Of a stretch of DNA of 64,000 bases, positions 1 to 64,000 are shown piece after piece. The stretch is from positions 1 through 64,000 of the forward strand of contig MCGT01000045.1 of NCBI GenBank assembly GCA_002104935.1, given 5' to 3'. Under the pieces are notes generated by a model. It was not told the DNA's origin. It searched no databases and saw only the letters and a program-made list of their open reading frames with translations. The stretch is from Hesseltinella vesiculosa (taxonomy: Eukaryota; Mucoromycota; Mucoromycetes; Mucorales; Cunninghamellaceae). The number at the start of each line of letters is the position of its first letter. Position 1 is the stretch's first letter. A program made the position numbers and the translations under genes.

Positions 1-380
1 TAGAACAATCCATGAGAGACATAAGACAAGCACAGCGTGTATATCTCCAAGAGCGCCAAACTGCCAAGAAGAGCTTCAAGCTTTTGGATGAGGAGCGCCG
101 GGCCGCAATTCGTGCCCTTCAAGATGTCGAATCGCGCATTGGTGCAAGGTCTACACGGGTACGACAGCTCGACCAAGGGATTACTGAGGCAGCCAGCCAC
201 CTTGAAGCTTTGTCACAAAGCTACCGTGAAGTGATGCCAGCGGAGCAGATTGTTCGTTTTGATGAAGCTATCGCCACCGATTTAGATCAGTACTTGGCTG
301 ACGTGCAGCGAGCTAGGCGAGCTAACAATACGCCTAGAACATGGAGGGGCAATAATAGAAACACGTTCTATTTGCCTTAG
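1..380 (+). CDS. MULE transposase, C-terminal coiled coil (partial)
   Basis: This is the last exon portion of a transposase gene, cut by the window edge and ending in TAG at 378-380. It matches the coiled-coil tail of the transposase at 24027-27416. Relative to that copy, one C is missing near 63 and one T is added near 85. About eight residues are therefore read in another frame before the frame is restored (TAKKSFKLLDEE instead of TAQEELQALDEE). The protein is otherwise the same to the stop. Whether this copy still makes an active transposase cannot be judged from the tail alone. Confidence 0.8.
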   Translation, partial: EQSMRDIRQAQRVYLQERQTAKKSFKLLDEERRAAIRALQDVESRIGARSTRVRQLDQGITEAASHLEALSQSYREVMPAEQIVRFDEAIATDLDQYLADVQRARRANNTPRTWRGNNRNTFYLP

Positions 381-553
381 CGAGCGTCACATTATAAAGT
401 AATAAAGCTGTTGAAGAAGAAGAAAAAAACAAAAATGTTTTTTCAGCCTCCCCCTTTTTTTTGCATCCGGGTTTGAGTGAGGATAGAGAGATATGAACCC
501 GGATGGGTGATGTTAGATGAAAATTCCAAAAACAGAAAATCCATTTTATTGGA
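1..553 (+). mobile_element. Right end of a Mutator-like element (copy 1)
   Basis: This matches 27037-27588, the right end of the complete MULE. It holds the end of the transposase gene and the right terminal inverted repeat (about 391-553), whose outer end reads TTTTATTGGA. The rest of the element would lie to the left of the window. Confidence 0.85.
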
Positions 554-664
554 CGATTCCAAGCCCAGTGTAACATTTTTGTCCGTGTATTCTCTGAAAC
601 TCCTCATTCAAATCATCCCCTTTTTTGTTTTTGCATTCGTTTAAACTTGTTAAGCAAGCGCCAG

Positions 665-1709
665 ATGTGCAAATCAATCTTGAACAACGAAACAATAAGA
701 AACATGATCGTGGAATCTATTATCGGTAACTTTGCTACTTCCATCCCTTCCTCCTCCTAACTTTAAACTAAAATTAGGGCCAAATGCAAAGGACAAATAC
801 ATCTCAAATCCAACTGAATGGCTGGATGGTCGGCGTGGGGACGTCCTCTATGCACCAATCGAGCCAGCTACAACTGCTTTACCCCCCATTGTGATTGAAA
901 TTCAAAACACAGTGGACGCCTCCTTCTTGCGCCGCTTGATCAGGTACTGCGGCAACGTTTTTGATCGGTATCATGTTGAACCTATTGCTCTGACGATTGG
1001 AATCCATGCAACAAGCGAGGACATAAGCACCAAGGTGGCAGCTGCGCCCAAGGTTCAATATTTTGTCCAGCTACCGAGCGACCATTGGGCACAGAAGCAC
1101 CTCTTCATGGACAGAAACACTCTTGCACCTTTCCTGGATCAAACGCCGTTGGCGCCTGCCGTGGCCATTGGTTATGTGCTCATGCAGCAACAAGCGTCTC
1201 TTCTTGGTCTCGAACACAAGGATGATCCCACTGTTGTTACCATTTATTCCATCGCCAAGGATGCCCTGCGAAATCAAATCAAGAACGAGGAAGAAACGAT
1301 TGATGTGTTGCGCACTGTCTGTCAAACCAACAAGGAGCAATACAAACGGATCTTGGACGCCATGATTGAGGATAATGTCAACAACAAGCGCCTGAAGTCC
1401 TATGTAGAGGATGGATTATTGTATGCTGACACATGTCTTCACAAATATTCACAGACACCGTCCACAGACACCTTGCCACAACCTCCAGACTTGCCAGAGT
1501 CCTCCAATGCCTCAGTGTTACGCACAATTGATCGCGATCATCAGGTCACAGACATGGAATATGCTGCTCGAGTGGTTGACCAGTGCAAGGCGGAAAAAAA
1601 GAGAATGAATTGGAAAAAATGTTATGATGACGGGCGCACAGCCGGATACTTTCGTACCTATAAAAATTGTATTACTTTGAAAAACACCTTTTATGCAAAG
1701 AAAAAATAA
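665..1709 (+). CDS. PD-(D/E)XK (Rpn/PDDEXK_2-like) nuclease candidate, copy U1
   Basis: Exons 665-725 and 778-1709 encode 330 aa. The intron 726-777 is 52 nt, starts GTAACT and ends ATTAG, with a CTAAC branch-like site. Without it the long frame has no ATG. With it the protein starts MCKSILNNETIRNMIVESII and runs into GPNAKDKYISNPTEWLDG. Around residues 36-60 the pattern GRRGDVLYAP...PPIVIEIQNT, then FLRRLIRYCGNVFDRYH, resembles the D...ExQ core of Rpn/PDDEXK_2 nucleases; catalysis is inferred from this pattern only. The tail is basic. Unlike the array-linked copies, U1 has its own upstream sequence next to a MULE end, and homology to the other copies starts at the ATG. U1 has Ser at the site where the array-linked copies have Leu (YIS/YILNPTEW). 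Confidence 0.7.
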
Positions 1710-2598
1710 ACAAGGCAAGGCACTGGCGATTATCGTAAAGAAATTGGCGATTAACATTGCCTACTTATTCTTCCCGGCGCTGCCTGAGAGAGTTACAATT
1801 TCAATCAAGGTCGCTTCTCCCTATTTTGTACTGGCATGGTGAAAATGGCCGATTTTTCATTTTTTTTTTAAGCTGGGGAATGGGGAGTGCCAAAAGGAAA
1901 CTGGCCAAAAGTTGACTGGGTGACCTTCACCAATGGTCCTGATTTTTCAGCATCATTATCATTCATTTGTTTGCGATCCCGTGCAACATTTCGCAACGAT
2001 CCGATCACTCAAAAGTGCTGCGCAGCGTTTGCTTTTTTTTTCAAAATGGAGAAAAAATTGGATCGCCATATTCAGCCTGAGCACCTGGATGGTGCCAACT
2101 GTCTCCAAAGAATCAAAACAATCCAAAAATACAAAGCTTCAATTTGATGAAGAAATTACGTAATTCGTTTGATTACGTCTCACTTGACGCTCGCACCGGC
2201 TTTCACTGTTTATCAATGGTCGTCCGGTGCACCGGCTTGTGATCCAATTTTTTCCATTTTGAAAAAAAAAAAAAAAGGAAATGCTTAGTAGCACTTTTGA
2301 ATGATCAGATCGATGCGAAATGTTGCACAGGATCGCAAACAAATGAATGATAATGATGCTGAAAAATCAGGACCATTGGTGAAGGTCACCCAGTCAACTT
2401 TTGGCCAGTTTCCTTTTGGCACTCCCCATTCCCCAGCTTAAAAAAAAATGAAAAATCGGCCATTTTCACCATGCCAGTACAAAATAGGGAGAAGCGACCT
2501 TGATTAAAATTGTAACTCTCTCAGGCAGCGCCGGGAAGAATAAGTAGGCAATGTTAATCGCCAATTTCTTTACGATAATCGCCAGTGCCTTGCCTTGT
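1710..2598. repeat. Palindromic spacer S1 between tail-to-tail nuclease genes
   Basis: Left and right arms (about 1710-2065 and 2246-2598) are inverted copies of each other, close to identical near the genes and more diverged towards the middle. An asymmetric core of about 180 bp (2066-2245) gives the spacer a readable orientation. With the flanking genes U1 and U2 it forms an inverted repeat of about 3 kb. Both arms include a dispersed-repeat motif containing AATGATAATGATGCT that recurs near 7630 and 23500. No gene is seen. Confidence 0.9.
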
Positions 2599-3643
2599 TT
2601 ATTTTTTCTTTGCATAAAAGGTGTTTTTCAAAGTAATACAATTTTTATAGGTACGAAAGTATCCGGCTGTGCGCCCGTCATCATAACATTTTTTCCAATT
2701 CATTCTCTTTTTTTCCGCCTTGCACTGGTCAACCACTCGAGCAGCATATTCCATGTCTGTGACCTGATGATCGCGATCAATTGTGCGTAACACTGAGGCA
2801 TTGGAGGACTCTGGCAAGTCTGGAGGTTGTGGCAAGGTGTCTGTGGACGGTGTCTGTGAATATTTGTGAAGACATGTGTCAGCATACAATAATCCATCCT
2901 CTACATAGGACTTCAGGCGCTTGTTGTTGACATTATCCTCAATCATGGCGTCCAAGATCCGTTTGTATTGCTCCTTGTTGGTTTGACAGACAGTGCGCAA
3001 CACATCAATCGTTTCTTCCTCGTTCTTGATTTGATTTCGCAGGGCATCCTTGGCGATGGAATAAATGGTAACAACAGTGGGATCATCCTTGTGTTCGAGA
3101 CCAAGAAGAGACGCTTGTTGCTGCATGAGCACATAACCAATGGCCACGGCAGGCGCCAACGGCGTTTGATCCAGGAAAGGTGCAAGAGTGTTTCTGTCCA
3201 TGAAGAGGTGCTTCTGTGCCCAATGGTCGCTCGGTAGCTGGACAAAATATTGAACCTTGGGCGCAGCTGCCACCTTGGTGCTTATGTCCTCGCTTGTTGC
3301 ATGGATTCCAATCGTCAGAGCAATAGGTTCAACATGATACCGATCAAAAACGTTGCCGCAGTACCTGATCAAGCGGCGCAAGAAGGAGGCGTCCACTGTG
3401 TTTTGAATTTCAATCACAATGGGGGGTAAAGCAGTTGTAGCTGGCTCGATTGGTGCATAGAGGACGTCTCCACGTCGACCATCCAGCCATTCAGTTGGAT
3501 TCAAGATGTATTTGTCCTTTGCATTTGGCCCTAATTTTAGTTTAAAGTTAGGAGGAGGAAGGGATGGAAGTAGCAGAGTTACCGATAATAGCCTCCACGA
3601 TCATGTTTCTTATTGTTTCGTTGTTCAAGATTGATTTACACAT
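2599..3643 (-). CDS. PD-(D/E)XK nuclease candidate, copy U2
   Basis: Exons on the minus strand are 3583-3643 and 2599-3530, split by a 52-nt intron (3531-3582, GTAACT...ATTAG). The product is 330 aa and differs from U1 at only a few sites (for example Ala for Ser in MIVEAII and Leu for Ser in YILNPTEW). The start lies at ATGTGTAAATCAATC. About 140 bp upstream the hairpin array begins, and the divergent copy U3 starts on its far side. The putative nuclease core (RRGDV...IVIEIQNT) is unchanged. The open frame that appears upstream on the opposite strand is an antisense shadow. Confidence 0.7.
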
Positions 3644-3784
3644 GAGGTCTGTGCCTGGCCTATGTTCATGGGGTAAAACGAATTCAAGAAGTTCTATTCA
3701 ACAGAAAAAAAAAAAAGAGTCAGTGTCTCTATTTCGCTGGGTCTGTTTCATATCACACCAGAAGCCATTGCTTAAGAGGAAGAG

Positions 3785-5848
3785 TTGGCGGAAATCGCCA
3801 ATATGTTGGCGGACATCGCCAATATATATTGGCGAAAGATTAGCTCTTTCCGCCAATTTCCGCCAATCTTTCGCCAGTAATATTGGCGGAAAACACCAAT
3901 GTCTTGGCGCATATCGCCAATATTACTGGCGAAAGATTAGCGCTTTCCGCCAATTTCCGCCAATCTTTCGCCAGTAATATTGGCGATATCACCAAGACAT
4001 TGGTGTTTACCGCCAATACTATCGCCACAAAATTGGCGATTGGCGCTTTCCGCCAATACTATCGCCAATAATATTGGCGATTGGCGCTTTCCGCCAATAC
4101 TATCGCCACAAAATTGGCGTAAACTTGGCGGAAAGCGCCAATACTATCGCCAATAATATTGGCGATTGGCGCTTTCTGCCAATACTATCGCCAATAATAT
4201 TGGCGATTGGCGCTTTCCGCCAATACTATCGCCACAAAATTGGCGATTGGCGCTTTCCGCCAATCTTTCGCCAATACCAATCGCCAATCTTTCGCCAGTA
4301 ATATTGGCGATATCACCAAGACATTGGTGTTTACCGCCAATACTATCGCCACAAAATTGGCGATTGGCGCTTTCCGCCAATACTATCGCCAATAATATTG
4401 GCGATTGGCGCTTTCCGCCAATACTATCGCCAATAATATTGGCGATTGGCGCTTTCTGCCAATACTATCGCCAATAATATTGGCGATTGGCGCTTTCGCC
4501 AATACTATCGCCAATAATATTGGCGATTGGCGCTTTCCGCCAATACTATCGCCAATAATATTGGCGATTGGCGCTTTCTGCCAATACTATCGCCAATAAT
4601 ATTGGCGATTGGCGCTTTCTGCCAATACTATCGCCACAAAATTGGCGATTGGCGCTTTCCGCCAATACTATCGCCAATAATATTGGCGATTGGCGCTTTC
4701 CGCCAATACTATCGCCACAAAATTGGCGATTGGCGCTTTCCGCCAATCTTTCGCCAATACCAATCGCCAATCTTTCGCCAATACCAATCGCCAATCTTTC
4801 GCCAATACCATATCGCCAATCTTTCGCCAGTAATATTGGCGATATCACCAAGACATTGGTGCTTTACCGCCAATACTATCGCCAATAATATTGGCGATTG
4901 GCGCTTTCCGCCAAGTTTACGCCAATTTTGTGGCGATAGTATTGGCGGAAAGCGCCAATCGCCAATTTTGTGGCGATAGTATTGGCGGAAAGCGCCAATC
5001 GCCAATATTATTGGCGATAGTATTGGCGGAAAGCGCCAATCGCCAATATTATTGGCGATAGTATTGGCGGAAAGCGCCAATCGCCAATATTATTGGCGAT
5101 AGTATTGGCGGAAAGCGCCAATCGCCAATATTATTGGCGATAGTATTGGCAGAAAGCGCCAATCGCCAATATTATTGGCGATAGTATTGGCGGAAAGCGC
5201 CAATCGCCAATATTATTGGCGATAGTATTGGCAGAAAGCGCCAATCGCCAATTTTGTGGCGATAGTATTGGCGGTAAACACCAATGTCTTGGTGATATCG
5301 CCAATATTACTGGCGAAAGATTGGCGATTGGTATTGGCGAAAGATTGGCGATTGGTATTGGCGAAAGATTGGCGGAAAGCGCCAATCGCCAATTTTGTGG
5401 CGATAGTATTGGCGGAAAGCGCCAATCGCCAATATTATTGGCGATAGTATTGGCAGAAAGCGCCAATCGCCAATATTATTGGCGATAGTATTGGCGCTTT
5501 CCGCCAAGTTTACGCCAATTTTGTGGCGATAGTATTGGCGGAAAGCGCCAATCGCCAATATTATTGGCGATAGTATTGGCGGAAAGCGCCAATCGCCAAT
5601 TTTGTGGCGATAGTATTGGCGGTAAACACCAATGTCTTGGTGATATCGCCAATATTACTGGCGAAAGATTGGCGGAAATTGGCGGAAAGCGCTAATCTTT
5701 CGCCAGTAATATTGGCGATATGCGCCAAGACATTGGTGTTTTCCGCCAATATTACTGGCGAAAGATTGGCGGAAATTGGCGGAAAGAGCTAATCTTTCGC
5801 CAATATATATTGGCGATGTCCGCCAACATATTGGCGATTTCCGCCAAC
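3785..5848. repeat. CGCCAAT/ATTGGCG hairpin array 1 (about 2.06 kb)
   Basis: The stretch consists almost wholly of the word CGCCAAT and its complement ATTGGCG, repeated every 7-12 bp. The commonest higher-order unit is 40 or 41 bp and contains GCGCTTTCCGCCAATAC, an ACTATCGCCA step, and either CCAATAATATTGG or CCACAAAATTGG. Rarer modules carry AATCTTTCGCCA, ATACCAATCGCC or CACCAAGACATTGGTG. The array as a whole is an inverted repeat centred near 4815, since its last 200 bp are the reverse complement of its first 200 bp. It fills the gap between divergent genes U2 and U3. Reading frames inside it are by-products of the repeat. Confidence 0.97.
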
Positions 5849-5987
5849 TCTTCCTCTTAAGCAATGGCTTCTGGTGTGATATGAAACAGACCCAGCGAAA
5901 TAGAGACACTGACTCTTTTTTTTTTTCTGTTGAATAGAACTTCTTGAATTCGTTTTACCCCATGAACATAGGCCAGGCACAGACCTC

Positions 5988-7056
5988 ATGTGTAAATCAA
6001 TCTTGAACAACGAAACAATAAGAAACATGATCGTGGAGGCTATTATCGGTAACTCTGCTACTTCCATCCCTTCCTCCTCCTAACTTTAAACTAAAATTAG
6101 GGCCAAATGCAAAGGACAAATACATCTTGAATCCAACTGAATGGCTGGATGGTCGACGTGGAGACGTCCTCTATGCACCAATCGAGCCAGCTACAACTGC
6201 TTTACCCCCCATTGTGATTGAAATTCAAAACACAGTGGACGCCTCCTTCTTGCGCCGCTTGATCAGGTACTGCGGCAACGTTTTTGATCGGTATCATGTT
6301 GAACCTATTGCTCTGACGATTGGAATCCATGCAACAAGCGAGGACATAAGCACCAAGGTGGCAGCTGCGCCCAAGGTTCAATATTTTGTCCAGCTACCGA
6401 GCGACCATTGGGCACAGAAGCACCTCTTCATGGACAGAAACACTCTTGCACCTTTCCTGGATCAAACGCCGTTGGCGCCTGCCGTGGCCATTGGTTATGT
6501 GCTCATGCAGCAACAAGCGTCTCTTCTTGGTCTCGAACACAAGGATGATCCCACTGTTGTTACCATTTATTCCATCGCCAAGGATGCCCTGCGAAATCAA
6601 ATCAAGAACGAGGAAGAAACGATTGATGTGTTGCGCACTGTCTGTCAAACCAACAAGGAGCAATACAAACGGATCTTGGACGCCATGATTGAGGATAATG
6701 TCAACAACAAGCGCCTGAAGTCCTATGTAGAGGATGGATTATTGTATGCTGACACATGTCTTCGCAAATATTCACAGACACCGTTCACACACACGATGCC
6801 ACAACCTCCAGACTTGCCAGAATCATCCAATGCCAATCACGAGTGGAAGGCCAGCACCTCAGTGTTACGCAAAATTGATCGCGATCATCAGGTCACAGAC
6901 ATGGAATATGCTGCTCGAGCGGTTGACCAGTGCAAGGCGGAAAAAAAGAGAATGAATTGGAAAAAATGTTATGATGACGGGCGCGCGGCTGGATACTTTC
7001 GTACCTATAAAAATTGGAATAGTTTGAAAAACACCTTTTATGCAAAGAAAAATTAA
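5988..7056 (+). CDS. PD-(D/E)XK nuclease candidate, copy U3 (variant 3' end)
   Basis: Exons 5988-6048 and 6101-7056, with a 52-nt intron, encode 338 aa. The first three quarters are the same as in U2. After codon 250 or so the gene diverges: TPFTHTMPQ replaces TPSTDTLPQ, eight residues (NHEWKAST) are added, and the end is NWNSLKNTFYAKKN. Downstream sequence also differs from the spacer next to the other copies. The gene is transcribed away from array 1. U3 and its duplicate U8 mark the right edge of the inverted-repeat cluster in each block. Confidence 0.7.
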
Positions 7057-7065
7057 ACAGGTCGT

Positions 7066-7353
7066 CATGTACCGGTGTTTGTCTGGGTAAACTTGTAACT
7101 GGACTTGATGAAAAAGGAAAAAGGAAACAGTATAGAAAAACCTTTTTTGGATGTTAGCGCACTATTAGGGATTATTGATAGACTTACCACTATAAGCAAG
7201 TGGTTTTTTTGTTATACGTGCAAAGAAAAAAAGAAAAGAGGGAGAGAAAAAAAAGGAGAAAAAAAGGGAAAAAAGGCAGGGAAAGAAAAGTAAAAAAATA
7301 TATAAACCTAAAAAAAAGGAGGGGGTAATGTCAATTCTTAACACCGGTACATG
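7066..7353. repeat. 288-bp segment bounded by a 14-bp inverted repeat (MITE-like)
   Basis: CATGTACCGGTGTT at 7066-7079 is exactly complementary to AACACCGGTACATG at 7340-7353. The interior is purine-rich and non-coding. The same segment is present in copy 2 at 37205-37491. No clear target-site duplication flanks it, so mobile origin is only a possibility. Confidence 0.4.
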
Positions 7354-7499
7354 GCGAGAAATGATACCATGGCTCTTTTTGACACCTCCATTTCCTTCAC
7401 TGAAAATTATCACCGTCAGCAAACCGTCATCAAGTTGATCATGGCACCGGCTTTTACTGTTCATCAACTGTCATGCGTGCACCAGTCAGGAGTCGAAAT

Positions 7500-7705
7500 C
7501 CGCTGTGCCGAGGCTGAATATGGCGATTCAATTTTTTCTTCTTTTTGAAAAAAAAAAAAAGCAAGCGCTGCACAGCGCTTATTGAGTGATTGGATCGGTA
7601 TGAGATTTTGTATGGATGCGCAAACACATGAATGATAATGATGCTAAAAAAATCAGGACCATTGGTGAAGGTCACTCAGTCAACTTTTGATTCTTTTCGT
7701 TTTGA
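7500..7705 (+). repeat. Diverged copy of the spacer-arm dispersed repeat
   Basis: The segment GGCTGAATATGGCGAT to GGTGAAGGTCACTCAG matches the arms of spacers S1-S3 (for example 2244-2405) at roughly four bases in five by eye, including the homopolymer A block, GATGCGCAAAC and AATGATAATGATGCT. It shows that the spacer arm is a member of a dispersed, non-coding repeat family. Confidence 0.65.
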
Positions 7706-8329
7706 CACCTCCGATTCTCCAGCTTACAAAAGAAAAACCGGTCGCTTTCACCAGAGGACCCCCAGGCCTTCTGATCAAAAACCGCAGAGCAAAAATGCTC
7801 CTTGTCAATTCACCCCAAATCGTCAATCGTCATTTAGCTAACAGGTAGAAGTGAAATTTAGCATGGGTGACTGTTATCATGGGTATTAGAAAATCCACAA
7901 ACGCTGCGGTTGGTGGTGTAAATCGGTGTAGATCCATACCAACATGTCAGATTCACCAGATCACAAAACGGAAAGCAGGCTTTTTCATTGGCTGGTTCCA
8001 ATTTCCCCTTTTTCTTTTTTTCAGTAGGTTCTCTTTTTTTTTCTTTTCGTCCTCTTCTTTTCTTCTTTGTTCATTAGCGCTCAGCTCTTGTTCGACCCAT
8101 TTTTTGATTACACAAAAGTGGACACACCACTGTGGTAAACTGCAGTGGAACCACTCACGAGAAGAAAACGGGGATTGATCCCCTCGCGGGCACAGCATTT
8201 AGCGCAGTAAATGAGATCTCAGGGCAAGTGACCCAGTACTCCTCGATTGGCCTCTACAGCAGTTTGGGACCACTAGTCCACTTTCTTTATTGCGACACAC
8301 ACGCTTCCAATGGCAAGAAGATGAAAAAC

Positions 8330-9821
8330 CTAGAACCAGAAGCTGACGCTGAAGCTTGTGTCTAGGGCCCTGACATAGTGCCACCATTTCGGCTAAAGGA
8401 AGAGGGAGCGGGGGGGGGGGGAGTGAGTGGTCATAACGACATGGGTGGAAGGTCTTACGGGTATATAGAGGACATCACCTGGTTCCAAAATGCATTCCAC
8501 ATAATTGGCTTGTTTGAACAAAGGATATGCCTCCAGATTGGGCTGATCCAGATCCACCTGCACACATAAAAAAACAATTAGACTGTGTTATATTTATGTA
8601 GCCACGCCTTTTTTTTTACCTGACTCGTATTGGCCATCATGCCTACATGGGGATACAGAGCATCTGTGTGATCAGGGGAGTACAGCCGGACGTATTTTCT
8701 CCCAACGACTTGGGCAAGGAGATTGTGGTATGGGTCGTGGTGCAACGGTGAGACAGTGTGTTTGGGGCCAAACCAGGCGTGCTTCAGTACATCCACTGGC
8801 GGTTGTTGGTACCATGGAGTGGCCTGAGGCTCAACAGAGCAGTAGTCTGGCACGGCAATGTCCTGTTCGAGCCGTGGTACTTGGTAAAACAGGTCGTGCT
8901 GGGCCAGGTAGGCAATAGGGGTATCGTCGGAGTTCTGGATGTGGTTGGTGATGAAGTCGTCCAGAGGCATCATGGTCTGGCGCCAGGCTGCATGTGTGTA
9001 GCTGCTGCCGATCTCGACAGGCACCAGGCGGTCACCCGCCACATTGCGAAGGTACGCCAAGTTTGCCCATGGCCGCGTTGATAAGGCGGGCCAGTGGTCA
9101 ATTAAGCCGCATCTCAGGTGTAGTGGCGTGGGCACCGGCAATTCGTTGACATGGTCTTCAAACCAAAGGAAATCAGGGGCTACGTTCAGCAATGTCAAAG
9201 GGTGATGAATGGTAGGCGCAGCATCGGCTTTGATGAGAGACAGAGCATCACCGACGGAGGCTGGCCAGTCGGTTTTCATTGGCCGCAGAGCCAGCTGGAT
9301 AGCATCCACCAAAGCCAGCGTCAGTGATCGTCGGTTGGGTCCTGGTGCACCACTCACCACAAGGGCTGTGTCTAATTGGTGGATAAGGCTGCGGTAAAAG
9401 TCATCAGTGTACAATGGATTCTGCTGGTGCATCAGCCAGACGACACGGGTCAAGGTGCCATCGATCAGCAATTGCCGCCAATGATCAGGAACGTCCTTGT
9501 ACGGGTAGGCATTGATTTTGTCATTGGCCTGATCCACGAGCGCATCAGTAAGCTGCAATGCTAACGTCACTGTGTCATGGGTAGGTGTCCCATTGCCGTT
9601 GCCTAATTCTTCCAAGGCTTTGCTGATTCTCCCCAGCAGATCAAGGACTGCCGCACCGCAAGGTTTTAAACCTACCTCAAGAAAAAAATAAAAATAGAAC
9701 GAGTGTGCTATTAGATCGCTTTCAATAGTTGTTTCGTTCTACACTTACCTGCAGCTGTATCCTTTTGTAAGAGCAGTTTCACTATGGCATTGGCACAATG
9801 TCGGATGTCTTGTGGCAGCAT
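8330..9821 (-). CDS. KDM8: JmjC-domain protein, KDM8/JMJD5-like (copy 1)
   Basis: Exons 9749-9821, 8620-9671, 8459-8557 and 8330-8392 on the minus strand give 428 aa, starting MLPQDIRHCANAIVK. The last third is a JmjC domain close to animal KDM8/JMJD5: TVSPLHHDPYHN carries the first iron ligands (His335, Asp337), GRKYVRLYSP and NTSQVDLDQP follow, and PKWWHYVRALD carries the distal ligand (His413), ending SFSVSFWF. Family members are Fe(II)/2-oxoglutarate oxygenases, with arginyl hydroxylase and disputed histone demethylase activity reported. The gene is head-to-head with the RAI1-like gene, with 70 bp between start codons. Copy 1 has LYPHVG where copy 2 has LYPHDG. No break is seen. Confidence 0.9.
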
Positions 9822-9891
9822 AAGAAAAGGCAGGGGAGAGAGAAAGAAAATGGCGGTTGAAATGCAGCTTCGATTCTTTTTTCTTTCCTAA
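9822..9891. promoter_or_regulatory. 70-bp shared divergent promoter region (copy 1)
   Basis: Only 70 bp separate the start codons of the KDM8-like (minus) and RAI1-like (plus) genes, so core promoter elements and both 5' leaders must overlap or lie inside the genes. The sequence is rich in A and G with no clear TATA box. The same spacing is kept in copy 2. Confidence 0.6.
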
Positions 9892-11501
9892 ATGTCAAAG
9901 CGCAGAGCATCGGCCAATCTTACCAGCATTCGAAATGCAGGTCCTTTCAGCACAAAACAGTTCCAAGTGGGCCCCAGCCATCGCTACCAAGGACGTTCGC
10001 CTGTCTACAAGCAGCCTGTGGAAATCAATTCTTACAGCATTGACCACGATCGAAAGGTGTGGTTCGACAATCGTGAGCTTGTAAGTCGCACCTGTTCTCG
10101 AATCCAAAGCACACAGCAAAAGGGCAATGGACCAAATCTTGCCATCCCATCTCATCTCCTTTTTCTTTCTCTTTCTAGAAATATTACTATGCTCCTAGCG
10201 GCAAGGACTTGACGGTTGGTTTTGATCGGTTCATTCAACGTGACGAAACGGTGCCTGAGCATTTGGACACTTTACTGGACGCCCTGACAGACGCGAAAGC
10301 AAAAGCCAATGTTCCTCCAGAGATGACGCAGGCCAATATTGTAAACACGAAAAAAAAAAAAATGATATGATATGATATGATCCAAACGATCACTGATCTG
10401 CTGCTCGTTTTTTTTTTATTGTCCTTGATGTAGGTGACATGGCGGGGAATTATGACTAAGCTTCTGTGCACGCCCTACGCCAGGAACGAGCCTTGGGAAT
10501 TACGGTTAACACGCTACAAAGTATGCCCTGCAACAAAAAAGAGAATCCAGACCCCTCACAGTCTCGTATAGGACACCATCTATATTGAAGAAGAAGCCAC
10601 CCAGAAAAAAAAAGACCAAGAAGCCAACGCCAGCGTGCGCCAGCAAATGATGTGTTATTGGGGCTACCGCTTCGAAACCCTTTGCACTGTCTCCAGCCCG
10701 CCCAGTACCATCGCCGAATCCGATCCAGAACTGACGTCTCGCCTCACTGACAGCGCCAATACCAATGTCCAATACTGTGTGCTTGTCAGGACAACTCTGG
10801 GCAAAAATTCATTGATTATGGGTGCCGAAGTCGACTGCATTCGAGGTAACACTCCACGCTCACATGAGCCCTGACAAAACGACCTTTCAACGAACCAACC
10901 CATTGTTGCGATATAGACAAAAAACCGACCCACGACCCATTACGGCACTATCTAGAATTGAAGACATCACGTATCATCGAAACAGACAGACAGCGGCGCA
11001 ATTTTGAAAGGTCCGCCCTCACAACGGCCATTGCCATAGCAACTCATTTTTTTTTGGACCCCTGGGGGTGAGTAGATTCAAGCTGTTGAAGTTTTGGGCG
11101 CAGTCTTTTTTAGTAGGTGTACCAACTGTGGTTGTCGGCTACCGTGACGACGATGGGCAAATTCAATCCATCGAAGAAATTGATACCCTTTCGATCCCTC
11201 GGCGAGTGCGTGGCAAGCAGCATGCCTGGGTAAGTGATAAGCATTGAGCAGACTTGTGACTCATCCAATTTTGAAGGACCCTTCGGTATGTTTGAATTTC
11301 GCCAACGAGGTGCTCGATTGGATCCAGACTGTGATCAGGGAAAATGACGAGACGACGACGTATGCGTTGACGTGGGAAGCACCTTTTTCCGAGTTGACAT
11401 TGACATACAAAGGCCAAGCACATGTGTTTTTGACCAAGCGGTACGTAGACGGCCATGTAGCACACGACATTGGTGGCGACCGTGTAGGCAAGCAAGAATA
11501 A
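9892..11501 (+). CDS. RAI1: RAI1/DXO-family decapping enzyme (copy 1)
   Basis: Seven exons (9892-10080, 10179-10340, 10434-10520, 10572-10845, 10917-11010, 11076-11229, 11277-11501) give 394 aa, the usual family length. DXO/RAI1 signatures appear in order: [15 protein letters not shown] (from residue 118), [23 protein letters not shown] with acidic metal ligands Glu232 and Asp234, then YLELKTSR with Glu251 and Lys253, and [19 protein letters not shown]. Family enzymes remove incomplete or non-canonical caps from RNA, and fungal Rai1 also assists the 5'-3' exonuclease Rat1 in the nucleus. Intron 5 uses the weak donor GTCCGC. The gene looks intact. Confidence 0.93.
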
Positions 11502-11764
11502 AATCCTCAAGACTCTGTCTGACCAGGGCAGACTGTAAATTTTTTTCATGCTTTGCAAATGATTGGCGGGCCGGTCTAGGCGATTCGTTCGGGGTTCCGT
11601 TGTGGGGACCCCAAGGCCATCTGATCAAAAATCACTGCGCAAAATTGATCTAATACCCAATGCAGCCATAAAAGGGGTGACCGGCAAAAAAAGAGGCGCG
11701 CTTCGCCTCAACTTTTTTCTTCAGAATACTTCGACCCCTCTTTCACTTTTCATTATCTCACCCC
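11502..11764. other. Intergenic with duplication border
   Basis: The RAI1 3' region runs to 11606, where homology with copy 2 stops at TTGTGGG. The sequence just after it (ACCCCAAGGCCATCTGATC) resembles a motif near 7757-7785, so a small dispersed repeat may lie at the breakpoint. The rest is the upstream region of the first F-box gene. Confidence 0.6.
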
Positions 11765-13456
11765 ATGGGCAATCTTCCAACGGAGATCATTCAGCATATC
11801 CTCTCGTATACCCCACGAAGACAAGTCTTGTCATGCCTTTATATTAATCGCCAATGGAGCTGCGCGGCACGCACGCTGTTTTACCATTGGATTGACGTTT
11901 ATACGCCTGACCAGATGGATGCATTTCAGCTGTGCCTTTCCTACAGCAACAGCCATGGATCAACCATAGGTGACTTGGTCCGTCACTTGCGATTTCACAC
12001 ATACGACATTCTGATCCCGCAAGACGAATTTGATCAGCTGGCGATTATGACCCCCAATATGCTGACTTGCGACTTTTCTGTCCCAGTCACCGATGATCAT
12101 CTCAACATCTTCAGTAAACATTGGAAACATCTCACCTTGCTGCCTCGCTGGCACATGGACGAAACCGACCTTTGGGTCCCGACATTGGGACCCCAGCTCT
12201 CCGACCTCGATATCACCGTCTCACAGCTCAGGGCAATTTGTGTACCAGGCAATCAGTTTTGCGCTTTGACGAATCTGACAGCGAGAGATGATGGCGATGC
12301 GACGGTGGATTTGGTTTTACTGGAAGCCTTGCATCGTGCTTGTCCTAGGCTCATGTCGCTGAAATTTGACATCCTTGACCTGCCGATAGAGACCATGGAT
12401 TTGGATGCGATCCAGCCTGCGCCTTTGGTAACAACGCTGACCATTGCCTACCTGAATGCTTCTGTCTTTAGTGATGTGTGGTTCAATTATCTGTTACGGA
12501 AATATATCAGCATTTCCAGCCTCTCGATCGAACTCGATGACAGTATCCAGGGCATTGTGTCTCGAAATCCAGACGTGACGATTCACAGTTTGATCAGCAG
12601 CTTGAAGCGCCTTGACACATTGCACCTGAATATCCCAATGACATACAACCCTCGATCCGAGATTTTTCAGGTTGTAGACGTGGAAGCACTCCGGGACTGG
12701 CTAAACGACAACGCTCGCAGCCCACTCACTTCGTTCTCCTGGCTCTGCCCTGTTTCCCCGCTCGATCTCGACAACCGTCCCATCATGTTCGCCAGCGCTG
12801 GTCTTGTGCAGCATCTTACGTCATTTCGTTACGACGTTTCGGATAGCGACGATGCGTGGCTGACCGATTGCCTGTCGCATCTTCCAGCACCGCCTAACGC
12901 CACCACCTTTCCGTTGCTGACGACACTCCATCTTGAGCCGCTATTTCAGAATAAATCGCTGTTTAACGTTGACCTACCGGTTGTGTTGCTTTGCATGCCG
13001 AACTTGCTACACCTGACGTTGCGAAAATGCCAATTGCAAGGTAGCCAGGATCCTGCCGGCCTACCCGCTAAGCGCCGCCCAAGATGCCATCCATTGCAAT
13101 CACTCCATTTGTATTGGGCACCCTTCGCCGGCGTATTTGGTGATAAAAAGAAGGGTGAATGCCTCCAGACGTTGGATCTGACGGGCTTTGTGAATTTCTG
13201 CCCTCACCTTGACGAGTTGCTGCTGCACAATTGCTGCGCTGGGCGCATCCTGATCAACGCTCCTCAGCACTCCTTCACCAGATTATCCATCTACAGCCTC
13301 CGCCCCGATCGGATTCACATCGACCAGCTGAAGCTTGTCCTCCAGAGAAAAACCATTGAAGCTGCCAGGCCCTCTGGAACTCTCAGCGTCATCCAGTGCA
13401 AAGCCGTCGATCGCTTTGATGCTGAACATAACTCTCTCTCCAACCCAACATGGTAG
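11765..13456 (+). CDS. F-box/leucine-rich protein 1
   Basis: A single-exon gene of 563 aa. The start MGNLPTEIIQHILSYTPRRQ matches the F-box start of its five neighbours, and residues 1-45 form the F-box, which in this family binds Skp1 in SCF ubiquitin ligases. The rest is an irregular leucine-rich region with motifs shared by all members: LRFHTYD, TPNMLTCDF, LTSFSW and CPHLDELLLHNC. The substrate is unknown. It is the first of six tandem relatives and no intron is needed. Its stop overlaps an unused upstream ATG of the next gene. Confidence 0.85.
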   Translation: MGNLPTEIIQHILSYTPRRQVLSCLYINRQWSCAARTLFYHWIDVYTPDQMDAFQLCLSYSNSHGSTIGDLVRHLRFHTYDILIPQDEFDQLAIMTPNMLTCDFSVPVTDDHLNIFSKHWKHLTLLPRWHMDETDLWVPTLGPQLSDLDITVSQLRAICVPGNQFCALTNLTARDDGDATVDLVLLEALHRACPRLMSLKFDILDLPIETMDLDAIQPAPLVTTLTIAYLNASVFSDVWFNYLLRKYISISSLSIELDDSIQGIVSRNPDVTIHSLISSLKRLDTLHLNIPMTYNPRSEIFQVVDVEALRDWLNDNARSPLTSFSWLCPVSPLDLDNRPIMFASAGLVQHLTSFRYDVSDSDDAWLTDCLSHLPAPPNATTFPLLTTLHLEPLFQNKSLFNVDLPVVLLCMPNLLHLTLRKCQLQGSQDPAGLPAKRRPRCHPLQSLHLYWAPFAGVFGDKKKGECLQTLDLTGFVNFCPHLDELLLHNCCAGRILINAPQHSFTRLSIYSLRPDRIHIDQLKLVLQRKTIEAARPSGTLSVIQCKAVDRFDAEHNSLSNPTW

Positions 13457-13560
13457 ATATAAACTCGGAAGCTCCGCCTCCCGCAGTTGCAGAAAAAAGG
13501 TGCCACTTTTTTTCTTTTTCACACGCCTCATTTCTTCCTTTCATTATACTTTGGTCTTTC

Positions 13561-15282
13561 ATGCTCAAACTCCCTAACGAGATCGTTCAACTCATTCTCT
13601 CTTACACCCCACGGGAGAAACTTGTTGCATGTCTTGTCGTTAATCGTTTATGGCACAGCATCGCTCTTCCACTCTTTTACCACTGGATTGACCTTGATAC
13701 TCCAAAAAGGTACGAGGTTTTTCTACGGTGTTTGCTTTACAGCAAAGTCAATAAATCGTTCGTAGGAAACCTTGTCGAGCATTTGCGATTCCATTCGCCT
13801 GATATCCGATTTACACATGAAGAATTTGCTCAGCTGGTTGAATTGACTCCTAACGTCCTGACGTGTAATTATACCGTTCCTGTTTACAAGAAGCACAACC
13901 AACGCTTCACCAACCGCTGGAAGAAGCTCACTCGACTACCAAAATGGCACGAGGATGACCCAGAAAGGTTGATGTCTTCACTTGGCCATCAGTTCACTCA
14001 CATTGCTGCTAAATCCATTTTTCTCCATGTTGCCTGCTCATTTGCTCTCATTAAGGCCGACAGGTTTTGCAATTTGACTACGCTTGAAATTCAAAAAGAC
14101 AGCTGTACATCGCACACTGGCTTGTCTCTGCTAGAGACACTGCATCGAGCCTGCCCCAACATGACGACGCTTTCATTTCATATTACTGGTCAGCCCGGTT
14201 ACCTGGATTGGGATGCCCTTCTGCCTGCTCCTTCATTGACATCTCTCATCATTCCAAACCTAAACGCTGCAGCCTACAGCAGTGACTGGTCCAAGTATAT
14301 TCAATTAAAATATCCTCACCTCATGCATTTCTCGATCAACTTCTCTGCGGTCAATATCCACACCGTTGCCACCATCCCTATCCCCGCCATCACTCTTTCC
14401 TCGGTCATTGCCAGCATGACCCGCTTAGTTTCTCTGCACCTGGATCTCGAACTCATCTCCAATACCAGCGCAGCTGCCTTCAAGATCTTAGACCCTGTAT
14501 CGCTCCAGCGTTGGTTGAATGATGAGCCTCGCCAGCATAGCCTCTCATCGTTCTCCTGGCACTGTCCCGGCAATCGACATTTTACCAACTTCGACAGTAC
14601 CTACACGATGGCCGGCCCGACGACCATTGGCCAATTACGCTCGTTTCGCCAGTCTGCATTCCATGGCAGTGATGAGTGGCTACTGGATTTGATGTACGTG
14701 CCTCTGCAAGAGCCTGGTCCGGTCATCACGTTTTCACGGCTGGTTACCTTTTACATTGACCCTGGCATGCGGAATGGAAATCGCCGAATCAACGTGCTGA
14801 AACTGTTACAAAGCGCACCAGCTCTTCTTAACCTGACTCTCCGAAATTGCTCCATCGACGGCGACCAGGATCCTCTCGAGAACCTCGATACCCTTCACTA
14901 CCATCCGTTACAAACCCTTCACCTCTGCAGAATTATTGTATGTAAGGCGCACTCTGATGGCCCCGACCCTTTGGACATGACTAGATTGGTGAACATTTGC
15001 CCCCACCTTGACCAATTGATGCTGCACGAATGCCGATGCCAAACATTCCTTCTGGATTCTCCTCAGCATACCTTTTCGCGGGTATCCGTCTCCATCATCC
15101 ATTTAGATGGAACCAGTTACACCAAACTTACGCTTGTCCTTGACGACGACACAAACGCGCCTGTCAGCAACTCATTATTTCCCAACGTGATTAGGTGTAA
15201 ATCTGTGGACCATTTCGACGGGGGCAAATGTATGGATACCATTTTCCACCGGCGATGGTCTCCCGATAAAAAATGGTATTGA
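13561..15282 (+). CDS. F-box/leucine-rich protein 2
   Basis: Single exon, 573 aa from MLKLPNEIVQLILSYTPREK. An in-frame ATG at 13450 would add 37 residues, but it overlaps the previous gene's stop and the added residues do not match the family. The ATG at 13561 aligns with the F-box start of the paralogues. The F-box covers about residues 1-45. The remainder is leucine-rich with the family motifs TPNVLTCNY, LSSFSW and CPHLDQLMLHEC. The product is probably an SCF substrate receptor; its target cannot be inferred. Confidence 0.85.
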   Translation: MLKLPNEIVQLILSYTPREKLVACLVVNRLWHSIALPLFYHWIDLDTPKRYEVFLRCLLYSKVNKSFVGNLVEHLRFHSPDIRFTHEEFAQLVELTPNVLTCNYTVPVYKKHNQRFTNRWKKLTRLPKWHEDDPERLMSSLGHQFTHIAAKSIFLHVACSFALIKADRFCNLTTLEIQKDSCTSHTGLSLLETLHRACPNMTTLSFHITGQPGYLDWDALLPAPSLTSLIIPNLNAAAYSSDWSKYIQLKYPHLMHFSINFSAVNIHTVATIPIPAITLSSVIASMTRLVSLHLDLELISNTSAAAFKILDPVSLQRWLNDEPRQHSLSSFSWHCPGNRHFTNFDSTYTMAGPTTIGQLRSFRQSAFHGSDEWLLDLMYVPLQEPGPVITFSRLVTFYIDPGMRNGNRRINVLKLLQSAPALLNLTLRNCSIDGDQDPLENLDTLHYHPLQTLHLCRIIVCKAHSDGPDPLDMTRLVNICPHLDQLMLHECRCQTFLLDSPQHTFSRVSVSIIHLDGTSYTKLTLVLDDDTNAPVSNSLFPNVIRCKSVDHFDGGKCMDTIFHRRWSPDKKWY

Positions 15283-15634
15283 ATAAAGCCAAGCAACTAT
15301 GTATTTTATAGTTCAGTTTGAGTATCAAAGGAGAAGGTGGTCGATCGCTGACATAAACAACGATGACCCCGCTAAAATGAAGCGCGTGGTCCTTTTGTTT
15401 CATGCAGGGAATGTCGCAGGGATGCTAACTTACTTGCCAAACCAGCGATTACCTGATGGTCAACCAAATGCACGATAACCAACTTATGATGGCACCAGCC
15501 GCGATAGATCTGATAGCAACGCCTTGATTCGGCACTAAATAATGAAAAATCTGAAAAAAAAAAAATGCGTGTCAGCTGGGCCCCTTTTTTTCTCCTCCCT
15601 CTTCTCATTTCCTTTGTCGCTCCCCTGTTGCTTC
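15283..15634. other. Intergenic between F-box genes 2 and 3
   Basis: A 352-bp gap. It holds GAATAAAGCC just after the gene 2 stop, a plausible polyadenylation signal, and a T/C-rich tract immediately before the gene 3 ATG of the kind seen upstream of most genes here. No further gene is seen. Confidence 0.6.
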
Positions 15635-17350
15635 ATGCGCGAATTGCCAAGTGAGATCATCGCCCGTATCCTTTGGTATACGCCAAAGCGACATCTCGTC
15701 CATTGCCTTGTACTGAATCGGTTATGGCTCCAATTGACTCTTGTTCAGCTTTACGCTTCAATCGATGTTTTTTCAGATGCACAGCTGAAAACATTGCAGT
15801 GCTGTCTCTCCCTCAGTGCGGCCAGTGGTTCGCCGGTAGGTAACCTGATTCACCATATTCGATTCCACACACACGATATCAAGCTCACACAGGAAGACTT
15901 TGACAGGCTGGCTGGGCTGACGCCCAACGTTCTTACCTGCGACTACGCCGTGCCTCTTCACAAACGACTCAACCAGTTCACCTACAGCTGGAAGCACCTG
16001 ACACTACTACCTGGCTGGCATAAGGATGAACCTGATGTATGGGCTCCAGCACTTGCTCACCAACTTACCGGCCTGGTCACCACCCTCTCGCATCTACTGG
16101 ACATTTGTTGCCGTCCACTGGTACCCACCAACTCTTTCTCGTGTCTGACAACGTTGACGGTCCAAGACTGCGGTAAAGTGCCTGTCAATTTGGGGTTGTT
16201 GGAAGTTGTGTATCAAACGTGTCCCAGGATAAAGACGCTAACATTCAATATCACGCAGCTGCCTGATGAAAGCCTGCACCTGGACGCCATCCAACCTGCC
16301 CCGCTGGTCACGTCACTCACAGTCCCCTATTTGGAGATCAAAATTTATGCCGGTGCATGGTTCAGGTATTTCCAGCGGAAATACCCTCGTCTCTCAATGC
16401 TGTCCATCACGTTCATGAATGATTTCTGTGACTACCACTTCAAGACTGGCACCACGACACTTTATGAACTTGTCACCAGTCTTACTTATTTGGAATCTCT
16501 GCACGTTGATTTTGGCGCATACCGTGGATCAGACTTGGAGGCCTACAAGATTTTAGACTACTACCCGCTGTGCCATTGGTTGAACAGCGAACCTCCTCAG
16601 CACCGCCTCACCTCGTTCTCCTGGATGTGTGCTCTTCCCCCGTGGGAAATGCGCTTATTCATCTCTGACGAGCTTTACAGCATGGCCAGCTACGGGACTG
16701 TACGCCGCCTAACCTCGTTTAGCCAGTCAATTTTCAAGGAGGACACGTGGCTGCTAGATTACATTCATGCGACTCATGTTGTGGTAGACCCTTCTGTCTC
16801 CTTCGAACGATTGACCACGCTTGACATCTGCAGCGTAAACTTTGGCGATTTCCCTGACCCAGACGATTTTCTCGATTTATCGGTCATCCTAGCAGTCGTA
16901 CCAAGCCTGTTGAATCTCACGCTTGAATCTTTTAACCTGACTGGCAACCCTGACTTCAAATCAAAGTTCACTGGCCAAGGTGGCAGCCGTCGCAACCATC
17001 CGCTCCAAATGCTTCATATTTGTAGCTCCGTCACTGTAGGCTCTAGGCCCCCGTTTATTTTATGCTTAACTGGTCTCGTGAATCATTGTCCAAATCTCCA
17101 GCAACTTTTCCTGCACGGGTGCATGTGTACTAAACTCCACATTGACTGTCCTCTACATGACTTCACAAGGATATCCATCCATGGATACGATTCAGGCGTC
17201 GACCTTGAGGATGTGACCCTGATTGTAGGTGAGCAAGCAGCGGAGCTCGATAGCCTTTTTAGCTCTCATTCTAACCTGATCCGATGCAAGTCAATCGATA
17301 TGCTTGACGAAGACGAGTGCCTCATTTTCAATCGCCACATGCGAACGTGA
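15635..17350 (+). CDS. F-box/leucine-rich protein 3
   Basis: Single exon, 571 aa from MRELPSEIIARILWYTPKRH, aligned with paralogue starts; the frame stays open upstream but through T/C-rich promoter-like DNA. The F-box covers residues 1-45, followed by the family leucine-rich body (IRFHTHDIKL, TPNVLTCDY, LTSFSWMCA, CPNLQQLFLHGC). The last 25 residues hold the common end motif LIRCKSIDMLDEDEC. It is convergent with the inverted pseudogene downstream. Confidence 0.85.
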   Translation: MRELPSEIIARILWYTPKRHLVHCLVLNRLWLQLTLVQLYASIDVFSDAQLKTLQCCLSLSAASGSPVGNLIHHIRFHTHDIKLTQEDFDRLAGLTPNVLTCDYAVPLHKRLNQFTYSWKHLTLLPGWHKDEPDVWAPALAHQLTGLVTTLSHLLDICCRPLVPTNSFSCLTTLTVQDCGKVPVNLGLLEVVYQTCPRIKTLTFNITQLPDESLHLDAIQPAPLVTSLTVPYLEIKIYAGAWFRYFQRKYPRLSMLSITFMNDFCDYHFKTGTTTLYELVTSLTYLESLHVDFGAYRGSDLEAYKILDYYPLCHWLNSEPPQHRLTSFSWMCALPPWEMRLFISDELYSMASYGTVRRLTSFSQSIFKEDTWLLDYIHATHVVVDPSVSFERLTTLDICSVNFGDFPDPDDFLDLSVILAVVPSLLNLTLESFNLTGNPDFKSKFTGQGGSRRNHPLQMLHICSSVTVGSRPPFILCLTGLVNHCPNLQQLFLHGCMCTKLHIDCPLHDFTRISIHGYDSGVDLEDVTLIVGEQAAELDSLFSSHSNLIRCKSIDMLDEDECLIFNRHMRT

Positions 17351-17581
17351 AATAAAAAAAAAAGAGAGAGGGCCATGACTCCGACGTTGATTGTGAAGCT
17401 TGCCATGGGCTTGGAAGAAGAGGGGGAAAGTGGTTTGTCTGTTTTATTGCGGCAGCCTTGGAGAAGAACTTGTTGAGCTAAAAATATGCTAAAGCTGGCT
17501 ACAAGCCGGAAAGTTGAGGGAAGGAGAACAGCCTCCGTGGTCGAATCTATCAACGGATTTGCATAGGACGATGCTGGGTGG

Positions 17582-19174
17582 TTATGCAGTAGAGCCGGTA
17601 GGCAGTACGGATGATTTCCCATCGACGACCAGTACCACATCGGTGTGGTTCAGCTCTGTGTGGTGGGTGCCGCGAATGGATATGCGCGCGAATGAGCGCG
17701 CTGGAGCATCCATCTCCAAGCCGTAGGCACGAAAGTTGTGACATAATATCCGGCCAAGGCGAGGACAGCTCTTCACAAAATCCGTCAGGCACAGTTTGGA
17801 TTTACTGAAAAAATCGGTGTACAAATACGACCGACAGAGATGAAGCGTTCGTAATGGGTGAGAGCGAAGAAAGGTTGCAGGGCCAGCTCGATCACGGTTG
17901 TCATAAATTTTAAAATCTCGAATAGCCCAGGTGCAGCAAACTGGGGAAATGATGCAGTAGGTCGCCCAGTCGGACGTCATTCGTAGGCCAGCATGTAAAT
18001 TGAGCGGATGTCAAGAGTTGTAAGCCGGTCGAAAGTGATCGTAGGAGGAACCTGTCGTCTTGGGTGGCAAACACAATCGATCAGCCAGGAATCATTTTCT
18101 CCATGCACAAGCTGTCCCAACGAAGTGAGGTTGGCGACAGACGCAGCGCACGCCATCGTGTAGGGCTGCCCCCTGGTTCGATGGGTGGACGGGAGGGACA
18201 AAACCAGGAGAACGAGGTGAGGTTGTGCGGGCGAAATTCACCATTCAACCAACGCCGGAGAGATCGGCTGTCCAAAATACTGAAGGCTGTATATTTGCAG
18301 CTGCCGATGCCTTCTAGGTTAAGATGCAGCGAGGCTAAGCGAGGGAGACCACAGACAAGAGAGTAGAGCGTGGTGGTGCCTTTTTTGAGGGTTGCCTTGC
18401 CAGAGCCTTCTATGAATTTGACCGATAGATTCGCTAGGTTGGGGTATTTCACCTTGATGTAGTTTAACCACGAGCCAGCATAAGCATCAACGTCAAGATT
18501 GAGAATGGCGAGCGATGTGATCAGCGTGGCCGGCAAAATGGAATGCCGAGCTGCAACTTCGGCTGGCTGTTCCTTTATGTCAAAGGACAGTGTGGTGATC
18601 TTCGGGCACACCTTATGGGTAGTTTCCAACAGCGGCAAACTGGTAGACGATATTGTCAGCGTTGTCAGGGCTGAAAATGAATTGGCAGGCATAGGTGTCA
18701 TGTAACAAATAGCCAGCAAACGCGAGGTGTCAACGGCTAGGTCGGTAAGCTGCGGCCCAAGGACAGGCACCCAAACATCAGGCTGGCATTGATGCCATCC
18801 TGGCAGTAGTGTAAGATGTCTCCAGCGATTGCTAAAACATTTCGGTGTTCATCGGTGAGAGAGAAGCAGATGTAATCGCAGGTCAGCAAGTTGGGAGTCA
18901 ATCGAGCCAAACGATCAAATTCGGTCTGGGAAAGGAGGATATCCATTTGTGTGGAATCGTAAGTGACGGATGAGTTTACCTGCTTCTGATGAACTGGCTT
19001 TGCTGTTAGCGAGGCATTGCTGCAGAGCGGTTAGCTGATCAGGGCTGTCAATGTCAATCCAGTGGTATAATTGAGCAAGTGCCACGGTGCACCACAAGCG
19101 ATTAACCGTGAAGCATTCCACAAGCTGCTTCATTGAGGTATACGAAAGGACATGCCGAAAGGGAACTCGCGCAT
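17582..19174 (-). pseudogene. F-box/leucine-rich pseudogene (inverted)
   Basis: The minus strand carries a damaged relative of the neighbouring F-box genes. The N-terminus begins MREFP but has lost part of the F-box, and the rest is spread over at least four reading frames with switches near 18935, 18755, 18180 and 17980. Recognisable pieces include LVECFTVNRLWCTVALAQLYHWIDI, shown here in part as VNRLWCTVALAQLYHWI, then LTSFSWFCP and SHPLRTLHLC. The expected terminal motif is missing, since the last frame stops at 17582 after VVDGKSS. It is the only inverted member of the cluster. Confidence 0.85.
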
Positions 19175-19327
19175 GGTGAGATCAATTACTCAGTTAAGAA
19201 AGTCGAAAAAAAAGCACCGTATCTTCCTTCCTAAAAAGAGGCGGTCAGATTGAAAGGATTGATCGGCCTTTCGATTTGTTGCCCCCCTTCCTCCTGAACA
19301 AAAATCTCAACTTGGTCCTTTCTGTCC

Positions 19328-21037
19328 ATGCGCGAACTGCCTAACGAGATTATTCAGCAAATCTTGTCTAGAACACCCCGAAGAGATCTAGTGCCATGCA
19401 TTACAACCAGTCGCCAGTGGCACCAGGTGGCCATCCATCGCTTCTACGACCGGATTGAGCTAAATTCCCTTGCACAGTTCAAAGCATTACTGCGATGCCT
19501 CTCCTATGGTACTCATGGCAGCCTGGTCCACCACATTCGATTCAACACCGCCGAAATCACATTCACCCAAGACGAATTTGATACGCTAGCTCGATGGACG
19601 CCCAACCTTTTGACATGCGATTACACGGTGCAGCTACGGGAAATGGACCAAGAAAAATTCGCCAAACTCTTCGTCCATCGCTGGAAGAAGCTCACCCTAC
19701 TGCCTGGCTGGCACGCTGATAAACCAAGTGAATGGATGATGGCTCTTGGGCCTCAGCTTACTCAAATAACCCTGGACTCCTTACGTTTTCATACCGTCTG
19801 TTGCGTTACTCTCTTGCCGGCTAACTTCTCGCTTGGCAACCTGACAACCGTGACCATCAAAGATTTCGGCAGATTGCCTACGAACACACCGTTGCTGGAA
19901 GCCCTATCTCAAATGTGCCCTAACATTTCGACGCTAACCTTTGATATCATGGAGCCTCCTGAAGAAGACTTGGATTTTGATGCGGTGCAGCCTGCCCTGT
20001 CGGTGGTGTCCCTCACTATTTCCAAGTTTGACCCCCAGATCGGCACCAACTGGTGGTTCGAGTATCTGCAATTGAAATACCCTCGCCTCACATACCTCTC
20101 ATTCAAGATAATGGATGACTATATCGACGGCAACTATGAGGACCCAACATCGACCCTTTACACGCTTGTCAAGAACCTGACTGACTTGGAATCCCTGCAT
20201 ATCAACCTCCAGCAAATCACAAACCCTCAATCCGACGTGTTCGAAGCTCTAGATATCGAATCGTTCCGGCTTTGGCTGAACACTTCGCCTCGTACACACC
20301 GTATCTCTTCGTTCTCCTGGTTCTGTCCCTGCAACCCATTCAGCCTGACCAGCGGCCATCCTTACACAATGACCAGCGCAGCAACCGCCAGCCAACTTTC
20401 ATCGTTTGGTCAGACGCTTTACAACAACCGCGATGGCTGGCTGCTGGATTGGATACGCTCACCCCAGCGACACCCTGTTCCCACCACAACCTTTGATAAG
20501 CTGGTGACGCTGGATGTTGACGGGCGATTTCTCAGCTTGACCTACCGTGTCGACATGACCAGCATTTTCATCCGTATGCCGAAGTTGCTGTATCTGACGC
20601 TCCGTAATTTTTCCATGACTGGCAATGAAGATCCTGCAACCAAGCTAGTCATGATGGACGACAGCCGCCGCTGCTCGCACCCCCTGAGATCGCTCCACCT
20701 CTGCCATGTCAGCGCCAGCCCATCAAACACGCTGGAACCTCACACGCTGGACATGACGGCGATTCTCGACTTTTGCCCCGACCTCGACCAGCTGCTGCTG
20801 TTCAACTGCTTATGTAGAAACCTCATCATCGACTGCCCTCAGCGTGCCTTTTCGCAAGTATCCATCCTCAGCTTCGTGCCAGAAGGAATCCAATGCAACC
20901 AAGTGAGGCTGATCCTCGACGGAAAGTCTCACAGCCCTGCCTCTGAGTCGTCAAGCGTGATCAATTGCAAAGCCATAGACCGGTTTGATAGTGAAGCATA
21001 CATCCACTTGTCTCTGCCACAACAACACTATTCATGA
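19328..21037 (+). CDS. F-box/leucine-rich protein 5
   Basis: Single exon, 569 aa from MRELPNEIIQQILSRTPRRD. The F-box is at residues 1-45. The body shows the shared motifs IRFNTAEITF, TPNLLTCDY, ISSFSWFCP and CPDLDQLLLFNC, and ends near VINCKAIDRFDSEA. It starts 153 bp from the divergent pseudogene. AAATAAA follows the stop within a few bases and may be the polyadenylation signal. Role: likely SCF substrate receptor, target unknown. Confidence 0.85.
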   Translation: MRELPNEIIQQILSRTPRRDLVPCITTSRQWHQVAIHRFYDRIELNSLAQFKALLRCLSYGTHGSLVHHIRFNTAEITFTQDEFDTLARWTPNLLTCDYTVQLREMDQEKFAKLFVHRWKKLTLLPGWHADKPSEWMMALGPQLTQITLDSLRFHTVCCVTLLPANFSLGNLTTVTIKDFGRLPTNTPLLEALSQMCPNISTLTFDIMEPPEEDLDFDAVQPALSVVSLTISKFDPQIGTNWWFEYLQLKYPRLTYLSFKIMDDYIDGNYEDPTSTLYTLVKNLTDLESLHINLQQITNPQSDVFEALDIESFRLWLNTSPRTHRISSFSWFCPCNPFSLTSGHPYTMTSAATASQLSSFGQTLYNNRDGWLLDWIRSPQRHPVPTTTFDKLVTLDVDGRFLSLTYRVDMTSIFIRMPKLLYLTLRNFSMTGNEDPATKLVMMDDSRRCSHPLRSLHLCHVSASPSNTLEPHTLDMTAILDFCPDLDQLLLFNCLCRNLIIDCPQRAFSQVSILSFVPEGIQCNQVRLILDGKSHSPASESSSVINCKAIDRFDSEAYIHLSLPQQHYS

Positions 21038-21439
21038 CGGAAATAAATGCATCATAGACGCCTTTCTCTCCGACTTTTGTGGTATGGGCACGATTTTATT
21101 CTTAGCATGGAAACCAGTGACGATGTCTCTGCTTTTTTTACTTGCTTAAAAAAAAAAGTAAAGTGGGAGTCCCTGGATGAATTTCTTTCGTTGGATAACA
21201 TGTCTACCTTTCTTCCTCTCCCGTGGTTTAACATGGGCCGAAAGTGTCTTTTTTTTTTTTTTTTTTTTTTTTTGATACAAGGACGACTGTACGAAATCAA
21301 AAAAGCCTTCCAATCAAGTAGAGAGGGTGGCGAGAGCGCAAAGCTTGATCCTTCGGCGTTTTGTCCCCATTAGGAAAGGCGCGTTGGTGGGGAGTTCCCT
21401 TATATTAGTCTTTCTTTCTCATCCTCTTCAAAACTCTCT
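21038..21439. other. Intergenic between F-box genes 5 and 6
   Basis: A 402-bp gap with an unbroken T run at about 21248-21273 and a T/C-rich tract just upstream of the next ATG. Short open frames on both strands look like shadows. Confidence 0.55.
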
Positions 21440-23098
21440 ATGCGCGAATTACCAACGGAGATCATTCAGAGAATCTTTTTGCACACATCACGATTCCAAC
21501 TTGTTCAATGCCTTATTGTCAATCGCCAGTGGTATCACATAGCCCTCGAAAGATTGTATGACTGGGTTGACGTGCACTCAACAACTCAGCTTATATCATT
21601 GCAGCAGAGCCTGGCGCGTAGTAAAGACAATGGCTCATCGTTGGGCAGCCTAATCCACCACATTCGATTCCACACTTGCAATATCATGTTCCAACAGGAA
21701 GACTTTGACAATCTGGCTGAACTAACCCCTAACGTACTGACCTGTGACTACACTGTGAGTCTCACCGACGAGCACCTCAACTTTTTTACGAACCGCTGGA
21801 AGCACCTGACATTATTACCGGGCTGGCACGAAGATGAACCGAGGATGTGGGTGCCTGTCCTTGGAACCCAGCTCACCAAGTTAGTCATCCAGGCTACGGT
21901 TCTAACGGCTGCATGCGGCTACTTGTCGAGCCCGACCGCTTTTTCGAGTTTGAAGACCTTGATCATCCAAGACGGTTGCGTGGATTACACCAACATCACG
22001 CAACTAGAGACGATCAGCAAAGTATGCCCCAGTCTCACATCTCTCTCCTTTGAAATACAGGAGCTACCGGATGAAGACATGGATTTGGGAGCTCTCCAGC
22101 CTGCGCCATTGGTCACTTCACTTTCGATCTTCAACGTTGAACCAGAGGCCTGTGCCGGAGTGTGGTGCAAGTACCTCGAGCTGAAATACCCCAATATCAC
22201 CAGCTTAACCGTCAGTTTCGATGGTGACGCCAGCTACAACACTCTTGCTGACACTACCTCGACGCTCTATACGCTCGTGACCAGCCTGAATGATTTAGAT
22301 GCATTGCACTTGGACCTTTCAGATGTCTATTCGCCTGACTCGATCGTATTTGACGCTTTGGAATTTCCGCGACTCCGACAATGGCTGAACGGAAAATCTC
22401 GTCTGTCATCGTTCTCCTGGCGTTGTCCGCACACCACACACGAAAGCAGCACCGACGTCAACCACTACACCATGACCAGTATCGACACCCTGAACCGCCT
22501 CTCCTCGCTGAAGCAGGACATTTATGACCCTCAAGACAGGTTGATGCTGGACTGTCTGACCCTGCCAATAGAACTGCCAGCCCCCATCAGTCTATTTGAA
22601 TCGTTGGTGACGTTGGATATCTGCGTTCTCGAAAAGAGCCAGCATTTGCACCTTGACCTGGCCGACCTGCTGCTGCGGATGCCGAATCTATTGCACCTGG
22701 CGCTTAAAAAATTCTCATTGTACGACACCCAAAATGCTGGAGGTCGGCTTGCTCACCCTCACCCCCTGACGACACTTCACTTGACGGAAACACATGTCAT
22801 CACACAGAACATTCCAGAGCCATTTACCTTGGACCTGACTCCCATCGTCAACAGCTGCCCTCATCTGGATCAATTGTTGCTGCATCGTTTCAATGGCCAT
22901 CGCCTCCTGATCGATTCACCTCAGCACTCGTTTTCCAGGCTTTCTCTTAATGGCGCGGCTAGTAGTGATTTCAAAGAAGACCACGTTACCCTGATCCTCA
23001 ATGGGAAACCATCCTCCACCGCCAATGCTCCTTCTAGCGTGATCAAGTGCAAGGCTGTAGGCAAGTTTGACCGTAAACTGTGTGTCTGTATGACGTAG
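21440..23098 (+). CDS. F-box/leucine-rich protein 6
   Basis: Single exon, 552 aa from MRELPTEIIQRIFLHTSRFQ. The F-box occupies residues 1-45. The leucine-rich region carries IRFHTCNIMF, TPNVLTCDY, LSSFSWRCP and CPHLDQLLLHRF, and the end is VIKCKAVGKFDRK. It is the last gene of the cluster before the MULE. Likely an SCF substrate receptor. Confidence 0.85.
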   Translation: MRELPTEIIQRIFLHTSRFQLVQCLIVNRQWYHIALERLYDWVDVHSTTQLISLQQSLARSKDNGSSLGSLIHHIRFHTCNIMFQQEDFDNLAELTPNVLTCDYTVSLTDEHLNFFTNRWKHLTLLPGWHEDEPRMWVPVLGTQLTKLVIQATVLTAACGYLSSPTAFSSLKTLIIQDGCVDYTNITQLETISKVCPSLTSLSFEIQELPDEDMDLGALQPAPLVTSLSIFNVEPEACAGVWCKYLELKYPNITSLTVSFDGDASYNTLADTTSTLYTLVTSLNDLDALHLDLSDVYSPDSIVFDALEFPRLRQWLNGKSRLSSFSWRCPHTTHESSTDVNHYTMTSIDTLNRLSSLKQDIYDPQDRLMLDCLTLPIELPAPISLFESLVTLDICVLEKSQHLHLDLADLLLRMPNLLHLALKKFSLYDTQNAGGRLAHPHPLTTLHLTETHVITQNIPEPFTLDLTPIVNSCPHLDQLLLHRFNGHRLLIDSPQHSFSRLSLNGAASSDFKEDHVTLILNGKPSSTANAPSSVIKCKAVGKFDRKLCVCMT

Positions 23099-23738
23099 AC
23101 ATGAGTGCTACATGTATAAATCATTAAATATTCTACATAACGAGTGTTCAAGTTGCCAATTATGGGTTCATCATCCCGAGCCTTGCACCTTTTTTTTCAC
23201 CGCACCTTTTTTTTTTAAAAGCAAGTCTACTTTTGATCGCCGCCTGTCCTTTCTTTTCTTCCTTTTTTTTTAACTTCTTTTTTTTACGTTATTCTACTGC
23301 TCTTTTTTTTTGACAAGGTTAGGCACCGAACGGATTCGGTAGGTAGCTTGTTTATCATCAATTCATTTTGTCCCAAATAACTCATTCTTATCTTTACCAT
23401 GAATAAAGGTGCCATTTTTACGTTTAGCAGTCAGACATACAACACGAGTGTAAAATGATGGCTAAAATCACAACTCTCTCAGCAAATGCGCAAAGGCATG
23501 AATCATGATGGTGCTGAAAAAGTCAGTTTTGTGACCTCCAATTTTCCAACCGTTTTCGCCAGACAATTTGGCCAAATACAGTATACAGGTCTACCTACCT
23601 TCTGGTTCTTCCATCCAGCGTTTGACAATTTTATCAACGTCATTTCTCGTCATTTTTTGCTGGTATGAATGATTTATCACGCAGTCCCCTCCCTCCGACA
23701 AAAATCTATCAAACCTCCGTGTGAAACAAAACTCGCCA
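23099..23738. other. Intergenic, T-rich, with a repeat remnant
   Basis: No gene is supported. The stretch 23180-23310 is dominated by T homopolymers. About 23480-23560 resembles the spacer-arm dispersed repeat (CGCAAAGGCATGAATCATGA, then a GGTGCTGAAAAAGTCAG match). The MULE begins at 23739. Confidence 0.6.
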
Positions 23739-23900
23739 TCCAATAAAATGGATTTTCTGTTTTTGGAATTTTCATCTAACATCACCCATCCGGGTTCATA
23801 TCTCTCTATCCTCACTCAAACCCGGATGCAAAAAAAGGGGAGGCTGAAAAAACATTTTTGTTTTTTTCTTCTTCTTCAACAGCTTTACTACTGTATAATA
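23739..23900 (+). repeat. MULE left terminal inverted repeat
   Basis: This is the reverse complement of 27427-27588 with few differences, all near the inner end (CTTTACTACTG against CTTTATTACTT). It contains an inner inverted repeat built on CCCATCCGGGTT and AACCCGGATG. Confidence 0.9.
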
Positions 23901-24026
23901 TTTTCTTCCTTTTTTTGTCAATCGCACTAGTTGCTTTATTATGTAAGCTGTAGTATGAGCTCACATAATAACCGCTCTATTTATTTTTATGCTGTATTAA
24001 TATCTTGTTTCCCAATTTATTACAGC

Positions 24027-25030
24027 ATGTCATCCCGCAGTCTTAGCCGCCTTGTGAATTCCTCAATTGAAAACTTTATTGCAAGGCAAAACGCGGAAAC
24101 CAGTTACAGGTTTCCAATAACCGAACCTCACCCTCGTTTGGAGCCAGCAGATCCTGCAGTTACTGCGCCAGCACCATTCGCTCGCTGTAGCGATTGCAAG
24201 TGTAAACGGCCTTTAGTGCATTTTGAAGGACGCAGATGCTGGTATCTCACTTGTATCCGTTGCCGAAACAGTGGCACCCAGCAAAGATCCCCCCCACCAG
24301 AAGCAATGATAAACTGGGATGAGCTGGATGAGTTTTACTCCCAATTCCGTCATAATCCTTCCCTACCGATCAATATGCACCTTCCGAGCAACTTTGTCGA
24401 CATGCCAGTTGGCGAGATCGTGCGTCGTTTTATTGTGCGCCTCTTTGATGTATCAGGCTTCGAGTTTTATTTGAAGCTGATCCATGATCCTTCAAGACGC
24501 TCCGCTATTGCCTTTTACGCATCCTGTAGAAACTCAAGCGACTTTCAACAACAAATCCCAGGTAAATGTGGCAATGCTGGGTACGCGTAGTAAATCGGAA
24601 ATAATACTTTGCGCTTTTAAACTTGTAGAGTCTGAGCTTCGACGATTGCATGATAGGATTGTGACTCACGATTGCCGTGGTCGGCTTATCGGTTTTGTGG
24701 ACGTTCGCCACCGTTGGATCCATTGTACTTTGCGACATGATGACAGCAACCACCCCCTTTTGCATTCGTCACACCGCCGCTCCGTCGACCCTGAAGTTAG
24801 GCGGTACATTCATAGCGCAGCTCCCAGCCGTGACGCCATTGACGTATACAACGATGCTTCTGAGCACTTTCCTGATGCTGGCCTGACCTACTATCAGGAT
24901 TACTACTGGCATAGACAGTCATTAACCAGGTATTATCAGACCGAAGGACTTTCGCCATTGCGATCTGCGCAGCGGCTTGTGCAGTTACGTACCCAAGACA
25001 ACTTCGGCCAGGTATAAAAAAAAAAAAAAA

Positions 25031-25095
<65 letters not shown>

Positions 25096-27416
25096 ACTGC
25101 ATTTGTGCAGCGACGGATATGGGGACGACGGTGATTCATTTTATTCTCTCGGTGTTATTTAGCTACTTTTCAGCGACGATGGCGATAACTAGTACTTCAG
25201 TTTCTTCACACCCTTCCTTTCCGTTTGCATCGGCGAACGCTCTGAAGAAATAACAGAGTTCCATATCGACTCTACATTCAAAACCAATCGAGAAATGTAC
25301 GAGCTCTTTGGCTTAATTGCCAATATTAGAGGATCTGGATTCCCCGTTGCTTACCTTCTTGTAAAGCGCCCAACACCAGCCGCACCTCTTGGTGAGAACT
25401 CTGATGACCATGAGCGTGAAGACAGCTTGACCCCCTACCGTGTCAATGCAATTGAGCAGTTTCTGCGAACTCTAAAAGACCAGCATGGACTTCGCCCTCG
25501 TTTTTTATTCAGTGACAAAGACAGTGGCCAGCTCACTGCGATTCTGAACGTCTTCGGCGAACGGACACTTAGACTGTGTATCTGGCACATCAAGAGAGCA
25601 GTCGAATTATACCTTTCAAAGCCAACAAGAGGAGCCGCGCTGTTTCGCAATTACAATCCTGCCCAAGCGCACGCTGAATTCTCATTCGTCGACGTCAATT
25701 TTACGCGACAAGATTACCAAACCGCTACCACAGGGATGCTTTGCAGTAAATCCTTCAGAAAACAAATTGCCGAAATGATCGAAAAACATAGCAACCTCCA
25801 CCACCTCATTCCGATTTTCATGAACGATGGTAAAAAAAAAAAATCAACGGGTGACTTACCAAATTTGGACAGTCTTTCATGGTTTATTTAAATTTCAGGC
25901 CCAGCGCGCACCTTCACTTCAGCCGAAATTCATGAGTTTGCTACACAACAAATCTATGATTTTTGCCATAGTCAAAATTTATTGTTTGTATGGATCTACT
26001 TGTACAGCCATTGGTACACCGAGGTTCAATGGGTTAAGTGGGCAAGAAGTGCAAGAGATGAAATTCCCGCTGGCAAAACCACGATGCTCGTCGAGGCACA
26101 CTGGCGCGTCTTAAAAAGGTTATTTTTTCTTCTTTAAAAAAAACTATCACTTTCCAGTGTAGGGCCTAACACTTCTTCTTTATCAAGGATCCACCTGCAC
26201 CATCACAATCGACCAAGAACAGACTATTTGGTTTTTATTATGATTTCAAGGCAATGTCGAAGACTTATCCTATCATTTAACCAAAAGGTTGCTGAGAGAC
26301 GAGTTGTGCCCTCTTGGGAAAATGAATTTAGGGCTGAATGGAGAAAGCTTAATGACCTCCAAATGGATGATGATCGAAATGAGTTGTACCAAGTGGATGT
26401 TGAGCGTTGGGTATGGAGCTGCCCATACTTTATTCACAACCGCTTTCTCCTCTGCAAGCATCATCTTGTCAACGGAGGCCACGGATATGGTAACAGCGTA
26501 GGATTGTTACAGCCTCGCAGATACCTGATTACAAGGAAGCAGGCTCCTCCATATATCCAACTTATTCATGTACGGCAAAGATATGAGCAAAAATATATTT
26601 GCGAAGGTTAATTTTTTTTTTTAGAGTGAGGAAGCCGCTCCATTCACACCGCTCCCTGTTTTTGAGCCAAACCTCGTCGTTGATCCTGCTGCAAACCCCG
26701 AGTTGTCCCGGCCAAGATCTCCACCTATCGACTTTTCTGCCCTACCGCAACCACCCCGTCCTCAGCCTGTGCCAATCCCTACATCACAGCCTTCATCACC
26801 TCTTCAGCCTCCACCACATCATACTCTAACGTCGCCCAATATCGATGGTGATGTTTTGTTCATACCGCGCCGCCGACCCCGAGCATTGGCGACTTCGCCG
26901 AGCAATTTAACTGACCGACAACACCTAGCCTTTATCACCATTGGTGAAAGTGACGATGACATGCCTCGCACTTCTACAAGACGCCGTCTTCAACTCCACC
27001 CTAGATTACCTACCACAGGAGAGACTGTTCAACACCTAGAACAATCCATGAGAGACATAAGACAAGCACAGCGTGTATATCTCCAAGAGCGCCAAACTGC
27101 CCAAGAAGAGCTTCAAGCTTTGGATGAGGAGCGCCGGGCCGCAATTCGTGCCCTTCAAGATGTCGAATCGCGCATTGGTGCAAGGTCTACACGGGTACGA
27201 CAGCTCGACCAAGGGATTACTGAGGCAGCCAGCCACCTTGAAGCTTTGTCACAAAGCTACCGTGAAGTGATGCCAGCGGAGCAGATTGTTCGTTTTGATG
27301 AAGCTATCGCCACCGATTTAGATCAGTACTTGGCTGACGTGCAGCGAGCTAGGCGAGCTAACAATACGCCTAGAACATGGAGGGGCAATAATAGAAACAC
27401 GTTCTATTTGCCTTAG
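24027..27416 (+). CDS. MULE transposase
   Basis: Six exons (24027-24561, 24629-25011, 25193-25829, 25899-26118, 26188-26569, 26625-27416) keep frame and give 982 aa. A zinc-binding patch (CSDCKCKRPL...CIRCRN) comes first, then a WRKY/GCM1-like finger (THDCRG...HCTLRHDDSNHP). The MULE catalytic domain follows, with FHIDSTFKTN (Asp332) and FSDKDSGQLTAI (Asp414/416). The region YLYSHWYTEVQWVKWARSA then VEAHWRVLKR is typical of fungal MULEs. A SWIM finger lies near residues 660-685 (WSCPYFIHNRFLLCKHHL). The tail is proline-rich, then a coiled coil (about 850-945). All exons are open, so the element may be autonomous. The exon 3 start (after CTAG at 25192) and exon 5 end are the least certain joins. 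Confidence 0.85.
25033..25092 (+). repeat. (GA)n microsatellite in transposase intron 2
   Basis: About 60 bp of uninterrupted GA follow a run of A. It lies inside the intron 25012-25192, which it makes longer than the others in the gene. Confidence 0.95.
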
Positions 27417-27426
27417 CGAGCGTCAC

Positions 27427-27588
27427 ATTATAAAGTAATAAAGCTGTTGAAGAAGAAGAAAAAAACAAAAATGTTTTTTCAGCCTCCCCTTTTTTTTGCA
27501 TCCGGGTTTGAGTGAGGATAGAGAGATATGAACCCGGATGGGTGATGTTAGATGAAAATTCCAAAAACAGAAAATCCATTTTATTGGA
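27427..27588 (+). repeat. MULE right terminal inverted repeat
   Basis: The complement of the left repeat at 23739-23900. It begins 10 bp after the transposase stop codon and ends at TTTTATTGGA, followed by CGATTCCAAG. Confidence 0.9.
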
Positions 27589-27699
27589 CGATTCCAAGCC
27601 CAGTGTAACATTTTTGTCCGTGTATTCTCTGAAACTCCTCATTCAAATCATCCCCTTTTTTGTTTTTGCATTCGTTTAAACTTGTTAAGCAAGCGCCAG

Positions 27700-28744
27700 A
27701 TGTGCAAATCAATCTTGAACAACGAAACAATAAGAAACATGATCGTGGAATCTATTATCGGTAACTTTGCTACTTCCATCCCTTCCTCCTCCTAACTTTA
27801 AACTAAAATTAGGGCCAAATGCAAAGGACAAATACATCTCAAATCCAACTGAATGGCTGGATGGTCGGCGTGGGGACGTCCTCTATGCACCAATCGAGCC
27901 AGCTACAACTGCTTTACCCCCCATTGTGATTGAAATTCAAAACACAGTGGACGCCTCCTTCTTGCGCCGCTTGATCAGGTACTGCGGCAACGTTTTTGAT
28001 CGGTATCATGTTGAACCTATTGCTCTGACGATTGGAATCCATGCAACAAGCGAGGACATAAGCACCAAGGTGGCAGCTGCGCCCAAGGTTCAATATTTTG
28101 TCCAGCTACCGAGCGACCATTGGGCACAGAAGCACCTCTTCATGGACAGAAACACTCTTGCACCTTTCCTGGATCAAACGCCGTTGGCGCCTGCCGTGGC
28201 CATTGGTTATGTGCTCATGCAGCAACAAGCGTCTCTTCTTGGTCTCGAACACAAGGATGATCCCACTGTTGTTACCATTTATTCCATCGCCAAGGATGCC
28301 CTGCGAAATCAAATCAAGAACGAGGAAGAAACGATTGATGTGTTGCGCACTGTCTGTCAAACCAACAAGGAGCAATACAAACGGATCTTGGACGCCATGA
28401 TTGAGGATAATGTCAACAACAAGCGCCTGAAGTCCTATGTAGAGGATGGATTATTGTATGCTGACACATGTCTTCACAAATATTCACAGACACCGTCCAC
28501 AGACACCTTGCCACAACCTCCAGACTTGCCAGAGTCCTCCAATGCCTCAGTGTTACGCACAATTGATCGCGATCATCAGGTCACAGACATGGAATATGCT
28601 GCTCGAGTGGTTGACCAGTGCAAGGCGGAAAAAAAGAGAATGAATTGGAAAAAATGTTATGATGACGGGCGCACAGCCGGATACTTTCGTACCTATAAAA
28701 ATTGTATTACTTTGAAAAACACCTTTTATGCAAAGAAAAAATAA
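27700..28744 (+). CDS. PD-(D/E)XK nuclease candidate, copy U4
   Basis: The duplicate of U1: exons 27700-27760 and 27813-28744 around a 52-nt intron, 330 aa, same protein as U1 including YISNPTEW. Like U1 it lies next to the MULE right end and lacks an array upstream, so its expression signals must differ from those of the array-linked copies. The putative nuclease core is intact. Confidence 0.7.
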
Positions 28745-29633
28745 ACAAGGCAAGGCACTGGCGATTATCGTAAAGAAATTGGCGATTAACATTGCCTACT
28801 TATTCTTCCCGGCGCTGCCTGAGAGAGTTACAATTTCAATCAAGGTCGCTTCTCCCTATTTTGTACTGGCATGGTGAAAATGGCCGATTTTTCATTTTTT
28901 TTTTAAGCTGGGGAATGGGGAGTGCCAAAAGGAAACTGGCCAAAAGTTGACTGGGTGACCTTCACCAATGGTCCTGATTTTTCAGCATCATTATCATTCA
29001 TTTGTTTGCGATCCCGTGCAACATTTCGCAACGATCCGATCACTCAAAAGTGCTGCGCAGCGTTTGCTTTTTTTTTCAAAATGGAGAAAAAATTGGATCG
29101 CCATATTCAGCCTGAGCACCTGGATGGTGCCAACTGTCTCCAAAGAATCAAAACAATCCAAAAATACAAAGCTTCAATTTGATGAAGAAATTACGTAATT
29201 CGTTTGATTACGTCTCACTTGACGCTCGCACCGGCTTTCACTGTTTATCAATGGTCGTCCGGTGCACCGGCTTGTGATCCAATTTTTTCCATTTTGAAAA
29301 AAAAAAAAAAAGGAAATGCTTAGTAGCACTTTTGAATGATCAGATCGATGCGAAATGTTGCACAGGATCGCAAACAAATGAATGATAATGATGCTGAAAA
29401 ATCAGGACCATTGGTGAAGGTCACCCAGTCAACTTTTGGCCAGTTTCCTTTTGGCACTCCCCATTCCCCAGCTTAAAAAAAAATGAAAAATCGGCCATTT
29501 TCACCATGCCAGTACAAAATAGGGAGAAGCGACCTTGATTAAAATTGTAACTCTCTCAGGCAGCGCCGGGAAGAATAAGTAGGCAATGTTAATCGCCAAT
29601 TTCTTTACGATAATCGCCAGTGCCTTGCCTTGT
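28745..29633. repeat. Palindromic spacer S2
   Basis: The duplicate of S1, in the same orientation, between tail-to-tail genes U4 and U5. The arms are inverted copies, with an asymmetric core at about 29101-29280. Confidence 0.9.
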
Positions 29634-30678
29634 TTATTTTTTCTTTGCATAAAAGGTGTTTTTCAAAGTAATACAATTTTTATAGGTACGAAAGTATCCG
29701 GCTGTGCGCCCGTCATCATAACATTTTTTCCAATTCATTCTCTTTTTTTCCGCCTTGCACTGGTCAACCACTCGAGCAGCATATTCCATGTCTGTGACCT
29801 GATGATCGCGATCAATTGTGCGTAACACTGAGGCATTGGAGGACTCTGGCAAGTCTGGAGGTTGTGGCAAGGTGTCTGTGGACGGTGTCTGTGAATATTT
29901 GTGAAGACATGTGTCAGCATACAATAATCCATCCTCTACATAGGACTTCAGGCGCTTGTTGTTGACATTATCCTCAATCATGGCGTCCAAGATCCGTTTG
30001 TATTGCTCCTTGTTGGTTTGACAGACAGTGCGCAACACATCAATCGTTTCTTCCTCGTTCTTGATTTGATTTCGCAGGGCATCCTTGGCGATGGAATAAA
30101 TGGTAACAACAGTGGGATCATCCTTGTGTTCGAGACCAAGAAGAGACGCTTGTTGCTGCATGAGCACATAACCAATGGCCACGGCAGGCGCCAACGGCGT
30201 TTGATCCAGGAAAGGTGCAAGAGTGTTTCTGTCCATGAAGAGGTGCTTCTGTGCCCAATGGTCGCTCGGTAGCTGGACAAAATATTGAACCTTGGGCGCA
30301 GCTGCCACCTTGGTGCTTATGTCCTCGCTTGTTGCATGGATTCCAATCGTCAGAGCAATAGGTTCAACATGATACCGATCAAAAACGTTGCCGCAGTACC
30401 TGATCAAGCGGCGCAAGAAGGAGGCGTCCACTGTGTTTTGAATTTCAATCACAATGGGGGGTAAAGCAGTTGTAGCTGGCTCGATTGGTGCATAGAGGAC
30501 GTCTCCACGTCGACCATCCAGCCATTCAGTTGGATTCAAGATGTATTTGTCCTTTGCATTTGGCCCTAATTTTAGTTTAAAGTTAGGAGGAGGAAGGGAT
30601 GGAAGTAGCAGAGTTACCGATAATAGCCTCCACGATCATGTTTCTTATTGTTTCGTTGTTCAAGATTGATTTACACAT
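29634..30678 (-). CDS. PD-(D/E)XK nuclease candidate, copy U5
   Basis: Minus-strand exons 30618-30678 and 29634-30565 with the 52-nt intron 30566-30617, 330 aa, the same protein as U2. It diverges from U6 across array 2. The putative core residues are present. Confidence 0.7.
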
Positions 30679-30818
30679 GAGGTCTGTGCCTGGCCTATGT
30701 TCATGGGGTAAAACGAATTCAAGAAGTTCTATTCAACAGAAAAAAAAAAAGAGTCAGTGTCTCTATTTCGCTGGGTCTGTTTCATATCACACCAGAAGCC
30801 ATTGCTTAAGAGGAAGAG

Positions 30819-32073
30819 TTGGCGGAAATCGCCAATATGTTGGCGGACATCGCCAATATATATTGGCGAAAGATTAGCTCTTTCCGCCAATTTCCGCCAA
30901 TCTTTCGCCAGTAATATTGGCGGAAAACACCAATGTCTTGGCGCATATCGCCAATATTACTGGCGAAAGATTAGCGCTTTCCGCCAATTTCCGCCAATCT
31001 TTCGCCAGTAATATTGGCGATATCACCAAGACATTGGTGTTTACCGCCAATACTATCGCCACAAAATTGGCGATTGGCGCTTTCCGCCAATACTATCGCC
31101 AATAATATTGGCGATTGGCGCTTTCCGCCAATCTTTCGCCAATACCAATCGCCAATCTTTCGCCAATACCAATCGCCAATCTTTCGCCAGTAATATTGGC
31201 GATATCACCAAGACATTGGTGTTTACCGCCAATACTATCGCCACAAAATTGGCGATTGGCGCTTTCCGCCAATACTATCGCCAATAATATTGGCGATTGG
31301 CGCTTTCCGCCAATACTATCGCCAATAATATTGGCGATTGGCGCTTTCCGCCAATACTATCGCCAATAATATTGGCGATTGGCGCTTTCCGCCAATACTA
31401 TCGCCAATAATATTGGCGATTGGCGCTTTCCGCCAAGTTTACGCCAATTTTGTGGCGATAGTATTGGCGGAAAGCGCCAATCGCCAATTTTGTGGCGATA
31501 GTATTGGCGGTAAACACCAATGTCTTGGTGATATCGCCAATATTATTGGCGATTGGTATTGGCGAAAGATTGGCGATTGGTATTGGCGAAAGATTGGCGG
31601 AAAGCGCCAATCGCCAATTTTGTGGCGATAGTATTGGCGGAAAGCGCCAATCGCCAATATTATTGGCGATAGTATTGGCAGAAAGCGCCAATCGCCAATA
31701 TTATTGGCGATAGTATTGGCGCTTTCCGCCAAGTTTACGCCAATTTTGTGGCGATAGTATTGGCGGAAAGCGCCAATCGCCAATATTATTGGCGATAGTA
31801 TTGGCGGAAAGCGCCAATCGCCAATTTTGTGGCGATAGTATTGGCGGTAAACACCAATGTCTTGGTGATATCGCCAATATTACTGGCGAAAGATTGGCGG
31901 AAATTGGCGGAAAGCGCTAATCTTTCGCCAGTAATATTGGCGATATGCGCCAAGACATTGGTGTTTTCCGCCAATATTACTGGCGAAAGATTGGCGGAAA
32001 TTGGCGGAAAGAGCTAATCTTTCGCCAATATATATTGGCGATGTCCGCCAACATATTGGCGATTTCCGCCAAC
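30819..32073. repeat. CGCCAAT/ATTGGCG hairpin array 2 (about 1.26 kb)
   Basis: The same architecture as array 1, with matching outer 200 bp or so on both sides but fewer inner units. The inverted-repeat centre is near 31440, at the TTTCCGCCAAGTTTACGCC segment. It lies between the start codons of U5 and U6. Confidence 0.97.
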
Positions 32074-32212
32074 TCTTCCTCTTAAGCAATGGCTTCTGGT
32101 GTGATATGAAACAGACCCAGCGAAATAGAGACACTGACTCTTTTTTTTTTTCTGTTGAATAGAACTTCTTGAATTCGTTTTACCCCATGAACATAGGCCA
32201 GGCACAGACCTC

Positions 32213-33257
32213 ATGTGTAAATCAATCTTGAACAACGAAACAATAAGAAACATGATCGTGGAGGCTATTATCGGTAACTCTGCTACTTCCATCCCTTCCT
32301 CCTCCTAACTTTAAACTAAAATTAGGGCCAAATGCAAAGGACAAATACATCTTGAATCCAACTGAATGGCTGGATGGTCGACGTGGAGACGTCCTCTATG
32401 CACCAATCGAGCCAGCTACAACTGCTTTACCCCCCATTGTGATTGAAATTCAAAACACAGTGGACGCCTCCTTCTTGCGCCGCTTGATCAGGTACTGCGG
32501 CAACGTTTTTGATCGGTATCATGTTGAACCTATTGCTCTGACGATTGGAATCCATGCAACAAGCGAGGACATAAGCACCAAGGTGGCAGCTGCGCCCAAG
32601 GTTCAATATTTTGTCCAGCTACCGAGCGACCATTGGGCACAGAAGCACCTCTTCATGGACAGAAACACTCTTGCACCTTTCCTGGATCAAACGCCGTTGG
32701 CGCCTGCCGTGGCCATTGGTTATGTGCTCATGCAGCAACAAGCGTCTCTTCTTGGTCTCGAACACAAGGATGATCCCACTGTTGTTACCATTTATTCCAT
32801 CGCCAAGGATGCCCTGCGAAATCAAATCAAGAACGAGGAAGAAACGATTGATGTGTTGCGCACTGTCTGTCAAACCAACAAGGAGCAATACAAACGGATC
32901 TTGGACGCCATGATTGAGGATAATGTCAACAACAAGCGCCTGAAGTCCTATGTAGAGGATGGATTATTGTATGCTGACACATGTCTTCACAAATATTCAC
33001 AGACACCGTCCACAGACACCTTGCCACAACCTCCAGACTTGCCAGAGTCCTCCAATGCCTCAGTGTTACGCACAATTGATCGCGATCATCAGGTCACAGA
33101 CATGGAATATGCTGCTCGAGTGGTTGACCAGTGCAAGGCGGAAAAAAAGAGAATGAATTGGAAAAAATGTTATGATGACGGGCGCACAGCCGGATACTTT
33201 CGTACCTATAAAAATTGTATTACTTTGAAAAACACCTTTTATGCAAAGAAAAAATAA
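32213..33257 (+). CDS. PD-(D/E)XK nuclease candidate, copy U6
   Basis: Exons 32213-32273 and 32326-33257, intron 52 nt, 330 aa, the same protein as U2 and U5. Together with U7 and array 3 it makes up the extra module that copy 1 lacks. At the 3' end it resembles U1/U2 (TPSTDTLPQ), not U3. Confidence 0.7.
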
Positions 33258-34146
33258 ACAAGGCAAGGCACTGGCGATTATCGTAAAGAAATTGGCGATT
33301 AACATTGCCTACTTATTCTTCCCGGCGCTGCCTGAGAGAGTTACAATTTTAATCAAGGTCGCTTCTCCCTATTTTGTACTGGCATGGTGAAAATGGCCGA
33401 TTTTTCATTTTTTTTTAAGCTGGGGAATGGGGAGTGCCAAAAGGAAACTGGCCAAAAGTTGACTGGGTGACCTTCACCAATGGTCCTGATTTTTCAGCAT
33501 CATTATCATTCATTTGTTTGCGATCCTGTGCAACATTTCGCATCGATCTGATCATTCAAAAGTGCTACTAAGCATTTCCTTTTTTTTTTTTTTTCAAAAT
33601 GGAAAAAATTGGATCACAAGCCGGTGCACCGGACGACCATTGATAAACAGTGAAAGCCGGTGCGAGCGTCAAGTGAGACGTAATCAAACGAATTACGTAA
33701 TTTCTTCATCAAATTGAAGCTTTGTATTTTTGGATTGTTTTGATTCTTTGGAGACAGTTGGCACCATCCAGGTGCTCAGGCTGAATATGGCGATCCAATT
33801 TTTTCTCCATTTTGAAAAAAAAAGCAAACGCTGCGCAGCACTTTTGAGTGATCGGATCGTTGCGAAATGTTGCACGGGATCGCAAACAAATGAATGATAA
33901 TGATGCTGAAAAATCAGGACCATTGGTGAAGGTCACCCAGTCAACTTTTGGCCAGTTTCCTTTTGGCACTCCCCATTCCCCAGCTTAAAAAAAAAATGAA
34001 AAATCGGCCATTTTCACCATGCCAGTACAAAATAGGGAGAAGCGACCTTGATTGAAATTGTAACTCTCTCAGGCAGCGCCGGGAAGAATAAGTAGGCAAT
34101 GTTAATCGCCAATTTCTTTACGATAATCGCCAGTGCCTTGCCTTGT
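33258..34146. repeat. Palindromic spacer S3, inverted relative to S1 and S2
   Basis: The length matches S1 and S2, but the asymmetric core (about 33611-33790) reads as the reverse complement: CCGGTGCACCGG comes before AATTACGTAATT here and after it in S1 and S2. The arms match those of the other spacers. Confidence 0.9.
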
Positions 34147-35191
34147 TTATTTTTTCTTTGCATAAAAGGTGTTTTTCAAAGTAATACAATTTTTATAGGT
34201 ACGAAAGTATCCGGCTGTGCGCCCGTCATCATAACATTTTTTCCAATTCATTCTCTTTTTTTCCGCCTTGCACTGGTCAACCACTCGAGCAGCATATTCC
34301 ATGTCTGTGACCTGATGATCGCGATCAATTGTGCGTAACACTGAGGCATTGGAGGACTCTGGCAAGTCTGGAGGTTGTGGCAAGGTGTCTGTGGACGGTG
34401 TCTGTGAATATTTGTGAAGACATGTGTCAGCATACAATAATCCATCCTCTACATAGGACTTCAGGCGCTTGTTGTTGACATTATCCTCAATCATGGCGTC
34501 CAAGATCCGTTTGTATTGCTCCTTGTTGGTTTGACAGACAGTGCGCAACACATCAATCGTTTCTTCCTCGTTCTTGATTTGATTTCGCAGGGCATCCTTG
34601 GCGATGGAATAAATGGTAACAACAGTGGGATCATCCTTGTGTTCGAGACCAAGAAGAGACGCTTGTTGCTGCATGAGCACATAACCAATGGCCACGGCAG
34701 GCGCCAACGGCGTTTGATCCAGGAAAGGTGCAAGAGTGTTTCTGTCCATGAAGAGGTGCTTCTGTGCCCAATGGTCGCTCGGTAGCTGGACAAAATATTG
34801 AACCTTGGGCGCAGCTGCCACCTTGGTGCTTATGTCCTCGCTTGTTGCATGGATTCCAATCGTCAGAGCAATAGGTTCAACATGATACCGATCAAAAACG
34901 TTGCCGCAGTACCTGATCAAGCGGCGCAAGAAGGAGGCGTCCACTGTGTTTTGAATTTCAATCACAATGGGGGGTAAAGCAGTTGTAGCTGGCTCGATTG
35001 GTGCATAGAGGACGTCTCCACGTCGACCATCCAGCCATTCAGTTGGATTCAAGATGTATTTGTCCTTTGCATTTGGCCCTAATTTTAGTTTAAAGTTAGG
35101 AGGAGGAAGGGATGGAAGTAGCAGAGTTACCGATAATAGCCTCCACGATCATGTTTCTTATTGTTTCGTTGTTCAAGATTGATTTACACAT
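34147..35191 (-). CDS. PD-(D/E)XK nuclease candidate, copy U7
   Basis: Minus-strand exons 35131-35191 and 34147-35078 around intron 35079-35130, 330 aa, the same protein as U2. It diverges from U8 across array 3, the shortest array. Confidence 0.7.
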
Positions 35192-35332
35192 GAGGTCTGT
35201 GCCTGGCCTATGTTCATGGGGTAAAACGAATTCAAGAAGTTCTATTCAACAGAAAAAAAAAAAAGAGTCAGTGTCTCTATTTCGCTGGGTCTGTTTCATA
35301 TCACACCAGAAGCCATTGCTTAAGAGGAAGAG

Positions 35333-35986
35333 TTGGCGGAAATCGCCAATATGTTGGCGGACATCGCCAATATATATTGGCGAAAGATTAGCTCTTTCCG
35401 CCAATTTCCGCCAATCTTTCGCCAGTAATATTGGCGGAAAACACCAATGTCTTGGCGCATATCGCCAATATTACTGGCGAAAGATTAGCGCTTTCCGCCA
35501 ATTTCCGCCAATCTTTCGCCAGTAATATTGGCGATATCACCAAGACATTGGTGTTTACCGCCAATACTATCGCCACAAAATTGGCGATTGGCGCTTTCCG
35601 CCAATACTATCGCCACAAAATTGGCGTAAACTTGGCGGAAAGCGCCAATCGCCAATATTATTGGCGATAGTATTGGCAGAAAGCGCCAATCGCCAATATT
35701 ATTGGCGATAGTATTGGCGGAAAGCGCCAATCGCCAATTTTGTGGCGATAGTATTGGCGGTAAACACCAATGTCTTGGTGATATCGCCAATATTACTGGC
35801 GAAAGATTGGCGGAAATTGGCGGAAAGCGCTAATCTTTCGCCAGTAATATTGGCGATATGCGCCAAGACATTGGTGTTTTCCGCCAATATTACTGGCGAA
35901 AGATTGGCGGAAATTGGCGGAAAGAGCTAATCTTTCGCCAATATATATTGGCGATGTCCGCCAACATATTGGCGATTTCCGCCAAC
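35333..35986. repeat. CGCCAAT/ATTGGCG hairpin array 3 (about 0.65 kb)
   Basis: The shortest array. It keeps the same outer modules as arrays 1 and 2 (including CACCAAGACATTGGTG and AATATATATTGGCG) and only a few 40/41-bp units around its centre near 35640, where GGCGTAAACTTGGCGGAAAG marks the turn. It lies between the start codons of U7 and U8. Confidence 0.97.
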
Positions 35987-36126
35987 TCTTCCTCTTAAGC
36001 AATGGCTTCTGGTGTGATATGAAACAGACCCAGCGAAATAGAGACACTGACTCTTTTTTTTTTTTCTGTTGAATAGAACTTCTTGAATTCGTTTTACCCC
36101 ATGAACATAGGCCAGGCACAGACCTC

Positions 36127-37195
36127 ATGTGTAAATCAATCTTGAACAACGAAACAATAAGAAACATGATCGTGGAGGCTATTATCGGTAACTCTGCTAC
36201 TTCCATCCCTTCCTCCTCCTAACTTTAAACTAAAATTAGGGCCAAATGCAAAGGACAAATACATCTTGAATCCAACTGAATGGCTGGATGGTCGACGTGG
36301 AGACGTCCTCTATGCACCAATCGAGCCAGCTACAACTGCTTTACCCCCCATTGTGATTGAAATTCAAAACACAGTGGACGCCTCCTTCTTGCGCCGCTTG
36401 ATCAGGTACTGCGGCAACGTTTTTGATCGGTATCATGTTGAACCTATTGCTCTGACGATTGGAATCCATGCAACAAGCAAGGACATAAGCACCAAGGTGG
36501 CAGCTGCGCCCAAGGTTCAATATTTTGTCCAGCTACCGAGCGACCATTGGGCACAGAAGCACCTCTTCATGGGCAGAAACACTCTTGCACCTTTCCTGGA
36601 TCAAACGCCGTTGGCGCCTGCCGTGGCCATTGGTTATGTGCTCATGCAGCAACAAGCGTCTCTTCTTGGTCTCGAACACAAGGATGATCCCACTGTTGTT
36701 ACCATTTATTCCATCGCCAAGGATGCCCTGCGAAATCAAATCAAGAACGAGGAAGAAACGATTGATGTGTTGCGCACTGTCTGTCAAACCAACAAGGAGC
36801 AATACAAACGGATCTTGGACGCCATGATTGAGGATAATGTCAACAACAAGCGCCTGAAGTCCTATGTAGAGGATGGATTATTGTATGCTGACACATGTCT
36901 TCGCAAATATTCACAGACACCGTTCACACACACGATGCCACAACCTCCAGACTTGCCAGAATCATCCAATGCCAATCACGAGTGGAAGGCCAGCACCTCA
37001 GTGTTACGCAAAATTGATCGCGATCATCAGGTCACAGACATGGAATATGCTGCTCGAGCGGTTGACCAGTGCAAGGCGGAAAAAAAGAGAATGAATTGGA
37101 AAAAATGTTATGATGACGGGCGCGCGGCTGGATACTTTCGTACCTATAAAAATTGGAATAGTTTGAAAAACACCTTTTATGCAAAGAAAAATTAA
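36127..37195 (+). CDS. PD-(D/E)XK nuclease candidate, copy U8 (variant 3' end)
   Basis: The duplicate of U3: exons 36127-36187 and 36240-37195, 338 aa, with the same extra NHEWKAST block and the end NTFYAKKN. Two substitutions set it apart: ATSKDIS for ATSEDIS and FMGRNTL for FMDRNTL. Neither touches the putative catalytic pattern. Confidence 0.7.
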
Positions 37196-38467
37196 ACAGG
37201 TCGTCATGTACCGGTGTTTGTCTGGGTAAACTTGTAACTGGACTTGATGAAAAAGGAAAAAGGAAACAGTATAGAAAAACCTTTTTTGGATGTTAGCGCA
37301 CTATTAGGGATTATTGATAGACTTACCACTATAAGCAAGTGGTTTTTTTGTTATACGTGCAAAGAAAAAAAGAAAAGAGGGAGAGAAAAAAAGGAGAAAA
37401 AAAGGGAAAAAAGGCAGGGAAAGAAAAGTAAAAAAATATATAAACCTAAAAAAAAGGAGGGGGTAATGTCAATTCTTAACACCGGTACATGGCGAGAAAT
37501 GATACCATGGCTCTTTTTGACACCTCCATTTCCTTCACTGAAAATTATCACCGTCAGCAAACCGTCATCAAGTTGATCATGGCACCGGCTTTTACTGTTC
37601 ATCAACTGTCATGCGTGCACCAGTCAGGAGTCGAAATCCGCTGTGCCGAGGCTGAATATGGCGATTCAATTTTTTCTTCTTTTTGAAAAAAAAAAAAAGC
37701 AAGCGCTGCACAGCGCTTATTGAGTGATTGGATCGGTATGAGATTTTGTATGGATGCGCAAACACATGAATGATAATGATGCTAAAAAAATCAGGACCAT
37801 TGGTGAAGGTCACTCAGTCAACTTTTGATTCTTTTCGTTTTGACACCTCCGATTCTCCAGCTTACAAAAGAAAAACCGGTCGCTTTCACCAGAGGACCCC
37901 CAGGCCTTCTGATCAAAAACCGCAGAGCAAAAATGCTCCTTGTCAATTCACCCCAAATCGTCAATCGTCATTTAGCTAACAGGTAGAAGTGAAATTTAGC
38001 ATGGGTGACTGTTATCATGGGTATTAGAAAATCCACAAACGCTGCGGTTGGTGGTGTAAATCGGTGTAGATCCATACCAACATGTCAGATTCACCAGATC
38101 ACAAAACGGAAAGCAGGCTTTTTCATTGGCTGGTTCCAATTTCCCCTTTTTCTTTTTTTCAGTAGGTTCTCTTTTTTTTTCTTTTCGTCCTCTTCTTTTC
38201 TTCTTTGTTCATTAGCGCTCAGCTCTTGTTCGACCCATTTTTTGATTACACAAAAGTGGACACACCACTGTGGTAAACTGCAGTGGAACCACTCACGAGA
38301 AGAAAACGGGGATTGATCCCCTCGCGGGCACAGCATTTAGCGCAGTAAATGAGATCTCAGGGCAAGTGACCCAGTACTCCTCGATTGGCCTCTACAGCAG
38401 TTTGGGACCACTAGTCCACTTTCTTTATTGCGACACACACGCTTCCAATGGCAAGAAGATGAAAAAC
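37196..38467. other. Intergenic, no gene supported (copy 2)
   Basis: The counterpart of 7057-8329. It repeats the 14-bp inverted-repeat segment (37205-37491) and the diverged spacer-arm repeat (about 37638-37843). No additional gene is seen. Confidence 0.6.
37205..37491. repeat. Segment bounded by a 14-bp inverted repeat (copy 2)
   Basis: CATGTACCGGTGTT at 37205-37218 and its complement at 37478-37491. One base shorter than the copy at 7066-7353 because of a purine-tract difference. Confidence 0.4.
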
Positions 38468-39943
38468 CTAGAACCAGAAGCTGACGCTGAAGCTTGTGTC
38501 TAGGGCCTTGACATAGTGCCACCATTTCGGCTAAAGGAAGGGGGAGTGAGTGGTCATAACGACATGGGTGGAAGGTCTTACGGGTATATAGAGGACATCA
38601 CCTGGTTCCAAAATGCATTCCACATAATTGGCTTGTTTGAACAAAGGAAATGCCTCTAGATCGGGCTGATCCAGATCCACCTGCACACATAAAAAAAGAA
38701 TTAGACTGTGTTATATTTATGTAGCCACGCCTTTTTTTTACCTGACTCGTATTGGCCATCATACCGTCATGGGGATACAGAGCATCTGTGTGATCAGGGG
38801 AGTACAGCCGGACGTATTTTCTCCCAACGACTTGGGCAAGGAGATTGTGGTATGGGTCGTGGTGCAACGGTGAGACAGTGTGTTTGGGGCCAAACCAGGC
38901 GTGCTTCAGTACATCCACTGGCGGTTGTTGGTACCATGGAGTGGCCTGAGGCTCAACAGAGCAGTAGTCGGGCACGGCAATGTCATGTTCGAGCCGTGGT
39001 ACTTGGTAAAACAGGTCGTGCTGGGCCAGGTAGGCAATAGGGGTATCGTCGGAGTTCTGGATGTGGTTGGTGATGAAGTCGTCCAGAGGCATCATGGTCT
39101 GGCGCCAGGCTGCATGTGTGTAGCTGCTGCCGATCTCGACAGGCACCAGGCGGTCACCCGCCACATTGCGAAGGTACGCCAAGTTTGCCCATGGCCGCGT
39201 TGATAAGGCGGGCCAGTGGTCAATTAAGCCGCATCTCAGGTGTAGTGGCGTGGGCACCGGCAATTCGTTGACATGGTCTTCAAACCAAAGGAAATCAGGG
39301 GCTACGTTCAGCAATGTCAAAGGGTGATGAATGGTAGGCGCAGCATCGGCTTTGATGAGAGACAGAGCATCACCGACGGAGGCTGGCCAGTCGGTTTTCA
39401 TTGGCCGCAGAGCCAGCTGGATAGCATCCACCAAAGCCAGCGTCAGTGATCGTCGGTTGGGTCCTGGTGCACCACTCACCACAAGGGCTGCGTCTAATTG
39501 GTGGATAAGGCTGCGGTAAAAGTCATCAGTGTACAATGGATTCTGCTGGTGCATCAGCCAGACGACACGGGTCAAGGTGCCATCGATCAGCAATTGCCGC
39601 CAATGATCAGGAACGTCCTTGTACGGGTAGGCATTGATTTTGTCATTGGCCAGATCCACGAGCGCATCAGTAAGCTGCAATGCTAACGTCACTGTGTCAT
39701 GGGTAGGTGTCCCATTGCCGTTGTCTAATTCTTCCAAGGCTTTGCTGATTCTCCCCAGCAGATCAAGGACTGCCGCACCGCAAGGTTTTAAACCTACCTC
39801 AAGAAAAAAATAAAAATAGAACGAGTGTGCTATTAGATCGCTTTCAATAGTTGTTTCGTTCTACACTTACCTGCGGCTGTATCCTTTTGTATGAGCAGTT
39901 TCACTATGGCATTGGCACAATGTCGGATGTCTTGTGGCAGCAT
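38468..39943 (-). CDS. KDM8: JmjC-domain protein, KDM8/JMJD5-like (copy 2)
   Basis: Exons 39871-39943, 38742-39793, 38582-38680 and 38468-38530 on the minus strand, 428 aa. The iron ligands of LHHDPYHN and WWHYV are kept. Changes from copy 1 include LYPHDG (the residue found in animal JMJD5), EAFPLF for EAYPLF and WHYVKALD for WHYVRALD. Intron 3 is 51 nt here against 66 nt in copy 1, where a G run expanded. Intact and divergent from RAI1 copy 2. Confidence 0.9.
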
Positions 39944-40013
39944 AAGAAAAGGCAGGGGGGAGAGAAAGAAAATGGCGGTTGAAATGCAGCTTCGACTCTT
40001 TTTTCTTTCCTAA
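39944..40013. promoter_or_regulatory. 70-bp shared divergent promoter region (copy 2)
   Basis: The same arrangement as 9822-9891, with minor base changes. Both genes of the pair must be driven from this short gap or from sequences inside the genes. Confidence 0.6.
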
Positions 40014-41623
40014 ATGTCAAAGCGCAGAGCATCGGCCAATCTTACCAGCATTCGAAATACAGGTCCTTTCAGCACAAAGCAGTTCCAAGTGGGCCCCAGC
40101 CATCGCTACCAAGGACGTTCGCCTGTCTACAAGCAGCCTGTGGAAATCAATTCTTACAGCATTGACCACGATCGAAAGGTGTGGTTCGACAATCGTGAGC
40201 TTGTAAGTCGCACCTGTTCTCGAATCCAAAGCACACAGCAAAAGGGCAATGGACCAAATCTTGTCATCCCATCTCATCTCCTTTTTCTTTCTCTTTCTAG
40301 AAATATTACTATGCTCCTAGCGGCAAGGACTTGACGGTTGGTTTTGATCGGTTCATTCAACGTGACGAAACGGTGCCTGAGCATTTGGACACTTTACTGG
40401 ACGCCCTGACAGACGCGAAAGCAAAAGCCAATGTTCCTCCAGAGATGACGCAGGCCAATATTGTAAACACGAAAAAAAAAAAAATGATATGATATGATAT
40501 GATCCAAACGATCACTGATCTGCTGCTCGTTTTTTTTTTATTGTCCTTGATGTAGGTGACATGGCGGGGAATTATGACTAAGCTTCTGTGCACGCCCTAC
40601 GCCAGGAACGAGCCTTGGGAATTACGGTTAACACGCTACAAAGTATGCCCTGCAACAAAAAAGAGAATCCAGACCCCTCACAGTCTCGTATAGGACACCA
40701 TCTATATTGAAGAAGAAGCCACCCAGAAAAAAAAAGACCAAGAAGCCAACGCCAGCGTGCGCCAGCAAATGATGTGTTATTGGGGCTACCGCTTCGAAAC
40801 CCTTTGCACTGTCTCCAGCCCGCCCAGTACCATCGCCGAATCCGATCCAGAACTGACGTCTCGCCTCACTGACAGCGCCAATACCAATGTCCAATACTGT
40901 GTGCTTGTCAGGACAACTCTGGGCAAAAATTCATTGATTATGGGTGCCGAAGTCGACTGCATTCGAGGTAACACTCCACGCTCACATGAGCCCTGACAAA
41001 ACGACCTTTCAACGAACCAACCCATTGTTGCGATATAGACAAAAAACCGACCCACGACCCATTACGGCACTATCTAGAATTGAAGACATCACGTATCATC
41101 GAAACAGACAGACAGCGGCGCAATTTTGAAAGGTCCGCCCTCACAACGGCCATTGCCATAGCAACTCATTTTTTTTTGGACCCCTGGGGGTGAGTAGATT
41201 CAAGCTGTTGAAGTTTTGGGCGCAGTCTTTTTTAGTAGGTGTACCAACTGTGGTTGTCGGCTACCGTGACGACGATGGGCAAATTCAATCCATCGAAGAA
41301 ATTGATACCCTTTCGATCCCTCGGCGAGTGCGTGGCAAGCAGCATGCCTGGGTAAGTGATAAGCATTGAGCAGACTTGTGACTCATCCAATTTTGAAGGA
41401 CCCTTCGGTATGTTTGAATTTCGCCAACGAGGTGCTCGATTGGATCCAGACTGTGATCAGGGAAAATGACGAGACGACGACGTATGCGTTGACGTGGGAA
41501 GCACCTTTTTCCGAGTTGACATTGACATACAAAGGCCAAGCACATGTGTTTTTGACCAAGCGGTACGTAGACGGCCATGTAGCACACGATATTGGTGGCG
41601 ACCGTGTAGGCAAGCAAGAATAA
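40014..41623 (+). CDS. RAI1: RAI1/DXO-family decapping enzyme (copy 2)
   Basis: Exons 40014-40202, 40301-40462, 40556-40642, 40694-40967, 41039-41132, 41198-41351 and 41399-41623, 394 aa. Nearly the same as copy 1 (Thr for Ala in SIRNTGPF). All DXO/RAI1 metal-site motifs are kept ([14 protein letters not shown]). Both copies appear functional, so the strain may carry a doubled dose of this enzyme. Confidence 0.93.
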
Positions 41624-41819
41624 AATCCTCAAGACTCTGTCTGACCAGGGCAGACTGTAAATTTTTTTCATGCTTTGCAAATGATTGGCGGGCCGGTCTA
41701 GGCGATTCGTTCGGGGTTCCGTTGTGGGATTGAAAAGTGGTGTCAATTTTTTCAGCTTTATTTCTTTTTCTCTTTTTTCTTTCTCTTTTATTAGCTATTC
41801 ACCTTTGAACCATAGCAAA

Positions 41820-41963
41820 GTAAGGAAATACAAACGCCTCGACACCGTCATCCGTCCTGCGCCAAAACGATTACTGTGCAATGGATGGATGGATGTTTCG
41901 CCATAAGCAGATGGATGGATGGATGGATGGATGTCTTACTATTTATTTTATTTTTTTTTGTAG
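41820..41963 (+). other. Probable 5'-UTR intron of RPS12 with (ATGG)n repeat
   Basis: GTAAGG at 41820 and TTTTTTGTAG ending at 41963 bracket 144 nt, one base before the A preceding the RPS12 ATG. The interval holds two blocks of ATGG repeats (about 41881-41896 and 41910-41935) with several ATGs that would interfere if kept in the mRNA. This supports the intron call. Confidence 0.6.
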
Positions 41964-41964
41964 A

Positions 41965-42606
41965 ATGTCTGACGAAGAAGTTATTGTTGATTCCCAAGAA
42001 GTCGAAGTTATCGCCGAAGCCCCCAAGGGTCAAATGACTGTTGAAGAAGCTCTCCAAGAAGTCTTGCGTCGTGCTTTGGTTCACGACGGTCTCGCCCGTG
42101 GTTTGAAGCAAGCCGTCAAGGCCTTGGACAGGTAAATCCTCCCCAGCCACCAAATCAAGGCACTGAAGCTGACCGCCTTTTTTTTTTCCTTCTCATTCAC
42201 AGACGTCAAGCTCACTTGGGTAAGTCCAAGCGAAAAAAAAATAGCCCAGCCACCTGTGGAAAGGAATCGAGGCTGATTATTTTTTTTTATAGCCGTCCTC
42301 TGCGAATCCTGCACTGAAGGTGAATACGTCAAGTTGGTCGAAGCTTTGTGTGCTGAACACAAAATCAACTTGATCAAGGTCTCTGACGCCAAGCAACTTG
42401 GTGAATGGGTTGGTCTCTGCAAGATCGACCGTGACGGTACTGCCCGCAAGGTCGTTGGTTGCTCTTGCGTTGCCGTCACCGACTTTGGTGAAGAATCTGA
42501 AGCCATGAACGTCTTGTTGGACTGTAAGTTGGAGCATGGCGAAGGATCAGGATGATTTCAGTAGCATTGCTCACACTCTTTTCTTATAGACTTCAAGACC
42601 CAATAA
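41965..42606 (+). CDS. RPS12: 40S ribosomal protein S12 (eS12)
   Basis: Exons 41965-42131, 42203-42219, 42293-42523 and 42590-42606 give 143 aa, the normal eS12 length. The protein reads [20 protein letters not shown], then the eS12 core [21 protein letters not shown], written here in part as [17 protein letters not shown], followed by [20 protein letters not shown] and [20 protein letters not shown]. It is a component of the small ribosomal subunit. Two exons are only 17 nt long, the second and the last. Codon choice is strongly biased (GTC, AAG, GAA), as expected for a highly expressed gene. AATAAA follows about 40 nt after the stop. Convergent with the uL23 gene. Confidence 0.97.
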
Positions 42607-42945
42607 GCTAGTTTTTGGTACCGTGCATTTGTTTTATACATCTTCAATAAATTATATTGGAACCCTCTAAAATTTTAGCGAACCACTTCAGAGCGCACTT
42701 CAGTAGAGTGAGAAAGAGCGATCGAAAAAGAATGAGATCCTTGCCTCCTTTGAGAGCGAACGTGAGAGCGAACGCTTAAAAAAACGTTGGAACAAGTGAT
42801 AAGTGATTGAACAGGTCAAAAGGGGGAGAACAAGAAGTCAAGCGTGGGGTTTTTTCTTGAAGGACAACCAAAATTGATTAGACGATTTTTTATTTGCACC
42901 AAGAGAAAGAATATGGGGTTTTTTTTCATGCGACAGGGAGACACT
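42607..42945. other. Convergent intergenic region between eS12 and uL23 genes
   Basis: 339 bp with the 3' ends of two ribosomal protein genes facing each other. CAATAAATTA near 42646 probably ends the RPS12 transcript. A repeated AGAGCGAACG motif lies near 42752-42776. No gene is seen. Confidence 0.6.
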
Positions 42946-43640
42946 TTAGATGAAACCAATGCGGTTGGCGATATCGAGAGCATCGGCATCGGCAGTCAAA
43001 CGAACATAGGCCTTCTTGGTACCGTTGGGGCGGATCAAGGTGTTGATCTTGACGGCATCAACATCGTAAAGCTTCTTGACGGCTTGCTTGATTTGGTTCT
43101 TGTTGGCCTTGACATCAACGAGGAAGGTCAAAGTGTTGTGGTCTTCGATCTTCTTCATGGAGGATTCAGTGTTCAAGGGTTGACGGACAACACGGTATTG
43201 ATCCATGCGGGGCAAGTGAGGGACCGACTTGCGGGTGTACTTGGGCACACGGGCAAGCTTCAAAGTCTTGGGGGTACGGAAGCTGGTGTTGGTGCGGACC
43301 TTACGAACAGTCTTGCTGTGCACACCCTTGAGGGCGGCCTTTTTGGCAGCTTGAGCCTTGTTGGCAGCTAGTGAGAACATATAAAAAAAATAAGTGTGAG
43401 TGCATCTGTCTCATTCGATAGACTAGCGGTTGGTCAGCGTCAAATAGTCGAGCTTGCTGTGAATGTGGCATGACCAAGAATGTCAAATGAGGTGGTGCCT
43501 TTGTGGAATCCATCCATCTTTTCATCCATGCATCCATCCATCATTGCCAATGCATCCACAGCATATTAAACACAGGTCTCGTATGGCTGTTGCTGATAGA
43601 AGGAGGGGGTGGCTGCTTTACCGTTGCTCTTAGGGGCCAT
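42946..43640 (-). CDS. RPL25: 60S ribosomal protein L23A / yeast L25 (uL23)
   Basis: Minus-strand exons 43622-43640 and 42946-43367 give 146 aa starting [20 protein letters not shown]. The family core follows: [40 protein letters not shown] and the C-terminal signature [19 protein letters not shown] with [12 protein letters not shown]. It is a large-subunit protein at the exit tunnel. The first exon has only 19 nt. Reading the long frame from its own ATG at 43380 would give a spurious MFSLAAN start across the splice site. The 254-nt intron holds a TGGA-type repeat. Confidence 0.97.
43503..43545 (-). repeat. (TGGA)n repeat in the uL23 first intron
   Basis: Blocks of ATCCATCC and CATGCATCCATCCATC on the plus strand read as ATGG/TGGA repeats in the direction of transcription, as in the RPS12 leader intron. 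Confidence 0.85.
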
Positions 43641-43892
43641 GTCGAATGTAAAGTTAAAAAAAAGAGGAAGAAAAAAAAAAAAAATTGAGGGTGCCCGCCA
43701 CTCCTTACACAATTTTTTGGTCGGACTTTTTTTGCCAAAGGCTGCTTGAGCCTGTGTAGGTCAGTCCTTTTCTTGCATATGCGTTAGTGGTCTACACTCT
43801 ATTGCCATTAGTAAAGAATCCATCGTTTGAGTAGATAGCAACGAAGCGTTTATTGAAGAAATGGTATAAAGGCAAAAAGGAGGACGGTGGCC

Positions 43893-44362
43893 TTAAGTCA
43901 TGGCCACCTTGATCATTTCTTGCAGCTTCTTTTCTACAAAGACCAGCAACAATTCGTCTTGACTAGCCAAATCCAAGCTCACAAAAAATTGTTCCTTGTG
44001 CTTCAGTGCTGTTGATGAAAATGGGAGAGAGGTGAGAGGCGCCGAGTAGGGGGGTGGGTATTACCTAGCCGCCGCGCAAGATTGCGGCTCTGTTCCATCA
44101 CGTCGCTTCCCAGGATGGTGGTTGCCGAGGGCAGTGTCTGTAAAGCAGGAGATGAGATGCTTCTTTTTATTTTGGCGTCAGAATGGGTTCGTCCATTTAC
44201 CTCGTTTCGGGATGGCACGGCCACTGACATTTGGCCTAGCTTTCCTGCAGAGCGGCCCACCCACACAAGATTGCTGTCCGTCATTTGGGTGATCTGGAAG
44301 TGGATGGCATCGGTCATAAACATATGCGTTTGGCGATGGATCAGAAACTTGGCATCTGTCAT
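43893..44362 (-). CDS. PSMG4: Proteasome assembly chaperone 4 (PSMG4-like)
   Basis: Exons 44201-44362, 44065-44137 and 43893-44008 on the minus strand give 116 aa. FLIHRQTHMFMTDAIHFQI, LVWVGRSAGKLGQMSVAVPS and GSDVMEQSRNLARRLALKH match the PSMG4 plan (a flat beta sheet with LWVG and an ARRLA region), as does QFFVSLDL...LLLVFVEKKLQEM at the end. With PSMG3 this family helps build the 20S proteasome alpha ring in the cytoplasm. Length and motif order fit. The call rests on remembered family pattern, since the sequences are short and diverse. Confidence 0.75.
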
Positions 44363-44629
44363 TGTAGGATCACGAAGAAAAAAGAAAAAAAAGAAAGAAA
44401 ATAAAAAGGGATAAAAAAATTGTATAAAATTGGCGCTTTGGCTTTTCTTCTCCCACAGCACATTGCGTGACGCTCGCCCATGAAATAGAAATGAAAAGAA
44501 CGTGATTTAATATTTAAAGAAGAATGATGGAGTAAAATAAATAAACACGCTGTTACGAAACGAATAAATACTATGTACAAAAAAAAAAGAAGAAGAAGAA
44601 AATGACCTAGGAAAGGATCAGGTGAATTT

Positions 44630-47600
44630 TCATGGCTGCTTCTTGAACAGTCGCAGCATGGCTGGCTGATCGTTCTGTTCCAGGAGCATGGCGTGTGAGA
44701 GCAAGGCTGGGTTTTTGGAAAGGGCGTGTTGCTCTTGCTCGGTTAGGCCCAGGGCATCGGCATATTTCTGGATGCTGCTTGCATGAGGATGATCAGCAAT
44801 GGAGGTGGACGCGCTGGTTTCGCCCATGGGCTGCTTGTTGTACACTTTGGCCGAGAACACCCACTAGAAAAAAAAATATGAATTTCATCACCTAGTATGC
44901 ACAGTAATGCCTAAATGAGAGGCTTACATCATAAGCTGGTTGCTGGTTCATCACCTTCGGCGGGCAAGAGAATGCCAGTTTCTTACAAACGTCGTGGCAA
45001 ATCAAGCCACAGGCTAACATCAAAACGAATGAGCTACTTTTATTTTTATCCGAGACTTTCTCACCTTGGCAAAATGTAGCCTTGGAGGTGATCATATCGT
45101 TGCACACTTTGCATTCCACGACTATGAGGTGAGGATGGAAAAAAAGGATTGGTACACTTCTTCTTGCATCGACAAAACATTACCTTTCCCAGCAGACATA
45201 TCAACAAAGCGATGGGTGATGTAGTCACTGGGTAGGCCAAAGGTACGTGCAAGCGGGGGATCGCGTCTGGAGGAATGGCTGGCATTGGAAGGACAGCGTG
45301 AAAGAGAGCCGGTGGCATGGTGGCAAGGATAATGGGCAGAGGAGCAAGCCGATGAGCAAGGCTCCAATTGGGAGCTCATGGATTGGCGAGATGGCGACGG
45401 GCTGACGCAGCCGGACAAGTTGCGCGAGTAGGTGCGGTGGCGGCGCAGCTGTTTGCGGTTTTTCCAGAGCCACAGGTGGTTTTTGAGCTGGGTCGCAGTG
45501 GGTCGCTCGTCTGGGTTTTTCTGGAAGCAGCACAGAAGGAAGCTCTGCATCTCTTCAGTGATGAGCTTGGGCAAGGGCGGGTATTTGTCCTCGACAATTC
45601 GGAACATGGCTGACATCTGTACGAGATCAGAATACGGTGGTTTGCCGGTGACAAGCTCAATCAGGGTACAGCCAAGCGACCTACGTCATAGATGAAGTGA
45701 GCATGGTCTTCACCATGTGGCTCGGCCTCCCTCTTTTCCTTACCAGATATCCGATTTTGTCGACGCTCCTTTCAATTGAATCACTTCAGGGGCCACTAAA
45801 AGGAAGTGTGAGTTGCGTGAATTTTTTTCCTTTTTTGATGTGGCTCACTCCAGTTGGGCGTGCCAGCCACAGTCTCCTGGCTGGCAGGTTTGATTTTGAG
45901 ATTGAGTGACACGCCAAAATCAGAAAGTTTGACGTCCCCCGTTTTGGTGGTGAGAATGTTGGCGGCTTTGAGATCGCAGTGGACAACCTGATGAGATCAA
46001 GAGGGGGGAGATAAGATCCTTGGCCAAGCTGAAGGGCGCCCCTTTAAGGAAATAGAGATAAAGATCCCTTACGTCGTTATTATGCAAGTATTCCAGCCCT
46101 TCCAAGATCTTGACTGAAAAGGAACACACGAGCTTTTCAGGAAACGCTCCAAAAGACTTGAGTGTGGACTTGAGCGAGCCATTCTCGGCGTACTCCAAGA
46201 TAATATTCATGTGGTGCTTGCTTGGAATGAAGCCTAGGTAGCAAATGACATTGCTATGAGACAAGGCCTTGAGCAGATCGATTTCTTTCTAAGCACATGC
46301 AAATTCAAACGTCAGCCCCCAGCTCTTTTCTTTGTCAAACGACGACACGTACGTTGATGTCGTCCTCCAGCTCGCCTTTTGATGTCTTGATGCGCTTGAT
46401 GGCCACCACTTCACCTGTGCCAAGATCCAAGGCTCTACATAAAAACAGGCTGAGCTCCTAGTCATCCCTTCGACCACATTCTTTACCTGTAAACCGATCC
46501 AAACTGGCCCGTACCGATACAGTTGCCCAGTTGCTAGGGAAAAAAAAAAAAAGAGGTGAGGGGAGGAACAGCCAGGTCAGGCGTGGTTACATATTGGGCA
46601 TCTCGACTTTTCAATAGGAGCTTTTGATCCGTAGCATGGCGCGATTTGGCGGAATTGGACCATCTGCGTTTGCTGGAGTGACCAAGGCTGCCGGAGGATT
46701 TGGTAAAAGGATGGTTTGCGTCTGGCGCTGCGGAGCGGCTGTGATGTCTTGGCAAGGTGGAGCGCTTTTGACGGGTTTTGGTTTGGTGGTGGGGGTCTTT
46801 ATGTGGGGTCTGGCTATGGTTGGTGGGAGTGGATGGGGTCTTTGGCATAGTAGAATCGGCGGAGGAGATGGAGGAGTAGGATGTCTGGGAGGAAGAGCGC
46901 GACATCAGGGTGCTTGCGGTGAACTCACTGGTGGTCCATTCGTGTTGGGTGGGCGAGAGGGCAGGGGCCGAAGGACGACGCGATTCAGACGAGGTAGAGG
47001 CATGAAGCGACAGCTCTTCCTGGGATCGACAGTCGAATCGCAATGGTGATTTGGGAGGTCGGGCGACGGATCTGCGTGATCGGCTGGACGACTCGGACCC
47101 AATGGAAATGCACGAGATGGCTGAATGAAGATGGATCTCGGCCTCATCGGTATCTGGCTCAAGGCCACATTCGTCCAATGGCTCATGCTGGTGTACGTCT
47201 TGATGATGATTCACTGCATCCGACCAAAAAAAAAAGGAGGGTCAGCCAGTAAAAATAGATAGAAAAAAGGGGGCAGAAACGGTTCAGGAGCCGACCAACC
47301 TTCTCCCAGCTGCATCTCCTTGCTTTTTTTTTTTGTACTTGCCTGGCTCAGGATGAATTTGCAACGAATCCACCTCATCCTCACTTGGTATTGGTTTCCA
47401 ATGTTCCAACGCATCAATGGTTTTGATCACCTAAACAAGAAACGATAAGTCAGCTTTTGTGGCTGGCCAAAGGGAAGCAAAGATTTACAGCTGGTAAATT
47501 CTTGCCATCAAAGAGATCGCTGGTTTCAAAGAGTTGCGTGTCGGCCAAGCCAATCTGAAGTTGAAAGGTCAGTTTAGGAAAGCGAAGAAAGCCCATGCTC

Positions 47601-48052
47601 CCTTATGCGAGGCCCTCTCCGTTTTTTTTATACCTGCCGAGCACCTTGTAAGAAACTGGTGATATTATCCATCTACAAGGAAACAAAAATAGGGAATCAG
47701 CACGTGAGGATAACAAAGAAGGAAGGGCGGTACCTTGACAAAAGTAACATCTTTTTGACCGACGTGTTTGATAGTGCCAGGCTCGAGAAGGTTGACCAGC
47801 CTATTGCGATAAGGGGACAATGAGAAACCAAGCGTTTCTATTTATTTGATTATTTTGATGATCCGCTTACCTGCATAACATGATCCCGTCTTTCAAAGCC
47901 TCGTGGAGCTGCCCAGGTCGAATGTGCACGTCGAGTTTGCTATTGATATACTCAATAGCAACTGCCTCTTCTTCGATATCCAGTTGCCCTGGATTATCGC
48001 CCAGCCTCGTCCATCGTGAGGAAACAACCGATTTTGATTTTGGCAACGTCAT
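44630..48052 (-). CDS. CH-domain / SepH-Cdc7-like protein kinase / C1-domain protein
   Basis: Fifteen minus-strand exons keep frame from ATG 48052 to TGA 44630 and give 824 aa. Exon starts, in gene order: 47871, 47734, 47634, 47489, 47343, 46591, 46487, 46353, 46073, 45849, 45744, 45184, 45065, 44928, 44630. Residues about 15-130 form a calponin-homology domain (EALKDGIMLCRLVNLLEPG). A Ser-rich linker follows. The kinase domain spans 356-606 (GNCIGTGQFGSVYR, VVAIKRIK, VVHCDLKAANILTT, SDFGVS, GTPNWMAPEV) and is closest to SepH/Cdc7 septation kinases. A C1 zinc finger lies at 691-738 (H-x12-C, CKVC, CQACGLICHDVC). In fungi SepH/Cdc7 acts in the septation initiation network. Intron 5 is GC-AG (AG|GCAAGT). 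The CH fusion is unusual. Confidence 0.82.
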
Positions 48053-48556
48053 CAACCTGTAAAAAAAAAATGAACAGCTGTTCTTTTTTTTTTTTTCGCT
48101 GGTAAATTATGAGAGCAAAAGGGGAAAGAAATCGATAGAAAAACTAGGCCGCAAAAAAAATAACAAATAGGAAAACCAATGTCAAGGAGAATGATTTTTT
48201 TTGTTTGACTATTTATTCAACAACTGAAAAAAAAAAAAAGGAGGGGGCAGCATCGAGGCAGATCACTAGAGGCAAGGGATGTCAGATGGCAGGACCTTCC
48301 AAAAAAAGAACAAGACAAAGCAGTATTTCATTGAAGATCCTGTTTATTTTCTTGCAACAGACCGGTGGCAACTCATTGGTCTTGGTGGCTTTCTCAGGCA
48401 ATGCTGCACGCTTGAAGCAAAAAAGCACATCATGACAATGCAAACCATCACATGACCCGACCTGGAGAAGCATGCGTCGGAGTCATAAAAAACGACCAGC
48501 AGCAGCTGGTCCTCCTGTTCTTTTCTCTTTTTTTTTTTTTTTTTGTTCCAATAAAG
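48053..48556. other. Divergent intergenic region (kinase / SDR)
   Basis: 504 bp between two divergent start codons. A TTTTACAG just above the kinase ATG (48057-48062) may end a 5'-UTR intron of that gene. The rest is A/T homopolymer-rich, with a T run before the SDR start. No other gene is seen. Confidence 0.55.
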
Positions 48557-50093
48557 ATGTCACTATGGGTGTATTTTGTTTTAGCACTATTGCTCATGGT
48601 GTTCTACAGCACTGTGCTTCTGGCCCGTAGCAATGCACGCAAAGATCACTGTACACCCATCAACACCAATATGACAGCCACCTACTTTTTACATACCGTG
48701 GATCATCTCATCAGCCAGGCACCATGGCTCACCACATTCATATCGGTCTACCTACTGGGCATGTTCGAGACATTGTCTATTGTATTGTGGAAACGTGGCC
48801 TCCTGGGGTCGCCTAATCAGTCCCATGTGGAGCAGCTGATCGATCACCTTACTCGCCATCGTCGGCTGGATCGCGTCCCGCTGGCGATCATCACGGGTGG
48901 GCGCAATCACATTGCCATTTTGCCAGGTCTAACGGACGTTCATAGGAGGCGATTCTGGTATAGGGTTTGAAATCAGCTGCGGGCTGCTGCGTGCTGGCTT
49001 CCAGGTGATCTTGGGTAAGTCATTCAAACAAGCCGCAGGCCTTGACACCCACGCCATTCTTTTACGAAGCATCTCGATCAGCAACGTTGGCGACTGAGGC
49101 ACAGAAAAAGATGCACAGCCTGACAAAGTCCAACCGGACCTCCTTTTATGTCCTGGATCTTTGCTCCTATGCAAGCGTCCACAGCTTTGTCAATCACATC
49201 AAAGACACGTATCCACGAGGCGCTATCGATTTGCTGATTAGTAAGTCGCATCTTCAAATGAGGAGGCCACCAAGGGTTAAAATAAAAACGCCATTCTCAT
49301 CTCTTTTCGAGTAGATAATGCAGGAGTCATGAACATCCCATTTGCGTTGACGGAAGATGCGATTGAAACTCAATTCCAGACTGTACCAGCTTGCAACCTC
49401 CCCTTTTCACGGCGCTGACGATTTTTTTTTTCTTCTTCTAGAACTGTCTTTCCCCGATGCTTTTGTCCTTGTCCTTGTTGCCATGGATGAATCCAAAACG
49501 AAGCCATATGCTTTTTGCGTCGAGTTCCACTCTGTATGCCGCCTCCCATCTCGACCCGACGTTGGCAAAAACCTCTTATACCTTGGACGGCCTGACCCAT
49601 TATGCCCACAGCAAAATGGCTATCGCCTTGGCGTCCAAAATCCTTGGTCAAAAACTACAAGCCCAAGGAAGCCAAGTGCTTGTGTCCAGTAGGAGCTTTT
49701 CAGCCCGCCATCGCCCTTTGCTCATCCACTTCTCTCCTCTGTTCAGGTTATCATCCAGGCACAGTGCGAACCAATCTATTCTCATCAACCACCGTATTCA
49801 ACCTGCCATTCATGTCCTTCCTCTTTGATTTTATCATGCTGACGCCGAAGGAGGGCAGCGCAACGCCATTGTACCTGGCTTTGTCTCCATTGGACGGCGA
49901 ATCCATCCCCACCGCACAGTTCTGGAGCGAAGCTGCCATCCAACCACTCCCAACCCTGATCCGCATCCAATCCAAGTCGCCCTATGCCAAACCTTCCCTC
50001 GACACCTTCTGGACCAACATGCTGGCCTTGTGCGACGTCTCGCCCTTGCAAGCAAACGAATGGATCAAGGATAGCTTTCCGCCTGTCAAATAG
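48557..50093 (+). CDS. Membrane-anchored short-chain dehydrogenase/reductase
   Basis: Exons 48557-48896, 48946-49014, 49070-49240, 49315-49382, 49442-49688 and 49747-50093 give 413 aa. The N-terminus has a membrane segment (residues 4-22, WVYFVLALLLMVFYSTVLL) and a second hydrophobic stretch near 62-80. The SDR fold begins at AIITGGDSGIGFEIS (cofactor loop, residues 113-120). NNAG is at 194-197, and the catalytic set is Ser 243-245 with Tyr270 and Lys274 (THYAHSKMA), followed by HPGTVRTNL. Members reduce or oxidise lipids, retinoids or sterols with NAD(P)(H). The substrate cannot be told. Likely an endoplasmic reticulum or lipid-droplet membrane enzyme. GAAATAAATG lies about 30 nt after the stop. 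Confidence 0.9.
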
Positions 50094-50155
50094 AATGGTA
50101 TATGTACAAGAATTGGCGTTACTTGAAATAAATGCAAATGTACAAAAGTAAAAGT

Positions 50156-51535
50156 CTAGTCTGAAAAGTAGTCTTCGTCCGCCAGGATTTCTACCCCCGG
50201 CACATCCTCGTCCTCCTCTTCCAAGGGCGTCTTGCTTGTCGACTTGCCGGTATCTTGCTCGTCATCGGATAAAAACGAATCCAAATCGTCCATTGCTCGG
50301 TGATCGTCAAGGCGGAGGTTCTCCAATGTCGTTGCGCTTCCTCGGTCGCTCTCTTTGACTACAGGGGAGAAGGTCAGGCTCAGCTGCTTTCTCCTTCTGC
50401 CAGGGCCATTTTTTTTTTCTTTACCTTGGTAGAGTGACGACACATGTGTTTCGCGCCTTCGTCGATAGTCTTCCATCTCGGCTTGAAACGTGACATCGTA
50501 CAGCTCGACCCGCTTCTTGGTCTGTTCGGCTTCTTGATCCTTGTATGATTGTTCCATCTGTTCCTTTTTTGTCTTGAATGCCTGCCTTTAAGAAGATGTA
50601 AGATAGCCACAGTCGAGTGACCTGCTTACCTTTTCTGCTCGACTTCCATGGCCCAGCGCTGTTCCTGGTCAGCCTTCCATTCGTCAAATTGGCGCCTCTC
50701 GTCGTCCAACGCCACCTGGTCTATTCGTTGTTCCAATGCCTGTAGCTTTCCTTTCAACTTGTCTATGCAAAAAAAAATCGAGAGTGCATGAATGTAGCCG
50801 CCTTTTTTCGATTTTGCTTTTGGGCGCGACGACTGACTGTACCTGCGCAGGTTGTCACGGTGGAGAGCTGTTGTCGCATGGGGCTCAGGTCCTTCAGTGT
50901 GTCAGCCATGGTCGTACACACTAGTTGATGATTCGCGCAGTGGGCGACCAACTGCCCTAGCAGCTGATTTGCCACCTAGATTTGGAGAATAAAAATATAA
51001 GCACCACATTTTGAGGGCGAAAATCCGTTCTTACCAGCGCTCGATCCCGCTGGTGCTCATTGGTTGCATGAATATCGAGGTATCTTTGCTGAAGGCTGAA
51101 GAGAGAAGGATGCATCAAGGATCCGTGGTTTTGACATCTAGCCGGCTCTCTTTCTCTCTCTACCTTTTCACTAGCTCGGCTGTTTCTTCCAAGGGAAGCT
51201 TGCTTGGGGTAGGGTCATGGCCGATGGCATCGGCCGGTTTGACCTGATTGGATAAGAGAGCATTGATGTTGGCCAATTCTGAGCGTAGTGCACCGAGGCT
51301 TTTCAATAAACAAGTCATCGGGTAAGTATCATCACCCATGAATACCAAGCCTATTTTCTTACCGTTCCATGCCTCGCGACCGCCATTCGTCTTCATTCAA
51401 CCTATCAAAAAGAAAACCAGCAGGCATAAGCTTTTTTGCCAAGAGCCTACAGTGGACTTACCCCATGGTGTCAGCCAAGGACCGAATGTTGAGCGTCGAC
51501 GATCCAGGAAAGATGTTTTTAAATTGCTGAAACAT
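50156..51535 (-). CDS. Dysbindin-like coiled-coil protein (BLOC-1 subunit candidate)
   Basis: Eight minus-strand exons (51462-51535, 51363-51401, 51164-51298, 51035-51095, 50843-50975, 50630-50762, 50425-50585, 50156-50358) give 312 aa. The start MFQQFKNIFPGSSTLNIRSL leads into a helical middle. The stretch KRVELYDVTFQAEMEDYRRR resembles the dysbindin signature KERQKFFEEAFQQDMEQYL. The end is acidic (FLSDDEQ...EEEDEDVPGVEIL). Dysbindin is part of BLOC-1, which acts in endosome to lysosome-related organelle traffic. Identification rests on this signature, coiled coil and acidic tail. It converges on the SDR gene (62 bp apart) and is divergent from the MBF gene. Confidence 0.6.
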
Positions 51536-51674
51536 GGAGGAGGACAAAAAAAAAAAAAAAAGAAAAGAGAAAAATCTCACACGACCGGCGGCGTATAATT
51601 TTGTGTTCTTCTCTTCTCCCATTTTTATTTGTTGTTTTATTTTTTTTTTGAAAGTATTCTAAGCTTATCGACTC

Positions 51675-53870
51675 ATGGCGGATGTGACGGTCTATCAAGC
51701 ACGGTATTCAGGCGTGGCTGTGTACGAAATCACTTGTAATGATGTGGCGGTGATGCGGCGTCAAGCAGATGCTTATATGAATGCGACGCAAATCCTCAAA
51801 GTCGCCAACTTTGACAAACCCCAGCGAACACGTATTTTGGAACGAGAAGTACAAACAGGCAAACATGAAAAAATACAAGGTGGCTATGGCAAATACCAAG
51901 GTTAGTGCGAGGGATCTCTATTGATAAAGATAGCATGCACAAGTGCGTCTCATCCTTTTTTTTTTTTTTTACGTGCAATTCTGATAGGCACATGGGTCCC
52001 ATTGGAACGAGCCATTGAACTAGCCCGACGGTATCAAGTAGAAACACCACTGCAGCCAATCTTTTCGTATGAACGTGGCGAGGAAGAGCCACCCATTGCC
52101 CCCCGTCATACCATCAGCGCCCATAAGCCAAAACGCACACCAAAACCAACACCCAAACGCCGAGTCAACGACCCAGCCCAGTCGGACGCCACTGCGCAAC
52201 CTTGGCCAGCCGACGACACAGCCCCAGCCTCACACTTGGATACCCCTACCCGCCGCCCCCACCGACGAACTGCTGGCACGACGGCCACCCATTCGACAGA
52301 CGACGATCTCGATGAAAGCCAGCCGTCACCCAAACGCCGCGGCCGACCCAAACGACCTCGCCACGACGATTCGCCTCGGGCATCAGCCATAGCGTCTCCG
52401 CTTGTTGCCGCTCACCAAATGGACGACGAGGTTGACGGCTATGACGACGATGCCTCTGGATGGACCCGCACGCGCCGTGAAATTGAAAACGAGCGCATGT
52501 ATGCGCACCGGCTGCTCACGCACTTTTTGGGCAACAATGAAGACATCCCAGTCTTGCTCCGCCGACCTCCGCGCGACCTGGATGTGAATGTGATCATTGA
52601 CGACGAGGGCCACACCTGCCTGCACTGGGCGGCGGTGATGGGCCGGCTGCCGATTGTGATGCGCCTGATCAAGCTAGGAGCCGACATCTACCGCGTCAAC
52701 TACCGTGGCGAAACAGCTCTGATGCGGTGTGTGCTGTACTCGAACAACTATGACCAAAAGACGTTTGACGGGCTGGCGGATGTGCTCAAGGCGACGATCT
52801 TCAACATCGACAAGCGCGACCAGACGGTGTTCCATCATGTGGCTCTGACAGCCAACAGCCGCGGCAAGGTCCATGCCTCACGGTATTACATGGACATCCT
52901 GATCAGCCATCTTGCCCACAGCCGCTCCGAGCTGATCTCCATCCTCAATGTGCAGGACATCAATGGAGATACGGCACTGACGATCGCTTCGCGGTTTGGC
53001 AACAAACGCCTTGTACGGCTGCTCATCGACGCTGGAGCCAGCACCGAGATCGCCAATGAAGAAGGCCTGGCTGCCCAGGACTACCTGGCCTCCATGGACA
53101 CGTCGCCTCTGGCCTACATGAACAATGGTGCTGCGGACCTCGACGCACTCAAGCGGGAAGACGGATTGGACGAGGAGGACGATGTGGCGGATGCCGCAGC
53201 CGCTGCGCTTGCCTTGCACGAACGAGAAAAGCAGATCCGCCAAAGGCTGATGACCAAGGCCCAACACATTTACCAGGCCATGACCTCGGCCGATCCTTCG
53301 ACCTCACGCGGGCCATCGGCGTCGTCCACCCCGTCGGTGTCCCAATGGTTTGATGACCTGGCTGGCAGCTATGAACGCGACCTTTTGCGCACTGAGCAGC
53401 TGATCAAGGATCGCCAGCGCATCATTGAAGGTGCGGAACAGCGATTGCTGGAAATGCGGCATTACCTGGGGCAAGAGACGCCAGGGGACAAGTCCAAGGC
53501 GTTGGACAACACCAAGGAGCAAGGAGACCACCTTGTCAAGGAATACGAGCAGCTGTTAAAGTATTTGCAATACACCACCTTAAACTATGCCATCCATCAC
53601 AATACGACGGTCGCCAACTCGCCAGCCTCACCCGCATCCAAAGAAGAGTTGGTGCAACAGCTGAAAGACTTGCAGCAAGCACGCCAAACACTGGTGCAGG
53701 ACATCCTCCAGACCAACACCAGCATCCCGGAAAAACGAATCCGAAACTACAAACGATTGATTTCCATGTGTTGCAACGTCTCTTATGAAAATGTCGATAC
53801 TATGCTATCACCTTTATTAGCGTCTTTTGAACCTCCTACTTCATCTCTTGGCACGCCATCGACCAGTTAA
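51675..53870 (+). CDS. APSES/KilA-N transcription factor with ankyrin repeats (MBF/SBF DNA-binding subunit)
   Basis: Exons 51675-51900 and 51988-53870 give 702 aa. Residues 5-105 are the APSES/KilA-N DNA-binding domain ([40 protein letters not shown]). A low-complexity basic stretch ([11 protein letters not shown]-hook-like) follows. Ankyrin repeats lie around 275-440 ([40 protein letters not shown]). The C-terminal third is helical and probably dimerises with a Swi6-like partner. The plan is that of Mbp1/Swi4/Res1, which drive G1/S genes through MCB/SCB sites in the nucleus. It cannot be assigned to one of these without a tree. Shares a 139-bp divergent gap with the dysbindin-like gene. Confidence 0.93.
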
Positions 53871-54171
53871 AAAAAGATCTCCGTGGTTGGTGTTCGTTTG
53901 CCTTTTTTTTTTTTTTTTTTCATGAAATTAAAAATCTGGGTTGGAAAAAAAAAAGGTTTAGCATGCATGTAGGACAAAGGGGGGACGGAGCCTGCTGTTG
54001 GGATGCACCAAATGTATTATATAAAGTATCAAACACAGGGATGTCTATGCTGGGGGAAAAAAGAGGAGATGATTTCTATGAATAGGGTAAGAAAATATAA
54101 ATGCAAAGGATGTGGGGGGGGGGTATATGTCCTCTTTTTTTTGCTGAGATAAAGATGCTTGGGAAAAAGAT
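53871..54171. other. Convergent intergenic region, no gene
   Basis: 301 bp between the 3' ends of the MBF and RhoGEF genes, with T and A runs and a G run near 54113-54122. Nothing gene-like is seen. Confidence 0.6.
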
Positions 54172-55666
54172 CTACTGTTGACAGTCGTTCATTGCCAAGG
54201 CCAAGGCCATCAAAGATTTGTAGCACCTTTCCATGTTTGGATCCACCGTTTCCGAAAATTTCATCAGATCTATAAAAAAAAAATAAAAAATAAAAAAAGG
54301 TCAGCATTCGATTTGGCATGTGAGCTTTTTTTTTTTGGTGGTTGTGTTTCACCTTTGACCAATAGGCAATAGCGAGTGACTCGCTGGACTGGGGAGATTA
54401 AATAATCGGCCAGGGACATGCGCTTGATTTCCTTGTTCTGCAACGTTGTCTAAAAGAAAAAAAAAATTCTCGGTGAATGTCCGTCAAAAAGGCAAACAAT
54501 GGAAGGTGGGACAAATTTTTTTTTCCCCTTGCCCTACCTTTATCCATTGCTGGTACAAGGGCTTGCGCTCCAAACGACCAAGGCATTTTTGAGCTTTTGT
54601 ATATTGCATGGCATAGTGGGTATACACCTTGAATTCATGTTCCAGATCACAAAAGGCTTCGCCAATGGATTCGATGTTCTGGAGCGCCACCTTGCCGTCT
54701 AAACAAACCGACTGCCGTTCCATTGATGATCGCCAGCGTCGTACCAAGGAGGCTGATAAAGTCATCAGGGTTGGGAAGTAGCTGAAAAGGACCAGGAGTT
54801 CGCGCGTCATAAATCGTTTTTGGAATTGGTGACCAAAAGGATCAATGAACACCTATTTTTTGATAGAAATGTTTGTCAATAAAAAAAAAAAAATGGCATC
54901 ACTCAAACAACAAGGGAAAAAAAAAAGGAGACCAGGAGATTTTTTTTTTTTGGGGGGGGGAGGTTATCCTTTGAAAAATTACCTGTTTAAACATGGATAG
55001 GTGAGCCAGGTAAGATTCTTCGGTGGATAAGAGCTCGGAGATGATGCAGTAGGTCATTTTGGTGGAAGGGCGAGAAGGAGGAAAACGAAAGGAAGGGTCG
55101 AGTAAATAATGATGGAGAGCATCACGCCAAATCTGAACGGCTCGTCGTTCGCGCTGGACCAATTCTGAGGTGAACCAACGTTGGAGTGTACCCGAGGCAT
55201 CGTCCAGGGTCCAGTGGCGTCGAATGGAGAAGCGAGGACCGGTGGAGGTGAGGATGCCAGGATCTGAGCGAGCAGATAACGATTCGGCGGTGGAGGAGGA
55301 GGAGGCTGAAGAAGCAGAGCGGGTAGTGAGAGTGGTGCGGCGTCGATTTGGCGCGAAAGGCACAAAAGGATGTGGTGGGTCATGATGAAGTGACGATGGC
55401 GATAAGGAAGGTGAGGATGCAGGTGAGTGTAAAACCTTGGTGGCAAGAGCGGCAGTGTCGGAGCGATGGTCTGACCCAATTTGGTAGTGTTCCATTGGGG
55501 GCGTAGGTGGAAGAGGTTTTTGCGCACGAGGTTTGGGACAGTGGCACCATGAAGCTTCGTCATGGTAGGAGGTGTCGAAAAAAACTTGGTCGATGGTTTC
55601 AGTAGCCCATAATCTTGCTTCGATAGATTCAAATGTGAGAGGGAATACACCAGTGGGGTTGGTCAT
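54172..55666 (-). CDS. RhoGEF (DH-domain) protein
   Basis: Exons 54983-55666, 54538-54852, 54353-54449 and 54172-54269 on the minus strand give 397 aa. The first 200 residues are Ser/Pro-rich and probably disordered, with PKPRAQKPLPPTPP. A Dbl-homology domain fills about 203-397: ISELLSTEESYLAHL, GEAFCDLEHEFKVYTHYAM and the signature LADYLISPVQRVTRYCLLVK. DH domains activate Rho-family GTPases. The protein ends after the final DH helix with no PH domain, which is uncommon for this class. An additional 3' exon cannot be excluded, but the TAG at 54172-54174 is in frame and the sequence beyond lacks PH-like reading. Confidence 0.85.
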
Positions 55667-55939
55667 GGTAGAAAGCAGAAAAAAAGAAGGGGATGCTAGG
55701 AATTTTCAAAGCAAGGGCGAGGTCCCAAAGAAAAGAAAAAAAGGTTACAAGGGGGAATGTCAATCTATCAAGAAAGAAAGAAAAAATTGGTATGGAAGAA
55801 GAAAGGAAAAGGAGCAAGGAAAAAAAATGGCAAGAACAATAAATAGGAGCAAGAAGTTTGGGGGGAGTAGGAAAAAAAAGGTGGGGAGCGCCAAAAACGC
55901 CCGGAAATGCACTGAGCCAAGTGATACAAGAGTCAAGTT
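55667..55939. other. Intergenic between RhoGEF and PKA genes
   Basis: 273 bp of purine-rich, low-complexity DNA on the plus strand (AAAGAAAGAAAG, GGAGCAAGGAAAAAAAATGG). It serves as RhoGEF upstream and PKA downstream DNA. Confidence 0.5.
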
Positions 55940-57573
55940 TTAAAAGTCAGGGAAAAGGTCATGGAATGGATCTTGATCTTCCTTGGATTCTTGAATATGG
56001 GCATTGGAGTAGCGATCAAAATTGCTAGTATCTTCTTCGTGAGCAAAGTTTGGTTCAAAAGGAGTCTTTTGTCCCCCCCCCCACACATAAATGTATGCAA
56101 ATCAAATGAGTACACCATCTTCCCCACAGCAGGGCTTTTTTTTTTTTCATGGGAATTTTTTTTATCTCTTACACGAACGGTGCGAGTCAAAAGGCCAAGC
56201 CAATCAATACCACGGAACCAAGGGTGGAGTTTAATATCATCGGCCCCACCTTTCAGATTTCCCAAACGGCGAGTACGATCCACGACCAATAACCGTTTTA
56301 GCAGGTCTTTGGCCGATGCATCCAAATGGGCTGGTAATTGTAATTTGGCCTCGAGAATCTTTTCGTAGATACCAAAATGATTATCGTCATAAAAAGGAGG
56401 ATAGCCAACCAACATTTCATAAATCAAGATGCCAAGTGCCCACCAGTCCACGGCCTTGCCATGGCCCTTTGATTGGATCACTTCAGGGGCAAGGTACTCG
56501 GGTGTGCCGCACAATGTCCAGGTCCGATCTGTCACTTTCTTGGCAAACCCAAAATCCGTCAACTTGATATGACCGTCTCTGTCCAACAAGATATTTTCTG
56601 GTTTCAAATCTCTAGCATGTGCAAAAAAAAAAAAAAAAAAAATGCAATCAATAAAATGGTGGGGTGGCATGATGCACAGTAAAATGTCCAGTTTTTTTTT
56701 TTTTTTTTGCCCCTTCCCCCCCTCCTTTTGACGTTTTTCATCCCCCCATAAAAAAATCTGCGAATGGTTCACCGTCGATCTTTTTCTTACCTGTAAATGA
56801 TATCCAATGAATGCATGTAGTCCAATGCAAGAACAATTTCAGCAGCGTAAAAGCGGGCAGAGGCATTGCTATAACGACCTGATCGGCGTAAATGACGAAA
56901 TAATTCCCCACCAAGTACATATTCTTCCACCATGTACAATCGTTCTGGGTCTTGGAAGGTGCAATAACTACATTGCATCATAAATGAGTTTTTCTTTTTT
57001 TTTTCCCTACAATTGGCCTTTTTTTTGATTTGCCTACAGGTCGACTATAAATGGAAAATGGAGATTGGACAAGACCTGACGTTCGGAATTGATGTGCTCC
57101 ACTTGTTTCAGTCGCACTACGTCTTCTTTTCGCAGCACCTTGATCGCCACTGTCCGTTGCTCCAGCTTGTCTTTGGCTAAATACACCCTACCAAAGGTGC
57201 CGGTGCCTAAGAAAGAAGTGTGAGCAGGGAGCAGGCGACAATTTTTTTTTGAAAAAAAACAAAAAAAGGAGAATTGTTTACCCAAAGTATCTTTCATGGT
57301 ATACTGATCAAGACGAGTTGGAAGCGGATGTTCACCAAACACAGGAGGTTTCGAACGAATGCGATCAAGCTCATCGAGATGTTTTTGCCAATGAATAGCA
57401 TCGTTGGGAGCCAATGGTGGAGGCTCATAGTCAAGATCATCGGCAGGTTTTTTCGATAAAAACAAAAGCGCAGAGCTTCTTCTTCTTGATGTTTTTGATT
57501 GTGTCCGGCTGCAGTTATCCAGAGGATCTGGCCGCTTTAATAAGCTCGTTACAAAGGTCGACAGGAATCGCAT
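55940..57573 (-). CDS. cAMP-dependent protein kinase catalytic subunit (PKA-C)
   Basis: Exons 57282-57573, 57038-57206, 56791-56967, 56173-56611 and 55940-56065 on the minus strand give 400 aa. An N-terminal extension of about 90 residues precedes the kinase: [13 protein letters not shown] (98 on), VAIKVL (Lys120), YRDLKPEN (Asp214), TDFGFA (Asp232) and [15 protein letters not shown] with Thr245 at the activation-loop position. The AGC tail follows: [25 protein letters not shown], and the end HDLFPDF, a hydrophobic motif with Phe at the end. It transmits cAMP signals for growth, germination and dimorphism in fungi. Exon 2 ends CCT|GTAGGC; ignoring that donor gives an in-frame stop. Confidence 0.93.
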
Positions 57574-60035
57574 TTACCAAAGCAACGATGAGGTATGAAA
57601 GGCTAATGAAAGAGTAAGAATGGAAAGAGTGGAAAAATAAATGGCGGAGCTGCAAAGGGAGTCATTGCGAGGTTGGTCATGGGGCCCCTCACTCCACCTG
57701 TCAAAACCGCTCTAGTGATCTTGCAAAAGACATGTTCTGAACCTTTTTTTTAAACGAGATCGTGATCTAACCCGTAGCACTTCTTCGAGTGTGACACTGG
57801 TCAATTTTTTTTCAGTTTGTCATGAGCTCTTCCTTGTCTGCTGCTTTGTAACCCGGTCATACCTAGCTGGAAAAAAAAATCTAGAGTGGACAGCCAGAGA
57901 AACATACTGTACTAAGCGAAACAACAATTGCAAGAGCACTACGAAATAGGGATGGACGACTACGTAAGAAAATTCAGGCTTGCGATTGTCATTGTCAGTG
58001 CCTGCTTTTTTTGCGCACACCCATCCTCATCCTCCCTCCCATCATTTCCCAGCCCATTGCCTCGGTAGCCTATGTGCATTTTCGTTCTCCAGTCTAGCAC
58101 AAAGTGCAGCACCACCAGAATGTGGAAAAACCGAACCATGTTTCGCATCCATCCAGGAACTGGCCGCTCCGATCTCTCTCATCACTTCGTCACCTCGAAC
58201 AGCTTACCTCCTGTTCTCTCCTTTTTTATATTTTGCCTCTTCTCAACCCTGGAAGAAATCAAGCTTGCCAAGGATAGTTATGTTACAGTCAAGGCAGGAA
58301 GAATAGGTCGTCACTCTACCATCCACTTCTTGCCATTGGGAAGTCCACCACCTGAAAAGTTGGTAGTAAGCGGCACTTCCCACACACACGCACATATGCA
58401 CAAATAGTAAACAACATTGGGCTTGGTTCAAATAAATCGGTTATATGCATTACTCTTTTCGCTTCATTTATTCTTCCATTAGCAATACCACGCACTGTTT
58501 ATAATCAAAGGCCACGTGGCTTGGCCCTTCATGCCATGTCCTCATGAAGAAACGGAAGATTCAATGCTTTTTGTGACGAAGTAAACATTTCAAATTCAGC
58601 AAATAAAAAAGGAAAAAAAAGCCGTGCTCACTTCTTGCTCTTGAGCAGAGAAACACAGCAAGAAACTTACGAAGATGGAGGCTGAAGTGGTTATGACGGT
58701 CATGGACAAGCTTGAACCATCAAGGCAACACAAGAAAGCTACCGTTTTCCTTGCTGACCTTGGCCATTCTGACCGACACAGAGGGCATCTACCTAACCCA
58801 TATCAAAAATAGTACCTGGGTGCTGACACCCTCTTTGGCGCTGGTAGGTGGTTTTACCTGACAGAAGCGGCAAGCAACGCCCTCTCCTGACTCGCATCAG
58901 ACGTGAACAAGCAATTCACTTGGTCAAAGAAATATACCCAACGACGGATCAGCGCGCCCCTTCATTTTGGCTCACTACGTCTCCAATGGCACATCCACGA
59001 CCAGCAACGCCTGGGTCCTTATCCCATGGTATCTTACCGAAACACCATTGCGCCTCTCTTGATCTTGGTTAGCCTCCGCTTCCAAACTGAAAATCATGGC
59101 TGCAAAATGACCATCCTGAACCTGGCTCTGTTGGCAACACAGGCACCTTGCCAGTTTTTTTTTTTTTTTTTTATTTTCCAGAAAGGACTAGCTCCCATTG
59201 ATATTTAGCATCACCCATCACGCTCATAGGAATACGATTGTTGGCATGACCATCACAGTTATCCTCGGCAGCTATACACATCAAGTCCTACGGCACCAGC
59301 CTTTCCTCCATGGCCCTCTTTTCGCCAGAAACTGGACCAGGGCAATGGCGGCAAATCCAAAACGCAGAACTGGGTGAATATCGTCCTGACCGGTGGGTCA
59401 GAACACACATATGGCTCTTTGGCCGCGTCATCGTGACTGAACCAATCCTTAAGTAAAACGAAGAGGATGTAGCTAGCTTGCAAGAGCAACTCATTATTAC
59501 CGTATTTTTTTTTTAAAAAAAAAAACAAAAACAAATGGTACAAGCTCCAGTCAGGTATGTTTGCCTGACAACTCTTGGAAAAAACCGGTCCTCTGCATGC
59601 ATACAGTTGAGGTTGGTCCATGCTTGACAAGTCAAGTAAGTTGAAGACGTCGCGAGAGTTCCCTCTGGAACGGCGAATGCTCAAGTCACAGAAAGGCCCT
59701 GCTGAATTCACACGCCCCTTTGATCGATAGACACCCCAAGGAGAAGAGCAGACTCAAGAACATACCTGACAACATGGCTGATGTCGCTACAGCAACAACG
59801 ACACTTGGCGTCTGGCATTGGTATCACAGTCGTAGGTTTCAAGTCAAACAAAGGTAGAGACTACGTAAGACATGACACCATTTCCTTTCCTCTTAACTAC
59901 TGGAAGGATTTTTTAATTTGTATAAAATTTTTATTATAAAAAGGAGGTGCATTTCCCCCTGCAATATCTGGCGTATTCCTTCTCTTCCTCACTTTTTTTG
60001 GTTATTCTCCAAATTTCCTTTGCTTCTGTGCTGAT
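57574..60035. other. Large intergenic region with broken coding-like fragments
   Basis: No gene can be built. Short open pieces include EIKLAKDSYVTVKAGRIGRH near 58255-58330, LTDTEGIYLTHIKNSTWVLT near 58770-58830, HFGSLRLQWHIHDQQRLGPY near 58960-59020, and GEYRPDRWVRTHIWLFGRVI near 59370-59440, each ended by stops without plausible splice partners. They could be relics of one decayed gene or exons of a gene I failed to assemble. A T run lies at about 59155-59172 and a TATAAAA-like motif near 59920-59940, upstream of the small CCHC gene. Confidence 0.4.
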
Positions 60036-60213
60036 ATGGAACCTGTCAATGAAAATACTGATGGATCTCGTGCTTGCAACGTCTGCGGTTCGTACTCGCA
60101 TAAAACGCAGTAGGTGACTGTAACAAACTCTCAAAACGACGCGTTGGACCTGACGGAGATTGTTTTTTTTTTTTTTTTTTGTTTTTGCTAGACATTGCCC
60201 CAAGTTGAGATGA
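60036..60213 (+). CDS. Tiny CCHC zinc-knuckle protein (31 aa)
   Basis: Two small exons (60036-60109 and 60192-60213) around an 82-nt GT-AG intron (GTAGGT...TGCTAG) give 31 aa, MEPVNENTDGSRACNVCGSY followed by SHKTQHCPKLR and a stop. The spliced product holds a full C-x2-C-x4-H-x4-C zinc knuckle that no unspliced frame contains, which is the main argument for it. Knuckles of this type bind single-stranded nucleic acid. It could be a real micro-protein, the end of a longer gene whose 5' exons lie in the broken region upstream, or chance. Confidence 0.4.
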
Positions 60214-60413
60214 AGAAGATTCGCTGGAGCAAGATCCATCCCACCTATGCGTTCTCTACTGTATGCCTCCAAGTTCATATGTCCGTCCATGTATACTGAT
60301 AAAAAGATCAAGCCCATGCCCCCATGAAAGTTGCACTTCGTGTTGCAAAGAAAAAAAATACAATCATAATAAAAAAAAAATTGCGCTGATATGGAGGCTT
60401 GGTTTTAATTTCC

Positions 60414-62102
60414 TCAGGCTTGTAGCCTATCAGAGTCGGACGGGCAATAAATTTGCTCTTGCGCGTTGAATGCCAAGTTGGCTTGTACGAGATTGCCAGG
60501 GACATGCATTTGCTTCCTACGGTAAAAGATGAATAGCTCCTATCCGAAATATCTTCAAGTATACCATAGAATTTTCGAGAACCAGCTATGAGCGAGAGCC
60601 GATGGGTGGAAACAATCCACGTTGCTGCGAAAAAAAAACATTGTCAGTTCGCAATTAGGGACCGGTTTTTTTCCTGTACCTGATGGCTTGTATAGGGAAA
60701 CTTTGGATGTTGACAGAGAGAGGGCGGTAAACGATAGTAAAGGTGTCATTCGAGTAAAGCGGCGAGCGATAATAGTCGACGACAGACTGGAGAGCGGCAT
60801 TAAATTGCGGCTGAAGGCTGGCCATGATGGAAAGGTTGGCGGCAGAATGGGCGCACATGCATTCGTGGTCATGAAGGACAAAGTTAGATTGCTTGAATGG
60901 GCGACAGTAGGTGGGGTACGCCTGGGTGTCCAGGAAGATCTCGTCAATTCGCAGCAGGCCGACCACCTGAATCAGCACGTATGGAATGTTGTTGCGGATC
61001 CGCTCGATGGCGTTCTGCACATCCACAATGAAGGGCCCCGGAAGAGATGTGTTGACTGCGCAGGCATGGCACAAATCGTTCGATCCGATAAAAAATGTGA
61101 GCAGTTTCCAGTCATCGACGGCGATATAGTTCTTTTTGTAGGCGTCCGCCAGCTGTCCGAGCAAGTAGTCCAGCTCGTGGTTCAGATCCATGCTTCTTGC
61201 TCCAGATTGTGCTCCATTCAACTGGTCAATCGATGGTTGATACTGGCCCACAGGACAGAAGTCGCCTGGCATTTGGTCATGAAAAAAAAAGTTCAGTCGC
61301 ATGCACCGCTTTTGTTCCCCTCTCCTCTTTACCAAAGCAAATGGTAACAAGCTGGTCGCCAATGGAGGAGCCATACAATCGAGGCGAGTAAAAATGGAGC
61401 AAATTCGGCACCGTGACCACACCTTGGTCCTTGGGAGAAAAAGGATCAGCGACAGCCTCTGTACTCTTCCCGCCTTACTCCGCCCATAGCAAAGGACAAC
61501 CCGCGGGCTTCTTGAAAAGTGTTCAGACTAACATATTGTTGATTTTGAATCCCATTAGCAGCAAAACCAGCCATCACGCTATGTTGGGAAGAGGAGAAGA
61601 AAGTCAGGTTTCTCTCAAGACTTTTGAGGTCCAAGAATGTTTTTTTTTTTTTTCACCTGTCACCAATGCCGATGACCGCTTGAATATCGTCGGCGCGCAG
61701 ATCGGTGACTTTTTGGGGTTTGGCTCGAGGTGTCAAGGTTGGACAAGGAATGGCCAAGGGAGCACCGGCAGGACCAGCAGTGGGTGTTGAGCCATTGCTG
61801 GACAGTGGCTGGTTGGCGATCGGCAGGAGTGTAGGATAAAACATCAGCGTGTAAAGGTACGTCACAGCACCAAGCACAGCAGCAGCCGTCAGCATCATGG
61901 GGTACATGGACAGCGATCGATAGAGCATCCGTTGTTCTTGGTGCACCAAGTCTTCGGTCTTGTCTTTGGCACCACCAGCCTTGCTGTCAGCACCAACAGA
62001 ATCGTTCTCTGGCATCAATGCTTCATGAGACGATCCTGGTGTCGAGGGAGGCGGGTAATCAGCAAATGTTGTCAAAAAATTGCGACCAGTAACATAAAAC
62101 AT
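60414..62102 (-). CDS. Membrane-anchored GDSL phospholipase (PLB1-like)
   Basis: Exons 61657-62102, 61479-61578, 61333-61429, 60680-61265, 60565-60624 and 60414-60516 on the minus strand give 463 aa. The N-terminus is cytosolic-like, then one membrane segment (about 67-92, MYPMMLTAAAVLGAVTYLYT). A GDSL-hydrolase domain follows: block I IGIGDSVMAGFAANG (Ser149), SGARSMDL, block III FFIGSNDLCHAC, and block V DCFHPSALAHSW with Asp413 and His416. The ending (LWKQMHVPG...YCPSDSD) matches animal phospholipase B1-type enzymes. It should cleave acyl chains from (lyso)phospholipids on the luminal or outer face as a type II membrane protein. Confidence 0.9.
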
Positions 62103-62260
62103 TTGGCAATGTCAAGACGATGGCGATGAAAAAAAAAAAAAAAGTTGGCAGCGGACGGTAGCAACAAAACGACGGGAGGTCATAAAAAGGAGGAGCATGT
62201 ATCACTGATTTAATAAAGGTATCGGCACTGTACAAAAAGGAGAAGAAGGATGGGAGGGAA

Positions 62261-63566
62261 TCATGCTGGTACCAAGCGATAGAGTTTCACACCAACTTTG
62301 GTGGCCAGAACAGGCAACAGGCCACCATCCGGATCGTCCGGGTGATCGTTCAGCAAAGTGACTTGAAAGTGTGCTTGGCAGAGCGTCCAGAACCGAGCTT
62401 CTTCTTCATGATCAAAGCCCCGGCGCTTGTAGCCTATGTAGACTCGTCCCTTGGGTGCACAGAGGTCCACCAACGATGCCACCAGTGATTCGAAAAATTC
62501 TGCTTCATACAGGACGTCCGAGGCTAAAATCAGGTCAGCCTTGCCACAGGCCATGGCCTGGTCGTGGTCACCCCACAAGAGCGGAAGGACTTGGATCCGG
62601 TCATGGTTGTCGCCATCTTGGTGATTCAGCGCTACATTGCTCTTGATCAAGGGCAGAGCTTCTTCCAGCTCGGTCACTGTCACCCGCCGACACTTGCTTT
62701 CGCGCAAGGCACACATGCCAAGCAAACCAGTTCTACAAAAAAAAAAAAAAAGTTGTCAATGCGACATTCCTTCCGTATGCTCCTTACCCAGCACTGAGAT
62801 CCACTACATGCTTGCCATCAAGGTAGGAACGATAGGATGGATGTTGTGCCATGCGCTGGATCATCTTGACCATCACCAAGGCAGAGTCCCAGACTTTGCC
62901 ATGTATGCCATCCTCCCAGGCTTCGTGGATGGCCAGATGGCCTCGGTGCTGTGTCCCAAACCAACGGTAGGTGGCATGCACCATCGGTGTGTCTTCCGGC
63001 CAAAGCTCCATGGGCTTGTTGGTGGCGGACGACAACAGGCGGTCGGACGGATGCAAGAAGACGGGTCCGATGACCAGCGGCAGGATCAGGTCGTCCAGAT
63101 CGTCGGGGATGCTGTCTGCCGGCTGTTCTTGAGGAAAGTCATGCACTTGCTGACAATAGACGCGTAGGTACTTTGGTCCATAGGACGCGCTGTCGGTCAA
63201 CTTGAATTCGAGCGCGCCTTTGCCACTGCCACAGCACCCAGCGATGCCGGTGTTGTCGATGGAGGTCGGTCCATCCCAGGTGGAAGCACGGGTCAGGACA
63301 TGGCCATTGGGATCTCGTTCAAGCTGTGCCATGGATGGATCAGGGCCGTTAGGATCTGCCAGGACATCAACATTCAAGACCACCTTGCCAGACGGCTCGA
63401 TGGCGGATCGTTTGAAAAGCCCCACTTCGTTGACCAAAAAGACTTCAATGCGGTACCACTGATCCGGTGCTACATTGCGCACCACTGGCGAGCGTAAGTT
63501 TAATCGGTACAGAGCAAAGTGCTGATCAATCTTTTTTCTGAATTCGTCGTCACTGATGTTTTTCAT
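62261..63566 (-). CDS. METTL21-like protein methyltransferase with N-terminal extension
   Basis: Exons 62788-63566 and 62261-62732 on the minus strand give 416 aa from MKNISDDEFRKKIDQHFALY. The C-terminal half is a class I methyltransferase: KVWDSALVMVKMI, KHVVDLSAGTGLLGMCAL (SAM loop at 256-262), VTVTELEEALPLI, then LILASDVLYEAEFFESLVAS, where DVLY stands at the DxxY motif of METTL21/EFM lysine methyltransferases, and GRVYIGYKRR. The first 210 residues (WYRIEVFLVNEVGLFKRSAI, GCCGSGKGALEFKL) match nothing I recognise. The splice acceptor TTCCTCAG just above the ATG suggests a 5'-UTR intron. Confidence 0.82.
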
Positions 63567-64000
63567 TCTGAGGAAGTAGAAATAAAAAGAGAAAAAAATA
63601 ATAACCCGCTGAAAAAGCAGACCCGAAACTGTATGCCGTCCAAATTGGCTGAACATTCAATTCAGGTAGTATCATACATGTAAAAATAGTCGGTTTTGTT
63701 TAACGGATAGGGTCAAGCAAGAGGAGAGAGAGAGGGGGGACAGTCATGGTGTATTTTTTGTGTGGTTCGCCCAGGCTTCTCGGCTGAGTATACTGTATGC
63801 CACTTTGCGTATCGCATCGGCTCTAGCCGACCACGGCAGCAGAGAGCCAAATATTCTTTACCGAGACTACAGCTCATCATGCACTAGCCACCAGCAAAGT
63901 TTGGAGTGAATCGGTTGTTTGACCAGCTTTTGGGCTGGTTATTTATTTATTTTTTTTTGTCACATCGCCCGAGTGGACCCGTTGGCCATCCTGAAAAAAA
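63567..64000. other. Upstream region of the methyltransferase gene, window end
   Basis: 434 bp with a likely 5'-UTR intron end (TTCCTCAG, to 63568 on the minus strand), a GAGAGAGAG tract near 63720-63735 and a T run near 63950. No further gene is recognised. Confidence 0.5.

Follow-up and report, generated by a model that had tools for sequence, protein, structure and literature searches.

Palindromic copies of a putative PD-(D/E)XK-like nuclease gene around hairpin-repeat arrays in Hesseltinella vesiculosa

Contig MCGT01000045.1 of Hesseltinella vesiculosa (Mucorales; assembly GCA_002104935.1) was analysed over a stretch of 64,000 nucleotides, here called the window, which contains eight copies of one gene and three arrays of hairpin repeats (Table 1). 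By our reading the gene has three exons, and the six intact copies encode a product of 350 or 358 amino acids, in place of the 330 first proposed. The original prediction, that copies of the gene stand head-to-head across three arrays of CGCCAAT and ATTGGCG in an overall mirror image, is confirmed in the window, and the limits given for the pairs (2599, 7056, 29634, 33257, 34147 and 37195) coincide exactly with the ends of open frames when the stop codon is counted. Six copies flank the arrays as claimed, but the total is eight, including two that are 5'-truncated, at 665 and 27700. The mirror symmetry does reach into the gene arms: positions 27700-35191 form a 7.5-kb self-inverse segment with 97.5% identity. 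Blocks of the region also recur in a direct segmental duplication (1-4434 versus 27037-31448, and 5513-11606 versus 35650-41728). The contig start falls inside the repeat. An F-box gene cluster adjoins the window copies, and a MULE transposase domain (PF10551, E = 3.2e-10) lies directly beside c4, between 162-bp inverted repeats that differ in sequence from the arrays.

Table 1. Gene copies, arrays and MITE sequences in the window
Feature	Positions	Strand	Remarks
copy c1	665..1712	+	5' end truncated: without array, without exon 1
MITE, first copy	1745..2555	.	long inverted repeats; centre of c1/c2; limits by eye
copy c2	2599..3768	-	intact, 350 aa, 3 exons
array 1	3785..5849	.	CGCCAAT/ATTGGCG hairpin repeats, self-inverse
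copy c3	5864..7056	+	intact, 358 aa
half-MITE arm 3' of c3	7441..7820	+	inner end faces gene, as read from inverted pairs
copy c4	27700..28744	+	5' end truncated
MITE, second copy	28780..29590	.	centre of c4/c5; limits by offset from first copy
copy c5	29634..30802	-	intact, 350 aa
array 2	30819..32073	.	
copy c6	32089..33257	+	intact, 350 aa; 1483 bp of arm identical to c5 arm
MITE, third copy	33301..34111	.	centre of c6/c7; limits by offset from first copy
copy c7	34147..35316	-	intact, 350 aa
array 3	35333..35986	.	one long stem when folded
copy c8	36002..37195	+	intact, 358 aa
half-MITE arm 3' of c8	37579..37958	+	limits by offset from first copy

The window holds 283 copies of the motif CGCCAAT, compared with an expectation of 10.9, and none of 100 shuffles reached 283. 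Each array is an inverted repeat, as had been predicted: the left half and the reverse-complemented right half agree in 955 of 1067, 549 of 652 and 303 of 336 alignment columns for arrays 1, 2 and 3, respectively. The predicted fold of array 3 has an energy of -417.8 kcal/mol, where 20 shuffles average -101.7. The statement that the arrays are made almost only of the two motifs was too strong, exact copies (motif counts multiplied by 7 bp) covering about 49%, 46% and 37% of arrays 1, 2 and 3, respectively; near-copies make up a large share of what remains. In the window, arrays are located 5' of the genes only, and array 1 ends 14 bp before the assigned start codon of c3. This position, together with arrays at the same place in other lineages, is consistent with a role of the array as a shared promoter, so far as position and sequence can indicate.

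The copies are also arranged tail-to-tail, and the palindromes formed in this way are centred on a second kind of sequence, a high-copy MITE, such that arrays and MITEs alternate as palindrome centres along the window. The arms of the first MITE, at about 1712-2064 and 2241-2595, are 94.7% identical, and its relatives are present in high copy number. The tail-to-tail palindrome at C2 likewise has a MITE as its centre. Inverted repeats occur at family loci on C45 (1432 bp), C25 (1019 bp), C2 (a palindrome of 2931 columns) and C85 (646-bp arms); inverted duplication recurs at C45, C25 and C2, and near-identical neighbouring copies were inverted in every case examined. An inverted repeat of at least 80 bp is lacking in 7 of the 20 locus entries; among controls, one was present in a single tile of the 10 from the window (where the last tile was short) and in 6 of 7 MITE loci, inverted repeats being common at the MITEs of this genome. 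Within palindrome 1, the arms of c2 and c3 show no mismatches inside, and the outer 300 bp hold 16 mismatches and a 24-bp indel. We also considered the MITE as a non-autonomous form of the nuclease element, hinted at by locus L044, where, as judged by eye, an array and a gene are enclosed by inverted arms that include MITE sequence. This reading was dropped because in the window and at C2 it is the whole MITE that lies at the gene tails.

The gene is one of a family scattered over the H. vesiculosa genome, with 79 exon-level matches and, by our own count, about 39 loci outside C40. Homologues were detected in Lichtheimia hyalospora (43% identity) and Phascolomyces articulosus and in one metagenome protein. 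The second of the protein searches was limited to the 7997 candidates with the most shared words. Several relatives contain internal stops within the match. In the protein, three residues forming a D...ExQ pattern (D22, E41 and Q43) are invariant in all 16 aligned sequences, 15 of which share no more than 21-53% identity with the protein of the window, and in all five of an overlapping alignment; the main alignment left out L032, which has internal stops, L033 and L036. In the last of these, a member of the C25 pair that lies outside the 16, Val replaces the catalytic Glu.

The pattern is in register with D63, E82 and Q84 of E. coli RpnA. PDDEXK_2 is linked to Rpn. Profiles of the family and of E. 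coli Rpn proteins align with these residues in register, though weakly (probability 37% in hhalign, with P = 3.5e-4; F-box control 0.1%). The proposal of an Rpn-like nuclease draws support from the invariant residues but not from the Pfam PDDEXK models, and the HMM comparison with PD-(D/E)XK families that had been put forward as a check yielded no such match. Specifically, Pfam gave no PDDEXK or Transposase_31 match for 16 family members at E <= 1, no PDDEXK or transposase family for the full protein at E <= 10, and no DDE transposase domain for the family protein, to which that search was confined. A search of the genome with PF12784 was uninformative, control genomes being equally without a match. 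AlphaFold2 models were poor overall (pLDDT 47.7 with three sequences and 53.6 with five), the putative nuclease region reaching about 39-58; its order of helix-strand-strand-helix-strand nevertheless fits PD-(D/E)XK, and the C-terminal 50 or so residues are predicted to form three helices with a pLDDT of about 90. A structure search of the PDB with the low-confidence model returned nothing at E <= 0.001. BamHI, EndoMS, BbvCI and PspGI were among the 50 Foldseek matches listed for this model, all at E > 1, and neither Foldseek nor VIA-align 2 gave a trustworthy match; in one of them, most rows align helices 169-237 only.

The C-terminal part varies between otherwise identical copies. Recent copies are under weak selection (four pairs, each with few changes, gave omega values of 0.28-0.83), with 11 non-synonymous and 4 synonymous codon differences between c2 and c3, and dN/dS is saturated between distant paralogues.

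Arrays recur in front of other family genes. Tandem repeats with a TRF score of at least 100 lie within 800 bp 5' of 10 of the 20 genes compared, or 8 of 20 when L033 (a T-rich unit) and L045 (a purine-rich repeat near the start codon) are excluded, whereas none of 46 control tiles attained even a score of 50 (Fisher p = 2e-5 for 8 of 20). The other 10 genes have no 5' array of this score. A stricter count, in which L030/L031 and L039/L044 were each collapsed and tiles from MITE loci added, gave 6 of 18 genes versus 2 of 78 tiles (p = 4e-4); both positive tiles are among the 32 from MITE loci and stem from a single L056 repeat divided between them, and the controls as a whole (46 window and 32 MITE-locus tiles) are not matched promoters. 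The 20 genes are those with enough flank, drawn from the better-matching part of the roughly 39 loci outside C40, and their starts were assigned mostly by eye; L053 was dropped for want of an assigned start, and L020, L037, L041, L049 and L052 as repeats or pieces of counted loci, or as fragments. Family genes are repeat-rich in general, as four of the 20 (L033, L040, L043 and L051) carry repeats of score at least 100 over the first 1900 bp counted from the start codon, mostly protein repeats as judged by eye.

The motifs of the arrays differ between lineages. Four were searched across the genome, those of L032, L040 and L050 lying outside the set; two were restricted to their own genes and two almost entirely restricted to them. 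All 37 genomic places of AAGTAACGCAAGTAACG and all 18 of GGTTACCATTTTCACG are just 5' of their own genes, and 28 of 33 AATCGGTAAG pairs genome-wide are at C34/C31. The genome search for CGCCAAT arrays beside the gene, suggested by the original prediction, placed 98 of the 100 CGCCAAT...ATTGGCG matches listed (102 per strand in total) in the window arrays. Among the other arrays of the family are those of AATCGGTAAG and of GTAACGCAA. No gene match lies near one array, at C12:376954. A core motif common to all arrays was sought in TTACCGAT. With up to one mismatch it has 4, 23, 10, 7 and 16 hits in the 800 bp 5' of L029, L032, L040, L030 and L031, compared with a maximum of 3 in 46 control tiles. 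On 13 test loci it was equalled by none of 60 permuted motifs; it has no hit at L033, L035, L039, L044, L046, L047, L048, L050 and L051. A single core motif for all arrays was accordingly rejected, and the case for a shared ancestral motif is only partial, since TTACCGAT is found at five loci and absent from nine. Read by eye, CGCCAAT may derive from TTACCGAT via transitions.

At L030 and L031 (C34 and C31), a family gene lies between inverted arrays at both ends, with unrelated flanks, and the alignment of the two loci runs from array to array only (97.8% over 2403 columns). Long inverted ends of short repeats and dispersed copies with sharp borders, the features of foldback elements, were found in this one pair. 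The original characterization as a selfish, foldback-type unit is supported at C34/C31, but not for the single window genes, which have a 5' array only; arrays at both ends occur in one lineage, the others having them 5' only as far as the fetched flanks reach. No convincing target-site duplication was found at L030, L031 or L039: L030 has none, L039 poly-A matches only, and L031 an AT-rich 9-bp direct repeat of a kind also given by 8 of 200 shuffles.

In literature searches, from which repeat libraries were out of scope, we found no description of this family or of a named fungal element of such build. Like foldback elements and Galileo of the P superfamily, it has long, internally repetitive inverted ends; unlike them, it has no Pfam transposase domain and a PD-(D/E)XK-like protein, and its array is mostly 5' only and lineage-specific in sequence. 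The long-TIR repeats of Galileo hold sites for the THAP domain of its transposase (PMC3688188). Tm1, a Mutator/Foldback element of root-knot nematodes, resembles the family in its composite inverted repeats of variable length and MITE-like relatives (PMC3169594), whereas a Mutator-type transposase and 9-bp target duplications belong to Tm1 and neither is established here. With Rpn (YhgA-like, PF04754) and PDDEXK_2 (PF12784) the family shares the D...ExQ in register with RpnA and a variable C-terminal part, such variation being described for Rpn in PMC10327210; it differs in having no Pfam match, three exons, its own 5' array and a predicted three-helix C-terminal domain. Palindromic gene amplification by foldback priming is similar in that an inverted repeat seeds inverted duplicates: in yeast without Sae2 or Mre11, breaks near inverted repeats drive inverted duplication (PMC10622511). 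Here, by contrast, the gene that is duplicated carries the repeat within its own unit, and the centres alternate between two kinds.

Our preferred reading, which we consider to have an even chance of being right, is that of a selfish PD-(D/E)XK-like element family of Mucorales in which the array serves as promoter and probable self-target and breaks are repaired as palindromes; this appears to be a foldback-type selfish element of a kind not yet described. The main competitor, unlikely in our judgement yet deserving weight, holds that host replication and repair turn hairpin arrays and MITEs into palindromes, with the nuclease gene a passenger and the enzyme without a part. Both kinds of window centre are strong inverted repeats, the MITE also centres the C2 palindrome, inverted duplications of yeast are seeded by inverted repeats near breaks (PMC10622511), and the catalytic Glu is lost in L036; yet such passive fragility leaves unexplained why different arrays sit at the same 5' place in several lineages and why D, E and Q are invariant in 16 sequences, 15 of them at 21-53% identity. 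That the assembler joined false palindromes seems scarcely credible: the contig does begin within the repeat, and the c5 and c6 arms show no difference over 1483 bp, but palindromes 1 and 3 have fixed arm differences, the array halves differ, and three other palindromic loci have arm identities of 90-97%.

Mobilization in trans by another transposase, such as that of a MULE, with the nuclease as an accessory gene, is improbable. The MULE domain within inverted repeats beside c4, and the precedent of Tm1, foldback-like with a Mutator-type transposase and 9-bp duplications (PMC3169594), would suit it together with the 9-bp repeat of L031; that repeat, however, is AT-rich and reproduced by 8 of 200 shuffles, L030 has none, and the inverted repeat flanking the MULE is unlike the arrays. 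Even more doubtful is a host family of diversifying, defence-like nucleases, comparable to bacterial Rpn, whose promoters acquired expanding binding sites by chance. An array in promoter position wherever a lineage has one, the C-terminal variation among otherwise identical copies (as in Rpn, PMC10327210) and the adjoining F-box cluster accord with it, whereas the array-bounded unit of L030/L031 with its unrelated flanks and the internal stops of several relatives do not.

For the selfish element family, we infer self-targeting and transposition as follows. Each element would encode a D...ExQ nuclease with a C-terminal three-helix domain, several lineages having a private 5' array, and this domain may bind the element's own array by analogy with the THAP domain of Galileo and its long TIRs. 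The nuclease would nick or break DNA there, and the broken hairpin array, or a neighbouring MITE hairpin, could prime foldback repair that yields head-to-head or tail-to-tail duplicates. Gene conversion from arm to arm and slippage would preserve arm identity and alter the length of the array. The array would double as promoter for one or two divergent copies, and a gene flanked by two arrays would form a unit movable as a foldback element.

More speculatively, and to be viewed as a tentative extension, the family could represent a hitherto unknown class of selfish elements in eukaryotes, with an Rpn-like PD-(D/E)XK nuclease as sole enzyme. Such an element would spread by cutting the hairpin array within its own promoter and be copied by host repair as palindromes, its enzyme and array co-evolving so fast that private arrays and self/non-self recognition arise. 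If the nuclease recognizes its own array, the genome would offer natural enzyme-target pairs of one family, in which the co-evolution of a DNA-binding protein with its repeat target is directly readable and array swaps could serve as a test. To our knowledge, the origin of foldback ends is an open question, and the family would, if this reading is true, suggest a possible route by which they arise. It would also provide a cause, beyond a correlate, of palindromic gene amplification in eukaryotes.

Several genes of the window's putative nuclease family carry private tandem arrays on their 5' side, the chief novel result of the analysis. Among 20 family genes with enough flank, an array with a TRF score of at least 100 is present in the 800 bp upstream of 10, or of 8 after exclusion of two genes whose array units resemble simple purine- or T-rich sequence; none of the 46 control tiles contains an array with a score of 50 or more. 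In 4 of the 20 genes an array scoring at least 100 lies within the 1900 bp that begin at the start codon; judged by eye, these are mostly protein repeats. Genome-wide, all 37 places with AAGTAACGCAAGTAACG lie 5' of the gene at locus L048 and all 18 with GGTTACCATTTTCACG lie 5' of the L039 and L044 genes, while 28 of 33 AATCGGTAAG pairs map to contigs C34/C31 and the other five to one gene-less array on C12. For CGCCAAT...ATTGGCG (102 matches per strand in all), 98 of the 100 matches listed fall in the window arrays, and the remaining two represent one place on C19. The four searched motifs go with the gene and, being located only or nearly only at their own genes, are therefore not general satellites. 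The C12 array, with no family gene match nearby, lies by eye just 3' of a putative methionine sulfoxide reductase gene, with a MITE arm ~210 bp further.

Array motifs, inverted duplications and other features (window positions unless a contig, C, or a locus elsewhere in the genome, L, is named)
Feature	Location	Size and identity	Arrangement
Array motif CTTACCGATTTTC	L030, L031		
Array motif TATCGTTAAC	L032		
Array motif GGTTACCATTTTCAC	L039, L044		
Array motif CATCGGTGACA	L040		
Array motif GTAACGCAA	L048		
Array motif ATTCCGTTTCC	L050		
Array motif CGCCAAT	window		
Gene-less array, C34/C31 motif	L064 about 1453-1580 (C12 about 376952-377079)		
Inverse gene duplication	C45	1432 columns, 90%	tail-to-tail
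Inverse gene duplication	C25	1019 columns, 97%	head-to-head
Inverse gene duplication	C2	2931-column palindrome, 95%	tail-to-tail
Inverted arms around array and gene	C85	646 bp, 99%	
Family gene L029/L049	C30:246196-248691		3' end inverted ~1.3 kb downstream
MITE	1745-2555; 7340-7840; many genomic places	~1 kb	two long inverted arms
RAI1 gene	9880-11500		in segmental duplication
F-box gene cluster	11765-23098	members ~40% identical	five long reading frames, one direction
MULE-domain element	23739-27588	162-bp inverted repeats, 98%	ends ~110 bp ahead of c4

The window is the initial 64 kb of contig C40 (168,711 bases) in a genome of 27 Mb and 85 contigs. Its nuclease gene, which we read as three exons, occurs in the block order c1> MITE <c2 array1 c3> ... 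c4> MITE <c5 array2 c6> MITE <c7 array3 c8>; inside each block every neighbouring pair of copies is inverted, head-to-head over an array and tail-to-tail over the high-copy MITE. Six copies encode intact proteins of 350 aa (c2, c5, c6, c7) or 358 aa (c3, c8), and c1 and c4 lack the 5' part. In the window CGCCAAT reaches 26 times its expected frequency. The 41-bp array unit contains, by eye, two small hairpins, and each entire array likewise forms an inverted repeat; for array 3, folding into a single stem is predicted. Array 1 ends 14 bp upstream of the c3 start codon as we assigned it.

A Cupin_8 gene and the RAI1 gene (PF08652, itself a PD-(D/E)XK nuclease family, for which we claim no link to the nuclease finding) lie in the direct segmental duplication to which both blocks belong. 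Five of the F-box genes, of which the first was run against Pfam, have long reading frames that all point one way, unlike the nuclease copies, which are inverted. The MULE-domain element encodes a transposase domain (PF10551, E 3.2e-10), and its right end also forms the contig start, ahead of c1.

The original prediction of head-to-head nuclease copies at arrays in the window describes a real arrangement, and a larger one than it envisaged. Comparison of the 1189-bp arms of c2 and c3 shows 16 mismatches and one 24-bp indel, all within the outer 300 bp; further inward there are no mismatches, and two gap columns fall in the last bin, which covers intron 1, exon 1 and the array edge. By our own arithmetic, assuming independent sites, the odds of 16 evenly scattered mismatches all landing in the outer 300 bp are ~3e-10, and this crowding speaks against a simple assembly mirror. 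The pattern is consistent with conversion between the arms close to the centre, or with a duplication that is recent and has a recombination point. In palindrome 2 (c5/c6) the arms are identical, and this one could be an assembly product. In exon 3 of c2 and c3 the first 221 codons are identical; of the last 97, 15 differ (11 non-synonymous, 4 synonymous), and 8 further codons are inserted. Otherwise near-identical, c2/c5/c6/c7 and c3/c8 differ only in this C-terminal part; the C-terminal domain of bacterial Rpn proteins is likewise reported to vary (PMC10327210).

A protein search of the genome itself yielded 79 exon-level matches to the family; beyond it, protein searches found homologues only in Lichtheimia hyalospora, Phascolomyces articulosus and one metagenome protein. 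D22, E41 and Q43 are invariant in 16 aligned family sequences, 15 of which are 21-53% identical to the first; in L036, second of the two head-to-head genes at C25 and outside this alignment, Val replaces the catalytic Glu that its partner keeps. Aligned with four E. coli Rpn proteins, these residues land on RpnA D63, E82 and Q84; the match is weak (37% probability), with an F-box control far lower (0.1%). In RpnA, D63A and E82A are reported to abolish recombination, toxicity and SOS induction, and Q84A to abolish recombination with toxicity kept (PMC5350276). The last ~50 residues are predicted with high confidence to form a three-helix domain, which may be a DNA reader. Searched against Pfam, the protein was not placed in a known family.

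Inverted duplication recurs at family loci, and at C2 the palindrome centre is a MITE of the window kind. No inverted repeat of at least 80 bp was detected in 7 of the 20 family-locus entries. Among window control tiles, 1 of 10 has one, surrounding the MULE transposase domain; 6 of 7 MITE loci do, as expected for that repeat. The MITE searches returned 701 and 928 first-look candidates, of which 40 in each search were scored. At L044, arms that by eye contain MITE sequence enclose the nuclease gene and its array. The L029/L049 gene, where inverted repeats of 134-352 bp exceed 99% identity, was apparently split by an inversion.

L030 and L031, on separate contigs, are 97.8% identical across 2403 columns; both ends of the match lie inside mutually inverted CTTACCGATTTTC arrays, and no alignment match was reported for the flanks. 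Bounded by inverted arrays, with unmatched flanks, this unit has foldback-element anatomy. The nuclease element appears to work like foldback elements, but each window gene has an array on the 5' side only, Pfam lends no support, and no target duplication was established at the family loci examined.

A break in or next to a hairpin array would probably be followed by fold-back and primed synthesis, and replication would leave a head-to-head pair; the MITE, in the same role, would probably give rise to tail-to-tail pairs. Breaks near inverted repeats are reported to act this way in Sae2- or Mre11-deficient yeast (PMC10622511). The repeats might simply be fragile and acted on by host repair alone, which we consider the less likely reading; it leaves unexplained why, in several lineages, differing array sequences occupy an equivalent position ahead of one and the same gene. 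In the active alternative that we favor, the element's own nuclease would make the break. In Galileo (P superfamily), repeats within the long inverted ends are reported to hold binding sites for the THAP domain of the transposase (PMC3688188); here, the predicted C-terminal domain may be what reads the array.
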